Below are positions 1-64,000 of a stretch of DNA of 64,000 nucleotides, in pieces (positions within the stretch are counted from its first letter, which is position 1; the number at the start of each line of letters is the position of its first letter). Made by a program: the position numbers and the translations under genes. The stretch lies in NCBI GenBank assembly GCA_947646735.1, contig CANTFK010000017.1, positions 310,001 to 374,000 on the forward strand, in the 5' to 3' direction. The notes below the pieces were generated by a model. The model was not told the DNA's origin, ran no database searches, and saw only the letters and a list, made by a program, of their open reading frames with translations. Origin of the DNA: Peronospora farinosa (Eukaryota; Oomycota; Peronosporomycetes; Peronosporales; Peronosporaceae).

Positions 1-2
1 GC

Positions 3-941
3 CTCGCGGCGATATCGGGAGAGGCATTCGTCGCGTCGCTGATGAGATCAGCGACCCCTGACGCGCAACGTCTCGCCATACATGAGTTTATGGCACGCGA
101 GCTCGCCGAATCCAACCGGCGAGGCTTAACTCCCTCGCGCCCTTCACGTAATGAGGCCGTGAAGATGTAAACCTCCTCCTACTCTGGAGAAGGTAAGGAC
201 CGGTTATCGCTGAACCGGTGGTTCCGAAAAGTTGATATCGCCATCGCCTCGAGACTTCTTGAGGCTCCACAGGCGAAGGTCAACTTTCTTCTTTCCCGCC
301 TCACCGGGAAGGCCAAGGAGTGGGCCCTTGGTAAACTCGTTGTGGACGAGCACGCATTTCCCACCTTGGATACCATCCAGGACGATCTCCGTCTTGCCTT
401 CGAGCCACCACAAGAGGAGAAACTGGTGCGATCAAGATTCCTGTCGATGCGATAGGGTAAAATGGCGATGCGCGACTACGTACAGATGGCTAGGCATCTG
501 GCGTCGTGTATTATCACGCACCCCATGGACATGTACACACAGGTGAATGTCTTTGTGGATGGTATGCGTGAGGGGCAGACCCGCTTATCGCTGGAGCGCG
601 CCGAGCCTGCCACATTGGAGGAGGCATTTGCCATCGCACTCCGTGAAGACTTTAGGGTCACAAAGGCCTATGCCAAACCCTCGGTCGTCAGCGTTCCCCG
701 GCCTTCTGGCCCAGAACCTATGGAGATCGACGTTATTGAGTCGTCGGGTGACCGGCGACGTGTCTTTCATCATAAAGGTGACGCTCGCACCGGGCGTCCA
801 ATGGTTTGCTTTCGTTGTCTCAAGCCAGGACATCGCGCGGCAGAGTGCCGTGCGCCAGCCCCATTATCGGTGCAAGTAGTGGACGCCCATCATGAGGGTG
901 CTGTACCGGCCGCACGTCCAAAAAACGGTCGGGACCAGTAG
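3..941 (+). pseudogene. gag: Ty3-A gag, nonsense-damaged
   Basis: This is the capsid/nucleocapsid protein of Ty3-A. It is open in one frame from base 3 apart from a TAA at 168-170 and a TAG at 453-455; there is no frameshift. The translation follows the intact Ty3-C gag closely, for example in the [18 protein letters not shown] and RDYVQ segments. A CCHC zinc knuckle (CFRCLKPGHRAAEC) lies around 808-850, near the C-terminus. The N-terminus is outside the window. The natural stop at 939-941 lies just downstream of a -1 frameshift signal. Confidence 0.88.
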
Positions 942-960
942 GTGCAGGGCGCCCTACTGG
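920..960 (+). promoter_or_regulatory. -1 programmed ribosomal frameshift signal, gag to pol (Ty3-A)
   Basis: The gag frame reads cca aaa aac, giving the canonical slippery heptamer A AAA AAC at 920-926. An 8-nt spacer follows, then a hairpin with arms 935-942 (ccagtagg) and 953-960 (cctactgg). The gag stop lies at 939-941. Pol is in the -1 frame and is open across the junction from 926. Ty3-C has the same heptamer, the same 8-nt spacer and the same stem, so the cassette is conserved. Frameshifting itself is inferred from this arrangement. Confidence 0.8.
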
Positions 961-3900
961 TTGGAACGGAGGTCCGGGTCCCCCGGTGGCAGCCCAACCT
1001 TCCAGTCCTCCTGCGCTACGCGCACGGTTAAATGCCACCACTACGAGTGGTGATTCACGTCTGATTATTGTCAGTTTACATGTCGCCGGCGTCCGGCGAC
1101 CTCTGCGAGCACTCCTGGACTCAGGAGCAACAAACAATTTCTTTCGTGAATCTTGTTTGTCGATGCTGCCTCCCAGCATTCAGGTCCGTGAGGGACCTGG
1201 CCAAGTCGTCGTCAAGTTGGCTGACGGGAAACCACACCGCGTATCGCGGCGCGAAGTGTCGTTGCCGTATACGTTTGATGGCTTTCGCAGTAATGATGAT
1301 TTCTTGGTGATCGCGATGAATTATGCATTCGATTGCATACTGGGCATGCCATGGTTGGCACGTTATAAGCCCCAGATCGACTGGTTAGCCAGATCAGTGA
1401 GACGTCGACGCAAGTTCGATGTCAGTGAAGTGTTTACCCATCTCTTGGTATCTCCAAGTGACTGGCCAAACGTCACAGTCGTGGATCGCGATTCCACGAC
1501 GTTGGCGGTGCACAGAGCGAGCGATGGCCCTCTCTGCACTGCTTGTGCTGTTCTTCGGGACACAAGTGACAGTGACTCCTCGCTACAGAGCGAAGAGGAC
1601 GACGAGGACGACGCGGTCGAACAGGGGTTCCCGCGCGTCATTAATGCGGTTGAACAGGGGTTCCCGCACGTGGATGCAGTGGTTGAACCGGGGTTCCCAT
1701 CTGCACCTATTGTGGTCGAGCAGGGGCTCCCACAAGGGCATTGTGGCGACGAGCAAGAGCTCGCCAGCGAGTGTGACGCGGACGGACAGGAGTCCTCACG
1801 CGAGAGCATGATGGTCAAACCGGGGTTCCCATCATCACCCACTGTGGTCGAACCGAGGTTCCCACATGGGCATATTGTGGTCGAGCAGGGGCTCCCACAC
1901 GAGTACAACGTGGACGGACAGGAGTCCCCACGCGAGAGCATGATGGTCGAACCGGGGTTCCCATCATCACCCACTGTGGTCGAACCGAGGTTCCCACATG
2001 GGCATACTGTGGTTGAGCAGGGGCTCCCACGCGGGTTTACGGCGGCCGAGCAGGAGCTCCCGCATCAAGTGTCGACGGTCGAGTTTGGGGTACTCCCGTC
2101 CAGTGTTTCCGGCATCTTGGATGACGACATCCAGTGCCTAGAGGGGGGTGATGGTTTATCACCTGACTGCGGTTCGCCAGCTTCGAGTAGTGACTCGAAG
2201 CACGATGGGGACAACAGCACCGAGAATTTAGCGTTGGAATGTGTCCACGCTATCGTGTACGTGGAAGGGAGTCCACAAAGGCGCCAATATATCGAGGTCG
2301 AGAGTCCTCCTCGTAATGCGTCTTCCATTACAAGTCTTCCAGGGCTTTCCTGGAAGCATTTCCTACGTGACCTTAAGGGAGGCACTGTGGAACAAGTGTG
2401 TCTAATCACCAACGAGGTGGTTACCGTGGCAAACGAGGAGCATATGGCGCGTCCTCAAAGCGCTGAGCCGAAGTCTGCGCGTGAAGAAAGGTTTGCATCA
2501 CAGTCATGGGAGGCCCTGCGAGAGTCTGGTAACCCCGTCTACGACATTGCTCGTGAGTATGCAGACGTGTTCCCGGACAAGATCCCGGCTGAACTTCCTT
2601 CGGACCGCGGTGTTCGGCACGAGATTGATCTCGTGCCAGGGTTGAAGTATTGTGTGACACGGCAGTGGCCGTTGCCTCGAGATCAAGTCGAAGCTATTGA
2701 CGCATTTTTTGGAGGCCGCCGCAAAGCGGGTCATGTGCGGGAGAGCATCTCACCACATTCGAGTCCAACCTTCTGCGTGAAGAAGGCTACGGGAGGCTGG
2801 CGGATAGTGCATGCGTTCAATAAGTTGAATGATGCCACTATTCCTGCGCAAACGCCAATTCCCAGGAAGGACATGGTGCTGAATTCCATGTCAGGTAGTG
2901 TCATCTTCAGTGCCATCGACTTGACCGATGGCTTTTACCAGATTTTGATGCGCCCGAGCGATATCCCACTCACCGCGGTGAGCACCCCGAGTGGCATGTT
3001 ATGGGAGTGGCTGGTAATGCCACAAGGGTTGAAGAACGCTCCGGCCACTTTCAATCGCATGGTGTCTCAAGTGTTGAGACCTCTTCGGAACTTTGCCCCA
3101 AGTTATTTTGACGATATCTTCGTCCACAGTCGCGCCGAGGGCAACCTCAACGATGTCCAAGCTCACCTTCAACACCTGAAGCAAGTGTTTCAAGTTATGC
3201 GGGACAACAAGTTGTACGAGAATCTCAAGAAGTGTGTCTTTTGTGCACCGGAGATTCAGGTGTTAGGTTGCTATGTGAGTAAATCGGGAGTTCGAGCTGA
3301 TCCAGAGAAGGTGTCGTCCATCTGTTCTTGGCCCACGCCCAAGAACCCTACGGAGTTGCGCCAGTGGCTCGGCTTGGCTAATTATTTGCACAAGTATACA
3401 AAGGATTATGCTGGTTCTATCCAGCCTTTGTCGTCACTCTTGAAGAAAGACGCCACGTGGTTGTGGCGTCCCGAGCACCAAGCAGTCTTCGAAGCAGTAA
3501 AGAAGAGCCTAGCGTCAGCGCCAGTCCTGGTCCTACCAGACGATTCCAAGCCGTTCCACGTGGTTTGCGACGCCAGTGATTTTGCAATCGGTTGTGCCCT
3601 CATGAAATTCGATGATGAGGGCCGTGAACGAGTCGTGAGTTATCAGTCGCGACAGATGAAGCCAGCTGAGAAGAACTATCCGGTTCACGACAAGGAGTTA
3701 TTAGCGATGCGCTATGCACTCATCAAGTTTCGCGTGCATCTGCTTGGTGAAAGTACGTTTGCTTTGTACACCGATCATGCATCGCTACGCACAGCGATGA
3801 AGAACCCACACCTGTACCAACGGATGGCACGATGGCTCTCATTCTTCTCTGAGTACAACTTCGTCGTGCATTACAAGCCAGGCAAGACCAATATTCTCGC

Positions 3901-6402
3901 TGACGCCTTGTCACGACGTCCCGACTACGATCCTCGGACTGCTCTGAGTCGCCAGGCTACTGATGACGAGGACGATGATGACCGATGTGCAATGTGTGTA
4001 TCGCTGAACTTAACTCGGGTTACACCCGAGCCGTGTTTATTTGATGAGATCGTCGCAGCGTACAAGGGTGACTCAGATTATGCAGACATTATCGAGTATC
4101 TGCGTGCTCTTAGCGATGCTGCACTGGGAGCATTATCCTGAACCAAGCGCGACCATATTCATCGATACAGTTTAGATGGCGATTTGCTTCTGTGTAGCAT
4201 CGACCAATTCGTTTCTCCTCGCACGGTGATTGCCAATGACATGGATTTGCGTGCAAGAATCATTCACGAGTATCACGATGCTCCTGCTGGCGGCCATTTA
4301 GGCCGCGAAAAGACTTTCGCGGCTGTGTCTCGAGACTTCTTCTGGCCCCACATGTATAAGTGGGTACGCAACTGGATCCGAACGTGCGAAATATGCCAGC
4401 GTGTGAAGCCATCTCCATCGTCACAGGCTCCCTTGCGATCGTTGCCAATTGCAGCAGAGGCCTGGAGATCAGTTTCGATGGACTTTATCTTCGGGCTTGC
4501 GCCCGATAGCCAAGCTCGAACGGGCATCTTGGTCTTTGTTGACAGATTCAGCAAGATGACACATCTCGTGCCTGTTCACGCTAAGGTCACCGCGGCAGAG
4601 ACCGCGGCGCACTTCATCGACGCGGTGTTCCGTCATCATGGCCTTCCAGAAAACATTGTTTCGGACCGTGATCCGCGATTTACGTCCGCATTTTGGACAT
4701 CACTTTTCGAGCTCCTCGGGACAAAACTGCTGATGTCGACGGCATCCCATCCGAAATCGGATGGGCAGACCGAGCGCGTGAACCGAGTCCTCGAAGATGT
4801 TCTTCGGAGTTATGCTACGTCATTTACAAGTTGGAGTGCATTTTTACCACTCGCTGAGTTCGCACTCAACAACGCCGTACACGCGTCAACAGGGTTGACG
4901 CCATTTTTTGTAAATTCGGCTCGTCACCCTCGTGTTCCTACTGTCCTGGCCGTGGGGCGACCCACAATACCTAGTGGCTCCACTCTGGGGGGGATAAAGG
5001 TGATAAACAAGGATCGAGTGCAGCTCACGGTATTTTGAGCGCGAATGCAGTAACACGATCCAAGGCAAAGACGGCCATTTTGACGCCATCAGACGTGGCG
5101 TCCCCATTAGCTCGATGGACTGCGCAGACATTGATTGACCCGTCTTCGGGTAAGCGTTCCCCTACTGCCAACTACGCGCCGATTGAGTCGGCGCGACCAA
5201 TTGATGACATGGCCGTGTCGGAATTTATACTCCAACGTCAAGCCATCACCAGGTTTGTACGCGACGCACTACAAACTGCTGTAGACCTACAGAAGGAGAA
5301 CGCTGACAAACATGGAAGAAAGAACATGAGCAAGTTTGAGAAAGGTGACCGTGTATTATTATCGACGGAAGGTTTAAGGGATTCTGCGGTCACTAATCTG
5401 GGCGCGAGTAAACTCGCGCCACGCTTCATCGGTCCATTCAAGGTTCTGAAGGCAATTGGCGACGCTTATACACTCGACGTCCCCTCTTCACTGCGACTCC
5501 ACCCGACATTCTATGTCGGGCGGCTGAAGGAATATCGTCCGGCTACGCTTCACGGTTTGGCTCCGACGCCGGCTTCAGGGGTTCGTAAGTCGAACGGCCT
5601 TCCCGTCGCGCTCGACGCGCCGATGACATGGGGCGGGGTCTCGATCCCGTCTGAACCTGACCAAGCATCTGGCGCTCCAGAATCCTTATCCGCTCGAGCA
5701 GTTCACGGTTCGACTGCCGGGTCTCACTCGAAGTCTTCTCCGCCTGGGCAGCACGTTCACTGGCAGCCTCAGCCTCCAGCCGAGCATCGGCAGCTATATT
5801 CACGGCCTGATCAACATCGTCCTGAGCAACCAGGACGCCAGCTCTACCACCGCGAGAGCCCTCCTCCGCTTGTTGATGCGGAGGGACAGGTGCGCTGGAT
5901 TGTAGACCGCATTGTGGGTCACGAGGACCCTCCACAACCATTACTGCAGTCGGCTCATGAGAAGCGTGCGGTTCCATCCGTGCGTAGGTACCGAGTACGT
6001 TGGCTTGGATTCCCTCCCGAGCAGGATACATGGGAACCACGTTCCTCGCTCCTTCGTGACGTTCCAGATGTGGTTCTGTCGTATGAAGCCACGAAGTCGG
6101 ACTATTCCAAGGCGGGCGAGCACGCGAACGCTCTCGTGACAAACGAGAGCGGTAAGGAGATCCACGTCGTCGGAAACGGGAACGATGACAAGAACGAGAA
6201 CGATGTCGCGAACGCAAACGATGTCGCGAACGAGATCGATGCCGTGATCGAGAATGTCGCGGTGAATACATATCACGATTGCGAGGCGAGAATCGCGCAA
6301 CTGGACGGGCAGGCGAACGTGTCGCTGCCCTGCGCTGATGATCCCGCGGAGATCGACTCCGCTGTCGCGAGTGGTGCCGCCAGCGGGGCGCACCACGAAT
6401 AA
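926..6402 (+). pseudogene. pol: Ty3-A pol: protease-RT-RNase H-integrase-chromodomain
   Basis: Domains in order: retropepsin with LDSGA (Asp near 1118); a long acidic linker with VEQGFP-type repeats; reverse transcriptase with YFDD at 3104-3115; RNase H beginning at [10 protein letters not shown] near 3554; integrase with an H2C2 finger (CEICQRVKP near 4390) and a D-D-E core (MDFIFG, SDRDPRF, GQTERVNR); and a chromodomain at roughly 5865-6090 (YRVRWLGF, DTWEP). The frame is interrupted by TGA at 4139-4141 and by a one-base loss in the G7 run near 4986-4992; eight Gs would join the frames. The open sense frame beyond the chromodomain (about 6095-6402) is Asn/Asp-rich and is best read as the shadow of the antisense RS region, not as real protein. 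Confidence 0.92.
1615..2085 (+). repeat. Protein-coding tandem repeats (VEQGFP type), Ty3-A linker
   Basis: Between protease and reverse transcriptase the pol frame repeats a motif of the form V-E-[QP]-[GR]-[FL]-P roughly a dozen times, spaced by 8-12 variable residues. At DNA level a longer unit around 1809-1905 recurs nearly unchanged at 1935-2030. Ty3-C carries the same kind of array, longer and with a different spacer. The repeats look like a disordered, length-variable spacer; no function can be read from the sequence. Confidence 0.85.
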
Positions 6403-7006
6403 CTGCGCTTCTCCGTTCGCCCAGACTTCGCTCATACTTCGCAATCCAACTTCGTTCGCGATCACTGAGTGGACACTCAGCGATGTGTCGTCGCCATTCG
6501 TCATGAGTTGGGCGTGGAGTCGAGTCACAAGATTGGCATCCTTCATTGACATGGACGAAGCAGAGACGGTCCTCATTCCAAGCTTCCTCACACACTCTTT
6601 CGCGTAGCGCGCCGATGGAGTGATCGGCGCGAAGTTCCTCTCGATTGGCGAGCCATAACTGGAAGCTGCTACCATCCTCGAGCATCCGATTCCAACGTTG
6701 GATGAAGGCGCACCAAGAACGTTGTAGAGCTTCATGCTCGATTCCATCAAGACCTTTCCCGCGCAGTTTTCGAAATCGGCGGAAGTATTCCCGCATCATG
6801 TCCAGTGAGTCCGGAGCGTGAGCTCCGGACAAGTCGTACAGCGACCAAGGTATGAGCTGCCGCGCCATGATGCTAGTTGATGCATTCCCGCTGATGTATC
6901 TTGGGCGTCCTGCTGGATTGGGTTCTGGGTCTCCGGACATTGCTTGTTCGTTTGTGGGCGAAGGGTTTTCGACAGTTGAGCACTCACGGTTGGTGAGTGC
7001 TGTCAT
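5543..7006 (-). CDS. Antisense ORF of Ty3-A, 487 aa, RS-rich with coiled coil (unknown function)
   Basis: The frame starts 14 bp inside the 3' LTR boundary and runs back over the end of pol. Residues 47-205 form a domain homologous to the Ty3-C antisense frame (shared LQRSWCAFI, YVH/FVH-x-x-EGC, ARYERSL/AKYERSL) and contain a candidate metal site C149, H152, C157, C160. Residues 213-296 are an Arg/Ser-rich tract like splicing-factor RS domains. Residues 395-448 are Ala/Glu/Arg-rich with coiled-coil character. Only residues after about 201 overlap sense pol, so the N-terminal homology cannot be a shadow of pol. It has no stop although gag and pol of this copy are broken. I recognise no known family. 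Transcription would have to start in or near the 3' LTR, reading inward. Function is unknown; nuclear localisation is suggested by the RS tract. Confidence 0.72.
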   Translation of the reverse strand: MTALTNRECSTVENPSPTNEQAMSGDPEPNPAGRPRYISGNASTSIMARQLIPWSLYDLSGAHAPDSLDMMREYFRRFRKLRGKGLDGIEHEALQRSWCAFIQRWNRMLEDGSSFQLWLANREELRADHSIGALRERVCEEAWNEDRLCFVHVNEGCQSCDSTPRPTHDEWRRHIAECPLSDRERSWIAKYERSLGERRSAVIRGAPRWRHHSRQRSRSPRDHQRRAATRSPARPVARFSPRNRDMYSPRHSRSRHRSRSRHRLRSRHRSRSCHRSRFRRRGSPYRSRLSRERSRARPPWNSPTSWLHTTEPHLERHEGARNVVPMYPAREGIQANVLGTYARMEPHASHEPTAVMVVEGPRDPQCGLQSSAPVPPHQQAEEGSRGGRAGVLVAQDDVDQAVNIAADARLEAEAASERAAQAEKTSSETRQSNRELLERIRILERQMLGQVQTGSRPRPMSSARRARREGRSTYEPLKPASEPNREA

Positions 7007-7019
7007 GAGAAGAGGGTGA

Positions 7020-7361
7020 TGTAATGGGCTACATTACACATATAGCATTAACACAAATAAACAATTACATATGTAGGCAGGTGCTGGGCCCGAATAGCGG
7101 GCACAGCGTGGTAATTTATTATTGGTTTATTATTGGGCCTAAAGTCCCCAATATGGACCAATGATAAATCAACCTGAAATTGTGTGGTTCCCGAAAGGCG
7201 GGAACACTGTCGTATTTATTACGACTAAAATCTTCATAATTAGTACGAATTAAAACTAAAATAAAAATCAGAGTTAAATTTACTTAATACCTAATACTTG
7301 GGCTTGAGTCTTCCTCAAGCGCACGTGTAAGCTAGTGACGGTACGTTCTAGCCCCGTTACA
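7020..7361 (+). repeat. Ty3-A 3' LTR
   Basis: This 342-bp LTR begins TGTAATGGGC and ends CCCCGTTACA, so it has the TG...CA ends of retroviral-type LTRs. In the same orientation it aligns with the Ty3-C LTR at both ends and in the AT-rich palindrome in the middle (TTTATTATTGG paired with CCAAT-ATAAAT). The five bases after it (accct) should be repeated upstream of the 5' LTR outside the window. Confidence 0.88.
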
Positions 7362-7609
7362 ACCCTGCTGTTCAGTCGCAGGCTGAGTCCGCTGCGCTGT
7401 AGAGGCAGGTGACAGATTTCCAGAGTGTAGTCTCGCGAATGACTTTGGATCTGCGCGATGTGAGGGCGAGGGACCGTCAGGGGTATGACCGCCTGAAGAC
7501 CCGTTTTGACATACACGAGCGGCTGGTGGTGAGAGACCCGCGTCAAAGGCGGAGTCCTCCTCGATCGCCGAGTTCTTTATCGCCTCACTCGTATACAAGT
7601 AGCCTTTAG
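7362..7609 (+). pseudogene. Antisense ORF remnant of Ty3-B (coiled-coil end)
   Basis: The plus strand matches the C-terminal part of the Ty3-F antisense frame, including SRxTxDLRDVRAR and RQGYDRLK, with a TAG in place of a Lys codon near 7402. Ty3-A has removed everything upstream. The fragment overlaps the end of Ty3-B pol on the opposite strand. Confidence 0.7.
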
Positions 7610-7640
7610 GCTTCCACGTCGCCTCATCGGTCGCGACGCT

Positions 7641-9203
7641 CTACTCACAGTCGACGTTAGCGTCGGTCTTGTTAGACTGATGCAGATATGTGATCTCCTC
7701 TGGATCACCATACCGTTTCAGACTCCCCACGTAAAATACGGGGTGCGTCTTCATATACGGTGGGAGATTGAGCCTATAATTTAGGTCTCCAACTTCTTCA
7801 ACCAATGTAAAGGGCCCAATGAATCGGGGCAATAGCTTAGTAGTATCACCAGGTAGTACATAAATTGCATGTTTAGGTAGGGTAGCAGTACTTAATAGCA
7901 CTTTGTCCCCCACACTAAAGTGTTCATTGTTTTTGTGACCATGCTGGTCTGCATATTGTTTTTGCTTGTCCTGTGCGCTTGCCATCGCGTCAAGGACTTT
8001 ACGTTTGATGGCTAATCGCTCATCCACAAAGAACTAAGCTTCGCTCACGCTTTAAGCATTTATCTTGCCAATGACGCCTCCAAGAGGTCGTTCATGGGTC
8101 GACGCTGTCGATAACACGATAGTGTCATCATCAAGGAGCACAGGCATTTCTTGCCGTGCCTCCTCATTGACACCTATAGGTGCCGTGACCACTGCTAAAT
8201 GAGCAGTGTAACTAGGCAATTGTGACCCTCTTTGGCATTCGCAGCGAGCGAAGTGAGGGTCCCTACCCCACTAAGACTCGGGCTGCGTACAAACGAGACT
8301 GGCGTTCGAGGATGACGCAGTCCGTTAATGTAAAACGGTGTTTCACCCGTACTGGCGTGAACACTGTTATTAATAGCGAACTCCACGAATGGAAATTGCT
8401 TGCTCCATTCTTTAGGAGTCGCTACTTTACGCAACACACCCGCCACGACTCGATTGGCCCGTTCTGTTTGGCCATCGGTCTGGGGATGATCAGTGGTTGA
8501 CATGTGGAGCTTGCTTCCCAGCAGCTCAAACACATGTCGCCAAAAACCCGACGTAAAACGCGGATCCCGCTCCGATACTATGGACTCGGGCATCCCGTGT
8601 AGTCGGTACACGTGATCCAGAAACAAGAGGGCAGCCTCTTTTCCTGAGATCTTGGTGCTACATGGTGCCAAATGCACCATCTTGCTCAGTCTGTCTTCAA
8701 AGACGACGAGCCCCGTCCTGCCTTTATGGTCAGGCGGTAAGCCAAACATGAAGTCCAAACTGACCGACCTTCCAACATTCAGTTGGAATCGGCAGTGGCT
8801 TCAGTGGCGCACTGTTTAAAGGTGCAGGCTTTATGCGCTGACACTCTTCGCAAGAGTGAATATAATTATCCACCCACCGATATAGGTGGGGCCACCAAAA
8901 TCTCTCTGACACTCGTAAGAATGTCTTTTCACGGCCCAGATGCCCACTAGATGGCGCATCATGGCACTCGTGAAGTATCATCAGCTTGAGATCTGTGTCA
9001 TGAGGGACATAGATTCTCAAGGGATCACAGGGTGACAGCTGATGCCATAACATGCCATCACTGTAACTAAAGCGATTTAGTTTCGCTTTGAGGTGCGAAG
9101 GAAGGGTAGCCTTTTGTCCACTAAAATGATCTAATATCAGGCGACAATGTTCTTCCTGACTGTAACACTCCTTTATATCGGAGGCCATTGAGCTCGTCAC
9201 ATG
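7641..9203 (-). pseudogene. pol: Ty3-B pol: integrase
   Basis: Minus-strand fragments give the integrase H2C2 finger (HECHDAPSSGHLGREK and CEECQRIKP, 8730-9200), the catalytic core (MDFMFGLPPDHKG, SERDPRF, GQTERANR, 8195-8758) and the C-terminal domain with the chromovirus GPF motif (RFIGPFTLVEE, 7641-8027). At least two frameshifts separate these pieces. The second core motif reads SERDPRF where Ty3-F has SDRDPRF. The catalytic Asp of that motif appears retained, but the gene is not translatable as one product. Confidence 0.88.
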
Positions 9204-11846
9204 GTAGCCTTCATGGCTTCCAATGTTGACGACTCAACTTGTGCTTTCGCACGAGACACACATTCCTGGTGTCTTGCCTCAAAGTCTGGTCTGCGCGATA
9301 ACGCGTCAGCCAATACATTTGACTTACCCGGCTTATATTCAACTTTGAAATTAAATTAAGAGAAGAATGTTAGCCATCTCGCCATTTTTGGCGAGAGGTG
9401 CGGTGAATTTATAGCGGTCCGCAGTGTAGCGTGATCCGTATAAGCCACAAAAGGTTCGGTGCCCAAGAGGTGCACCCGAAACTTCACAAGGACATACTTA
9501 ATTGAAAATATCTCCTTGTCATGCACAGGGTAATTCAGCTATGCTGCTTTCAAAAGCCGAGACTGATAAGAAACGACACGGTCAACGCCGTTGTCATCCT
9601 TCTGCATGAGCGCGCTGTTTATTGCAAAATTGCTTGCATCTCAGACGACGCTAAAAGGCTTATCCGCGTTTGGCAATGCCAAAACAGGTGCCTCAACAAG
9701 AGATTGCTTCACCGATGTGAACGAATCTTCGTGTTCCTTTGACCAAGTCCATTCTGTATCCTTTTTTCAAAAGGTCAGACAATGGCTTGGTCCGCTCCGC
9801 ATAATTCTTGATGTACTTATGCAAGTAACTAGCGAGCTCAGGGAAAAATTCTTCAAAGGTCGAGGGACTGGCCATTCCTTGATAGCCTTTACCTTTTCTG
9901 GGTATGCTCGTACACCGTGTGTACCTACGATGCAGCCCAGTACAGGTATCTCGGGGACATCTGCTACGTACTTTTGCAAGTTAAAGTACAATTGGGCGTC
10001 ACCCAGTGTCTGCAACACAGCTTCCAAATGACGCTTGTGCGACTCTATTGCTCTCAGACCGTCCTCCGCCCTACTATGCACGAATACATCGTCAAAGTAA
10101 TGGGGCGCGTAGGCACAGTGCTGACGCATCACGTGAGCCACCACTCGGTTGAATGTTGTTGGAGCATTTTTCAACCCTTGTGGCATCACAAGCCACTCCC
10201 ACAGAATACCGCTTGGGGTGCTTACTGTCGTTTTGGCTACATCAGTATCTCTCATAAGAGATTGATAGTAGCCATCCTTCAGATCCAACGCGGAAAAGAT
10301 AGTTGACTTTCCCATGGAGTTCAACAAGATATCTTTCCGAGGGATCGTCGTTTGAGCCGGAATGGTGGCCGTGTTCAGCTTGTTATAAGCATGAACCACG
10401 TGCCATCCACCCGTTGCTTTACGCACATAGAAAGTCGGGCTGTAGTGAGGCGACTTGCTCTCACGTACACGTCCCGACTTGGCTCGTTTGTAGAAGAACT
10501 CATCGATGTAATCTACTTGTTCCTTCGGCAGCGTTCATTGCCTGGTCACACAATACTTGGTGCCAGGCTCCAGATCAATCTCGTGCCTGATGCCCCTATC
10601 GGCCGGTAGGCGGCTCAGAACTTCTGCTGGAAACACATCACGGTGTTTCCACAGAACATCATAGAACGGGCTTTCCTTCAAGGCTTACCAGACTTGAGCA
10701 GCGAACCGTTTCTTTTTGTCGGTCTCCAAGACGCTTTTATCCGCTGTGGACGACGAGCAATAGTCCACCACATTCTTTTCTGGAACTGGCGCGACTATCT
10801 CGTGGATCTTTCCTTCCTTTAGTTCGGACATAAACAGATCCCACGTCATCTCCGAGAGATTTACTATCTCCTCGACAGATGCCAAGACAAGTTGGACCAC
10901 CTCAACTTAGGATGCCTCCGGCATTCGGTCTTCGGCGGCCTCGAACAACTCGTTCGTAGGTCCGTACTCTTGGACGGAGACTGATCCAAGGGTCTCTCGC
11001 TTCGACGTGACCTTGATCATCTTTATACGTCTGGTGCTCGTTGTTCCGAGTCACCACGACCTTTGACCTGGAAGAAGGTGTCGTTGCCTATTCAGCCAAC
11101 GCACTCCTTCCAACCGCACCAGGCTCATGGCTCTGTTCTGGTTCTTGTGGCGCTTGACTTCCTGTCAGCCCACCATCAACTGCCACAGGCTCTCGTCTAT
11201 GTGCAGGACTATTGGACGCATGACTACCTGTCATCGCCCCATTCACTACACCAGTCTTTTCGACCTGGATAGGAATATGTGTCGCCTGGCTTTCTGCCAG
11301 GGCACTTCCAACTACACTAATCCTTTCGATCTGGGTAGTTCCTGGTGTCGATTGACATACCGTCATCGCACCCTCGACTGTGTTGGACACAGCATTAATC
11401 GCATAGGCCTCTCTCAGGAGCACATCCTTTCCGGTGTCTTGCGTAGAGTTAGTGACTGTACGTGTACTCCGGTATATCCATGGTTGGTGTATAGCCAACC
11501 AAGGCATGCCTTGGATGAGATCATACGGACTCTCCATACCTATCACTGAGAACTTCTCTTTACAAAAGAAGTCACTAAAGCTGAAGGCGAGCTCAGCTTG
11601 AACTCCCTCCGATTTAATGAGCGCGCCGTTCGCTAAACGAGCGATCGCCTCTTCTCGCTTGCCATACTGGCAAAGCGACTCATAACTCGCCGGTCTCTTT
11701 TTCAGAGCCGCGAGTTTCACAAAGTTTTGTGATGCACCCGACTCCACGAGAAGAGTCATCACTTGGTCATAGCCTCGTACTCGAGCGATATAGACCAAAA
11801 GGGTTGAGATCCGACCTTTCGGAACCTCAGAAAATATGCTACCCAT
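9204..11846 (-). pseudogene. pol: Ty3-B pol: protease, RT and RNase H, degraded
   Basis: Protease is at 11088-11846 and reads LLVESGASQNF, with Glu where the catalytic Asp should be, followed by the LIQGMPWL motif and a linker with short Gly-Ser-His-Pro repeats. RT lies at about 9767-10600 with HYFDDVFVHSR. RNase H at 9204-9760 survives only as fragments in shifting frames. The reading frame breaks many times. Confidence 0.85.
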
Positions 11847-12663
11847 TTGTTCGATCGCTCTGAACTTAGGGGTACCTTCAGAGTCCGCGACCGTAGGGCA
11901 TCCCGCCCCTACTGCGCTCCCACATTTCCCGACCCATCTTGGGTAGGTATGGAGCCCGTGCGTCGCGCATACTGGTTCTTCACACCAACACTTCGGGTAG
12001 GGAGCCTTTCTGTAGGGCGTCTAATCACCAGCAGCAAGTTTGCCATTGCAGCTAGCCATCATATGGCCGCGCTTGCCGCACTTGTAACAGACAACGTCTG
12101 CATTGCCTAACTCCATTGGAGTTACTTCTCGAGCCGTATATATTATATCTAAAGCTGTAGTTAAGGCACTGTTGTAAGTTTTCTTTTATCTGAGCCAATA
12201 TCGATCGACTCTTCCATAGTCTTTGGCACCATTCTAAGTAGGACCTGACGCGATGGACCGTGCCATAGTCCATTAATAAACGTAGGCACCTTAATGAGCT
12301 CTTTTATCGGGCCCACAGTAATGAACGCCGACAGCGAATGCATCTCCTGCTTTTACTCTTGCAGAGATCGTTTCGCCTGGTGTGCTCCATAAGTAGCACA
12401 CCTGACGTAGCACTTCATTTTTAAATGGATGGTACATGGCGCGAATATTTGTCTTAAAGATCGCCCAGGATGAAGCGCATCGGCGTTTGCCATAAGCGCA
12501 GCGTAAGCCCGCACTAACGCTTTGCCACGCAAATTTGACATGGCATACGACACCATCCTAGTATCGTCTTCGATGAGCTGCGCCATACCGCATTGCTTCA
12601 CATTTCTTCACTACTAAAAGACAACGGAAATCGTATGTGGGGTAATCCCATCAAACCTCGGAG

Positions 12664-13766
12664 TAGAGGTGGTACCCATGAGTCTGGGTTGGGTAAATGC
12701 GTTTATACACGACTCAGACTCATTCAAATCTCATTACCCACGACTTGGACTCATACCCGCGGATAATTACCCATGTTACCCGCGCAATAAACATGCGGAC
12801 TATTAAACAATATGGAAGGGAGAAAAAGCATTATTAAAATTGGTATTATAAGTATCCACACTTTACGTCTTCCACTGGGAAGTTCAAGCAAGCTGACAAA
12901 GGAAAAACTAGTCCCTTGCCGACAAAAAAACGTGAATCTGTGTCATTATCCAATCCTTGAGGCACAGAAGCCTCTCCAAGCTTTTAGGGGAAAGCGAAGT
13001 TCTGTTCTACCTGTAAGTCTTTCTACCTTAAAAAAAACCTCTCTCAGACGGAGCTGAAGACGCGGGGATGGCCAGATAAAATCTTGCCATCCTTGCAAGT
13101 GTCGGGAATTGCAGCTGGTGCAGTGCTCACCACTTCAATGGCAATTAGTGTATGTGAACAGGCGAAAGAGCAAAATAAGTTTGAGCTTTTTCCTCGACTT
13201 TGCTCACTGCGGTCTGTAGAACTCTGCCTTTAGCAAATGCGAAGACGTCTGGCTCCATGTCTTTAATAATGTTGACAGGTGGCGGAGGCGGGATATTTTT
13301 AAAGACTTCTGATGACTGTATGCTGCACCTACAAAAAGCAACTCAATTGCTTGTGGGCTATGGCCAAGAGCCCAAAATTGCTTTGGCCCTTCGTCGAGGT
13401 TTTTGAACCAGCTAATATTCCATCTCGGATCTAACACCGTTGCAAAGAAGTTTGCATTTTGTTTACACGCCAGCTTGATATATATTTCTTGTGTTTGCTT
13501 AGCATGGCCTGCGCCACCGGCTCCAGTTGTTTTGCATCATATGTGCGGTAGACTTTCACCAAAAAAGGCGTAATGAGTCACCAATACATTTAACAATTAG
13601 AATTTAATACGAGCAGGTGTGTCTGATGTATGTCCCAAAAATTTGGTACATTTATCCATGGGTACCCATGGGTAAGTTGGTTAATCTAGGCCAATTACCC
13701 ATACCCAACCCATGAGTCTGGGTATGGGTTATTACCCACTGAGTCTGAGTCTGGGTACCACCTCTA
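12664..13766 (-). mobile_element. hAT DNA transposon, 1103 bp, inserted in Ty3-B gag
   Basis: The ends are perfect 15-bp inverted repeats (tagaggtggtaccca at 12664 and its complement ending at 13766). They are flanked by an identical 8-bp direct repeat, cctcggag, at 12656-12663 and 13767-13774. A TAGAG-type terminus plus an 8-bp duplication is diagnostic for the hAT superfamily. Subterminal DNA on both sides is rich in TTACCC/GGGTAA and ACTCAGACTC copies, typical of transposase-binding repeats. Removing the element and one repeat restores gag continuity. Confidence 0.9.
13204..13500 (-). pseudogene. hAT transposase relic
   Basis: On the minus strand the codons around 13380-13495 read KLACKQNANFFATVLDPRW, followed by NISWFKNLDEGPK. 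The LDPR motif is typical of the C-terminal half of hAT transposases. Only this short piece is recognisable and no full transposase is present, so the element is probably non-autonomous or decayed. Confidence 0.55.
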
Positions 13767-14115
13767 CCTCGGAGGGTCCAAATGGGCCTCGCATCATAAG
13801 ATGGGCAGAGAGCGTCTCAACACTTCTGTTGAGCGTTGGTCCTAGCTCGATCATGCAAAAGCTCATTCTAAGTCTTACTGATGGACTCAGCCGTAGTTTG
13901 GCTGTTTGCCTAAGACGCATTTTTGCGCTGTCCAAGCACAAACGCCTCAAATTTCTCTGACTGATCAACATGCTGCTCAGGAGGACAACCCAAGAGGCTG
14001 GCCAGGGCTTGTTCAACCAAATTAAAGCCAAATGCTCATTCAGCTCCCTATGATGTTGGGAGAGAGGGAATGGGGCCCAATCCATATTGAGGTCTATTCT
14101 CACTCATACGCACGT

Positions 14116-14434
14116 TGTAACGGGCTAAGGACCCGTTACCGTCTTACACTAAAAGGGCGTTGAGGAAGCGCTCTTAATTAACTCGTAAATATAACTCTGT
14201 TTTATTTTTGTTTTAGTTTTAATTCGCAGTAAGTGCGAATATGTTCCCTAGCTCATGGGAACCACTCAAATATGGAAGTCAATTTATTATTGGCTAATTA
14301 TTGGGTCTGGCACCCCAATAATAACCAATAATAAATTGACGCGCAGTATCCGCTAATCGGATGCTGCCCTATGCCTACTTATGTAATTATGTATTAATCC
14401 TATAACTACTTATGTAATAGGTAGACCCATTACA
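14116..14434 (-). repeat. Ty3-C 3' LTR
   Basis: 319 bp. On the plus strand it starts TGTAACGGGCTAAGG and ends GACCCATTACA. It contains a long AT-rich palindrome at roughly 14275-14342 (GTCAATTTATTATTGG paired with CCAATAATAAATTGAC). Confidence 0.93.
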
Positions 14435-14546
14435 TCATCCCTCTCTTTAAGTTGCGCTTACCTCAACGTAAGCGCGAATCGCAGAAAGTTTCTTCTCGAC
14501 CAACGGCGTAACTCCGAACCTGCTCAGTTAGACTTAACTGAGCAGC

Positions 14547-15949
14547 ATGGACACTAGGCGCCCACGAAACAATGTCTCTGACAGCCAGAACTGGTAACAC
14601 CAAGCGACAATCCGTAGAGAGCAGGCGCCGCAGGTCATGGATGGGGACTTGAAACCGTGGCGCTTGTATGGTCTTGAAGGTGCAGTCGAACCCGAGCCAC
14701 TGGAGGTCATGAAGGACCTTTTCACGCGATACCGTACAGTGAGAGGCAAGGCAACGAACAACGCATATACCGACGATGCTTTGCAGAGGTCTTGGTGTGC
14801 CTTCATCAGGCGCTGGAACGCGAGCCGACGTGAAGGAACGTCCTTCACGTCCTGGTTAGACGGTCGCGAGGGAACGCGTGATAGACACGCTATTGGCGAC
14901 CTGCGTCGGCGCATCTGTCGTATGACTTGTGACGAGTATCACCTATGTTACGTCCACATTCGTGAGGGATGTCCAACGTGCAACGTGGGCAGGTCGCGAC
15001 CGGTCCGGCATGAATGGGACGACTTAGTGTGTGCGCGAGGCATGCCCGACCATATTCGTCCATGGATTGCCCGTTATGAGAGAAGCCTTTCGGAGCTCCA
15101 GGTGTCCGAGCTACGGCGAGTGAGAACGCGTCCTTACGATCGCCGACGGCATTCACGTAGCCGAGATCGTCAACCGTATCATCCATATGCTTCCGAGCCT
15201 CGTAATAGGTCTCGGTCTCGGAGTCGCTCGGGAGGTCGTCGCGGTTTCATTGCTCGCGAGCATTACGGCTCGCGAGATCGGGGGTGGAACCGTCAGCGTC
15301 GGTCGCGATCACCGTCTTTCTACGGGACTCGTAGTCCTCGACCACGTCCGGAACATCTTGGGACAGCGTACTCGATGGCTCCCATGTATCGTTCGCCGGG
15401 GAATATCCCAACCAGCGAACCCTGTAATGTTTCTCGACACGCTTCTTCATGGGCGCCGAGTTATCACTCGGCGCCTGGGACTTGTGATCCTCGTGATCGA
15501 CATTAGGTCGACAATCCAGCGTCGCGCACCCGATGCATCGACTAATGGAGGAGGAGCATCACGACGGAAGGCCTCTGGCGATGAGCGCCAATTCTCGCAA
15601 TCGGGCGCCTGTACCGTCAAATGACGAGCTGCGCCTACTCCGCGCTGAAGCTGAGGAATCGAAGAATGCCCTACTTGATGCTCGCGAGATGGCTGAGAGA
15701 GCTCAAGATCGTGCGGTCGATGCGACTGAGGCTGCTGAGAGGACTCGACGTGAGCAGCTGGTACTAGTTGAGCGCCTACGTCAACTCGAGACGACTGCGT
15801 TTGGAGGGCCCCATCAGATCGAGCCTGCTCGCGGTCGGGCAGGACTTGGACCCAGTCGTCTACGTCGTCGTCAAGGGATGTCGGATTTCGACCCGGCACA
15901 GAAGAGCGGGGAAGATTCGAAGGGAGACCCGCCGGCAGGTAAGCCTTGA
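14547..15949 (+). pseudogene. Antisense ORF of Ty3-C (homologue of the Ty3-A antisense protein)
   Basis: Starting from the ATG at 14547, the frame has one early TAA (near 14595) and is then open from the ATG at 14637 to 15506. A frameshift around 15480-15530 moves the rest into 15533-15949. The part from 14637 is homologous to residues 47-205 of the Ty3-A protein (DDALQRSWCAFIRRWN, CYVHIREGCPTC, WIARYERSLS), followed by an RS-rich tract (RNRSRSRSRS) and a coiled coil (EAEESKNALLDAREMAERAQ). The indel that breaks it also breaks the overlapping sense chromodomain frame. The conserved domain lies outside sense pol. Confidence 0.72.
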
Positions 15950-18900
15950 GGCGCCCGACGTAGAACGTCGGGTGCAAACGCATAGATGTAGGTATGTCTA
16001 GCGTGTAAGCGTCACCATGCACCTTAACAACCCGAAAAGGGGCAATATATCTTGGCGCTAACTTATTAGCGCCCAAATTCGTCACTGAGGTGTTTGGTAA
16101 TCCACTTGTTGATAACAATACTCTTTCACCTTCTTGAAATGTCAACATATTCTTTCGACCTCCTCTGTCTCCATTCTCCTTTTGCTTTTCGACTGCCTCT
16201 TGTAATGCATCACGCACAAACGCGTGATTCCTTGGCGTAATAGTAGAAATTCGGTTACTGCAGCCGAACTTACAGGCGACGTATGTTCTTTTGGAGCAAA
16301 ATTGGCAACGGAAGACGCGATGGAAAGCATCGCGTCAGGAGTCGATATGCCGGTGGCCACAAAATTACCAGTAGTAGGTGCATCGGCAGCAACCTTATGC
16401 GCATCGTAATCACTCAGCAATAGTTTTGACGCAATTCCATCGGTAAATACTCCCCCACCAAGCTTGGAGACAGGGTGTTCTAGAGCTGAGAGAGCACGCA
16501 GCGCCGGAACACGAGGATGCCTCGCGTTGTTAACGAAAAAGGGCGCCAACCCGGTTGACGCGTGGTCAGTATTGTTAATTGCAAACTCTGCAAGTGGAAG
16601 AAATGAACTCCATGATGAGAACGATGTTTCATAACTGCGCAAGACATCTTCGAGCACTCGGTTCACACGCTCCGTTTGCCCATCCGTCTCTGGATGGGCC
16701 GTCGTAGACATAAGCAACCGCGTGCCTAATAGCTGGAATAATTCGGCCCAGAAAGCCGAAGTGAAACGCGGGTCACGGTCCATAACTATAGATTCTGGCA
16801 AGCCGTGATGCCTAAAGATAAGATCAATGAAGATCTTCGCTGTCGTCTCCGCCGTAATGTTGGCGGAGACCGGAGCAAAATGCACCATTTTGCTGAATCG
16901 ATCCACTAGAACCAATACGCCCGTGCGTTTCTGTTCGTCCGATGAAAGTCCAAGAAAGATAAAATCCATGCTGACCGAGCGCCAGGCTTCCGTCGCAATC
17001 GGAAGCGGACGCAATGGGGCTTGTGAAGACGGCGCAGGCTTCACACGCTGACAGGTTTCACAGGAGCGCACCCATTTCTGGATGTATTTATACATTCGCG
17101 GCCAGAAAAATACGCGAGAAATAGCTGCAAACGTCTTTTCGCGACCCAGGTGTCCGCCAGCTGGGCTGTCGTAAAATTCATGAACCAATCGGGCTCGAAG
17201 GTCGTCATCAGCAGGGATGACGACACGCGGGGAATCAAAGACGTCCATCGTGTACGTCAGCAGCGGACCGTCAAGCGCGTAACGCTTGATGTTGTCGCGT
17301 GTTGGTTTCGTCAACTTCGCGAGTAATTTTTCGCTCGGGTCCCTGAGATAGTTGATGATTCCTGCATAGAAGGAATCATTCGCGTAGGATTCAGCGATCT
17401 GAGTTCTGATCGAAAGCACGGGGGTCGAAATCACCGCATTGAGCCCCAGATCAATACAACACACACAGATATCTTCGTCGTCATCAACATACTCCGTTTG
17501 ATGACCCATATCACGCCGAGGATCGTAATCAGGACGACGAGAAAGCGCAACGGCGAGAATGTTATTCTTGCCAGGCTTGTAATGCACCACAAAATTATAC
17601 TCGGCAAAAAAATGACAACCACCGTGCCATACGCTGGGACAAGTGAGGACTCTTGACGGCGGTACGCAATGATGCGTGATCTGTGTAGATAGAAAACATC
17701 TTTTTACCGAGCAAATATACTCTAAACTTGATTAGCGCGTAGCGCATAGCCAAAAGTTCCTTGTCGTGTACCGGATAATTTTTCTCGGCAGGTTTCATCT
17801 GTCGTGATTGAAAACTCACGACGCGCTCTCGACCCTCGTCATCAAATTGCATTAGGGCACATCCTATAGCGAAATTGCTCGCGTCACACACGACGTGGAA
17901 TGGCTTAGAGTCATCAGGTAACATCAGCACCGGTGCCTCGGACAAGCTCTTCTTTACGGAGTCGAAGGCAGATTGATGTTCTGCCGTCCATAACCATACT
18001 GCATCTTTCTTGAGCAAAGTCGATAATGGCTGAATTAGCTCAGCATAGTTCTTCGTATACTTATGCAAGTAATTCGCCAGACCGAGCCATTGACGTAATT
18101 CAGTTTGGTTCCTGGGCGTTGGCCAGGAACATATCGATGAGATCTTCTCAGGATTAGCGACGACACCTCCCTTGCTGACGTAGCAATCGAGTACTGGAAT
18201 CTCGGGAGTGCAGAAGACACATTTCTTCAAATTCGCATACAATTTATTCTCTCGCATAACTTGAAACACCTGCTTCAAGTGTCGAAGGTGTACCTCCGTA
18301 GCGCTGAGCTTTTGCTCAGCGCGGCTGTGAACGAAAATGTCGTCAAAGTAGCTCGGTGCAAAGTCGCGAAGTGGGCGAAGTACTTGTGTCACCGTCCGAT
18401 TGAACGTAGCTGGAGCATTCTTAAGGCCTTGTGGCATGACTAGCCACTCCCAAAGCATCCCGCTTGGGGTGCTGACCGCAGTGAACGGAATGTCACTGTC
18501 CCTCATGAGGATTTGATAGAAACCGTCTGTCAGATCTATGGCGCTGAAGATCTCTCTCCCGGACATGGTATTTAATACCATGTCTTTTCGAGGGATAGGC
18601 GTTTGAGCCGGTATCGTGGCGTCATTCAGCTTGTTGAAGGCGTGCACAATGCGCCAACCGCCGGTGGCTTTCTTCACACAGAAAGTTGGACTCGAATGGG
18701 GCGAGATACTCTCGCGGACATGGCCAGCCTTGCGGCGACCCTAAAAAAATTCATCAATAGCGATGACTTGGTCGCGCGGTAACGGCCACTGCCGTGTCAC
18801 GCAATATTTCGATCCTGGCACGAGATCTATCTCGTGCCGCACACCACGATCCGCCGGAAGCTCAGCTGGAATTTTCTCCGGGAAAATGTCGGCGTACTCA

Positions 18901-20676
18901 CGGGCGATATCGTATACAGGGTTGCCCGAAGCACGAAGAGCATCCCAAGACTGTGCCGCGAAGCGTTCTTCGCGCGCTGATTTAGGCTCGGCGCTCTTCG
19001 GGCGAGCCTCCAGAACCTCTGCACTGGCTGCTTCGGTGGCTGAAACGATGTACACTTGCTCGATGTCGCCGACCTTGAGGTCATGAAGGAAGTCTTTCCA
19101 TGTAAGGTCTGGCAGAGATGTGATATCTGCAGCAGTGCACGGTGGACTGTATACCTCAATGTAGCGGCCACGATGTGGGGATCCCTCCACATATTCAAGC
19201 GCGCATACGGATTCCGTCACTACGGATTAAAATGCATCAGCATCTTGACGTGAATTTCGTCGTCTCGGTGATCGGCGTGCTCTTTTCTTGCGTTTTCTCT
19301 TGCGTCTCGAGCCCCTGCTCGAGACTGGCACGTCGCTATCACAAGAGGATGATGTACCCCCCCCCCTCTAGACGTGGGAGCTCTGTCTCCACCACGTCGG
19401 TCTCATGCGGATCCGTAGTCCGCCCATTCTCGTCAATCAAAAGCGGGAGCTCGTCTTCTAACGCTTCACTTGTTTGCGGGAGCCCCTGCTCGACCGCCTC
19501 GATATTTATCGGGAGCCTCTGCTCGTCCGATGTACTTGTACGCGGGAGCCCCTGCTCGACCGCCTCGAAATTGATCGGGAGCCTCTGCTCGTCCGATGTG
19601 CTTGTATGCGGGAGCCCCTGCTCGACCGCCTCGATATTTATCGGGAGCCTCTGCTCGTCCGATGTACTTGTACGCGGGAGCCCCTGCTCGACCGCCTCTA
19701 AAATGATCGGGAGCCTCTGCTCGTCCGATGTGCTTGTATGCGGGAGCCCCTGCTCAACCGCCGCGAAATTGATCGGGAGCCGCTGCTCGTCCGATGTGCT
19801 TGTATGCGGGAGCCCCTGCTCGACCGCCTCGTTTAGAATCGGGAACCCCTGTTCGACCGATGTCTGTGTGTGCGGGAACCGCTGGTTAACCGCCTCGTTG
19901 TGAATCGGGAACCCCTGTTCGACCGATGTCTGTGTGTGCGGGAACCGCTGTTCGACCGCCTCGTTGTGCATCGGGAACCCCTGTTCGACCGATGTCTGTG
20001 TATGCGGGAACCGCTGTTCGACCGCTTCGTTCTGTGGCTCCGTCAGTGTAACGGAACATACTGCGCACAGAGAGTCATCGCTCTCTCTGTGTTGACTACG
20101 AGTCGTGGCGAGTTCGTTCACGACCCTGACGTGAGGCCAATCGGATGGAGCGACCAACAAATGAGTAAACACTTCACTGACGTCATAACCGCTTCGTCGT
20201 TTGACGGACCGAGATAGCCAATCTATCTTCGGCTGATACCGTGACAGCCACGGTTTCCCAAGTATGCAATCAAATGCATAGTTCATCTCGTACACCAAAA
20301 ATTCGTCGTTGCTCTGGAAACCGTCGAAAGTGTACGGCAAAACCACTGTTTTACGCGGGACACGTTTTGATTGTCCATCGGCAAGTTTGACAACGATGTC
20401 ACCTGGACCTTCTCGAACCGTGACAGTCGACGGGAGAAGGGACAAACAGGATGCACGAAAGAAGTTGTTGGAAGCGCCAGATTCCAACAACGCTCGAAGT
20501 GGTCGCTTCACTCCAGCGACGATGAGACTGATAATAATCAGTCTCGAATCATCGCGCATGGTGGTGGCATTGAAGTGGGTATGAATCACTTTGGGGCTAG
20601 GAGCCCGAGCTGCCCCCTGAGTACTCGGGGCTCCATTTCAGCCAGTAGGGCGCCCCACGCCTACTGGAACCGCTCG
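15247..20676 (-). pseudogene. pol: Ty3-C pol: protease to chromodomain, frameshifted
   Basis: Domains on the minus strand: protease (19339-20589) with LLESGASNNFF, Glu replacing the catalytic Asp; repeat-rich linker; RT (17595-18677) with [11 protein letters not shown]; RNase H; integrase (16142-17590) with CETCQRVKP, MDRDPRF and GQTERVNR; and chromodomain (15247-15450, YRVRWLGY, DTWEP). Breaks: a G10 run near 19357-19366; TAG at 18741-18743; an extra T in a T-run near 17610 (seven where six keep frame); a one-base loss near 16225; and an indel near 15500. RNase H ends LAVALSRR where Ty3-A has LADALSRR, so an acidic residue is lost. Confidence 0.9.
19460..20035 (-). repeat. 66-bp protein-coding tandem repeats, Ty3-C linker
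   Basis: Five to six near-identical 66-bp units encode EAVEQGLPHTSTSDEQRLPI-type repeats between protease and RT. They are followed toward the protease by shorter VEQRFPHTQTS units. Neighbouring units differ at only a few positions, indicating recent expansion or unequal exchange. It corresponds in position to the Ty3-A array at 1615-2085. Confidence 0.9.
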
Positions 20677-20682
20677 TTTTTT
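20642..20682 (-). promoter_or_regulatory. -1 programmed ribosomal frameshift signal, gag to pol (Ty3-C)
   Basis: On the minus strand the gag frame reads cca aaa aac, so the heptamer A AAA AAC covers 20682-20676. After an 8-nt spacer comes a hairpin with arms 20660-20667 and 20642-20649 (ccagtagg/cctactgg). The gag stop is at 20661-20663, and pol is in the -1 frame. Spacing and stem are the same as in Ty3-A. Confidence 0.8.
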
Positions 20683-21701
20683 GGCGGGACCACCGACGAC
20701 AGAGCGTCTCCTCGTGAGACAGCTGTGTTCATCGTCACCGGCGCAGGTGCACGACAGACAGCCGCACGATGGCCTGTTTTACCACAGCGAAAACACTTCA
20801 TCGTGTTAGGATTTCGAATGTCGCGGCTTAATGATTTGCCGCGACCACGAGAGGACTCAATTGCATCAATTTCCATTGGCTCTGGGCCAGACATCCGAGA
20901 ATGTTGTGACGCTGCGTGCATGTACGACGACGCGACAGTGTAATCCTCACGAAGTGCGAGGGCAAATGTCACCTCGAGGGACTTTGGCTCAGCACGTGTG
21001 AGGCAGTAACGCGTCATGCCCTCCTGCATACAAAAGATAAAGACATGGACTTGTGAAGCCATGTCAATTGGCTGAGTGGTAATGCACGAAGCAAGATGAC
21101 GTGTCTTCTGCACGTAGTCACGCATCGACAGCTTGACCTGTCTAAGTGAGAAGAAATCTGCACGCAAGCGAGATTCATCTTGAGGAGGCTCGAAAGCCAG
21201 TCGTAAGTCACGCTGGATATCGTCCAGCGTAGGAAACGCCGACTTATCTACGACGAGCTTTCCGAGGGCCCATTCCTTGGCTTTGCCGGCAAGACGAGAC
21301 AACAGGAAATTGACCTTGGCCGTCGGAGCGTCAATTAATCTTGACGCTATTGCAATATCCACCTCGCGAAACCAGCGATTGAGGGGGAGACGATCCGGAC
21401 CATCACCGGAGTACGCTGACGTCTCCATCTTGATAGCGTCATGGTGCGAAGTGCGCGAGGGAGTCAATACTCGTCGATTCGCTTCGGCGAGCTCGCGCAC
21501 CATAAAGTCTTGGATGGCGGCACGTTGATCATCAGGCGTCGCTGTGCTCAGCAGCGACGTCACAATAGTTTCACCAGACACCGCCGCGAGGCGATGTAGT
21601 GCCTGCCACTCCACCGAGGGGAGATGTGGGAAATCAAAATGCTCCAGCGAGACCGCTGGAGCCACCGAAGACTCGCCCATGTTCATCTCGAATCTGGTCA
21701 T
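20661..21701 (-). CDS. gag: Ty3-C gag, intact, 346 aa
   Basis: Structural capsid/nucleocapsid protein of the element. The frame is uninterrupted and starts about 26 bp after the 5' LTR. It contains the retrotransposon gag region ([31 protein letters not shown]) and one CCHC zinc knuckle ([14 protein letters not shown]) near the C-terminus. It ends in a -1 frameshift signal. It is the only intact sense gene among the Ty3 copies here and could in principle act in trans. Confidence 0.92.
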
Positions 21702-21712
21702 TGGAAGGACTA

Positions 21713-21725
21713 CGAAGTGCTACCA
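21713..21725 (-). other. Primer binding site, Ty3-C
   Basis: Two bases inside the 5' LTR the minus strand reads TGGTAGCACTTCG, the expected position and TGG start of a tRNA primer site. Ty3-B (22083-22092) and Ty3-E (56958-56970) share TGGTAGCACT. The implied tRNA 3' end AGUGCUACCA resembles initiator-Met tRNAs, which end GCUACCA; that assignment is inference. Confidence 0.75.
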
Positions 21726-21727
21726 GG

Positions 21728-22047
21728 TGTAACGGGCTAAGGATCCGTTACCGTCTTACACTAAAAGGGCCTTGAGGAAGTGCTCTAAATGAACTCGTAA
21801 ATATAACTCTGTTTTATTTTTGTTTTAGATTTAATTCGCAGTAAGTGCGAATATGTTCCCTAGCTCATGGGAACCACTCAAATATGGAAGTCAATTTATT
21901 ATTGGCTAATTATTGGGTCTGGCACCCCAATAATAAACCAATAATAAATTGACGCGCAGTATCCGCTAATCGGATACTGCCCTATGCCTACTTATGTAAT
22001 TATGTATTAATCCTATAACTACTTATGTAATAGGTAGACCCATTACA
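21728..22047 (-). repeat. Ty3-C 5' LTR
   Basis: 320 bp, TG...CA ends, about 97% identical by eye to 14116-14434, differing by a handful of substitutions and one extra A in the central AT-rich palindrome. The cacgt duplication follows immediately. Confidence 0.93.
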
Positions 22048-22082
22048 CACGTTTAGAAAGGCGGGTCGTGGAAAGGAATACT

Positions 22083-22092
22083 AGTGCTACCA
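22083..22092 (-). other. Primer binding site, Ty3-B
   Basis: The minus strand reads TGGTAGCACT two bases downstream of the Ty3-B 5' LTR. The 40 bp between this site and Ty3-C, joined to the sequence left of 14111, runs into the Ty3-B gag start, confirming the nesting. Confidence 0.7.
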
Positions 22093-22094
22093 AG

Positions 22095-22684
22095 TGTAGA
22101 CGGGCACTTTTAGGAGCCTGCCACGTGCTACTAGCACACACCTTCAAGCAGCGTGAGGAACCGGGTAACCGTCTTACCTCTGCGTGCTGTGATGGGGTCT
22201 TTGGTAGACCGCCGAAGCGCTGCAAACAACAATTGCCGCTTGCCTAAGCGAATTGCGCAACGAACTTATAACAAGTGCTTTACTTACGACACGCCGAAGC
22301 TTATTCAGCTTTTCGTGCGCAGTGAGCGCTAGTTTAGCAAATTCAAGACTGACTTATATTTGATGGAAAATATTTTAAATATATAAATCTTACTACTGAT
22401 TGGTTAACATGTAAAGATCAGATACGCTTCTAAAGAGACGCGTATCCCTAACTGCGAGCGTAAATATATTCAAGCGTGTAATGACGTCCGTCTGTGACGT
22501 TATCCATGACGTCTAGTCCCAACTAGGGGTCATCCCCGTCGAATGCGAATCCATCACTGGATATCACATTCACGAGGGTGGGCACATTGATCCAAGTGGG
22601 AGGTCTGAGGTACCACGTACCCTTTTAGACCTCCCGTTAAGTATCATATACTTAACGGACTCGCGTAACTATTTACCCGTTACA
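22095..22684 (-). repeat. Ty3-B 5' LTR (family shared with Ty3-F)
   Basis: 590 bp, starting TGTAGACGGGCAC and ending ACCCGTTACA on the plus strand. It aligns along its length with the Ty3-F LTR (49513-49683 plus 57433-57852), for example in GGATATCACATTCACGAGGG and CGTATCC. It contains strong palindromes, including an 11-bp stem at 22634-22644/22648-22658. The CWF19-like gene starts only 193 bp beyond it, so the LTR abuts that gene's promoter. Confidence 0.85.
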
Positions 22685-22876
22685 GAAATGGTAAACAATG
22701 CGCAAAAGATTTGGTGTGGTGGAAATAGCCATTTCCTATATATAGATACAGTTTATATAGATGAAGATACTTTCTTAATCTACTAGCGGACCAATCATCA
22801 GCCCATCATGTCGATAATTGGTCTAGATTATTTATACCAATGAGCATCTCGTTTTCTTATCGAGCCATTCGGGACT

Positions 22877-25588
22877 ATGAGCTCGTTGCTACAAGGGCTG
22901 AAGTTTGTGCGGCGCTCGGAGGGCGACGATAGAAAACACAAGAGGAAGGAGAAGAAGAAAGAGAAGAAGCATAAGAAGGAATACAAGAACAGATGTAAAG
23001 ACAAAGTTAGCAGCGAAAAAGTCGAAGAAACGAAGGAGGACGACGAACGTTTCGAAGAGAAGAAGACGATTTTACCACGAGATGAGTGGATGACTATGTC
23101 CTACTTAGAGGCAGAAGCAGACCCTATTGCAACCATTAAGACAGCTGAAGAATTAGACAATGAAGCCAAACAGATGAAGATCCAGGAAGAGATTGACGCC
23201 GGGATGAGAGAACCGGTGACAGGAATGGTCTATGGACTCTATGACCCAAAGAATCCGCATGCTGCTCCGACAATTTCTAGTAAAATAGTACGAGGAGAAG
23301 TTAAAGATATAGAGATGAAAGGAGAGGAAGAAGAAATGCCGTTATTCGGTGATGGAGGAGCCAGTTGGCGAGCAAAAATGTTAAAACGAGCGCACGATCG
23401 GGCGCGATCGTCAGGTGTCGCGTTGGAAAAAGTTGTGAACGAGAGATTTAGGTCGGTGAGTGCATTGAAGGAGGAGGCAAAGGGATCGGCGAGGGAGAAT
23501 GCTCATCTTCAGTACAAACGACATCAGATTGATGACGAAGATGAGGTAAGGATGACACGAAAGCGACAAACTTTGGAAATTGGACGAGATGCAAAGGACA
23601 AAGCACTGTTGTCAAACTACTCGATGCGAGTACAACGATCTGTGGCGCACAACGTGGAGGGTGATAGCAAACGTGAGGAGAGTCGGCGTCAAACGAATCG
23701 AAGCGCTAACCGGGAGGAGGATGGTCCAATCGATTACGACAAGTTGCCTGATTTCGAGAACCGCGGCACTGGAGCTAATGCTTTCCGACTTGTGTGTCCT
23801 CGTAGTCGCACCCGCGATTACGATAAAAAAGCTATTCGAAAACGTGAGTTTTGCCATCAAAAGCGTGGTCGCAGCCGTAGTCGTAGCAGGGGACGATCTG
23901 ATGGTGTTAAACGCCCACGATCGGAAAAACGATCTGGCTCTAGATCTCGACATCGTTCCTGTTCGCCATTCAATCATGACTTAGACTTGTCGGACAAAAG
24001 TGGCTGTGACGGACAGAACCAAAATGATTCGTCAAAGTTTGAGACGCGCGCAACGCTAACCTCAGCTGCAATCACCGAGCACAAAAAAACGGCACATTCT
24101 CGTGCCGAGGATGAAGGAAATGCTGAGAAAGTTGAGATGAAAAAACGCAGTGCATTTTTGTATGGCAACAAGAAGACTGACGCATCCACAATACCAGAGG
24201 CATCGAATGCTTCACCCTCGCTCTTGCCTGATCAGACGTCATTTGAAAATGAGACCGCTAGGGTACCAGTTTCGCCTAGACGAACTACTGTATCTGCTTT
24301 TTTTGCGAATGACAGTGCTAACGAAGAGGACGAAAAGGCCGTGCTCAACAAGTTGGCAGCTAAAGCTTTGCGAGCTCAAATGATGGGCAAGCCAGCTCTT
24401 TTTCGAAAGTTGACAGAACAGCTCAACGAATTGGAGGCTAAGTTAGAACGAGAGAAGACTGCTGCTGCAATTCCACACTTCAAGGCCGTCATTGGTGCGT
24501 TGCCGCCGCTTGAAAAAGAGGACATGCGCTATGGGTCGCGTAAGGGCAAAAAAAAGCTTGCAGATCCCATGATTAGTACGGACGTGGCAGCATCATTGGA
24601 GGAGCTTGTACGAGAGGAGCGTCTGTCTAGTGCACATGTCGGACATGAGAACATGGATGCTGTTCATGCACGGAATATTGTTCGGCTTGGCTCGCGTTAC
24701 AAGGGGACTGCAATGAATGCCCAAAACTTTCCCAGCGGATTTGATGAAGAGGGTCAAGTGGACATGAAGATGTTGCAACAACCTGGTTCGAACTTGACTC
24801 GACGTGCTCAAGTTCAGCGCGAGCACGCAATTGCTGTGAAAGAGACCAAGTGGTGGGATGAGCGGACTCAAAAATGTCAGCTGTGCATGAAGAGTCCAGC
24901 TTTCAAGAAACACTTGACGCTGTCTTTGGGCGAGTTCACTTATCTAGCCGTGCCAAATCGACCTCGATTGCACCCCCGACACTGTTTGATTGTGCCAATT
25001 GATCACACTTGCTCTGCTGTTCAAGCGGATGAGCAGGTAAGGGAAGAAATTACTTGTTTTCAGGGTGCACTTGCCAGTATGTGCGAGAAGAATTACGGTG
25101 CAAGTATGCTGTTTATCGAGCAAACAAGTGCACCTAATCGAAAGCGACACACAATGATTGAGTGCATTCCTGTCGACTCACAGTTGGCGCTGGATATACC
25201 GCTTTACTTCAAGCAAGAGCTGATGCAGGCCACTGGCGAATGGGACATGCATAAACCAATCATTGACACCAGCAAAGGCGGCATCACGAGTCAAGTTCCA
25301 CAAACGTTCTCATACTTTCACATCGGGTGGCGTACTCGTGAAGGACGAGGAGGATATGCTCACGTGATCGAGGATGAAAACACATTTCCGCGAGATTTTG
25401 GCGTGAATGTCGTGGCAGGTATGCTTGATGTGACACTACCTAAGTACGGACGTCACAATGGTGGTAATCGTCGCTCACTCGACGACGACAAGCACGACGT
25501 TTTGGCGTTTCTCAAGGACTGGGAGCCGTTCGATTGGACGCGAGATCTTGATGGTGGAGACTTCAAGTCACAAGCCCGAGACAAATAG
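22877..25588 (+). CDS. CWF19-like spliceosome-associated protein, 903 aa
   Basis: Homologue of fission yeast Cwf19 and human CWF19L2, nuclear factors of late spliceosomes and intron-lariat turnover. The N-terminus (residues 1-65) is Lys/Glu-rich and charged. Residues 325-370 contain RS-type repeats (RGRSRSRSRGRS). The C-terminus holds the two CwfJ domains: CwfJ_C_1, a HIT-like fold, from about residue 660 (CQLCMKS, LHPRHCLIVPIDH), and CwfJ_C_2 to about 885 (HFHIGW-like YFHIGWRTREGRGGYAHVIE, FPRDFG). It is a single uninterrupted exon. Length is close to human CWF19L2. The start was chosen at MSSLLQGLKFVRR, which resembles the family N-terminus. Its promoter is squeezed against the Ty3-B LTR. 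Confidence 0.95.
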   Translation: MSSLLQGLKFVRRSEGDDRKHKRKEKKKEKKHKKEYKNRCKDKVSSEKVEETKEDDERFEEKKTILPRDEWMTMSYLEAEADPIATIKTAEELDNEAKQMKIQEEIDAGMREPVTGMVYGLYDPKNPHAAPTISSKIVRGEVKDIEMKGEEEEMPLFGDGGASWRAKMLKRAHDRARSSGVALEKVVNERFRSVSALKEEAKGSARENAHLQYKRHQIDDEDEVRMTRKRQTLEIGRDAKDKALLSNYSMRVQRSVAHNVEGDSKREESRRQTNRSANREEDGPIDYDKLPDFENRGTGANAFRLVCPRSRTRDYDKKAIRKREFCHQKRGRSRSRSRGRSDGVKRPRSEKRSGSRSRHRSCSPFNHDLDLSDKSGCDGQNQNDSSKFETRATLTSAAITEHKKTAHSRAEDEGNAEKVEMKKRSAFLYGNKKTDASTIPEASNASPSLLPDQTSFENETARVPVSPRRTTVSAFFANDSANEEDEKAVLNKLAAKALRAQMMGKPALFRKLTEQLNELEAKLEREKTAAAIPHFKAVIGALPPLEKEDMRYGSRKGKKKLADPMISTDVAASLEELVREERLSSAHVGHENMDAVHARNIVRLGSRYKGTAMNAQNFPSGFDEEGQVDMKMLQQPGSNLTRRAQVQREHAIAVKETKWWDERTQKCQLCMKSPAFKKHLTLSLGEFTYLAVPNRPRLHPRHCLIVPIDHTCSAVQADEQVREEITCFQGALASMCEKNYGASMLFIEQTSAPNRKRHTMIECIPVDSQLALDIPLYFKQELMQATGEWDMHKPIIDTSKGGITSQVPQTFSYFHIGWRTREGRGGYAHVIEDENTFPRDFGVNVVAGMLDVTLPKYGRHNGGNRRSLDDDKHDVLAFLKDWEPFDWTRDLDGGDFKSQARDK

Positions 25589-25727
25589 TATTGATCAACA
25601 TCTCCGTGCAATATCTCTTGTATGGTTTTGTGTACCGGGCATGTTTTTCGTGCTGCCAGATCATTCCGTCTAACCCGATCACGATCATCTGTAAGTACGC
25701 ACAGAACGCCTTCTTCTGTTTCAGATG

Positions 25728-26749
25728 TCAGCGGTGGGGATGTTCGTCTGGTAATTGATAGGCGACGTAGAACGCAGCATGTTCGCCAACATTACATTGT
25801 CGGCGTAGTCCGTATCTGGAATGTATTCGTACGCTGTTCACACCCCACACCAAATGAGAAACCACAGTATCAAATAGTCTGGCTTCACTCATTTTACCCG
25901 CGTATGTGTCGATGACGTCTTCCTTAGACTTAACCACAACAGTTGTGACCATACATTGCACTGCAAAAATCACGGCATGGAGACCAGAAGCCAAACAGCC
26001 CGCAGTTGTTCGTCGTGAATTGTTGTGCGTCTCCAACCCCTAGCAATGTCAGCAAAACGGATGAGAAAAACGACATCACGGAGCCAGCGAAGTATCTTAC
26101 GTACCCAGTAGAGAGCTCCCTGAAAAGCCATCACTAAAATAAAGACCGACACTCCGACCAGGAACCCAATCTACATTGACAGCAGCACGTAAATAACAGT
26201 CTTAACGCAGTAGTATCTGCTGAAAATCTCACGGAAAAAGCGGAGGGCGTCTTGTTCAGGATAACGATAGCAACGAAAGTAAAGACCACGTAGACACTGG
26301 CTGTAAGTGCCGCGTCAAAGCCTACGTTAGGCTTCTTTAATAGAAACATGGTATTTACTAGCAACGCGCATGACAGAATCTATAGCATTGAGTAATCAAA
26401 AAGATCATTAGCAGAACCTCTGACCGTCTAACTGGGATGTTGAATAGCGGACCAACTAAAACGCGGGTCGAGACTAAAAATAGTGCAATAAGCAGCCAGG
26501 ACATAGTGTTACTTGTAAATGCATTAGCTATATACGCACCATGTTGCCGGCTAGCGCCGTATTGAGAAGCTTGCGGCGAGTTTCGAGCATTTCGATTGAG
26601 TGAGAATTGGTGATTTTCCTAGCAAATTCAGGTTGTTTTCTGAAAATGGTAATAACAAAACCTAATGACGATTGCGATAGGGAGGTGCCATCGAAGTTTG
26701 ACGATGGGGTTCTTAAGCTAAAGATTGTAAAACGATAAGCTTTGATCAT
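25728..26749 (-). pseudogene. Degraded multi-pass membrane protein locus, unidentified
   Basis: The minus strand gives successive hydrophobic stretches in changing frames: SWLLIALFLVSTRVLVGPLF near 26400-26510, FDAALTASVYVVFTFVAIVI near 26300, and GVSVFILVMAFQGALYW near 26110-26160. No continuous frame joins them and no start is clear. It reads like a multi-transmembrane gene decaying by frameshift; unannotated introns are an alternative. I do not recognise the family. Confidence 0.35.
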
Positions 26750-27256
26750 GTACTAAAGATATTGGAAACGACAAACTTGAAGACTGGGATCCCCAGGCTA
26801 GCTACTACTGAGTCTGTTTAGGACACCACCAAAGACACGGCATAGTAGACTGACTAATAACCTTTATGGTTTACAAAAGTCCAAAGCTACGTCGTACTCC
26901 AGGATATGTCTCTTGTCGGCTACAGTGACCATGCCGTTCTGGCTGCTAGTTGACAAGCGTGTATCGGACCAATTTTCTTTGCTAGGAGTTGATAGTCTTA
27001 CCCTTCATGACCGCTTGCAAAAAGCCGTCGAACTGATTTGCAGACACCGAAGCGGTGTCTGCGTGGCGCAAGGACGCAGCCAGTCGTTGTTTCCTCCCCT
27101 TATTGGCCGCCTGAGCGAACCGTCGGATTTGAGGTGGGATCGCCAAAGCCATCACACGTGGCGCGAAGACGTTACCAACCGTAGTATTATTCCCTTAAAT
27201 GGCCGCTTGAACCGTTGAACTTTGTGATCGTCGAAGCGCGAAGACGCCATGGGCGG
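26750..27256. other. Intergenic, no recognisable gene
   Basis: Only short open frames occur here, for example 26913-27218 on the plus strand, with no family resemblance I can support. The stretch ends at the left target duplication of the LINE and joins 28933 onward in the pre-insertion sequence. Confidence 0.5.
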
Positions 27257-27271
27257 AAGAAGTACAATGTA

Positions 27272-28917
27272 GAGAGAGAGAACAGATTGTCTATTTACTG
27301 ATTAGTGCAAGATCTCTGGTAGGTAGTTAACCATACTAGCAACGCTGGAGGGTCCAGGAATTGCCTACGGCTGGCAGCACGTCTATGAACGCCGGACTGC
27401 CCTCTCGGTTCTGATATAAATATGTCGTAACATGCAGATAGTTGGGCTCCACGGACGGCTGTGGCCGCCCTGCAATGGAGACGTTTGATGAGCGCCCTCA
27501 GTTGGAGCTGAATCCGATTCCAGATCAAAGTTTCACTGGCTTGTATCGGAATAAGCGCATTGTTAAAAATCCTATCCACGCGAACTTGCCAGAGCATTGT
27601 GATAATGACGGTCACTGCGACTTCCCAAATCGTCCTCCAGGCTGTGGCGAATAGATCAATGTCTTCCGGGTACCGGGCTAACAGCTTTGCTGTGACCTTC
27701 GGCGAGATGCGTGGTACGCTACAGTTTGCGCAGTGTTCGAGCCAATCCAGGCGGTGGGTAGGATGGTGAGGTGTACTCTCCCAATGACTGATAAGCCGGG
27801 CCCAGATTGCCTGAGCGCGGGGACATCCCCAAAAGAGATGCTCCTGGGTTTCCTTTTGGCCTACACATTCCAAATATGTGCATGATCCGTCCGGGGGTCG
27901 GTTTTGGTACCAAAAGTTTAGCTGTCCGGTAGCGTGTCGATATCGTGTCCATAGCTGGTATTCCGTTACCGCATGGCCGTGATCCCATAGCTGAGCCGGC
28001 GTGACATTTAGAGCTGTGCATTGCCACCGCGTATTCTGGCTCTTGGTGGCTAGCCGATCGATGACCTGCTTCAGCGGTGCTGCGAGACCGCGCTTTGTCG
28101 CCTGAAAAGCTTGTTTCTTCAAAAAAGTGAATAGTCGATGGTTGGGGACCCTAGGCGGTGCGGACCACGGATAGTGGTGGATCTGTGGGCTGGAAAAAAG
28201 ACAACCCCATGTCGGCTGAGCTTGCTCTCCGCTTGTTGGGTGAGTTCCTGCGATTTCCCTTTTACTAGCGGCGGAGCACCGTCGAAAACCCAAGTTATGC
28301 CATCGTGGCATTGAGTGAGCTCCCAACTCTAAGGGCGATCAGATTCATCAGAGAGTGAAACGCCTCGAACCTTGCCTGGCCCGATCAGCACCCATGAGAT
28401 GGCTTGCGTGAATGGTAGCTGTTGCCTTAGCCGCAATGGGCTTGGGCACCCTACCGGATTTCCCACGTCTAGTGGCGGCGACGAAAGTAAAATTATGATC
28501 GCCCATTCTCGAAGTTTCGCATGCGAATGGCGGGGGTCATGGACATCCGTGTCAATGCCGCTGAAGACGAATTCTTGGGGGCCTGTCCGCTGGATGTGGA
28601 TTTGTTCGAGGGATACATCACGAATTCTGTTATATTTGGATCGGGACAGCTCGAGCGCCTGCGGTGAGAGAATCCAAGGATTACCACTCCACTGAAAAGT
28701 CTGCCAAAATCGTTTATCTCCTGAGGCCAAATCTCATCCCCTTGAGGCCGCCATGGAAGGGGCTCGGAGAGGTGCAAAATCCAGTCATTTTCCTCCCACC
28801 AACTGGTCGATGATGACCGAAGGTTCGGTAGATGTTCTTGTACTCGTGCTAGGATTACCGCCGTTTGCGCGATGTCTGGCCGTAATGTGCAGCCGAGTTC
28901 ATGGATCACATCGGGAT
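27272..28917 (-). mobile_element. 5'-truncated non-LTR retrotransposon (LINE)
   Basis: The minus strand encodes the C-terminal part of a LINE ORF2, best at 27295-28326. It ends with a zinc-binding RVT-associated motif (CTYLECVGQKETQEHLFWGC, Cys-x-x-x-Cys ... His ... Cys) followed by a Trp-rich helical tail, as in plant-type LINEs. The region 28329-28917 continues the same protein in other frames. The reverse transcriptase domain itself is absent, as expected from 5' truncation. A perfect 15-bp direct repeat, aagaagtacaatgta, flanks it (27257-27271 and 28918-28932). The 3' end, at low coordinates, finishes in a CT-repeat tail rather than poly(A). Confidence 0.82.
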
Positions 28918-28932
28918 AAGAAGTACAATGTA

Positions 28933-29879
28933 ACAATGTCGATTGATTGAAGCTCGATCTTGTGGCGTTCGGCAGGCAGTCCACGCACGCACAAGAAGCA
29001 CGCAAAAAGAGATGGGTAAGGATAGTAGAGAAAGGCAGACGAGTTATTTAACCTTTTAGCGGGTGCAGAATGTCTAGTAGTTCCTAAGTCTGGTTAGCAG
29101 CTCCGGTGCTCCGGTGATTGTACGAGGCTGGTCACTGCGGTGACGCTCTTGAAATTGTCCGGCTATGATAATGAAGCATCGCAGTAAATGTGTGCCGTTG
29201 TTTATGCCCTTATAAGCCGCACGGACGCTCAGGTATCTGAAACGGGCGGTCGCCGGAGCGACAGCGCGTGTCGTGGGGTGTTGCCCCCTTTATGACCGCG
29301 GTCCTTCAAACTGACTTGTGCGTTTGACGAAGCACGCCGCCAGTCTGCTGTCCGCACGACCGGTGGCCGCTTGAGATGCATGGCCGAGACATGACCCCAT
29401 CCACTTCGGCTCCCGCGAGAGAGGGTTTCTGCTCAAGGTAAAGTGTCCGTAATGAGGGGCTGCGGCTGGACTGGCTTGAGCTTGACCGCTATATTTGATA
29501 GAGTAGAAGGCAGGCTTAATTGTTGACACATCGAAAGTTCCAAATCGCTTGAATCTCTAACAGCAGTAATTTAAATCGCCCCCCCAGCCCACGAACCAGA
29601 CGTGCTCACCTTAACAAAACTTGACACTTCCTCCTCTCTCAATCGGTGGGCCAGTTCTGCCCATTCTCTGTCGTTAATTAAACTCTACGTTTCGGAATCA
29701 AGGTAGTACCAAAAGTATCGCCTATTGCGCACGAGCAGAAAATGTAACACTCCAACCCTAATGTTGCATTCCACGTTCCGCTAATATCAAATATAAGCCG
29801 AACGTGAACTTGACAACACCATTACACAACGTTCTGTCTTATTTTAGTTCGGGCTTTGTAAGCCCGAGGTCACAAAACC
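28933..29879. other. Intergenic and upstream region of jacalin gene 1
   Basis: No gene-like frame is supported. The last 300 bp are AT-richer and presumably hold the promoter. A 7-bp-stem hairpin (tcgggct/agcccga) lies at about 29848-29867, just before the start codon. No oomycete initiator consensus was clear. Confidence 0.5.
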
Positions 29880-32800
29880 ATGACGATTTTACAAGTGTTT
29901 TGGACATTTTTATGCCTGCTCCTTGTAGTCGTTCATAGCGTCTTCTCTAGCCCAAACGATTCCGTTCGACGGAGCGAGAGTGTTGGAGGATTTCACGGAA
30001 ACGACTTCTCCGACGAAACCTTGGTCGGTGCGGGGCAAACCATTGGCTCAATTACAATTTATATCGATCGAAAACTTGTCAATGGTATTTCTTTGAAAGT
30101 GATAGGCCCGAAGGCAGCAAAATTCATGCACGGAGGAAGTGACGGGAAGAAAAATGTACTGAAGCTCGGTGTAGAGGAGTACATCACGTCGATGGAGGTG
30201 CATTGGGGCCACAAAGAGGGCCATACCCAGATTTTCTGCCTCAGCTTTAAAACAAGTGCAGGTAACTCAGTCTCTGGCGGGTCCATGACGGAGAGAAATA
30301 ATACGGTCAAAGCGCCAGAAGGATTTCAGCTTGGTGGTTTTTTTGGTCTGGATAGCAACACAATTGACAGGTTGGGGGTGATTTGGACCCGTATTTCGAC
30401 AGAAGATCCGGAATATTTGAGTGCATTGGAAAGCGGCAATTTTGCTACTGGGGCGTTCTCTGAGGGGTTATCTGCTGCAGAGTCTGTTGATACTTCGGCT
30501 GAGTCTGCGGATACACTAGAATCTTTCGATGGTGCTTTAGTTGGGTCTACGGCTGCTTCAGCCAGGTATGAAGAAGCAGACTCGACATTAACATCCACTG
30601 TCGGTTTAGTTAAAACGCAGGCTACGAAAGCCTCAGCTATAGAAACATCAAGACAAGAAGCTGTGAAGTTTGCTAAAGACCCGTCAAAAGACGACTATGA
30701 CATATCATTTACAGATGGCTCTGCAGAACCGTCCGAAGAAAGATCATCAATTGACTTCATAAATTTAGCAGAAGACTCCACATCGGGCCCTGCAGCTCTG
30801 GTAGACCATAAAGCCTCGCCACTACCAGACCATAAAGCCTCGCCACCACCAGACCATAAAGCACTCCCAGCAGCCCCAAAAATGTCTGTGAAAGATTCCA
30901 TAGTCTTAAGCGAGAGATTTGGCGCGTCTGATCACGGAAAAGACTTTTCAGACCAAAATTTAGTCAATTCAGGCCAAACCGTCAAATCCATCGCTATATA
31001 CGCGGGTAAGCGTCTTGATGGTATAACGCTAACAAACTCAGCACCCAAACCCCTCACTTTTACCCACGGCGGTACTGGTGGAGAGCGGAAGGAACTCCAG
31101 CTTGGTAAGGACGAGCACATCAATTCGATGGAGGTTCACTGGGGCAAAAAAGATGGTCATACACGAATTTTCTACGTGAGCTTCCTCACGAGCGCGGGAA
31201 ACACGCTTTCGGGGGGGGTCGATGACAAGTGATAAGAAAACGGTAAAAGCCCCCGAAGGCTTTCAGTTGGCCGGTTTTTTTGGCAAGGATGGCCAGGAGA
31301 TTGACGCGCTGGGAGCGGTTTGGGCGTATATTGATCTCGTCAAACCCGAGCCAACGCCACCACCGGACCATAAAGCCCCGCCACCACCAGACCATAAAGC
31401 TCCACCATCACCAGACCATAAAGCCCCACCATCACCAGACAATAAAGCCCCGCCACCATCAGATCCTAAAGCCCCACCACCAGACAATAAAGCCTCGCCA
31501 CCACCAGATCATAAAGCCCCACCCCCACCAGACAATAAAGCCCCGCCACCATCAGATCCTAAAGCCCCACCACCAGACCATAAAGCACCCCCAGCAGCCC
31601 CAACAATGTCTGTGAAAGATTCCATAGTCTTAAGCGAGAGATTTGGCGCGTCTGATCACGGAAAAGACTTTTCAGACCAAAATTTAGTCAATTCAGGCCA
31701 AACCGTCAAATCCATCGCTATATACGCGGGTAAGCGTCTTGATGGTATAACGCTAACAAACTCAGCACCCAAACCCCTCACTTTTACCCACGGCGGTACT
31801 GGTGGAGAGCGGAAGGAACTCCAGCTTGGTAAGGACGAGCACATCAATTCGATGGAGGTTCACTGGGGCAAAAAAGATGGTCATACACGAATTTTCTACG
31901 TGAGCTTCCTCACGAGCGCGGGAAACACGCTTTCGGGGGGGTCGATGACAAGTGATAAGAAAACGGTAAAAGCCCCCGAAGGCTTTCAGTTGGCCGGTTT
32001 TTTTGGCAAGGATGGCCAGGAGATTGACGCGCTGGGAGCGGTTTGGGCGTATATTGATCTCGTCAAACCCGCGGCAACGCCGGTCCTACCTCCAATTACC
32101 GTTGAAGACTCGCCAGACGCAGCTGCTGAAGATGATATAGCAGGAAGCTTGTCGGAAGTGAAGACAAAGACAAACAAGAGAGCCGTTCAATTGAGTGAGT
32201 CGTTTGGTGGGCCTCACGGAGAACAGTTTTCTGATCAGCCCGCTGTCATTTCTGGAATGACCGTCGCTTCCGTCACGATTCGTGCGGCAAAGCGTCTTGA
32301 CGGTCTCACGGTTCGAGTGTCTGCACCGAAGGAGATGACATTCACACATGGCGGAACCGGTGGCAAGGAAAACACCCTTACGCTCGAACCAGGTGAGTAC
32401 ATTACGACTATGGAGGTGCACTGGGCTAAGAAACAAGTAGATGGTAAAACGCGTATCTTTTACTTGAGCTTGGGTACGAGCAAAGGGAAAACAGTCTCCG
32501 GTGGAACGAAGACGGCTGAAAAGGGATCGGTAACAGCGCCCGAGGGCTACCAACTTGCCGGCTTTTTTGGTCGGGATGGCGACGAAATTGACCATTTGGG
32601 TGCGGTGTGGTCAAGTATTGCAGCAGTTAACGAGACCATTCTCCCCTCAGCAAATGACGACATTGCACTTAGCGAGTTATTTGGCGGCCCCCACGGCATT
32701 GCATTCTCGGACATTACTAAGATCAAGTTTGGGCAGACAGTCAGCTCTGTTACGATTCGATCGGCAGAGCGAGTTGATGCCGTGACGCTGCAAATCACTT

Positions 32801-34614
32801 CACCTCTACCATTGACTTTCAATCACGGCGGTCATGGTGGAACCGAGAAGACACTTACACTCGCTCCAGATGAGGTCATCACGTCCGTCGAAGCTCACTG
32901 GGCGAAGAAGAACGGGCAAACGCGAGTATTCTATGTATGTTTCACCACTAGTGCCGGCAATAGGCTTGCTGGTGGAACTCAAACAGATCAAAAGGGCACT
33001 GCGACGGCCCCCGAAGGCTTTGTTCTTAGCGGGTTTTACGGCCGCGCTGAAGGTGAAGTGGATCAACTTGGTGTAATATGGACCAGAAAGACAGCAAAGA
33101 ACATTTTACTTACAGATCCGTCTGGTGTGGGGAATACCACGTACGGTACAACAATTCGTAATTGGGTAGGCCCCACCATCGGCAAATCCAGTGATACAGC
33201 GTGCTACCGCAAGACAACTGCCTTCGACAGTGCCAACATGTGTCCGTTTGGCTACGGCAAAGAAGATACTAATTGCATCGTCCAGTGTCCATTGGCGTAC
33301 CCAGTTGAGTGTGCGACGGAGTGTCTTCCTCAGAACGGTGACTGTGCTCTCGACATTCTCTCTAAAGCCGGCTCAGTTGTTGCTGTGGCACTAAACGTGG
33401 CCACTGCTGGCGTATTTACCAGCATTTATAAAGCCTACGAAACCACAAAGTGGGCTGTTATGTGCGCTAAGAACATTTACGAAGTGATTCACGGCATCAT
33501 ATTCTACCTCCGTTATCGACAAGTTTCAGCACCACAAGGTGATATAGAAGAGTTGCTCACCATCGCCTACCAGTCAGAGCTCGTTCTGTATGATCTCCCC
33601 GTGGCTGTAATGACTTGCTTGAGGATGCCCATTAGCCCGAACGCCAAATATGGAAAATATGTAATTGCTGTCGTGGCAGGTATCTTGAAGGCAGTGGTTA
33701 CCATGCCCGACGAAATCATTTCGACTGGAGCGAATGTGATGAGCTTACTCTCTGGTAATGGATTGATAAACGATACAACCATAAAGGTGGATGAACTGGA
33801 CGATCTGGTCTCCAAGAACACAAGCTGTGGCTACGAGCTTAAGCGTCTTACTGATCGTGTCACCCGCGCCGTTCTCAAGTATCGTAGCACAGGTGCTTCC
33901 ATCGATGATATTCGGGTGAAGGTGTACGATTCATCGATCGTGCGAAATGATATCCCCATTGTCACGAACAATTGTATGAATGAATTACTGCGTGACAAAA
34001 CTAAGGAGACAGCGTACGAGACGCGCGATCTCCTTCGAAAGACATTTGGAGTAATTGTTGATCAGCTCATTGATACTGGTAAAACGGACAAAGGTGTAAA
34101 CGTGGCCGATAAGGAGTATATGCTGGAAGTGGCCAATATGGGTCTCCTTGCATTGTCAGCTCTTGATCCTACCTATATCGCGTACATGACTTCACAGTTT
34201 GTCCAACCTTTGTGTTTACCGAATGCGTACGTCGGTGAAATTGACGACGGAACACTATACGACGCGTTGGGACTTCAAACTGTGGACGAGGCATTCAAAG
34301 GCAGCTATGGGTCATACACACACGCGGGTGACGGTGTCATTAATCTCATCTTTGAAAGCGTCGACACAAAAGATGTGACTGTCGTTATACACTCTGGTGG
34401 AGATGAGTACGCAAAGGTCGATGTCGGTGCGGGTGACACCACTTCATGGGATGCTGCTATTCCCGAACTAGAAGACAAGACCTTGTATTTGGATCGTTGG
34501 CGTCCAGGTATCTTTGGTTTACCGGGCTCAGGTGGTGGCTCACTATTACTATGGATCCCTCGATCGTCAGAGGGAGGTCATATTACCATGCACGTGCGGA
34601 TTAATCCGTCTTAG
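29880..34614 (+). CDS. Secreted multi-jacalin-domain protein 1, one-base frameshift at 31211-31218
   Basis: A hydrophobic signal peptide (first ~22 residues) is followed by five jacalin-like lectin domains, at roughly 29970-30400, 30900-31345, 31624-32068, 32185-32625 and 32665-33090. Each has the HGGTGG-type loop, EVHWGKK, a (T/S)xIFYxS strand and APEGFQLAGFFG. Asp/Ser-rich and PPPDHKA repeats separate the early domains. Beyond 33100 come a Cys-rich segment (MCPFGYGKED, CPLAYPVEC), hydrophobic helices, and a C-terminal domain (RWRPGIFGLPGSGGGSLLLW) shared with the gene at 39665-42331. The run of eight Gs at 31211-31218 truncates the frame after domain 2; the duplicate of this segment has seven Gs and stays open. 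Jacalin domains bind carbohydrate; the role here (cell surface or host interface) is inference. Seven Gs would join the frames into about 1577 aa. Confidence 0.88.
30882..31348 (+). repeat. Jacalin-domain segmental duplicate, copy 1
   Basis: 467 bp covering the whole second jacalin domain. By eye it is identical to 31606-32071 apart from one extra G in the G-run at 31211-31218. Such identity between coding repeats implies very recent duplication, gene conversion, or an assembly duplication. Confidence 0.92.
31362..31590 (+). repeat. Pro-Asp-His-Lys-Ala linker repeats
   Basis: About ten copies of a 21-24 bp unit encode PPPDHKA, with variants PPPDNKA and PPSDPKA, between jacalin domains 2 and 3. 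Shorter runs precede domain 2 (30808-30870). The array behaves like a coding minisatellite and is probably a flexible extracellular spacer. Confidence 0.9.
31606..32071 (+). repeat. Jacalin-domain segmental duplicate, copy 2
   Basis: 466 bp, domain 3. It has seven Gs where copy 1 has eight and keeps the reading frame open. Confidence 0.92.
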
Positions 34615-34765
34615 ATTCAGTATGTACTCTATGTGTTTACAGCCAACGGCGTCTAATTAGTAATTTAAGTCCACTCTTGAGTGTTTCAAGTCGCTTGAAT
34701 GTTTTCCCAGTGTGCAATTTGTATACGACTTCTCGATACCTCAGTAATAATACTGGAATCAGGTC

Positions 34766-35992
34766 ATGGACACTAGAATGTATCGTCTGGTAGATCGCAT
34801 CCCGTTCGGTCGTAAGGCTTCCAGTCTTATTAACATCAGTAGCGAAAACATCGCCGACAAGATCAATGAGCTGGCACAGTTGCCTCAGACGGGTGTGTCT
34901 CTTCAATACCTACTCGAGTTCGGGACTGGCATTTCTCCGCAGAAATTGATCCGATCCGCTCGCTTTTTACATGAGGAAATGCCCGTACGATACGCACATC
35001 GTATTAAAAACTTGGAAGACTTACCCCATGGATTAAGTGAAATGCCATCAGTTCAACAAGTACGTGAATGGTACATGAATTCAGCCCAAGAACTTCTTAA
35101 CTTTCCCAAAGTGGAAACGTATCAAGATGAATTGGTATTCCGCTCTTTGATTGAAAGTATCAAAGGACGTCATAGTGGTACCTTATACACAATGGCAAAA
35201 GGAGTTCATGAGCTCAAGATGGAATTATTCAAGTCCTTTACTAAAAAAAATAAAGGACCAAGAATTCCTCCTACAAAAGAATTGGGGGAACGATATTTAA
35301 GATCTCAAGAATTTGCCGATTTATCAGATTTGCATTCCTTTTTAGATGCTTTCTATATGTCAAGAATTGGTATTCGTATGCTTATGAGTCAGCATATTGC
35401 ACTTCACGACGAAGAGGAAGGCTGGGTTGGATGTATTTGTGAAAGTACGTCCCCCGCGGAGATCGCTCTTGCAGCGATTGATACGGCCAGATACATGTGT
35501 CAAAGGCAGTATGGAGATGCTCCTAAGGTCGAGCTGCATGGCCACACGGACTTTTCCATGCCGTTTGTGCCAAGTCATCTCCACCACATGCTCTTTGAAG
35601 TAATTAAGAATTCGATGCGTGCGGTTGTTGAATTCCACGGAGTAGATAACAACATGCCTCCAATCAAGATTGTGATTGCAGATGGAGAAGACAACGAAGA
35701 TGTGTCAATCAAGGTCTCGGACGAAGGCGGAGGCATCCCACGCTCATCGGTTTCAAGGATTTGGTCGTATCTCTACACGACGGCGGACTCTGAAGCATTC
35801 GAGAGGTTAGAGGCGCCCAATGATTTCGGTGGTGACTCTCCGCTTGCTGGGCTGGGATACGGGTTGCCAATCAGTCGACTTTTTGCACGCTACTTTGGGG
35901 GAGATCTTCAGGTGATTTCAATGGAGGGACATGGTACGGATGCTTACCTGCACTTAAAGCGTGTTGGTGACGCATCAGAGCCGCTTCCGTGA
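34766..35992 (+). CDS. Mitochondrial pyruvate dehydrogenase (branched-chain type) kinase, 408 aa
   Basis: PDK/BCKDK family Ser kinase of the GHKL fold, which phosphorylates and inactivates the E1 alpha subunit of the mitochondrial 2-oxoacid dehydrogenase. The N-terminal helical domain has PQTGVSLQYLLEFG. The ATP-binding domain has the N-box (EVIKNSMRAV, about residue 278), G1 box (DEGGGI, about 317) and G2 box (GLGYGLPISR, about 361). Length is normal for the family. A short Arg-containing N-terminus is compatible with mitochondrial import. It is a single exon, only 152 bp after jacalin gene 1 on the same strand. PDK is preferred over BCKDK on overall motif look, but this is not certain. Confidence 0.93.
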   Translation: MDTRMYRLVDRIPFGRKASSLINISSENIADKINELAQLPQTGVSLQYLLEFGTGISPQKLIRSARFLHEEMPVRYAHRIKNLEDLPHGLSEMPSVQQVREWYMNSAQELLNFPKVETYQDELVFRSLIESIKGRHSGTLYTMAKGVHELKMELFKSFTKKNKGPRIPPTKELGERYLRSQEFADLSDLHSFLDAFYMSRIGIRMLMSQHIALHDEEEGWVGCICESTSPAEIALAAIDTARYMCQRQYGDAPKVELHGHTDFSMPFVPSHLHHMLFEVIKNSMRAVVEFHGVDNNMPPIKIVIADGEDNEDVSIKVSDEGGGIPRSSVSRIWSYLYTTADSEAFERLEAPNDFGGDSPLAGLGYGLPISRLFARYFGGDLQVISMEGHGTDAYLHLKRVGDASEPLP

Positions 35993-36059
35993 GAATACTT
36001 TACAAGAGTTAGTGACTAAGAGGAAATAGGCATGAATTTGGTTCTTGCGAGGTGAATTC

Positions 36060-37232
36060 ATGCACAGTGAGCTCGGTTGACGTGAAATTGAAGGCGATGG
36101 AAGCAGGTGTAATTTGCTGTTCGTGACGGATTTGACGTTTTCAGTATCTTCACAAGCTCAAGCTAGTGATAACCTTTCGCTCATAACATTAATTGCTCTT
36201 GACGTGCAGTTCTGCGTCCTTCGTAGTAATTCCAAACGCAGGAAATCGACTCTTACCACTCATAGTTTCACTGCCAAGTTGCCGATGGATCTTGGGTCGA
36301 TGTACTGACATCGAACTCTTGCTGTCTGAAGATAATTGCGTCGTTACTGACATCATCATGCAGTTTTTTGCAAAAAGTCTTCGGCCGTTAGATTTGCAGT
36401 AGCCCCAAATATGATGTGTGGATCGGTCAGAACGCACGCTTTATTATTTGCTGACATTAGCTGGAGCTTTGCAGCATGAATCTGGCCATAGCAATGATTC
36501 ATTTGCTTTGGTTGGGGAGGGTATTTGTAGAGGCTCCATCATTAATGATCAATATCGAAATGAAGCTATTCTCGACTTGTCATAGAACTATCATCATACC
36601 TTCGCAAACGCGGGACTCTTCAGTTGTCAAACTGCACAACTTGTTGGGGGTGAATTTGTTTTGCTACAAGAAAGCAGTTAGTTTGAACCGACCTTGTCGA
36701 CTTTGCGGTTGCAGCTCGTGTTTTTCGCAACCATGATGGAGTGCTTTTCAAGTTAGAGCATCGCGGTATCTTCATTGACAAAGAAGGCTTTGAAAGGGTC
36801 TATAGATCAGGTGGTAGAGTTCGAATGGCATCATACTATAGCAATTCGCGATCGCAAATATTGAAAGCTATGCAAACAATTCTATTGAGTTACAGATCGC
36901 TTCTTCTCCGATTGTGTCGACAAGCTCGTGCCATCATAGAGCGCTTCACAAGGTTTGCATTCAAGCCAGCACCGAGGCTTGAAAAAAATGAGCAGGCAGA
37001 AGCTGAAAGAGTGAGAATACTGAAGAAGAAGCTTTTACGGAATCTGTAGCATATTGCAGCTGCTTTGTGTCGACGCTACTGTCAGCTAATAGACAAAGCG
37101 ACAATTTCCAGCACACTCGAGCTGAAAGAGAACTCGTTGAATTCCCTACACAACCTCATGAAGGAAGACTGTGCACCCGTCATGCTTCAATTCGAATCCA
37201 TCACCGATCGCATGTATATCGAGTGGTAAAGT
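36060..37232. pseudogene. Decayed coding remnants, family not recognised
   Basis: On the plus strand one frame reads from about 36720 to 37229 with a single internal TAG (37047-37049). It gives a charged helical protein piece (RLCRQARAIIERFTRFAFK, then RRYCQLIDKATISSTLELKE). On the minus strand around 36360-36490 another stretch looks protein-like (MSANNKACVLTDPHIIFGAT). Neither has a clear start, domain or homologue that I can name. These are probably remains of a lost gene or a mobile element. Confidence 0.35.
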
Positions 37233-37477
37233 GAGCAAAGCTCGGACTTCCTGCTCATCTTTTTTTTGCACGATTCACCATGGGCAACGAGGTTAAGCTC
37301 GAGTTATGCCAATAACGCTTGCGATAGTATTGACGGGACCTGGACGCTTGCCACTTCAGCACAAACTATCCAGCGGCCATGGCGGCTTAACTTGAACATG
37401 ACTGTAGCCATGGTTGAATTGGCCATTGTAAAGTACGAAGTACATTTATTGGTTCTAAAGTACTTTTAACGTTAAAC

Positions 37478-39511
37478 ATGGGAAAGGAAGAGCTTTTAGA
37501 AGCTCTTGTGGAACTCCAGACTAAGACATCAGTAAACAGTCTTTGTGCTCAATTCTCTATTATTTATAATGGTAAAGTATGATAATGCCATCGTTTCGTG
37601 TAAAAAAACGGTTTTTATAACGTATCACTTGTGTTTTATAGCTCTAAAGGATATCCATCGCAAACGCTGGAGGTTCCTGGAAGATGCATGCTCCGTTGTT
37701 CTATATCATGTTTTCGGGCTGATCTCGAAGGGTCAAGATGAAGAACTTGAAGATTCCGACCGTCAAAATCCTGCGATTTCGACAACAAAGGCTGTCAAGT
37801 TGTATCTTCAATTCATCGAGCCCTTAATACATTCGACAATGTCAATTGCTAATGTTATGGGCGATGAACAAGAAGCCACACATCAACAGGGCGTGCTGGT
37901 GGCTGCTTTGTTGCATTTGTTTGCAAAACTTACTGGAAATCTAGGTTCGAAGGAGTTAAAGTCAAGACTTGTTGCGGATATTTTAAGGTGTGACGTCGAC
38001 GTTCACGTTATACTAACTACACTTCGATTTCGAGAAAAGCTGGTGGAATGTCGTCGAGTATTACTGCCGTCATACGAAAGCGATTCCGAGACGGAATCAG
38101 AGGTAGAGTTGGATGAGGAAGAAGAAGAAATGAGAGAGTTTGCTATGGAAGACATTCAATGGATTGTCGACCGCGTGGCCAACATGTGGGGGTTGACAAA
38201 GTATCGGCGATTTTTGCAGATGTCGTTGCACAAGCACGCGTTTTCTTCGTGGTCGAATCAGGGAATTGGCAATTTCATACATGCGCTAATGATGGACGAA
38301 TTAAGTACGCTACCAGTGGTGGTGTCACCGTTTTCATGGCTCTTTCACGTTACTGCATATGCCCACTACATGATTTGTTCGAAAGATCACCAGGTACGCT
38401 CGCTGTGTTTTTGACGTAGCTTTTCAAGAGTAACATATCGTGTTTATGCGTGTTCTGTAGGATTGCATTCGTGGACTTGGTTTGCTGCGAGCGGTAGACG
38501 ACCTATGCCCCCAAGGAAAGCTTATCATTTTTGTTAAGAAGGGGAGCGAAGCTATGCGAGAGAAGCCACAATCGTTCGTAGATCACGTTGCGCGTAAGTT
38601 AACATCTCTGATACTACGCACTTGAGTAGGCATTAATGGTATTGCCTTGCTTGTCCATAGCATTTCGTGCAAAAGAATGGCTCTCTCCTTTGATTCATGT
38701 CATTACGAACGCAATGATATCTTTTCGTGAGGCCAAAGACCGATCTACAGCGCTGAAAGTCCTAAAAGAGCTGATCTCCAAGCTCGTAGGAGATGATCGG
38801 TAACGCTAACATTGTTGTTTTAATATTCTACTCATTAGCTCTCTTTGTTATTTGCTAACTTCTATTGCTACTTCTTGGTATTGCCAGATTTAGGCTGCTA
38901 CGTGGCCTGATCATGAAATGTCCATATGGCAATGTGTCCGCCGTGCTGGTTGATTTTGTTCGTGAGGATGCAGTCCAAGCATGGTCTTCCTCCGATTCAA
39001 GCGAAAAATACCGTGCGTTCCAATTCAAATGGTGTTTTGTTTCTTTCACACACATCCGACTGATCCCAACCCACCTCTTCTTGTTTGCAGCTTTCAAGAC
39101 GGCAGCAATCTGCTTGTTGATACAAGATGTCTTAAGCCAAACAGAAGAACGCGACCTTGTTTTGCAGACTGATCTGCTAGCAAGCTGTTTAAGTCTCGTG
39201 CGGTTTTTATACGTCTGTGACAAGGTTAGTTAATGCTTCAGCTCAAATGGTTTATGCAGCCTGCTTACATGTTTTTGCTTTCCCCCGAACAGGGCAACGA
39301 AACAGGCATTTGCACTAAAAGTGTTTATTGCGGTATCTGGGAGGGTCTGGTGCGTATTAGCAAGAGACTTCACAGGAAAATCGAAGAAACAACATCACGC
39401 CACAATGCTAAAGCTGGATTGCATTCCATTGAGAACAACTACACGGTTCTAGAAGCAGCTCTTGGCTCGACTTTGGAGCTTCTTAGTGAACCGAGAGCAC
39501 CTCTTAAGTAG
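37478..39511 (+). CDS. Glomulin / ALF4-like protein, six exons, about 557 aa
   Basis: Exons: 37478-37571, 37642-38393, 38461-38593, 38661-38799, 38888-39224, 39293-39511. All introns are GT...AG, 67-88 bp, and the joined frame is open to the TAG at 39509. Resemblance to glomulin is clear in the second half: LPVVVSPFSWL; RLLRGLIMKCPYGNVSAVLV; LASCLSLVRFLYVCDK; IENNYTVLEAALGSTLELL. An acidic patch (SETESEVELDEEEEE) lies mid-protein. Glomulin/ALF4 proteins bind the RBX1 RING subunit and restrain cullin-RING ubiquitin ligases; the same role is inferred here. The start at 37478 gives MGKEELLEALVEL; earlier exons cannot be excluded. The segment 39035-39095 looks intron-like, but its removal would break the frame. 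It converges on jacalin gene 2, leaving 153 bp between stop codons. Confidence 0.82.
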
Positions 39512-39664
39512 ATAGGAAAATGATGATTGAAAGTGAAAGGCAGGATACATGTATGTACCTCAAAACAAAGTGCAAATAAACGAATGCATTTCTTTAAACA
39601 TGTAAACAACTTGCTCATAACTTCCGAGCAGTGTTCACGACGCTAAACGCCATTGCAATTTCCC

Positions 39665-42331
39665 TTAGCTTACATTAATGCGGGCATGCAAGACAAGGTG
39701 GCCGCCAAGTGACGTCCGCGGAACCCACAAAAGCAATGAGCCACCACCAGAACCCGGAAGTCCGAAAAGACCAGGACGCCAACGGTCCATGTAAAGAGTC
39801 TTGTCTTCCAATTCCTTGACAGTGGCAGTCCACGTAATTTTGCCACGAGAAGGCACCTTCACCTCATTAATCTTTTGACCAGCAGAGTAGATAATCACAT
39901 CCACATCAAACTTGTCAAAACTCTCGAAGTATACAATGACGGAGCCATCCCCCTCCTTTTTCCAAATGCCGTAGCTCCCTTCAAACGCCATGTCAACGGT
40001 TTCAAGACCCAGAGCTTCGTGCAGATAACCGTCATCAATCTCGCCAAGAAATTCAGTGGGGCCACAGATAGGCTGGACAAACTCGGAGGCCATCCAGGCA
40101 ATACCCGTAGGATCCAACATGGACAAAAAGAAAAGACCCTGATTCGAGATAGAAAGCGCTTGCTCCTTCCTACGCACATGCTTGGCCATGTCGGTCGTGC
40201 CATCTTTAATCAACTGCTCGATAATGACATTAAGGGTCTTACGAAGCAAGTTTCGCGTAGTGTAGGCAGACGCACTCGTGTGGGTTTTCCAAACTTCGCC
40301 CATACAATGGTTCGTGATGATAGGAACATCCTCCGTCATCATGGGTGATTTGCTCACCTCGACGCGCACATCGTCCTCATCCGCATCCGGGGTGGCGGCG
40401 CGGATTTCTTTGACCTTTCCTATGACACGGTTCGTGAGAGTCTGTATCTCAAAACCGCAGGAGGTATTCTGCTTGTGAAGAAAATCGTCAAGCTCCACGA
40501 TATCCCGCTCTAAAACAGTGTGATTCATCGCACCCGACTCACGCAACATCATCAATAAGTTATCCTTTGATTTGAAAAGCGCTTCACCAAGCAGTAACAC
40601 CATCAGCACAACTGTAGATACAATAATTACAATCGAGGACGAAAACATCAACTTGTCTGGAATCTTTAGGCCAGTGCACGCGCACAAAGCCATGGGTAAA
40701 TCCATTACGACAATCTGCAACTGGAATACCTTGTCCATCAGCTTCTCTAGGTCGGTATGAGCAATCTGATGTTGTCTATAGCGTAGGTAGAAGGCAAGCG
40801 ACTTAATAGCGTTTACAATGGAGATAGCACACATCACAACGAAATTCGCTTTTTTGTAAAGTCCCAGCATAGCACCAAAAACACCCATTGTAGCAAAGTT
40901 TAGAGCCACAGAAATCACAGATGAAGCCTTTCCAAGAACCGCCTGCGTGCAATCAGTATTCTGAGGAATGCATTCCAGATAACAATCAATGGGGTAGTTA
41001 AGCGGGCATTGAGTAATACACTTATCACCATCCTGCCGGTAACCAGAAGGACACATTTTCTTGCTGTTGACATTATGCCTCTTCATGTAGCAACCACCGC
41101 CTATGACTTCATCATGGGGACCCACCCAGTTACGAATGGTCGTCTTGTAATGGTATATATTACGAGATTCCTTGTCCGAGACAGCCATCACATCTGTGAC
41201 TGCCACATCTTTAACTCCCACCCTCGTGAAAATGGCGCCAATACCGTAGATACCATCAGTAGTCGCACGGCCATGAAATCCGGCAATTTCAAAGTCCTTC
41301 GGGGGCTTTATTATAGCAGAGTTGACAGTTTTTGTTCCAGCGGACAGCGTCTGGCCATCACTTGTGATCACCTCAAGGTAAAATATGCACGTTTTACCAT
41401 TGTGCTTTTGCCAGTGCACTTCGACCGAATCGATGGTGTTACCTGGATCCGGATCAATAAAAGCCAGGCCTCCGCCAGTACCGCCGTGAACCATAACTGC
41501 AACAGTTTCCTTAGTCATCGGCATAATCCCAAATGAATCCACTCGAGCAGCGCCACGAATAGTGATGTTCACAATAGCCTGTCCAAACTTAATGTTATTG
41601 ACGTCCGAGAAGGCATCACCGTGTTCCTCACTGCCGTACATTTTACCATAAATGATGTCCCCGTCATTGACTGTTATGTTTTGCGGTTCAGTCGGGTCTA
41701 CCATGCCAAACAAAGCACCCAAGCCACCCATATCACCACTACCAAGGCTAGGCGCCATCTTTGAAAAAAATTCTGAAAAGCTAGGCATATCACCAGAGCC
41801 GCCTTTGCCACCGAGCATAGTGCTAAGCGCATTGGCTCCACCTTTAGATCCGCCTAAGCCACCAAGCAGACTGGCATCGTCATTGTTTTTACCTTTAGAA
41901 CCGCCGTTTAAGCCACTGAGCAGACTGGCAAATCCATTATCTCCTCCTGTAGAGTCGTCAGTGTCTTCATTTCCAGTGTCGTCTGAATCACTAAGCTTTT
42001 TAGTAGTATCACTATTCTTTTTTTTATCCGCAGGCGACGCTGACGGAGGATCAGATGCCTTCGAGTCGCCCGTCGATGAGTAAGGAGAAATATCAACGCC
42101 CATTTTTGTTAGATAGTCTTCATGCCCGCTTATTAAACTCGCAGTAGACATTCGTGGATTGAAGGGCCCTGGGGATAACGGCGCAATTTCCATGTCGTCT
42201 TCAGACCGCTCCTCTTTTTCCCCTTCAAGAGATTCAAAATTTACGTCGATTCCATTAACTGATGCGCTATATTGCAAGACCTGCAGGAGCAGTGCTGCTT
42301 GAACTGCCCATTTGACCGCTCGAAGCACCAT
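39665..42331 (-). CDS. Secreted jacalin-domain protein 2, 888 aa
   Basis: Paralogue of the gene at 29880-34614 with one jacalin domain. An N-terminal signal peptide spans about 27 residues. A low-complexity acidic and Gly/Ser-rich region follows (SLLGGLGGSKGG repeats). The jacalin domain covers about residues 220-375 (FGQAIVNITIRGAARVDSFG, VHGGTGGG, EVHWQKHNGKTCIFYLEV). Then come a Cys-rich segment (MCPSGYRQDGDKC, CPLNYPIDCYLEC), a strongly hydrophobic stretch (IVIIVSTVVLMVLLLGEALF) and the shared C-terminal domain (DRWRPGLFGLPGSGGGSLLLW). The frame is uninterrupted. It faces gene 1 with PDK and glomulin between them. Whether it is released or membrane-held is unresolved. Confidence 0.9.
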   Translation of the reverse strand: MVLRAVKWAVQAALLLQVLQYSASVNGIDVNFESLEGEKEERSEDDMEIAPLSPGPFNPRMSTASLISGHEDYLTKMGVDISPYSSTGDSKASDPPSASPADKKKNSDTTKKLSDSDDTGNEDTDDSTGGDNGFASLLSGLNGGSKGKNNDDASLLGGLGGSKGGANALSTMLGGKGGSGDMPSFSEFFSKMAPSLGSGDMGGLGALFGMVDPTEPQNITVNDGDIIYGKMYGSEEHGDAFSDVNNIKFGQAIVNITIRGAARVDSFGIMPMTKETVAVMVHGGTGGGLAFIDPDPGNTIDSVEVHWQKHNGKTCIFYLEVITSDGQTLSAGTKTVNSAIIKPPKDFEIAGFHGRATTDGIYGIGAIFTRVGVKDVAVTDVMAVSDKESRNIYHYKTTIRNWVGPHDEVIGGGCYMKRHNVNSKKMCPSGYRQDGDKCITQCPLNYPIDCYLECIPQNTDCTQAVLGKASSVISVALNFATMGVFGAMLGLYKKANFVVMCAISIVNAIKSLAFYLRYRQHQIAHTDLEKLMDKVFQLQIVVMDLPMALCACTGLKIPDKLMFSSSIVIIVSTVVLMVLLLGEALFKSKDNLLMMLRESGAMNHTVLERDIVELDDFLHKQNTSCGFEIQTLTNRVIGKVKEIRAATPDADEDDVRVEVSKSPMMTEDVPIITNHCMGEVWKTHTSASAYTTRNLLRKTLNVIIEQLIKDGTTDMAKHVRRKEQALSISNQGLFFLSMLDPTGIAWMASEFVQPICGPTEFLGEIDDGYLHEALGLETVDMAFEGSYGIWKKEGDGSVIVYFESFDKFDVDVIIYSAGQKINEVKVPSRGKITWTATVKELEDKTLYMDRWRPGLFGLPGSGGGSLLLWVPRTSLGGHLVLHARINVS

Positions 42332-45300
42332 GTATGCACTTTATGGACTCTTTTGATGTACAGTTTCAAAGACACTAAGGAAGAAAGCAGAATCGCTTGC
42401 GTTGAGGGAGGGAAAACGTCGAATGGGATGGCCAATAGCCTGTTTTCGGCGGCCAACGACAATGTTTAAATGTATAAAGCCAGTGCCTACATACGACGGC
42501 AAAGCCTACGACGTGATGAAAGGGATTGAGTACGGGATGGGACTGGTAGGTTTCGTGGTATGATCAGTACTAAAATTTCATGACGGACCTCCTTTGACCA
42601 GCGATCAGAGGTCTCGCTCTTTTGGTTAGGTGTTCCTAATCAACAGCTGGGAGCGATGGTGACGGCAATGGAAAGCACGACATAAACTATCAAGACGGTA
42701 CGAGACCATTTTTCTCAAACTTCATAATGTACACATTGTGCCTGAGACTTCGCGTCAAACAAATACGTCCCTTGAGAAACGCTACTACAGTGATAGTTTT
42801 TATTGCAAACTCTGTCAACCCTCATCGCACGCTACAAGAATTTCTAGCCAGAGGTTCGCCTACGCTTTGCAGAATGATCCATTTGATCTGCTAAATAAAG
42901 CTGAGAAGGACAGGCCTTGCGTGGCGCCACGATGCATGTATTGTTACAATTATATAGTATTGCTGGTCAGTGGATAGCGATGGTGGAATAGTTATTACAC
43001 TCGCGATTACTTTCATGATACATGTACTGCGGTATGTAGAAAGTGACAGGGCTTCAAAATGGCAGGTGCCAGTAGTTAACCTTCACCATGACCAAATTTT
43101 TTTGTAGCACGTGGTCTATTCATCACGCACACTAGGGCAAATTGGCAGAACTCATTATCAGCCTTGCGCTAAACAAAGCGCGAGGTTGTAATCATTAGTC
43201 GCTAAATTTAACCTTTGTTGTGATGAAGCGGAGCGAGCAGTGTTTAGCACAATGGACTAAACTTGCTTCTTTAACCTTGGTTGTGATGAGGAAGACAGAA
43301 CTCGTGGGCAGTAATTTGCTACCCACTAGTTCTGTTTTCTTTATCACATCCGTAAGATCTCCGTCGTTTTCTAGCTATTGTTACGTTTTCGGGTCGGCGC
43401 ACTTCGTTTTACTCGTAGGATGTGTTCTATGTGGAAGGGCGTCTAGCATTCAAAGAGAAATTTAAAGATTGCTAATTGTTCTCGACTTCTCTAAACAATA
43501 GTGATACCGTCGACTCCACTAGTAATCCTTTTTTTATTAGTAGTCCACTCACTGCTCGTAGTGCGAGTACCTACGCGCAAATGGCTACTGTTGCTTACAG
43601 GCGACTCGTTGTTCTTGGACTTGTCGCGGAGTCGACGTGCATCTCTTCGTCAAAGGCCTCGTCTGTGAAAATAACTAGAGGACCACGTTTGACGAGACGT
43701 CGCACAAAGGAGCAGCGACAGCGACAAAGCAGATTTAAATGTCGCCAGCAGCGGTACGCCACCACTCGCCGCTTCGGATAGAAAGCTCATTCTGTCGTGG
43801 CCACGTCCAACCTTCGCTGCACAATCGACACGGTGCGCATCGCGTTGGCGGAGAGACTGGAAGTACCTGGAAAGAAGATTTACGTGCTGTCACGGTAAGA
43901 AGGCGGTGACGGCAGTGATCGCGACTGCCTGCTGACTTTGCACAGGGTTTCCAAGCAGCGGAAGGAGTGAGTGTGTGTAAATAATGTCGACAGACTCGAT
44001 TGCTGCAAATATCTTTGGTTAGCCGTGAAGCACGATATTTCTCCGTAAGAGCAGGTACTATCAGTACAAGTCTACTTTTGGTACCTTAAAAACGTCACCA
44101 TTGATTCCTGTATATCACAACAAAAGTTCATCTAAATAGATACAGTATTCAAACAATTGTCCTCAAGTATACAAAAATATAAATACAGTCATGCCTTACA
44201 CAGTTCGGCTATTGTACATCACGTCCACCTCTGCCGTCTCCTTCCAGCAGACAGGCTTACTTGGACCTTGTAGTGAACTGTCACGAGAAAAGAATTCGTG
44301 GCAGAACACGCGGGGTCACAGCAAGTGGCCGTACAGGTACCAGAACGTGTACAATAAAGCAGGATGCGACGTGAACCCCATCAATTCGCCTTAAAAGTTC
44401 CCCGCCATGTTGTTGCCTTGGACAGAAACTGACCAGATTCGATCACTAAAAAAGTGATCCTGATCAAACCGATAGCTTTTCTTAGCTGCTGAATAATTCC
44501 GGTGCCCCATACATTAGAATTGTCCTATAGATAGACTTCCTTAACGAATAAGTGGTCTTATCGGATAGATGCAAATGGTCCCAAGGATATCATTTTAACT
44601 GTATCGTCAACTCCAAAAGTAGCTCGAGGGGTAGGGTAATAGGTGCTACCTGCCTGCTAGTCACTGAAAAGGTGCAGTAACGCTATGTATATAGAGTGTG
44701 AAAAGAGAAGTTATTAGTCAAGGCAGTATCTTTTTAGACAAGTATATCTGTATAAGCTCATTTTTGTTGTCATTCAATTTATTTGATTCCTGTTTTGATA
44801 AGTCGAAACAGGCCACCTTCCTTCCACATTCTAGCTCGATTAGTCCAAGATACATCAAAAAATCATTTACCATATAGTTGCCGGCAATTTTTCCGTTGTC
44901 TGTCGGAAATGTTCGATAGGGTTATATGCATGTTACAAATAAAGTTGCCAAAGTGATCCTGCCTTGACAGACATTTTCTCTTAACTGGTATATACTTCCG
45001 GTCCCAGAACCAGTCTATTGTAGAGCATCCTGAACTGGTAACATGTCTTTACTGATAGATGCCTTCGGTTCCAACGGTATCACTTCAGGTAAGTTTGCTG
45101 TATAGCAATATTTCCTATTAGGAAGTATTTTACTGTACTATAATTAAACTTCCTAAGCCTAATCAGCCCGTTATAAAACGCACAAGAGATCTCCCATTCG
45201 GACGATTTCAAATCATAGAATTGTCGGCATAATTTTGACCGTCATGATGGGTTTCGACTGCTTAAGCGGTGCCACAACACTCACACAAAGCTTGACCTTT

Positions 45301-46358
45301 GGTCAAACAGCATTATGGACGGCCAGGGTGATTAGTCTACGAGCTGAACTGTTCAAAAGGGCTGAGCTTTCGCACAAACCGCTATCCTGCCTGTAAAACA
45401 GCGCAAACTTACATAAGGCAATTACAATTTCTTATATCGTTAAACGTTAAACAAGAGCAGCAATACTTTGGTGGAGCTTGTATATATTCCCAAAGCACCG
45501 CAGTTGCCTATACAGCGACATCAGTAGAGTGGGGACACCACAAACGTATTCAGGTGTCGTTTGCAATGGGTCTGCGTAGAGAAGGTCGGTAGTGCTCCAG
45601 GGTTAATTCGCGAGGCCGCAAATCACTTCTTTATGCGTATGCCGACAGCATGGTGTCGATGTGAGACGGTGCCACCTACGCAGCATACTCTGTACATTCG
45701 CAGCCAATGCTACGCCAGACATGAAAAAACATGATCCATCACTCAGCGTCGACGATCGTTTGTCTATTTTTTGGCCTCCATGTACCTATAATGTTTCTCG
45801 ACGTTACGTACTGGATATTGTAAATTTATCCACAAAATCGAGGATGTAATGTCGAGAATAAAAGTGTCGATGTCGACAATACGACGACATTAAAAAGGGT
45901 TCGAACCGATAAAGTTGCACATAAAGGTCGGCTAAACAAGCTACAGAAAAACGTGCCTAAATTGCCGTTTTTTTCTGGCCAGCTTCGTTTACATGCTGAG
46001 TGATTATTGGTATGTTACGAACTGGTGGAACCGTATGGATAACGTTGGCGACATGTAAAGGTATTTGCATGATGATCAGTCATGGCGTTTCAATGAAATG
46101 CACGTTCTTCGTTGAGTTATTTTAAAAACTAAGGGAACACCACTATCGCTGAAATGTTGGTAACTCTGCAGAAGATAAAGGAAACAACAATAGGTACTGG
46201 AATGAAGCTGTTTTCTACCGACTATGCCTTGTCGTTGGGCTGCTCTTTGCGGATATACGTTTTCAAGTTTGTTCAATTGATATGGCTTTTTTTGGTCAGC
46301 TTTGTTCGGTTACGGGTATCAAACTACTCAGTGCCAAAAGCCTACGATGCGATTCCGA
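42332..46358. other. Four-kilobase intergenic region with old repeats
   Basis: No convincing gene is present. The frames at 43220-43781 on the plus strand lack any recognisable domain. Seen here: an imperfect inverted repeat with ~29-bp arms at 43280-43350, a short direct repeat (tttaacctt.gttgtgatga at 43208 and 43268), and an ancient ~150-bp direct repeat (44447-44605 and 44948-45092). The rest looks like unique AT-rich DNA. Confidence 0.5.
44447..44605 (+). repeat. Ancient direct repeat, copy 1 (copy 2 at 44948-45092)
   Basis: The two copies share, in order: aaagtgatcctg, tcttagctg/tcttaactgg, ttccggt-ccc, tagag/tagac-tcct-aac, and gatagatgc-ggt-ccaa-g-atatca. Identity is perhaps 65-75% with small indels. 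The origin is unknown; decayed LTRs or a tandem duplication are possible. Confidence 0.55.
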
Positions 46359-48182
46359 CTAAACCTTTAGCGTGATATCCGTGTAGATACGCAGAAGATC
46401 TTCCACAGGCCCAGCTGGCAAGCTCGAGGCCATGCCATAGATGGCACTGCCACCTTCTGGTGACGGGTTAAGGTCTTCCTTTACGAGGTTCACGGCTGCC
46501 TCAAGTGCGTCCAAAAACTTCTTCGCCTTACCAATGTGGCGAACAGTAACGCACAAGTGCACAGATATCGGGTGCTGTAGCGGATTAAGACTCCATCCAT
46601 GCTTCGCCATCGCGTCGCTAACCTTAAGGGCATTTACTCCCTTGTCGCCAGCGAAACTCACCACCATCGCTTTTGGATCACCCAGTACGTGGATACCATC
46701 AATACGCTGGATGCCCGCCTTTATCTCGTCCACCGTGTCCAAAATGCCCTTGGTTTTTTCAAGGTAGCCTTCGTAACCAAGACGTACCATCGAAGCCCAA
46801 GCTGCAGCGCTCAGTGCACCGGGACGGCTACCTGCAAGAGTAGGTGTCACGTAGAGTCCGCCCGTCCAATCTGGGTACGTAAAGTACTGAAATCGCCGAA
46901 TTGTGGAGTTCTTGTACAACACCACAGACGTCCCTTTTGAGCCGTAGCCGTACTTATGTGTATCGCACGACATGCTGGTCACTCCTGGCAGTGAAAAATC
47001 GAAGACAGGGATATCCTGGCGCAATTTGCGTGCGAAAGGCAGCACAAATCCACCAAGACAGCAGTCAACGTGGAGCCCGACATCATTCTGAACAGCAAGC
47101 TTCGAGAGTGCTTCAATATCGTCGATCATCCCATGTGGAAAGTTTGGTGCGCTACTGTAGAGCAAAATTGTGTTGGACGAAATGCTCCAGCGCACTGCGT
47201 CTAAGTCGATCTTGAGCGTTTTAGGGTCCATTGGCACCTTAATCAGCTTAATTCCCAAGATCTCACAGGCCTTGTCAATAGCAGCATGGGCCGTGACACA
47301 AGCAATAATCTCTGGCTTAGTAATCCCGTGTTTGTGGCGGTAGTATTCGCGATGTGCCTTAGACGCAAGAAAGATACTCTCTGTACCGCCGGAACTGAGT
47401 GTGCCACATACCTCCGAGTGGCCTCCATTCATCAGCCCCGCCGTCATAGAAATCACCTCTGCTTCAAACTTATTCACCGCTGGCCACAAGTCGGCATGAA
47501 GTGGGTTAGATACTGCAAATAGAGCGTAGGCTTTATTCAGCACGTCTAAATGCTCCTTCTCTCCATGGTACACCGCTCCAGACACAAGTCCTTCTTTCCA
47601 CTTGTCGTCATCATTGCCTGCCAGATTCTTCATGAGATCCAGCAGTTTCTCGTCGCCCATTCCCTTCTCTGGGAGAGTGTAAAACTTCTCCATCTTGTCA
47701 CCAAGTGGATTGTTGCCTTTGAGCGAGTGCTCCACCTCTTCTTCAATCTTCTTCATCTCTGCTGATATTTTAGTGGACACAATAGGAAGCTGCTTGAAAA
47801 CATCATGCAGTGCCCCTCCCACGACATTTAGAAGCTTCTTACGGGATACGTAGCGCAAACGGCGCACGGTCTCTACGACTGAGGAGAACGCTGAGACAGC
47901 CAAGACCAGGGCGAGTGTGTCACTCAGGACAGCTTCAATTATAGGACTGTGCTCATGTGCTGTAGTCCAAAGCTTGAGCAACAAAGAGGAGGAAAAGCTA
48001 GTGATGACCAGTCGGTAGCGGTAGTAGGAAAAGAGCAGCACTAGCGACGGCCAGAGCTTGGCGAGTACACGGTCCACATTGAAAAGGGAGCGAAGCGACA
48101 GATAGAGCAAGAAAACGGCCACGGCGAAGCCTGGCAGACGTTCCTCGGAGACGGGGAGGAGATCCACGAAGGACGGAGACAT
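46359..48182 (-). CDS. Sphingosine-1-phosphate lyase, 607 aa
   Basis: PLP-dependent lyase that cleaves sphingosine-1-phosphate to hexadecenal and phosphoethanolamine at the ER, the exit step of sphingolipid catabolism. Seen: hydrophobic N-terminal segments (GFAVAVFLLYLSLRSLF), the group II decarboxylase-like fold with SGAVYHG, CGTLSSGGTESIFLASKAHR, LHVDCCLGGF, and the PLP-lysine motif SCDTHKYGYGSKG near residue 408. Length is a little above the animal enzymes (~570) because of the N-terminus. It is a single exon, uninterrupted. A C12 tract with a complementary G-run hairpin lies 50-85 bp upstream. Confidence 0.96.
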   Translation of the reverse strand: MSPSFVDLLPVSEERLPGFAVAVFLLYLSLRSLFNVDRVLAKLWPSLVLLFSYYRYRLVITSFSSSLLLKLWTTAHEHSPIIEAVLSDTLALVLAVSAFSSVVETVRRLRYVSRKKLLNVVGGALHDVFKQLPIVSTKISAEMKKIEEEVEHSLKGNNPLGDKMEKFYTLPEKGMGDEKLLDLMKNLAGNDDDKWKEGLVSGAVYHGEKEHLDVLNKAYALFAVSNPLHADLWPAVNKFEAEVISMTAGLMNGGHSEVCGTLSSGGTESIFLASKAHREYYRHKHGITKPEIIACVTAHAAIDKACEILGIKLIKVPMDPKTLKIDLDAVRWSISSNTILLYSSAPNFPHGMIDDIEALSKLAVQNDVGLHVDCCLGGFVLPFARKLRQDIPVFDFSLPGVTSMSCDTHKYGYGSKGTSVVLYKNSTIRRFQYFTYPDWTGGLYVTPTLAGSRPGALSAAAWASMVRLGYEGYLEKTKGILDTVDEIKAGIQRIDGIHVLGDPKAMVVSFAGDKGVNALKVSDAMAKHGWSLNPLQHPISVHLCVTVRHIGKAKKFLDALEAAVNLVKEDLNPSPEGGSAIYGMASSLPAGPVEDLLRIYTDITLKV

Positions 48183-48424
48183 TACTGCGTTGTGATCAGA
48201 CTAATTTATAACAAAAGAAAGAGATTTTTGTTTGCACCCCCCCCCCCCAAAAAAGAAGGGGTGCAACAATTCCTTTGTTCGACATAGACTAGACTAGGCT
48301 ATATGCAAATAGTCTATAGATGTATACTTCAGAAGTATACAGGGTAAGGCACCTTTATATAAGGCATCAACTAAAAGTACTTTACTTCTCACAAACTCCG
48401 CCCGCCCAATACCTCAAATGGAAC

Positions 48425-48872
48425 AACACATCGCACCACAAGCCATTGTCGATGAACTCACTGAGGCAACGTTTAATTCCACATTATCACTTGTACAAGC
48501 GATCAAACATAATTGAGATGTATACAATGTAATGTCTGCTGCTAGAAATGAGCTTCTGGCCGGACGCACTCCAATACTAGCTTTGCTAGATATATTGCAA
48601 TCGGAATGTTTTCATTTTGAAGTAGATTTTGACGTTCACGGCCATGTAACTTGCCTGTTTTTCAGTCATTATCGACCAATTGAACTGGCTCAACGATTCT
48701 TGACTGTGTTTGTAGTGGACTGGACCTACAAGACAAACCAATTCTAAATGCCGATTTGAATGTTAGTGAAGCCCATGCAACGTTCCATGCATCTAACGCA
48801 GGATTTATGTATTTGCGCGAAGAGAATAAGAGCCTGACGACAAGTGGGATCTGGATGGGTTTGCCAAGCATG
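48425..48872 (+). pseudogene. MULE (Mutator-like) transposase relic
   Basis: Fragments in order match the MULE transposase core: NVMSAARNELLAGRTPILAL, then GHVTCLFFSHYRPIELAQRF, VFVVDWTYKTNQF (the conserved D-x-TYKTN block), then NAGFMYLREENKS in another frame. A stop and a frameshift follow the TYKTN block. It is cut off at 48889 by an LTR fragment of the Ty3-B/F family. No terminal inverted repeats were identified. Confidence 0.72.
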
Positions 48873-48888
48873 TGATCTCGCCTGCACC

Positions 48889-49512
48889 TGTAGACGGGCG
48901 CTTTATAGACGGGCACTTCTTCGAAGCTGCCTTGTAACAGGGCATCTAGTTACACGTAAACATTAAGTAATATACTTAATGTTTGGTTTTAAAGTACATA
49001 TGATTACTTTTGACCTGTCACTTGGGTGCGATACACAAATGTGATCCACCCTCGTGAATGTGATATCCATTGATGGATTCACATGAGAAGGGATGACGCT
49101 AATTGAAGCTAGGCATCGCGACGTCTCAGAAAGACGTCAGTTGCGATCTTAAATCTACATTTAAGCTCATGCGACAGGATACGCTCTAAAGAGTCGCGTA
49201 TCCGATCTATATATATATATATATAGCCAATCAGTAGTTAAGTATATATTTAGTTATGATTCATTAAATATAGCTCAGTCTTGAATTTTCTAAACACCAA
49301 AGCACCACGCACGAGAAGCTGAAAAAGCTTCTGCGTGACGCCGGTGACTTCTTGTCTTAGAAATTCGTTGCACTCTCGCTAAAGCGAGAGGTAACTGGTG
49401 GTACGACTGCGTAAGCAGTCGACCAACCACACAACCACCCTCGCACGCGAAGTAAGACGGTCTAACCGCTTCCTCGCTTGTGCTAAAGGTGTGTGCTAAG
49501 TAGCACGAGGCA
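48889..49512. repeat. Rearranged Ty3-B/F family LTR: short forward head plus inverted body
   Basis: Bases 48889-48932 match the first ~40 bp of the Ty3-B/F LTR in plus orientation (tgtagacgggcgc ... gctgcct). Bases 48933-49512 are the rest of such an LTR in reverse (starting tgtaacaggg, ending gaggca) and lack exactly that first part. The junctions are tgcct and its complement aggca. Together with the adjacent forward Ty3-F LTR this forms a long head-to-head palindrome. Confidence 0.75.
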
Positions 49513-49683
49513 TGTAGAAGGGCACTTATTACGAAGTTGCCTCGTACTGCTAGCACACAAGCGAGGAAGCGGTTAGACCGTCTTACCTTCGCGTGCGAGG
49601 GTGGTTGTGTGGTTGGTCGACTGCTTACGCAGTTGTACCACCAGTTGCCTCTCGCTTTAGCGAGAGTGCAACGAGCTTCTAAG

Positions 49684-50143
49684 TGTAATGGGACACCCTC
49701 CGACTATACTGATTACAGTATAGTCTACTTTCACTGATTACAGTGAAAGCAGGTGCCTCAATTACCTCTCTTACACAAGAGGCAGAGGAAGCTTTACTAT
49801 TAAACGATACGCTTAGAAGTAGAGGAAAAGAAAACTGTATTTAATATAGTTAACTATCTAATAGAACTAATCTGTTATAACCTATGTTAACTATATTAAA
49901 CTACAACTATGTATGTTGACAACTTGCTCTCCACTCATTGCGCGCGTTCATCGGTCATTGGTCAGCGCGTTGGTTGATATGATGGCCCATATCAACCAAT
50001 GAGATGGCATCTCCAACTTCAAGAAGATCTAGGAACAATATTATAAGAAAAGGTAATATTGTCAAATATTATTATTTATAATAATAATTTTATTGACACT
50101 TCATATAAGTGTCAATATTATGTAACGGGCTAACCCCGTTACA
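49684..50143 (-). repeat. Ty3-E 3' LTR
   Basis: 460 bp, TGTAATGGGACACC at the start and CCCCGTTACA at the end. It contains stem-loops such as ctttcactgattacagtgaaag-type pairs and an inverted pair around ttggttgatatg/catatcaaccaa. Confidence 0.93.
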
Positions 50144-50241
50144 TCACCCCCCCCCTCAACCAAGAGTCACATTAGTGACTGTTTGGTGACTATGGGAAAG
50201 GAGCACTTGTTGGGTTTTCTTTTATTCAACAATTTTACGCT

Positions 50242-51919
50242 ATGACAAAGTCAATGCGCGTCCCTGCTAAGGCAGCTAAGAGCTCGGCTGCACGCCTGTG
50301 CAGCCGAGCTCTTAGCTGCGGGCTTCACAGCCTCAGCCAGCAGACACTTATGTGTCTGCTGGAAGTCAACATCAGCCTGCAACGCCTGTTGCAGGTTCAC
50401 GTAGCGCTTAGCCACGTGAAGATGTTGACCCAGAGTTAGTCGTTGACTTCTCTGGTGAGTCGGATGACGCATCCGGCTCAAAGTCACCTGTTCCACCCTT
50501 GGGCTCTTCCCGGGGTGATAACTCGTCGTCGAATGTTACGAAGAGGGATCGTTGTACATTGAGTGAATCAATGTACCGTGAAATGTTCGGGTAGTCTGAT
50601 GAATCAGACGACTCGCCAAACGAGTCGAAGGATAGTGACTCGGGTGGGGACCGTAAGGGTGATGTCAGTGCTTCTACTGACATCAATAATCATAGAGTCG
50701 GTACTTCTGTTGACACCACGCAGGAGGCTTTGACCGCAACGTATTGCGCCTTGCTCCTGATCGCAAGCATCTAAGCATCTGCTTGATCGTTGGTCTGGAA
50801 AGACCAACGAACGGTTCCCCATACCGTTGTTTAATGCGTCAAAGCTTCATGGCCTTGACGCCAGTGCGAAGAACTTTCGCACTGAGAACGATTATTACAT
50901 CGATATGTTCCTTGAACATCGATGGTATAACCCACACAAGAAGCGTGAGGCTGACGCGTTCCTCCAATCTTGGAACGCGTTTATCACCAACGTTTTAAAT
51001 GCTGGGAAAGAGGATTGGTTTCAAAGACTTTTTGCTAGCCGCAATAAGTTTGAGAAACGAAGTACGTCCGGTGCATGCTATCGTTTGCACCGGTTATCTA
51101 GAGAGGCAGGCCTTTTATGCCTCTCTTGAGGCGACCCATTCCCGGGGTGCCTGAGCACCTCGTCAAGAGCGCCTAAGGAGGCGTACCTCCTTACTGAGCC
51201 CTGGTGGAGAGCTCGCATCTCTTCATAAATGCGTGAAGGGATTGCTTTGCAATCCCTTTACGAGCGCGCTGGGCGCTCGTTTTCCGATGGTGTATTCACC
51301 ATCGGGTGCCCCTTGTCGTACTGTTCGACAAGGCCGGGAACGTCGGCCATCAGTTGGGCCCGAGGTTCCCAGCTATCCGCCGAAGGCGGATAGCCACGCC
51401 ACCGGACGAGATAATTCGTCCGACGTCCCTTCACCTTGCGGTGCTTTAGTAAGCGTTCCACGAGGAAGCGCTTCCCACCATGGGAGTCCACCAGCGGATG
51501 CGGTGGTGGAGGAAAAACCCTGTCCAATTCTTTCATCGGACTTGGCTGCTGAGTTAGACGGGTTTGCCCGTGTAACTTGTGAGCTCCGTTGTGATGTTAT
51601 TCACTAACGGGATAAGCGTCGTTGCTTAGAGGACATTGTGAGACAGCTTGGGTTTGACCATGAGAAGTCTCGGGCAAACAATGTTGTCGCACTATAGGAG
51701 AATGAACGGCAGCTTCATATTTTAAGTAACGAGCTGGCGACAGCTCGTCAGGAGATCGTCCAGTATCATGGGACGATCTCATCTCTACACGACCAGGTAT
51801 CGAATCTGGTTCGTGACAACAAGAATCTGAAAGGGATTCTTGAGAGTAATGGCTATCTTCGTCGTTCGAAGAAGCCGCGTACTGAACGTACGGACGAAGA
51901 CGTCCCACGTAAAACGTAG
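50242..51919 (+). pseudogene. Antisense ORF of Ty3-E, broken
   Basis: It begins 98 bp inside the LTR with ATG (50242) and continues through several frames. A DPELVVDFSGES segment near 50428 matches DPSLIVDYNES of the Ty3-F antisense frame. ADAFLQSWNAFI near 50955 matches LQRSWCAFI of Ty3-A and Ty3-C. A C-terminal coiled coil runs from about 51608 to the stop at 51917-51919 (ELATARQEIVQYHG, LHDQVSNLVRDNKNLK), with one TAG inside. It overlaps the sense chromodomain (51258-51536). The Ty3-E frame thus links the A/C and F versions. Confidence 0.62.
50272..51394. repeat. Dense array of perfect hairpins in Ty3-E
   Basis: More than twenty perfect inverted repeats with stems of at least 7 bp and loops of 2-12 nt lie in 1.1 kb. 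Examples, arm/arm: 50272-50292/50299-50319 (21 bp), 50337-50347/50352-50362 (11), 50554-50562/50568-50576 (9), 50788-50796/50801-50809 (9), 50862-50870/50876-50884 (9), 51236-51245/51249-51258 (10), 51284-51292/51297-51305 (9), 51372-51381/51385-51394 (10). The pattern continues through the rest of the element. Confidence 0.85.
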
Positions 51920-54900
51920 GATGCGTACGCATCCTGCGTGGCAACTCGATCGTGTATGCGTTGCCTAGGCGGCGCAATACACGAAACGGGCCGATGTATT
52001 TGGGCAACAATTTATTGCTGCCCACGTTAGTCACTACATATTTAGGTAGATTTATTGTTGACAGTAAAACTAAATCACCTCCAATAAATGTTTAAGCATT
52101 TCCCTCCCATTATTGTCGACGTGGCGATTCTGCTTATACGCCGCTTCGGAGATGGAGTTTTGCACGAAACCGGACTACCGCTTATCAAGTCAGCAGAAAT
52201 CCTTAGCTGATTCGTTGCTTTTGGCTGCAGTGCATTGTGAGTGCACTGCAGAGATATCGGTTACTAATTCAGCGAGAACAATACTGTTCTCACTTGTGAT
52301 ACCTCGAACGATGCTGACATCTTCAGCATCGTTATCAGTAAGAGCGTCATCGCTCTTACTTTCTTCCTCTTCACCGAAGTAGAATGGTACGACTTCGGTT
52401 ACTTTCGCGTCGACCATAACGTCGTCGCGTGATGAGCAAGAGCCAGATTGGTTCTCGCTCGAGCGAGTCTTCCCCCCCTTAAATTAGAGTCACCCTCTAC
52501 CAAGGTGGGGAAACGTGGATGGCGAAGGCCATTCACGTAGAACGGTGTATGCGTCGTGGAGGCATGCACGGAGTTGTTGATGGCGAATTCGACCATCGAC
52601 AAGAACTCACTCCAACTCGTAAACGAGTGGACGTACCCTCGAAGAATCTCTTCGAGGACGCGATTGGCGCGTTCAGTCTGACCATCAGTTTCGGGATGGT
52701 CAGAAAGAGACATTGTGAGCCGTGTTCCAAGTGTTTGGAACACGGAACGCCAAAACTCAGCCGTGAACCGGGGGTCCCTATCGGACACAAGTTCACGGGG
52801 TAAACCGTGCAATCGAAAGATTGTATCGATAAACACTCGAGCACAGCCCTCTGCTGTGATCGATTCAGGTACAGCAACAAGATGTACCATCTTGCTGAAC
52901 CTGTCTACAAACACGAGAATACCATTATTCCCGTGAGCGTCTTTGGGAAACCCAAAGACGAAGTCCATTGATACGGACTCCCATCACTCTGCCGGAACAG
53001 GTAGAGGCTGCAATGGTGCACGGAGTGAAGGACTAGGCTTCACTCGTTGACACGCCTCGCAAGCACGCACGTACTTGCGCACAAACTTATACTGGCGTGG
53101 CCAGTAAAAGTCGCGACTAATCGTGAGGTAAGTTTTCTCACGGCCTCGATGCCCACTTATTGGTGCATCGTGACATTCAAACATGATCCGTAACCTGAGA
53201 TCATGTTGTGGCGGTACAACGACACGAGGCGTGTCGTTGTTGACGGCTGTGTAGTACAGTAAGCCGTTCCGCTGGGTGTATCGATCGAGAGAAGATCGAT
53301 ACATGGCAGGCAAGCGCTTTTTAGCTTGCGTGGATGGGTCCTTGAGATACTCCATCAGGCGTACAAGATCATTATTTTGTGCGCATGCCTATCTAATGTC
53401 GTCGAGTAAGCTCGACGACAAGACGCTGGTACTCAGCGTTGGGACAGTGGTATTTACATCACTGTCGGATTGTACAGTCGGCTCTAGGTCAGGCCGACGT
53501 GAAAGAGCATCGGCGACGACGTTAAGTCGTCCCGGTTTATACTCCACGGAGAAGTTGTACTCCGCGAAGAACCACAACCATTTCGCCATTCGTTGCGAGA
53601 GGTGTGGACTATTTACAGCCGTGCGTAGTGACGCATGTCTGTATATACAATGAACGGACTATCTCCTACGAGATAGACGCGAAACTTAGCCAGTGCATAC
53701 TTCATGGCAAGGAGTTCCTTGTCATGCACCGGGTAATTGCGCTCGGCCGGTTGCAGCTGACGCGATTGATAACAGACGACACGCTCTGCGCCGCCTGTAT
53801 CATATTGCATCAGTGCGCAGCCGATTGCAAAATCACTGGCGTCACAGACCACATGAAATGGTCTGTCTTGATCGGCAATCGCCAATACTGGCGATTGCAT
53901 CAAGCTTTGCTTGATACGTTCAAAGGAACGCTGACAATCAGCTTTACAATCCCACTTTACATTTTTCTTGAGTAAACAAGAAAGATGTACTGCTATTTTT
54001 TTCGGCGTAATTGCGCGAGTACTTGTGCAAGTACGCCGCTAGCCCAAGGAACTTCCTTATTCCCTTGACATCGACTGGCACTGGCCAGTCGGTGATCGCC
54101 TTGATCTTCTCTGGATCAGGGCGTACGCCGTTCTTTCCGACGATGCACCCAAGAAGTGGTATTTCGCTAGCTGCGAATATACACTTCTAGAGGTTGGTGT
54201 AAAACTTATGCTCGCGCATAAGTGTAAGAACCTTGCGGACGTGGAGTCTATGGACTTCCACGTCTGTTTTCCCGTCCATAGCTTGACTATGGACGAACAC
54301 ATCATCGAAGTAGCTCGGTGCGAATTCGCGCACCAGTCTCAATAGATGTGAAACACATCTATTGAATGTGGCTGGTGCATTACTGAGCCCTTGCGGCATC
54401 ACCAACCATTCCCAGAGCATGCCACTAGGAGTGCTCACTGCTGTGTACGGGATGTCCCGTTCACGCATTAGGATCTGATAGAAACCATCCATCAGATCCA
54501 TGGACGAAAAGATGGTACTCTTAGACATACCATCTATGATTACGTCCTTTCTCGGTATCGGCGTTTGTGCTGGTATCGTTGCAGCATTCAACTTGTTGGA
54601 CGCATGAACTATCCGCCACCCTCCTGTGGCTTCGCGCACACAGCAGGTCGGAAAGCTGTTTAGGTGAAGTTTAATCCCTCACATGGCCCGCTGCTAGGCG
54701 ATCGGCAAAGAACTTGTCGATCGCCTCGACCTGTTCCCAAGGCAGTGTCCACTGCTTCATGACACAATATTTTGTGCCAGGAACAAGGTCGATCTCGTGT
54801 CGAGTGCCTTTATCCTTAGGCAACTCGCACGGAACGGATTCAGGGAATACATCCTTGAATTCGACCATATCCTTGTACAAAGGATTTGACTTTAGCGACC

Positions 54901-55204
54901 CCCAGGATTGCGATGTATATCGCTCAATCCGAGTCTTCTCATCAAGGACACTTTCGTCCATTGATGAGCTGCTGAGAACCCGTTCGTTCTCGGCAAAAAC
55001 TGTTGCTGACCGAATGTCAGTCATGTACTCGTCTTCTGCGACGAGCACACAAATCTGCTTGACTTTGCCACTACGCAGATCACGCAAGAACCTTTTAGGT
55101 TCTAGCTTAGGAAACTGAGTTATCTCCGAAGTTAACTTCGGAGGCGCGATCAGATCAAGCGTATAAGCGCCTACGTTTGATCCGTCATTAACCAAGACGT
55201 TCAA
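51258..55204 (-). pseudogene. pol: Ty3-E pol: RT, RNase H, integrase, chromodomain, frameshifted
   Basis: Minus-strand pieces: pre-RT and RT start (54671-55204), RT with SYFDDVFVHSQ (54187-54639), RNase H (53389-53903, [27 protein letters not shown]), integrase finger (52984-53355, CEACQRVKP), integrase core (52399-52968, MDFVFGFPKD, SDRDPRF, GQTERANR), integrase C-terminus (51597-52034, KYIGPFRVLRR) and chromodomain (51258-51536, YLVRWRGYPPSADSWEP). Active-site residues of RT and integrase are present, but several frameshifts separate the parts. Confidence 0.9.
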
Positions 55205-55227
55205 CGTCTCGGTTACTTCTTGGGGAC

Positions 55228-56958
55228 TTATTCCCTCAGGGCTTGGGGGCTTATTACCTCAGTGATAATTTCCTGGGGACTTATTCCCGCAGGCTCGATA
55301 GAACTTGTTCCATCGACTTCCTCTAGCTGTGGTGGCGCAACCACATCGAGATCCTCTACGATCAACTCTCCAGTTGATCTAGGATTAACTTGTTGCCGCT
55401 TCTGGGCAAACGTTTTACTCTTCGGTGAATGCTGCCCTCTAGGCGAGCATTCATGTCCCGGTTCACTCGACTTATTCGAGTGGTGGACCTTCGGCGCTGC
55501 CTGTGCTTGTGCACAGCCGCCGGCAGCTTGCTCCACAGCGTGACTGTCTGTCACGCTGAGTTCTTGTGCAGTCGTACTAACGACCGAGCCACAAGTGAGG
55601 CCATCACACTCACTCGTAGTACATTCACACGCTTGTGAACGCTCCAAGACGTTCATCAGATGGCCATCTGATGAACAAGCGGCAGGCATCTTCACGGTTC
55701 GATGCTTCCAGCTGACCCATGGCTCGTACCTTCTGAGCCATGGTAATCCTAGGATGACATCAAATTTGTCATCCAGATCAAGTACGATGAAATCATCATC
55801 GTACTTTTTCCCTTCAAGCGTGTAGTGAATTCCCACTACACGTTTCTTTACTGTTACGGGTGTTGCGAGACACTGGGCGTACTCATAAGCGTAGTGGCTT
55901 AACTTCTGACAGCGATTGCACTTTTGCAATCGCTTGTACCCTGGAGAGCGAGGTCGCTCGCTCTATACATAGAAGAGGTCCATTGGTTCTGGACCTCCGC
56001 CCTCCTGTCGTCTTGGTGGACGATAGGATCCCGAGTGGACGTGAGCCTGTTGTAGGCTAAAGTCCTCCTGTTCCGCTGCAGAGATCGCTTGATCCAGCGA
56101 TTCTAGTTCCAAGCGGAACAGATGGGTCTTGACAGGACCATCTGTCAGACCCTTGATGAACACAGTAACCTGCGTGTGTTCATCGATTGGGTTCAGTACG
56201 ATACAGCTAACGAGGTATCGTACGTGTTGGGCGTAAGCGTGTATATCACGCTTACCCTGTTTCAAATCCAGGAGCTCATACCGAGCCCTGAATTCGGCGC
56301 GAGGCGGTTCAAACGTGTGTTTGAGGCGCGCCTTGAAGACATCATACGTTGGGAAAACGTATGGGTCATGAAGTTTGAGCCCTAAGGCCCAAGCTTTGGC
56401 ACGTCCTGCCAAGTTCGACATGGCGAACTTGACCTTCATCGCATCGTCATCGATGCGACGAGCCTCAATGGCATCGTCGAGCTCGACGAACCATCTAATA
56501 AAGGAGTCGCTTTCGACTGCCTTGTACTTGGAGACATCAATCTTCAAGGACTCGGGTCGACGTGTATTTGTCGACCCGGCAGCAACAGCACTAGCCTGCT
56601 GTTGTCTCGACAGATCAGACTGTTGAGCACCCTGCTGCATCAACAAATCAGCTTGTTGAGCGCCTTGTTCTCTCAACAGGTCAACCTGTTGAGAATCTTG
56701 CTCCTCTAGCAAGGTGAGTTTCTTTACAACTTAGTCAAGTTCATGTTGTATGAACTTGGCGATGGTTGCATGTTGGTCGTCTCCGCTAAGAGAGAGCAAC
56801 ATGGCACCAACGGCAGGGTTGCCGATGATTTTAGCCATACGCTGAACCGCAATCCATTCGAGGTCACTCCAATGGCGGAAATCATCACGCGTTGCGTGAT
56901 GACGTTCATCACCCGCTGATTCCATAGCGGATGGTGCGGTGGTCGCTGAACGGACCAC
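55228..56958 (-). pseudogene. gag: Ty3-E gag joined to a truncated protease
   Basis: Gag starts near 56958 (ATTAPSAMESAGDERHH), is cut by a stop near 56730 and continues at 55963-56712 (SKYKAVESDSFIRWFVELDD, FAMSNLAGRAKAWALGLKL). A TAG at 55963 precedes the zinc knuckle, whose last Cys is Tyr (CNRCQKLSHYAYEY). The frame then runs directly into the second half of the protease (DDKFDVILGLPWL). The half with the catalytic D-S-G and the gag-pol junction are missing, so about 75 protease residues are deleted relative to Ty3-A. Confidence 0.85.
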
Positions 56959-56970
56959 GAAGTGCTACCA
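56958..56970 (-). other. Primer binding site, Ty3-E
   Basis: TGGTAGCACTTCG on the minus strand, two bases inside the 5' LTR, identical to Ty3-C over 13 bp. Unrelated LTR families using the same primer site support its identification. Confidence 0.75.
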
Positions 56971-56972
56971 GG

Positions 56973-57432
56973 TGTAATGGGGCACCCTCCGACTATACTG
57001 ATTACAGTATAGTCTACTTTCACTGATTACAAAGAAGGCAGGTGCCTCAATTACCTCTCTTACACAAGAGGCAGAGGAAGCTTTACTATTAAACGATACG
57101 CTTAGAAGTAGAGGAAAAGAAAACTGTATTTAATATAGTTAACTATCTAATAGAACTAATCTGTTATAACCTATGTTAACTATATTAAACTACAACTATG
57201 TATGTTGACAACTTGCTCTCCACTCATTGCGCGCGTCCATCGGTCATTGGTCAGCGCGTTGGTTGATATGATGGCCCATATCAACCAATGAGATGGCATC
57301 TCCAACTTCAAGGAGATCTAGGAACAATATTATAAGAAAAGGTAATATTGTCAAATATTATTATTTATAATAATAATTTTATTGACACTTCATATAAGTG
57401 TCAATATTGTGTAACGGGCTCACCCCGTTACA
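56973..57432 (-). repeat. Ty3-E 5' LTR
   Basis: 460 bp, TGTAATGGGGCACC ... CACCCCGTTACA, differing from 49684-50143 at about eight positions by eye. A third copy stands alone at 62326-62784. Confidence 0.93.
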
Positions 57433-57852
57433 ACCGGCGTCACGCAGAAGCTTTTTCAGCTTCTCGTGCTTGGTGCTTCGGTGCTTCGGTGTTTAGAAAA
57501 CTCAAGACTGAGCTATATTTAATGAATCATAACTAAATATATACTTAACTACTGATTGGCTATATATATATATATAGATCGGATACGCGACTCTTTAGAA
57601 GCGTATCCTGTCGCATGAGCTTAAATGTAGATTTAAGATCGCAACTGACGTCTTTCTGAGACGTCGGGATGCCTAGCTTCAACTAGCGTCATCCCTTCTC
57701 ATGTGAATCCATCAATGGATATCACATTCACGAGGGTGGATCACATTTGTGTATCGCACCCAAGTGACAGGTCAAAAGTAATCATATGTACTTTAAAACC
57801 AAACATTAAGTATATTACTTAATGTTTACGTGTAACTAGATACCCTGTTACA
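57433..57852 (-). repeat. Ty3-F 3' LTR, inner part
   Basis: It continues the LTR begun at 49513-49683 and ends ACCCTGTTACA. It is the near-perfect inverse of 48933-49350 and contains a TA microsatellite and an 11-bp stem at 57802-57812/57816-57826. Confidence 0.85.
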
Positions 57853-57957
57853 CCATCCCCCGTTTTAGAACGATTTTACATTTTGTAAAACATCGCCTAG
57901 GAGACAGAGAGACTTGCGAGCCGTTGTAAACGCGCCGCTTTAGTCTGCTCAATTCTC

Positions 57958-59355
57958 ATGCCACCGAAACGTGGTAAGGCTGATGGGTCGCCTGCAAAGG
58001 CACCCATGCAGTCCAGCACTAAGCGCACGCGCCGCGATTTATCGCAGCCGTCGCCAAGTGCTACAGGCATTGAGACGAATCTTCCGTCTCGCTATAATGT
58101 GGATGAAGATCCATCTCTCATTGTAGACTACAATGAGAGTACGCCATTGTCATCACCTCAAAGTGGCGATGAGCATAGTGCATTGATGGGACATATGTCC
58201 CCATCATTTGAGGCACCCGTCCTTGAGGGAGCATCGATGCCTCCTGAAAGCGAAGGTAAGGCCTCGTCGCCTGCGCCTACGAGCGCAGCGACTAAGACTA
58301 AACGCGCTGCTTCGAAAGGAGTAGTCGCGACTCAATCATATGTGACTCCTCATGCTGATGTCTTGACAATCCATGATGGAGAGTCAGACTCAGGTGAGTG
58401 TGAGCTTAAAGCTCCACCAAGTAAACCTTTGGCCTCACTAGCCCGCCGTCGCGAGGACGGCTACGTGAGTGATGGCTTGCCACCAATGCCACCTCCATCT
58501 GAGTGGATGAACTCGGATGGGTCTAGTGCAGCGCTTTTGCAGCGTGCAAATATTGACGCTCATAAGTTTTATAGCGTTTTTCCTTTGTGGAAAAAGCAAG
58601 GCAAAGTACTTGGTCGTGCTTATTCAATTCCAGTCGTTCTGCGTTCTATCGAAACAGCCGACGAATATGAAGCTGAACTTCGGCGCCGTGTTACCTTGCA
58701 TTTAGATGCAACTAAACAACGGTAGAAGCGAATCAGCTTCGCCATGAAGCGTGCGCATGAAATTTTGGGTGGTAAGCGACCCCCAATTAATTCTCGCCAC
58801 GCTTCTTCTGCTAGTCCATCCGGACCTAGCAGAAAGACGACAGCTGGTGCTGCTTCACATAAGCAGCCAACAGCCCAGGCAAGTCGACGCGCAAAGCGTC
58901 AACAGGCTCCCAGGAGTCGAAGCTCGTTGTGTAACCCTTCCACTGGACCAGGATTTGGAGCTTTCGCTTCACAAACCGGTGGTCCAACAGCCTTCCAACA
59001 AGAAAGCGCGTATTCCCTTCCGTGTCCACCAACACAGGTGGCTCTCGATAGGAGTGGCGATTACGCCCACCTACTCGCGGCTGCCCACCCTGCTTCTGTT
59101 CAGTCGCAGGCTGAGTCTGCTGCGCTGAAGAGGCAGGTGAAAGATCTCAAGAGTCAAGTCTCGCGACTGACTGTGGATCTGCGCGATGTGAGGGCGAGGT
59201 ATCGTCAGGGGTATGACCGCCTGAAGATCACGTTTGGACATCTTAGAGCGACTGGTGATGAGAGAACCGCGTCAAGCGCGGAGTCCTCCTCGATCACCGA
59301 GTCCTCTATCGTCTCGTTCGTATGCGGGGAGCCTCTCGGCTTCCTCGTCGCCTGA
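57958..59355 (+). pseudogene. Antisense ORF of Ty3-F, one amber stop, about 465 codons
   Basis: The frame starts 106 bp inside the LTR at MPPKRGKADGS and runs in one frame to 59355, with a single TAG at 58723-58725. The first part is Ser/Pro-rich and acidic (DPSLIVDYNES). The middle (VFPLWKKQGKVLGRAY) is unrecognised. The end is a coiled coil (ALKRQVKDLKSQVSRLTVDL). Length matches the 487-aa Ty3-A frame. It overlaps the sense chromodomain at 58826-59035 on the other strand. Ty3-B retains its C-terminal part at 7362-7609. Confidence 0.65.
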
Positions 59356-62285
59356 TCGGCCGCGACGCTCGACTCACAGTCGACGTCACCATCGGTCTCT
59401 TTAGACCGATGTGGATATGTGATCTCTTCTGGATCAACATACCGTTTCAGACGACCCACGTAAAATAAGGGGTGCGTCTTCATATACGGTGGGAGAGTGA
59501 GCCTATAATATAGGTCTCCAACTTCTTCAATCACTGTAAAGGGCCCAATGAATCGGGTCAATAGATTAGTCGGACCACCAGGTAGTACAGAAATTGCATG
59601 TTTAGGTAGGGTAGCAGTACTTAATAGCACTTTGTCCCCCACACTAAAGTGTTCATTGTTTTTGCGACCATGCTGGTCTGCATATTGTTTTTGCTTGTCC
59701 TTGCGCTTGCCATCGCGTCACGGACTTTACTTGTGATGTCTAATCGCTCATCCACAAAGCGCTGAGCTTCGCTCACGCTTTAAGCATTTATCTTGCCGAT
59801 GACGCCTCCAAGAGGTCGTTCATGGGTCGACGCTGTTGATAACACTATAGTGTCATCATCGAGGAGCACAGGCATTTCTTGCCGTTACTCCTCATTGGCA
59901 CCTATAGGTTTCGTGACCACTGCTAAATGAGCAGTGTAACTAGGCAATTGTGACCCTCTTTGGCATTCGCACCGAGCGAAGTGAGGGGCCCTACCCCACT
60001 AAGACTCGGGCTGCGTACAAACGAGACTGGCGTTCGAGGATGACGCAGTCCGTTAATGTAAAACGGTGTTTCACCCGTACGTGGCGTGAACACTATTATT
60101 AATAACGAACTCCACGAATGGAAATTGCTTGCTCCATTCTTTAGGAGTCGCTACTTTACGCAACACACCCGCCACGACTCGATTGGCCCGTTCTGTTTGG
60201 CCATCGGTCTGGGGATGATCAGCGGTTGACATGTGGAGCTTGCTACCCAGCAGCTCAAACACATGTCGCCAAAAAACCGACGTAAAACGCGGATCCCGGT
60301 CCGATACTATGGACTCGGGCATCCCGTGTAGTCGATACACGTGATCCAGAAACAAGAGGGCAGCCTCTTTTCTTGAGATCTTGGTGCTACATGGTGCCAA
60401 ATGCACCATCTTGCTCAGTCTTTCTACAAAGACGACGATCCTCGTCCTGCCTTTATGGTCAGGCGGTAAGCCAAACATGAAGTCCAAACTGACCGACTTC
60501 CAACATTCAGTTGGAATCGTCAGTGGCTTCAGTGGCGCACTCTTCGAAGGTGCAGGCTTTATGCGCTGACACTCTTCGCAAGAGCGAATATACTTGGCCA
60601 CCCACCGATATAGGTGGGCCACCAAAATTTCCTCTGACAATCGTAAGAATGTCTTTTCACGGCCCAGATGCCCACTCGATGGCGCATCATGGCACTCGTG
60701 AAGTATCATCAGCTTGAGATCTGTGTCATGAGGGACATAGATTCTCAAGGGATCACAGGGTGACAGTTGATGCCATAACAGGCCATCACTGTAACTAAAG
60801 CGATTTAGTTTCGCTTTGAGGTGCGAAGGAAGGGTAACCTTTCGTCCACCAAAATGATCCAACAGCAGGCGACAATGTTCGTCCTGACTGTAAGATTTCT
60901 TTATATCGGAGGCCATTAAGTTAGTCACATGGTAGGCCTTCATGGCTGCCAATGTTGACGACTCAACTTGTGCTTTCGCACGAGAAACACTATCCTGGTG
61001 TCTTGCCTCGAAGTCTGGTCTGCGCGATAACGCGTCAGCCAAGACATTCGACTGACCCGGCTTGCATTCAACTTTGAAATTCAGAGAAGAATGTTAGCCA
61101 TCTCGCCATTCTCGGCGAGAGGTGCGGTGATTTATAGCGGTCCGCAGTGATGCGTGATCCGTATAAATCACAAAAGGTTCGGTGCCCAAGAGGTGCACCC
61201 GAAACTTCACAAGGACATACTTACTTGAAAGTAGCTCCTTGTCATGCACAGGGTAATTCATCTCGGCAGCTTTTAAAAGCCGAGACTGATAAGAAATGAC
61301 ACGGTCAACGCCGTTGTCATCCATCTGCATGAGCGCGCTGCCGGTTGCAACTTTGCTTGCATCGCAGACGACGCTAAAAGGCTTATCCGCGTCTGGCAAT
61401 GCCAAGACCGGTGCCTCTACAAGAGATTGCTTCACTGAAGTGAACGCATCTTCTTGTTCCTTTGACCAAGTCCATTCTGTATCCTTTTTAAAAGGTCAGA
61501 CAATGGCTTGGTTTGCTCCGCATAATTTTTGCTGTACTTATGCAAGTAATTAGCGAGCCCAAGGAATTGGCACAGATCCTTCACATAACGTGGGAGTGTC
61601 CATTCCTTGATAGCCTTTACCTTTTCTGGGTACCGTGTGTACCCACTATGCAGCCCAACCCAGGTATCTCGGGGACCCCTATCACGCACTTTTGCAAGTT
61701 AACGTACAATTGGTCGTCACCCAGAGTCTGCAACACAGCGTCTAAATGACGCTTGTGCGACTCTATTGCGCTCAGACCGTCCTCCGCCCTACTATGCACG
61801 AATACATCGTCAAAGTAATGGGGCGCGTAGGCACGGTGCTGACGCATCACGTGAGCCACCACTCGGTTGAATGTTGCTGGAGCATTTTTCAACCCTTGTG
61901 GCATCACAAGCCCTCCCACAGCATACCGCTTGGAATGCTTACTGCCGTTTTGGCTACATCAGTCTCTCCCATGAGAATTTGATAGTAGCCATCCTTCAGA
62001 TCCAACGCGGAAAAGATAGTTGACTTTCCCATGGAGTTCAACAAGATATCTTTCCGCGGGATCGGCGTTTGAGCCGGAATGGTGGACGTGTTCAGCTTAT
62101 TATAAGCATGAACCACGCGTCATCCACCTGTTGCTTTACGCACACAGAAGGTCAGGCTGCAGTGAGGCGACTTGCTCTCACGTACATGTCCCGCCTTAGC
62201 TCGCTTGTAGAAGAACTTATCGATGTAATCGACTTGTTCCTTCGGCAACGGCCATTGCCTGGTTATACAATACTTGGTGCCAGGT
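58826..62285 (-). pseudogene. pol: Ty3-F pol remnant: RT to chromodomain
   Basis: Pieces on the minus strand: chromodomain (58826-59035, LVQWKGYTTSFDSWEP), integrase C-terminus (59205-59642, RFIGPFTVIEEV), integrase core and finger (60071-61042, SDRDPRF, GQTERANR, CEECQRIKP), RNase H (61094-61435, VVCDASKVATGSALMQM) and RT (61617-62250, HYFDDVFVHSR). Multiple frameshifts. The N-terminal part of RT is at the truncation point. Confidence 0.88.
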
Positions 62286-62325
62286 ACGCAAAATGGACAA
62301 CCGAGTGACCCTCTGCAAGCCATGA

Positions 62326-62784
62326 TGTAATGGGGCACCCTCCGACTATACTGATTACAGTATAGTCTGCTTTCACTGATTACAGTGAAACCAGGTGCCT
62401 TAATTACCTCACGTACACGTGATCAGAGGAAGGGAATTAACTAAACAAACGCTTAGTTGAGAAGGAAAAGAAAACTGTATTTAATATAGTTAACTATCTA
62501 ATAGAACTAATCTGTTATAACCTATGTTAACTATATTAAACTACAACTATGTATGTTGACAACTTGCTCTCCACTCATTGCGCGCGTCCATCGGTCATTG
62601 GTCAGCGCGTTGGTTGATATGATGGCCCATATCAACCAATGAGATGGCATCTCCAACTTCAAGGAGATCTAGGAACAATATTATAGAAAAGATAATATTG
62701 TCAAAAATATTATTATTTATAATAATAATTTTATTGACACTTCATATAAGTGTCAATATTATGTAACGGGCTCACTCCGTTACA
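62326..62784 (-). repeat. Solo LTR of the Ty3-E family with 5-bp duplication
   Basis: 459 bp matching the Ty3-E LTRs, with an altered stretch near 62395-62465. It is flanked by catga on both sides (62321-62325 and 62785-62789), showing a genuine insertion later reduced by LTR-LTR recombination. Orientation follows Ty3-E. Confidence 0.9.
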
Positions 62785-63905
62785 CATGATATGTCACTCG
62801 CACGCGATAATCTTGCAAGTTTATAGTAAATTAACTAGGGTGTGTACCCGTCGTTCCGACGGACATGCTTTATGCTATTAATAATTATAGGGGTGTTCCC
62901 GTCGTTTCGGCCGACAGGTGCACAAATTTGGCGCTGATTGTAGATTGACTTAGGTAATTGATTAGTTTTAAAGGTAATGTGTATGAAGGTCAATGTGTAC
63001 ACTAATAGGTAATATACAATACATATGGGTCACTTCGCTTTTTGGAACTGAATCCAAATCAACCTAGTGACAACGCTTGCTCTTACCACATTAAGTGTAT
63101 TATTAAAGCAATAAACTCATGTTTTTTAAACGAATCTAAAGTATGTGTCTAATCTAATTTTTTAAGAAAAGCTGTGTTTGATAAAGCAACATAACGATGG
63201 GAATGAAGGTCAACGTGTACCCATCGTTTCGTCGATGTACTAAATAAAGAACGGACACACCAAATAAACTATACTCAGTTAAAAAAATCTACCCATTTTT
63301 TATCGATGCAAAACGCAAAATCAGCCAATTTAAAATAGCCGACAATGCAAAATTAGCCAATCCAAAATTAGCAAATAATGCAAAAGTAGCCAATCCGAAT
63401 GCCGGAAAAGGAGCACTACGGACGGACACAATCCTTTTATTATATAGAAGATGCAATAAAGGCTGCTGGTCCTTAAAGACTCGGCTTACACTTGACTTAT
63501 GATTCTGGGTTTGGTCAAGCGCTACTCACCGCCTTCTTCTTAGTTGTTTTCCCTCCACACGTGTACTCGCATCGTTCTTTTTTTCGTTATCGAAGGTCTT
63601 AATGCGCATTCGATTTGACACCATTTCTGTGTTGTAGACTTCTGCGGAATCGGGATTTCCGTTCGGCAGCACCGGAAATCGTGGCTTAAACTGTGTCCAA
63701 GCATGATACTATAGCTATTATTGAGAGACTACAATATTAGCACAATTTTCGATGCAAGCTAAAGTGAAGAATTTAAACGTGTCGAACCTTTACGGGCTCT
63801 CTCAACACTATAATTGAAGCCGACTCATGTGTGTCTTATGTGCTCAAAACTTCGATTAATATTTTCGATTTCCATATGTCGGTATTACTACTCTTATATT
63901 TCATA
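62785..63905. other. Intergenic with short repeated motifs
   Basis: A GTGTACCC-GTCG-TTCCGAC-type motif recurs near 62840, 62893 and 63215. The phrase atgaaggtcaaygtgtac occurs near 62982 and 63204. A degenerate ~31-33-bp tandem repeat (aatgcaaaattagccaatcc) is present three times at 63313-63405. On the minus strand 63526-63708 is open and ends in a Lys/Arg-rich tail (RIKTFDNEKKN); this may be the end of a gene or mobile-element ORF, but I cannot name it. Confidence 0.45.
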
Positions 63906-63998
63906 CTATTTTACGACGTGGCGCTTATTACGTCGAATGAGCAGTCCCTTCTTGTGCTTCCATGTTGCGCAGGTTCCACACGCCGAGACGTATTCTTT
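63906..63998 (-). pseudogene. Possible retroelement integrase finger remnant at window edge
   Basis: The minus strand reads KEYVSACGTCATWKHKKGLL then a stop at 63906. The C-x-x-C followed by a Lys-rich stretch and GLL resembles the second half of the H2C2 finger of Ty3-type integrases. The match is short and the window ends here. Confidence 0.3.
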
Positions 63999-64000
63999 AA

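Follow-up and report, generated by a model that had tools for sequence, protein, structure and literature searches.

Antisense genes at the 3' end of retroelements are known from several systems. In HTLV-1 the antisense gene HBZ encodes a bZIP protein, and spliced forms exist. The HTLV antisense promoter is located within the 3' LTR (PMC7264820). Among plant Ty3 elements, antisense accessory ORFs (aORF-3R) are listed for Grande (gene23), RIRE2, Retand (ORF4/TRP28) and PvRetro13, with the Grande product described as nuclear and a promoter located upstream of gene23 (PMC7264820). Plant Retand elements are described as non-chromoviruses with a pol-3' LTR region of 2.9-6.6 kb that mostly encodes a TRP28 domain (PMC11963269). 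The Boty-like Ty3 elements of the fungus Botrytis cinerea combine a gag-pol with chromodomain and an antisense gene, brtn (PMC4227169, PMC8365987, PMC7264820). No role is known for these antisense accessory genes of plant and fungal Ty3 elements. That some plant Ty3 lineages have extra antisense ORFs had been stated in the original prediction for the locus studied here, and the kind is indeed known from Grande, RIRE2 and Retand, as well as from Botrytis Boty. The prediction knew of none like this in oomycetes, and we likewise found no account of one in the open-access literature, mostly searched short of full text.

Here we describe such a frame in the oomycete Peronospora farinosa. The window is a 64,000-nucleotide stretch (C5:310001-374000) of a genome searched over 46.85 Mb in 274 contigs, and it contains Ty3 copies that we call A, B, C, E and F. 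We conclude that chromodomain Ty3 elements of the Peronosporaceae almost certainly carry a genuine protein-coding accessory gene antisense to gag-pol.

An intact antisense frame in copy A

The features of copy A are as follows, in window coordinates.

896..6402, plus: pol of copy A in three frames, from Pfam hits and frames
896-4141, plus: pol frame with PR-RT-RH
4142-5038, plus: pol frame with IN
4975-6402, plus: pol frame with SH3 and chromodomain
5543..7006, minus: antisense ORF of 487 aa, an uninterrupted ATG frame
7007..7019, plus: purine-rich tract (PPT), read from the sequence, separating the antisense ATG from the LTR
7020..7361, plus: 3' LTR, 342 bp; candidate origin of the antisense transcript

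Copy A is a chromovirus, a Ty3 element with a chromodomain at the integrase C-terminus; the domain lies at approximately 5899-6087 (PF00385, E=1.1e-7), after SH3_Tf2-1 (Pfam). The antisense ATG at 7006 is 13 nt from the 3' LTR, and the stop codon falls slightly past the SH3 domain of pol. The last pol frame ends at 6402, so antisense codons 1-201 are pol-free, while the C-terminal 286 codons run over the pol tail and chromodomain. Both the pol-free N-terminus (residues 1-200) and the coverage of the chromodomain had been predicted. The 3' LTR is 99.7% identical to the 5' LTR (C5:309524-309865) over 342 bp, with about one base differing, and in copies homologous to A the shared sequence stops at approximately 7361. 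Copy A is thus young, yet its pol looks broken because it is split over three frames; the antisense frame is intact.

Antisense frames in the other elements

The same layout was found in copies C, E and F, whose window copies are interrupted by stops or shifts.

14547..15949, plus: antisense frame of copy C, broken in the window copy; first ATG at 14547, 112 nt from the LTR
14116..14434, minus: 3' LTR of copy C; partner at 21728-22047, 97.5%
50192..51919, plus: antisense frame of copy E, decayed in the window copy; ATG at 50192, 48 nt from the LTR
57958..59355, plus: antisense frame of copy F, with one stop and later shifts in the window copy; ATG at 57958, 105 nt from the LTR
7362..7609, plus: copy B, the end portion alone of an F-type antisense frame

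All four frames begin just inside the 3' LTR, as predicted, at distances from 13 nt (A) to 112 nt (C). The frame had been assigned to all five copies, and this holds for A, C, E and F; copy B is a piece of an F-family element, truncated so that the frame start is missing, and its region 7365-10567 matches 59093-62284 at 92%. Other genomic copies contain open stop-to-stop frames of 471 residues for C, at least 592 for E and 500 for F, the open F relatives being L070 and L071. The antisense proteins of A and an intact C copy can be aligned along their length. Their pol-free domain is 45% identical (43-45% across comparisons), which confirms the match of the A N-terminus to C at the protein level. 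Of the single domain proposed for A, C and E, the A-C relationship therefore stands and the A-E link is weak. E and F share the motif DPxLxVDYxES, also as proposed, and by eye both have chromo-like tails. Judged by sequence, the kinship of E and F to A is unproven.

E and F are adjacent at 48933-62784, with an E-type LTR flanking F on both sides (93%); part of an F LTR recurs in inverted orientation at 48933-49345. The arrangement is nested or recombined. Direct repeats with a 33-bp period occur in the gag-pol region of the C element (19312-19962) and the A element (1680-2075), and long opposite-strand frames run over them at 19232-19903 (plus) and 1363-1941 (minus).

Abundance, openness and homologues

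The frame occurs in many copies across the genome. The A antisense ORF has at least 89 matches, 21 of the 89 listed being open over 470 or more of the 487 residues. A 289-aa piece of C (14637-15503) has at least 146, with 11 of the 146 listed spanning at least 288 residues stop-free, and the first 255 aa of F have at least 150, with 53 of the 150 listed open over all 255 (hand counts throughout). For a 110-aa domain piece of E (50797-51126) there are at least 152 matches, with open frames reaching 657 aa. These matches include fragments, and certain loci contribute two rows.

Stops were counted over the pol-free stretch in one copy per family, using window A and L040 (C), L075 (E) and L070 (F), the latter three picked for their openness. 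In none of these copies does a stop interrupt the antisense frame; stop counts in the remaining five frames range over 2-13 (A), 2-9 (C), 8-39 (E) and 9-31 (F). The openness of the antisense frame is beyond chance. Eight of 30 A copies (L011, L017, L019, L020, L021, L027, L031 and L034) have a common stop at antisense codon 21, so translation may begin at Met23 or at the conserved Met48.

The A antisense protein has 23 homologues at 33-75% identity, with nine Phytophthora and two Peronospora species among the sources, and none of the 23 is functionally named. The domain (residues 47-201) has 14 homologues, which match it at 48-75% identity. For the F-type protein, identity is 95% to a Peronospora effusa protein and 93-97% to a P. 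farinosa protein. Intact copies contain the frame and so do other species, a point on which the original prediction had said that it could fail.

With a P. infestans homologue as query, this genome gave 115 matches at 46-57% identity. Two domain matches to this protein, C252:819332-819892 in an open frame of 431 aa and C272:265753-266319 in one of 451 aa, are absent among the A matches listed, which suggests further subfamilies.

Architecture of the antisense protein

Both A and C have a helical domain with four cysteines, together with an RS-rich stretch and a tail that is coil-like. The corresponding features of copy A are listed below.

6404..6868, minus: domain, residues 47-201, clear of pol
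6527..6592, minus: putative zinc-binding Cys4, C139-x9-C149-x7-C157-x2-C160, from conservation in 23 rows
6047..6403, minus: RS-rich stretch, residues 202-320, antisense to the post-chromodomain pol tail and reaching the chromodomain edge
5666..5827, minus: coiled-coil-like region, residues 394-447, Pfam Alanine_zipper below cut-off

The structure model of the domain is made of helices (mean pLDDT 81, pTM 0.56). In an alignment of 23 rows, from which P0013 and P0016 were excluded as frame-shifted in appearance, C139 and C149 are present in 23/23, C157 in 18/23 and C160 in 22/23. A C-H-C-C spacing had been proposed; the cysteines hold, but the histidine does not, with H152 in 11/23. We infer that the Cys4 would bind zinc.

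RS/SR dipeptides reach 19 per 60 aa in A, against a maximum of 11 in 500 shuffles, and 14 per 60 aa in C, which exceeds all 500. Among the homologues, 13 of 23 contain an RS stretch exceeding all 500 shuffles and 10 of 23 do not. F, with 9 dipeptides (reached in 6/500 shuffles), and E, with 4 (378/500), also fall short of this. The coiled-coil-like region contains a conserved RQSNRELL block. Of the coiled coil predicted to end all of the proteins, a coil-like tail in A and C is what stands, on the basis of weak Pfam hits and inspection.

In searches with sequence profiles, PF04195 (TRP28/Transposase_28) gave no hit to the A, C and F pieces or the 23 rows at E up to 1, or to intact E and F at E up to 0.1. 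There was also no bZIP family among the hits to the antisense proteins and no RRM hit. By these profiles the protein family is distinct from the TRP28 and bZIP types.

Purifying selection on the pol-free domain

Codon alignments were built from the best-scoring 30 of 89 A matches and the best-scoring 30 of 146 C matches, which are not random samples. Variants present in at least two copies were treated as shared, and singletons mostly reflect post-insertion decay. For shared variants, pN/pS is 0.45 (11 N, 10 S) in A codons 47-201 and 0.30 in C codons 1-150, with control frames at 1.35, 2.41, 1.93 and 1.37 in A and 1.22, 1.74, 2.02 and 1.78 in C. The mirror frame (rev+1) is low too (A 0.46, C 0.50), as expected because third positions coincide. 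Singleton pN/pS is 0.55 in A and 0.80 in C; shared and singleton variants are distinct in C (Fisher P=0.004) and nearly equal in A (0.45 vs 0.55), where counts are small. In the same A copies, integrase has a pN/pS of 0.26 (two control frames, 1.36 and 2.01) and the SH3 part 0.25. Outside the domain no constraint was seen in A codons 1-46 (1.12), 202-320 (1.11) and 321-487 (1.33) or in C codons 151-288 (1.00), and this part of the frame evolves near neutrally.

Pairwise NG86 omega in the domain is 0.19-0.38 for A (6 chosen pairs) and 0.14-0.18 for C (5 chosen pairs); all of these pairs include the window copy. A dN/dS near 1 in young copies had been named beforehand as evidence against a gene, and the A and C values lie below that. 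For F the values are 0.51 and 0.18 and for E 0.62 and 0.72, from small samples (L070, L071 and L072-L075 plus the window). Substitutions per pair are few in every family. Between A and C, domain mismatches fall at codon positions 1, 2 and 3 in the proportion 73/62/113 (P=1.6e-4), or 66/59/103 (P=6.4e-4) with an intact C copy; in the pol-overlapping part they are roughly equal across positions. Together, these results indicate purifying selection on the pol-free domain of A and C.

LTR and candidate promoter

The antisense start adjoins the 3' LTR, and a leftward transcript must therefore originate in the LTR or beyond. Two kinds of symmetric element occur here.

7121..7162, either strand: dyad of four CCAAT boxes, two per orientation, in the copy A LTR; candidate bidirectional promoter core
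14289-14329: CCAAT dyad in the copy C 3' LTR
6979..7001, either strand: inverted repeat with 9-bp arms beside the PPT of copy A; shuffle P 0.0005
14452-14477 (C), 50162-50183 (E), 57874-57890 (F): inverted repeats at like offset

In the A and C LTRs the boxes form a symmetric array, ATTGG-ATTGG-CCAAT-CCAAT, present in 23/30 copies of each family and in 0/20,000 mononucleotide shuffles of the A or C LTR. They lie 106-146 nt from the LTR end on the antisense side. The four-box array is absent from the E and F LTRs. P. infestans promoters are described as having CCAAT in both orientations equally; its median distance upstream of the INR is 83 nt, and most instances lie no more than 150 nt from the start codon (PMC3599244). 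The oomycete INR (YCAYTYY) was not found anywhere from the LTR through to the ATG in A, C, E or F. By its sequence, the dyad of A and C is a possible two-way promoter.

The inverted repeats begin 18-22 nt inside the LTR edge, by the PPT, in all four families and differ in sequence. Mononucleotide-shuffle P values for C, E and F are 0.004, 0.023 and 0.035. In 2/30 A copies both arms have changed with pairing preserved. These repeats could have a role in PPT priming, antisense initiation or protein binding.

Discussion

We propose that transcription would run leftward from the 3' LTR under the two-way CCAAT promoter, with its start in U3 and the PPT inside the transcribed region; an LTR-driven antisense transcript of this kind is probable. 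The product would be a nuclear protein in which a helical Cys4 domain is combined with an RS-rich arm and a coiled coil. It may act on the RNA or chromatin of its own element as a post-transcriptional or transcriptional regulator, like retroviral accessory proteins, and convergent transcription may also supply small RNAs. The RS arm suggests nuclear action, as does the analogy to Grande gene23 (PMC7264820), and we put forward the nuclear RNA or chromatin regulator only tentatively. The explanation as a whole, gene, LTR transcript and nuclear regulator, nevertheless seems likely to us. More speculatively, the gene could be an old one, ancestral to Peronosporaceae chromoviruses (A, C, E and perhaps F), that encodes a Cys4-RS-coiled-coil nuclear RNA regulator driven by the symmetric CCAAT LTR promoter. 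Each element would then have two convergent coding units, in a Rev/Rex- or HBZ-like circuit evolved independently in stramenopile retroelements, a reading that we consider rather doubtful.

Other explanations were considered. The frame could be a shadow of pol, open as a by-product of pol codon usage and without a product. The 286 C-terminal codons over pol fit this, with no extra antisense constraint and A-C mismatches about even by codon position, but there are 201 codons clear of pol, and residues 47-201 are conserved between species and under purifying selection. For the N-terminal part this idea is largely refuted, in keeping with the original prediction that the frame is not a shadow, and overall it has hardly any probability left. 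Alternatively, the antisense RNA may be the working product: dsRNA and small RNAs arising from convergent LTR transcription would hold the element in check, and the ORF would be secondary. Small RNAs of both senses are reported along Gypsy elements of P. infestans (PMC3522703), and the CCAAT dyad suggests two-way LTR transcription. Such a role would leave the synonymous-biased substitution and the interspecies amino-acid conservation of the domain unexplained, and we regard it as improbable on its own; RNA and protein roles could also exist together.

Capture of a host gene, passively carried in antisense, is more improbable still. A passenger in this orientation could retain its own promoter, but no relative is functionally named or recognised by Pfam, and transduced genes are described as confined to one or few copies (PMC7264820), where two related families here have at least 89 and at least 146 matches and other species have homologues. 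Instead of regulating in the nucleus, the protein may serve the particle as a structural or chaperone cofactor, either gag-like or as an integrase partner. The profile hits at E up to 1 include no gag, capsid or zinc-knuckle family, and the RS-rich arm would point to the nucleus; we consider this role unlikely, if less so than capture or an RNA-only function.

Some annotated oomycete "hypothetical proteins" may be element genes. With many near-identical open copies and relatives in sequenced Phytophthora, transcription and translation are testable in existing RNA and peptide data.

The RS-rich arm of A, C and 13/23 homologues is shared with SR proteins, but the oomycete protein gives no RRM hit and its RS part is without amino-acid constraint in A (pN/pS 1.11). 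The proposed likeness to HTLV-1 HBZ extends to the antisense gene at the 3' end; an HBZ-like mode of action is not borne out, with neither a bZIP hit nor visible homology. By layout, the oomycete frame belongs to the aORF-3R kind. Like the plant ORFs it lies on the strand opposite gag-pol, in the interval from pol to the 3' LTR, but it overlaps the end of pol, shows no match to TRP28 and, in A, has its start 13 nt away from the LTR. Boty brtn, reportedly described by Zhao et al. in 2011, is likewise an extra antisense gene of a chromodomain Ty3 element, in a fungal host; the likeness is one of described layout. With its own protein family, partial chromodomain overlap and measurable selection, the oomycete lineage suggests that Ty3 elements have arrived at antisense accessory genes repeatedly and that such genes are not a plant oddity.
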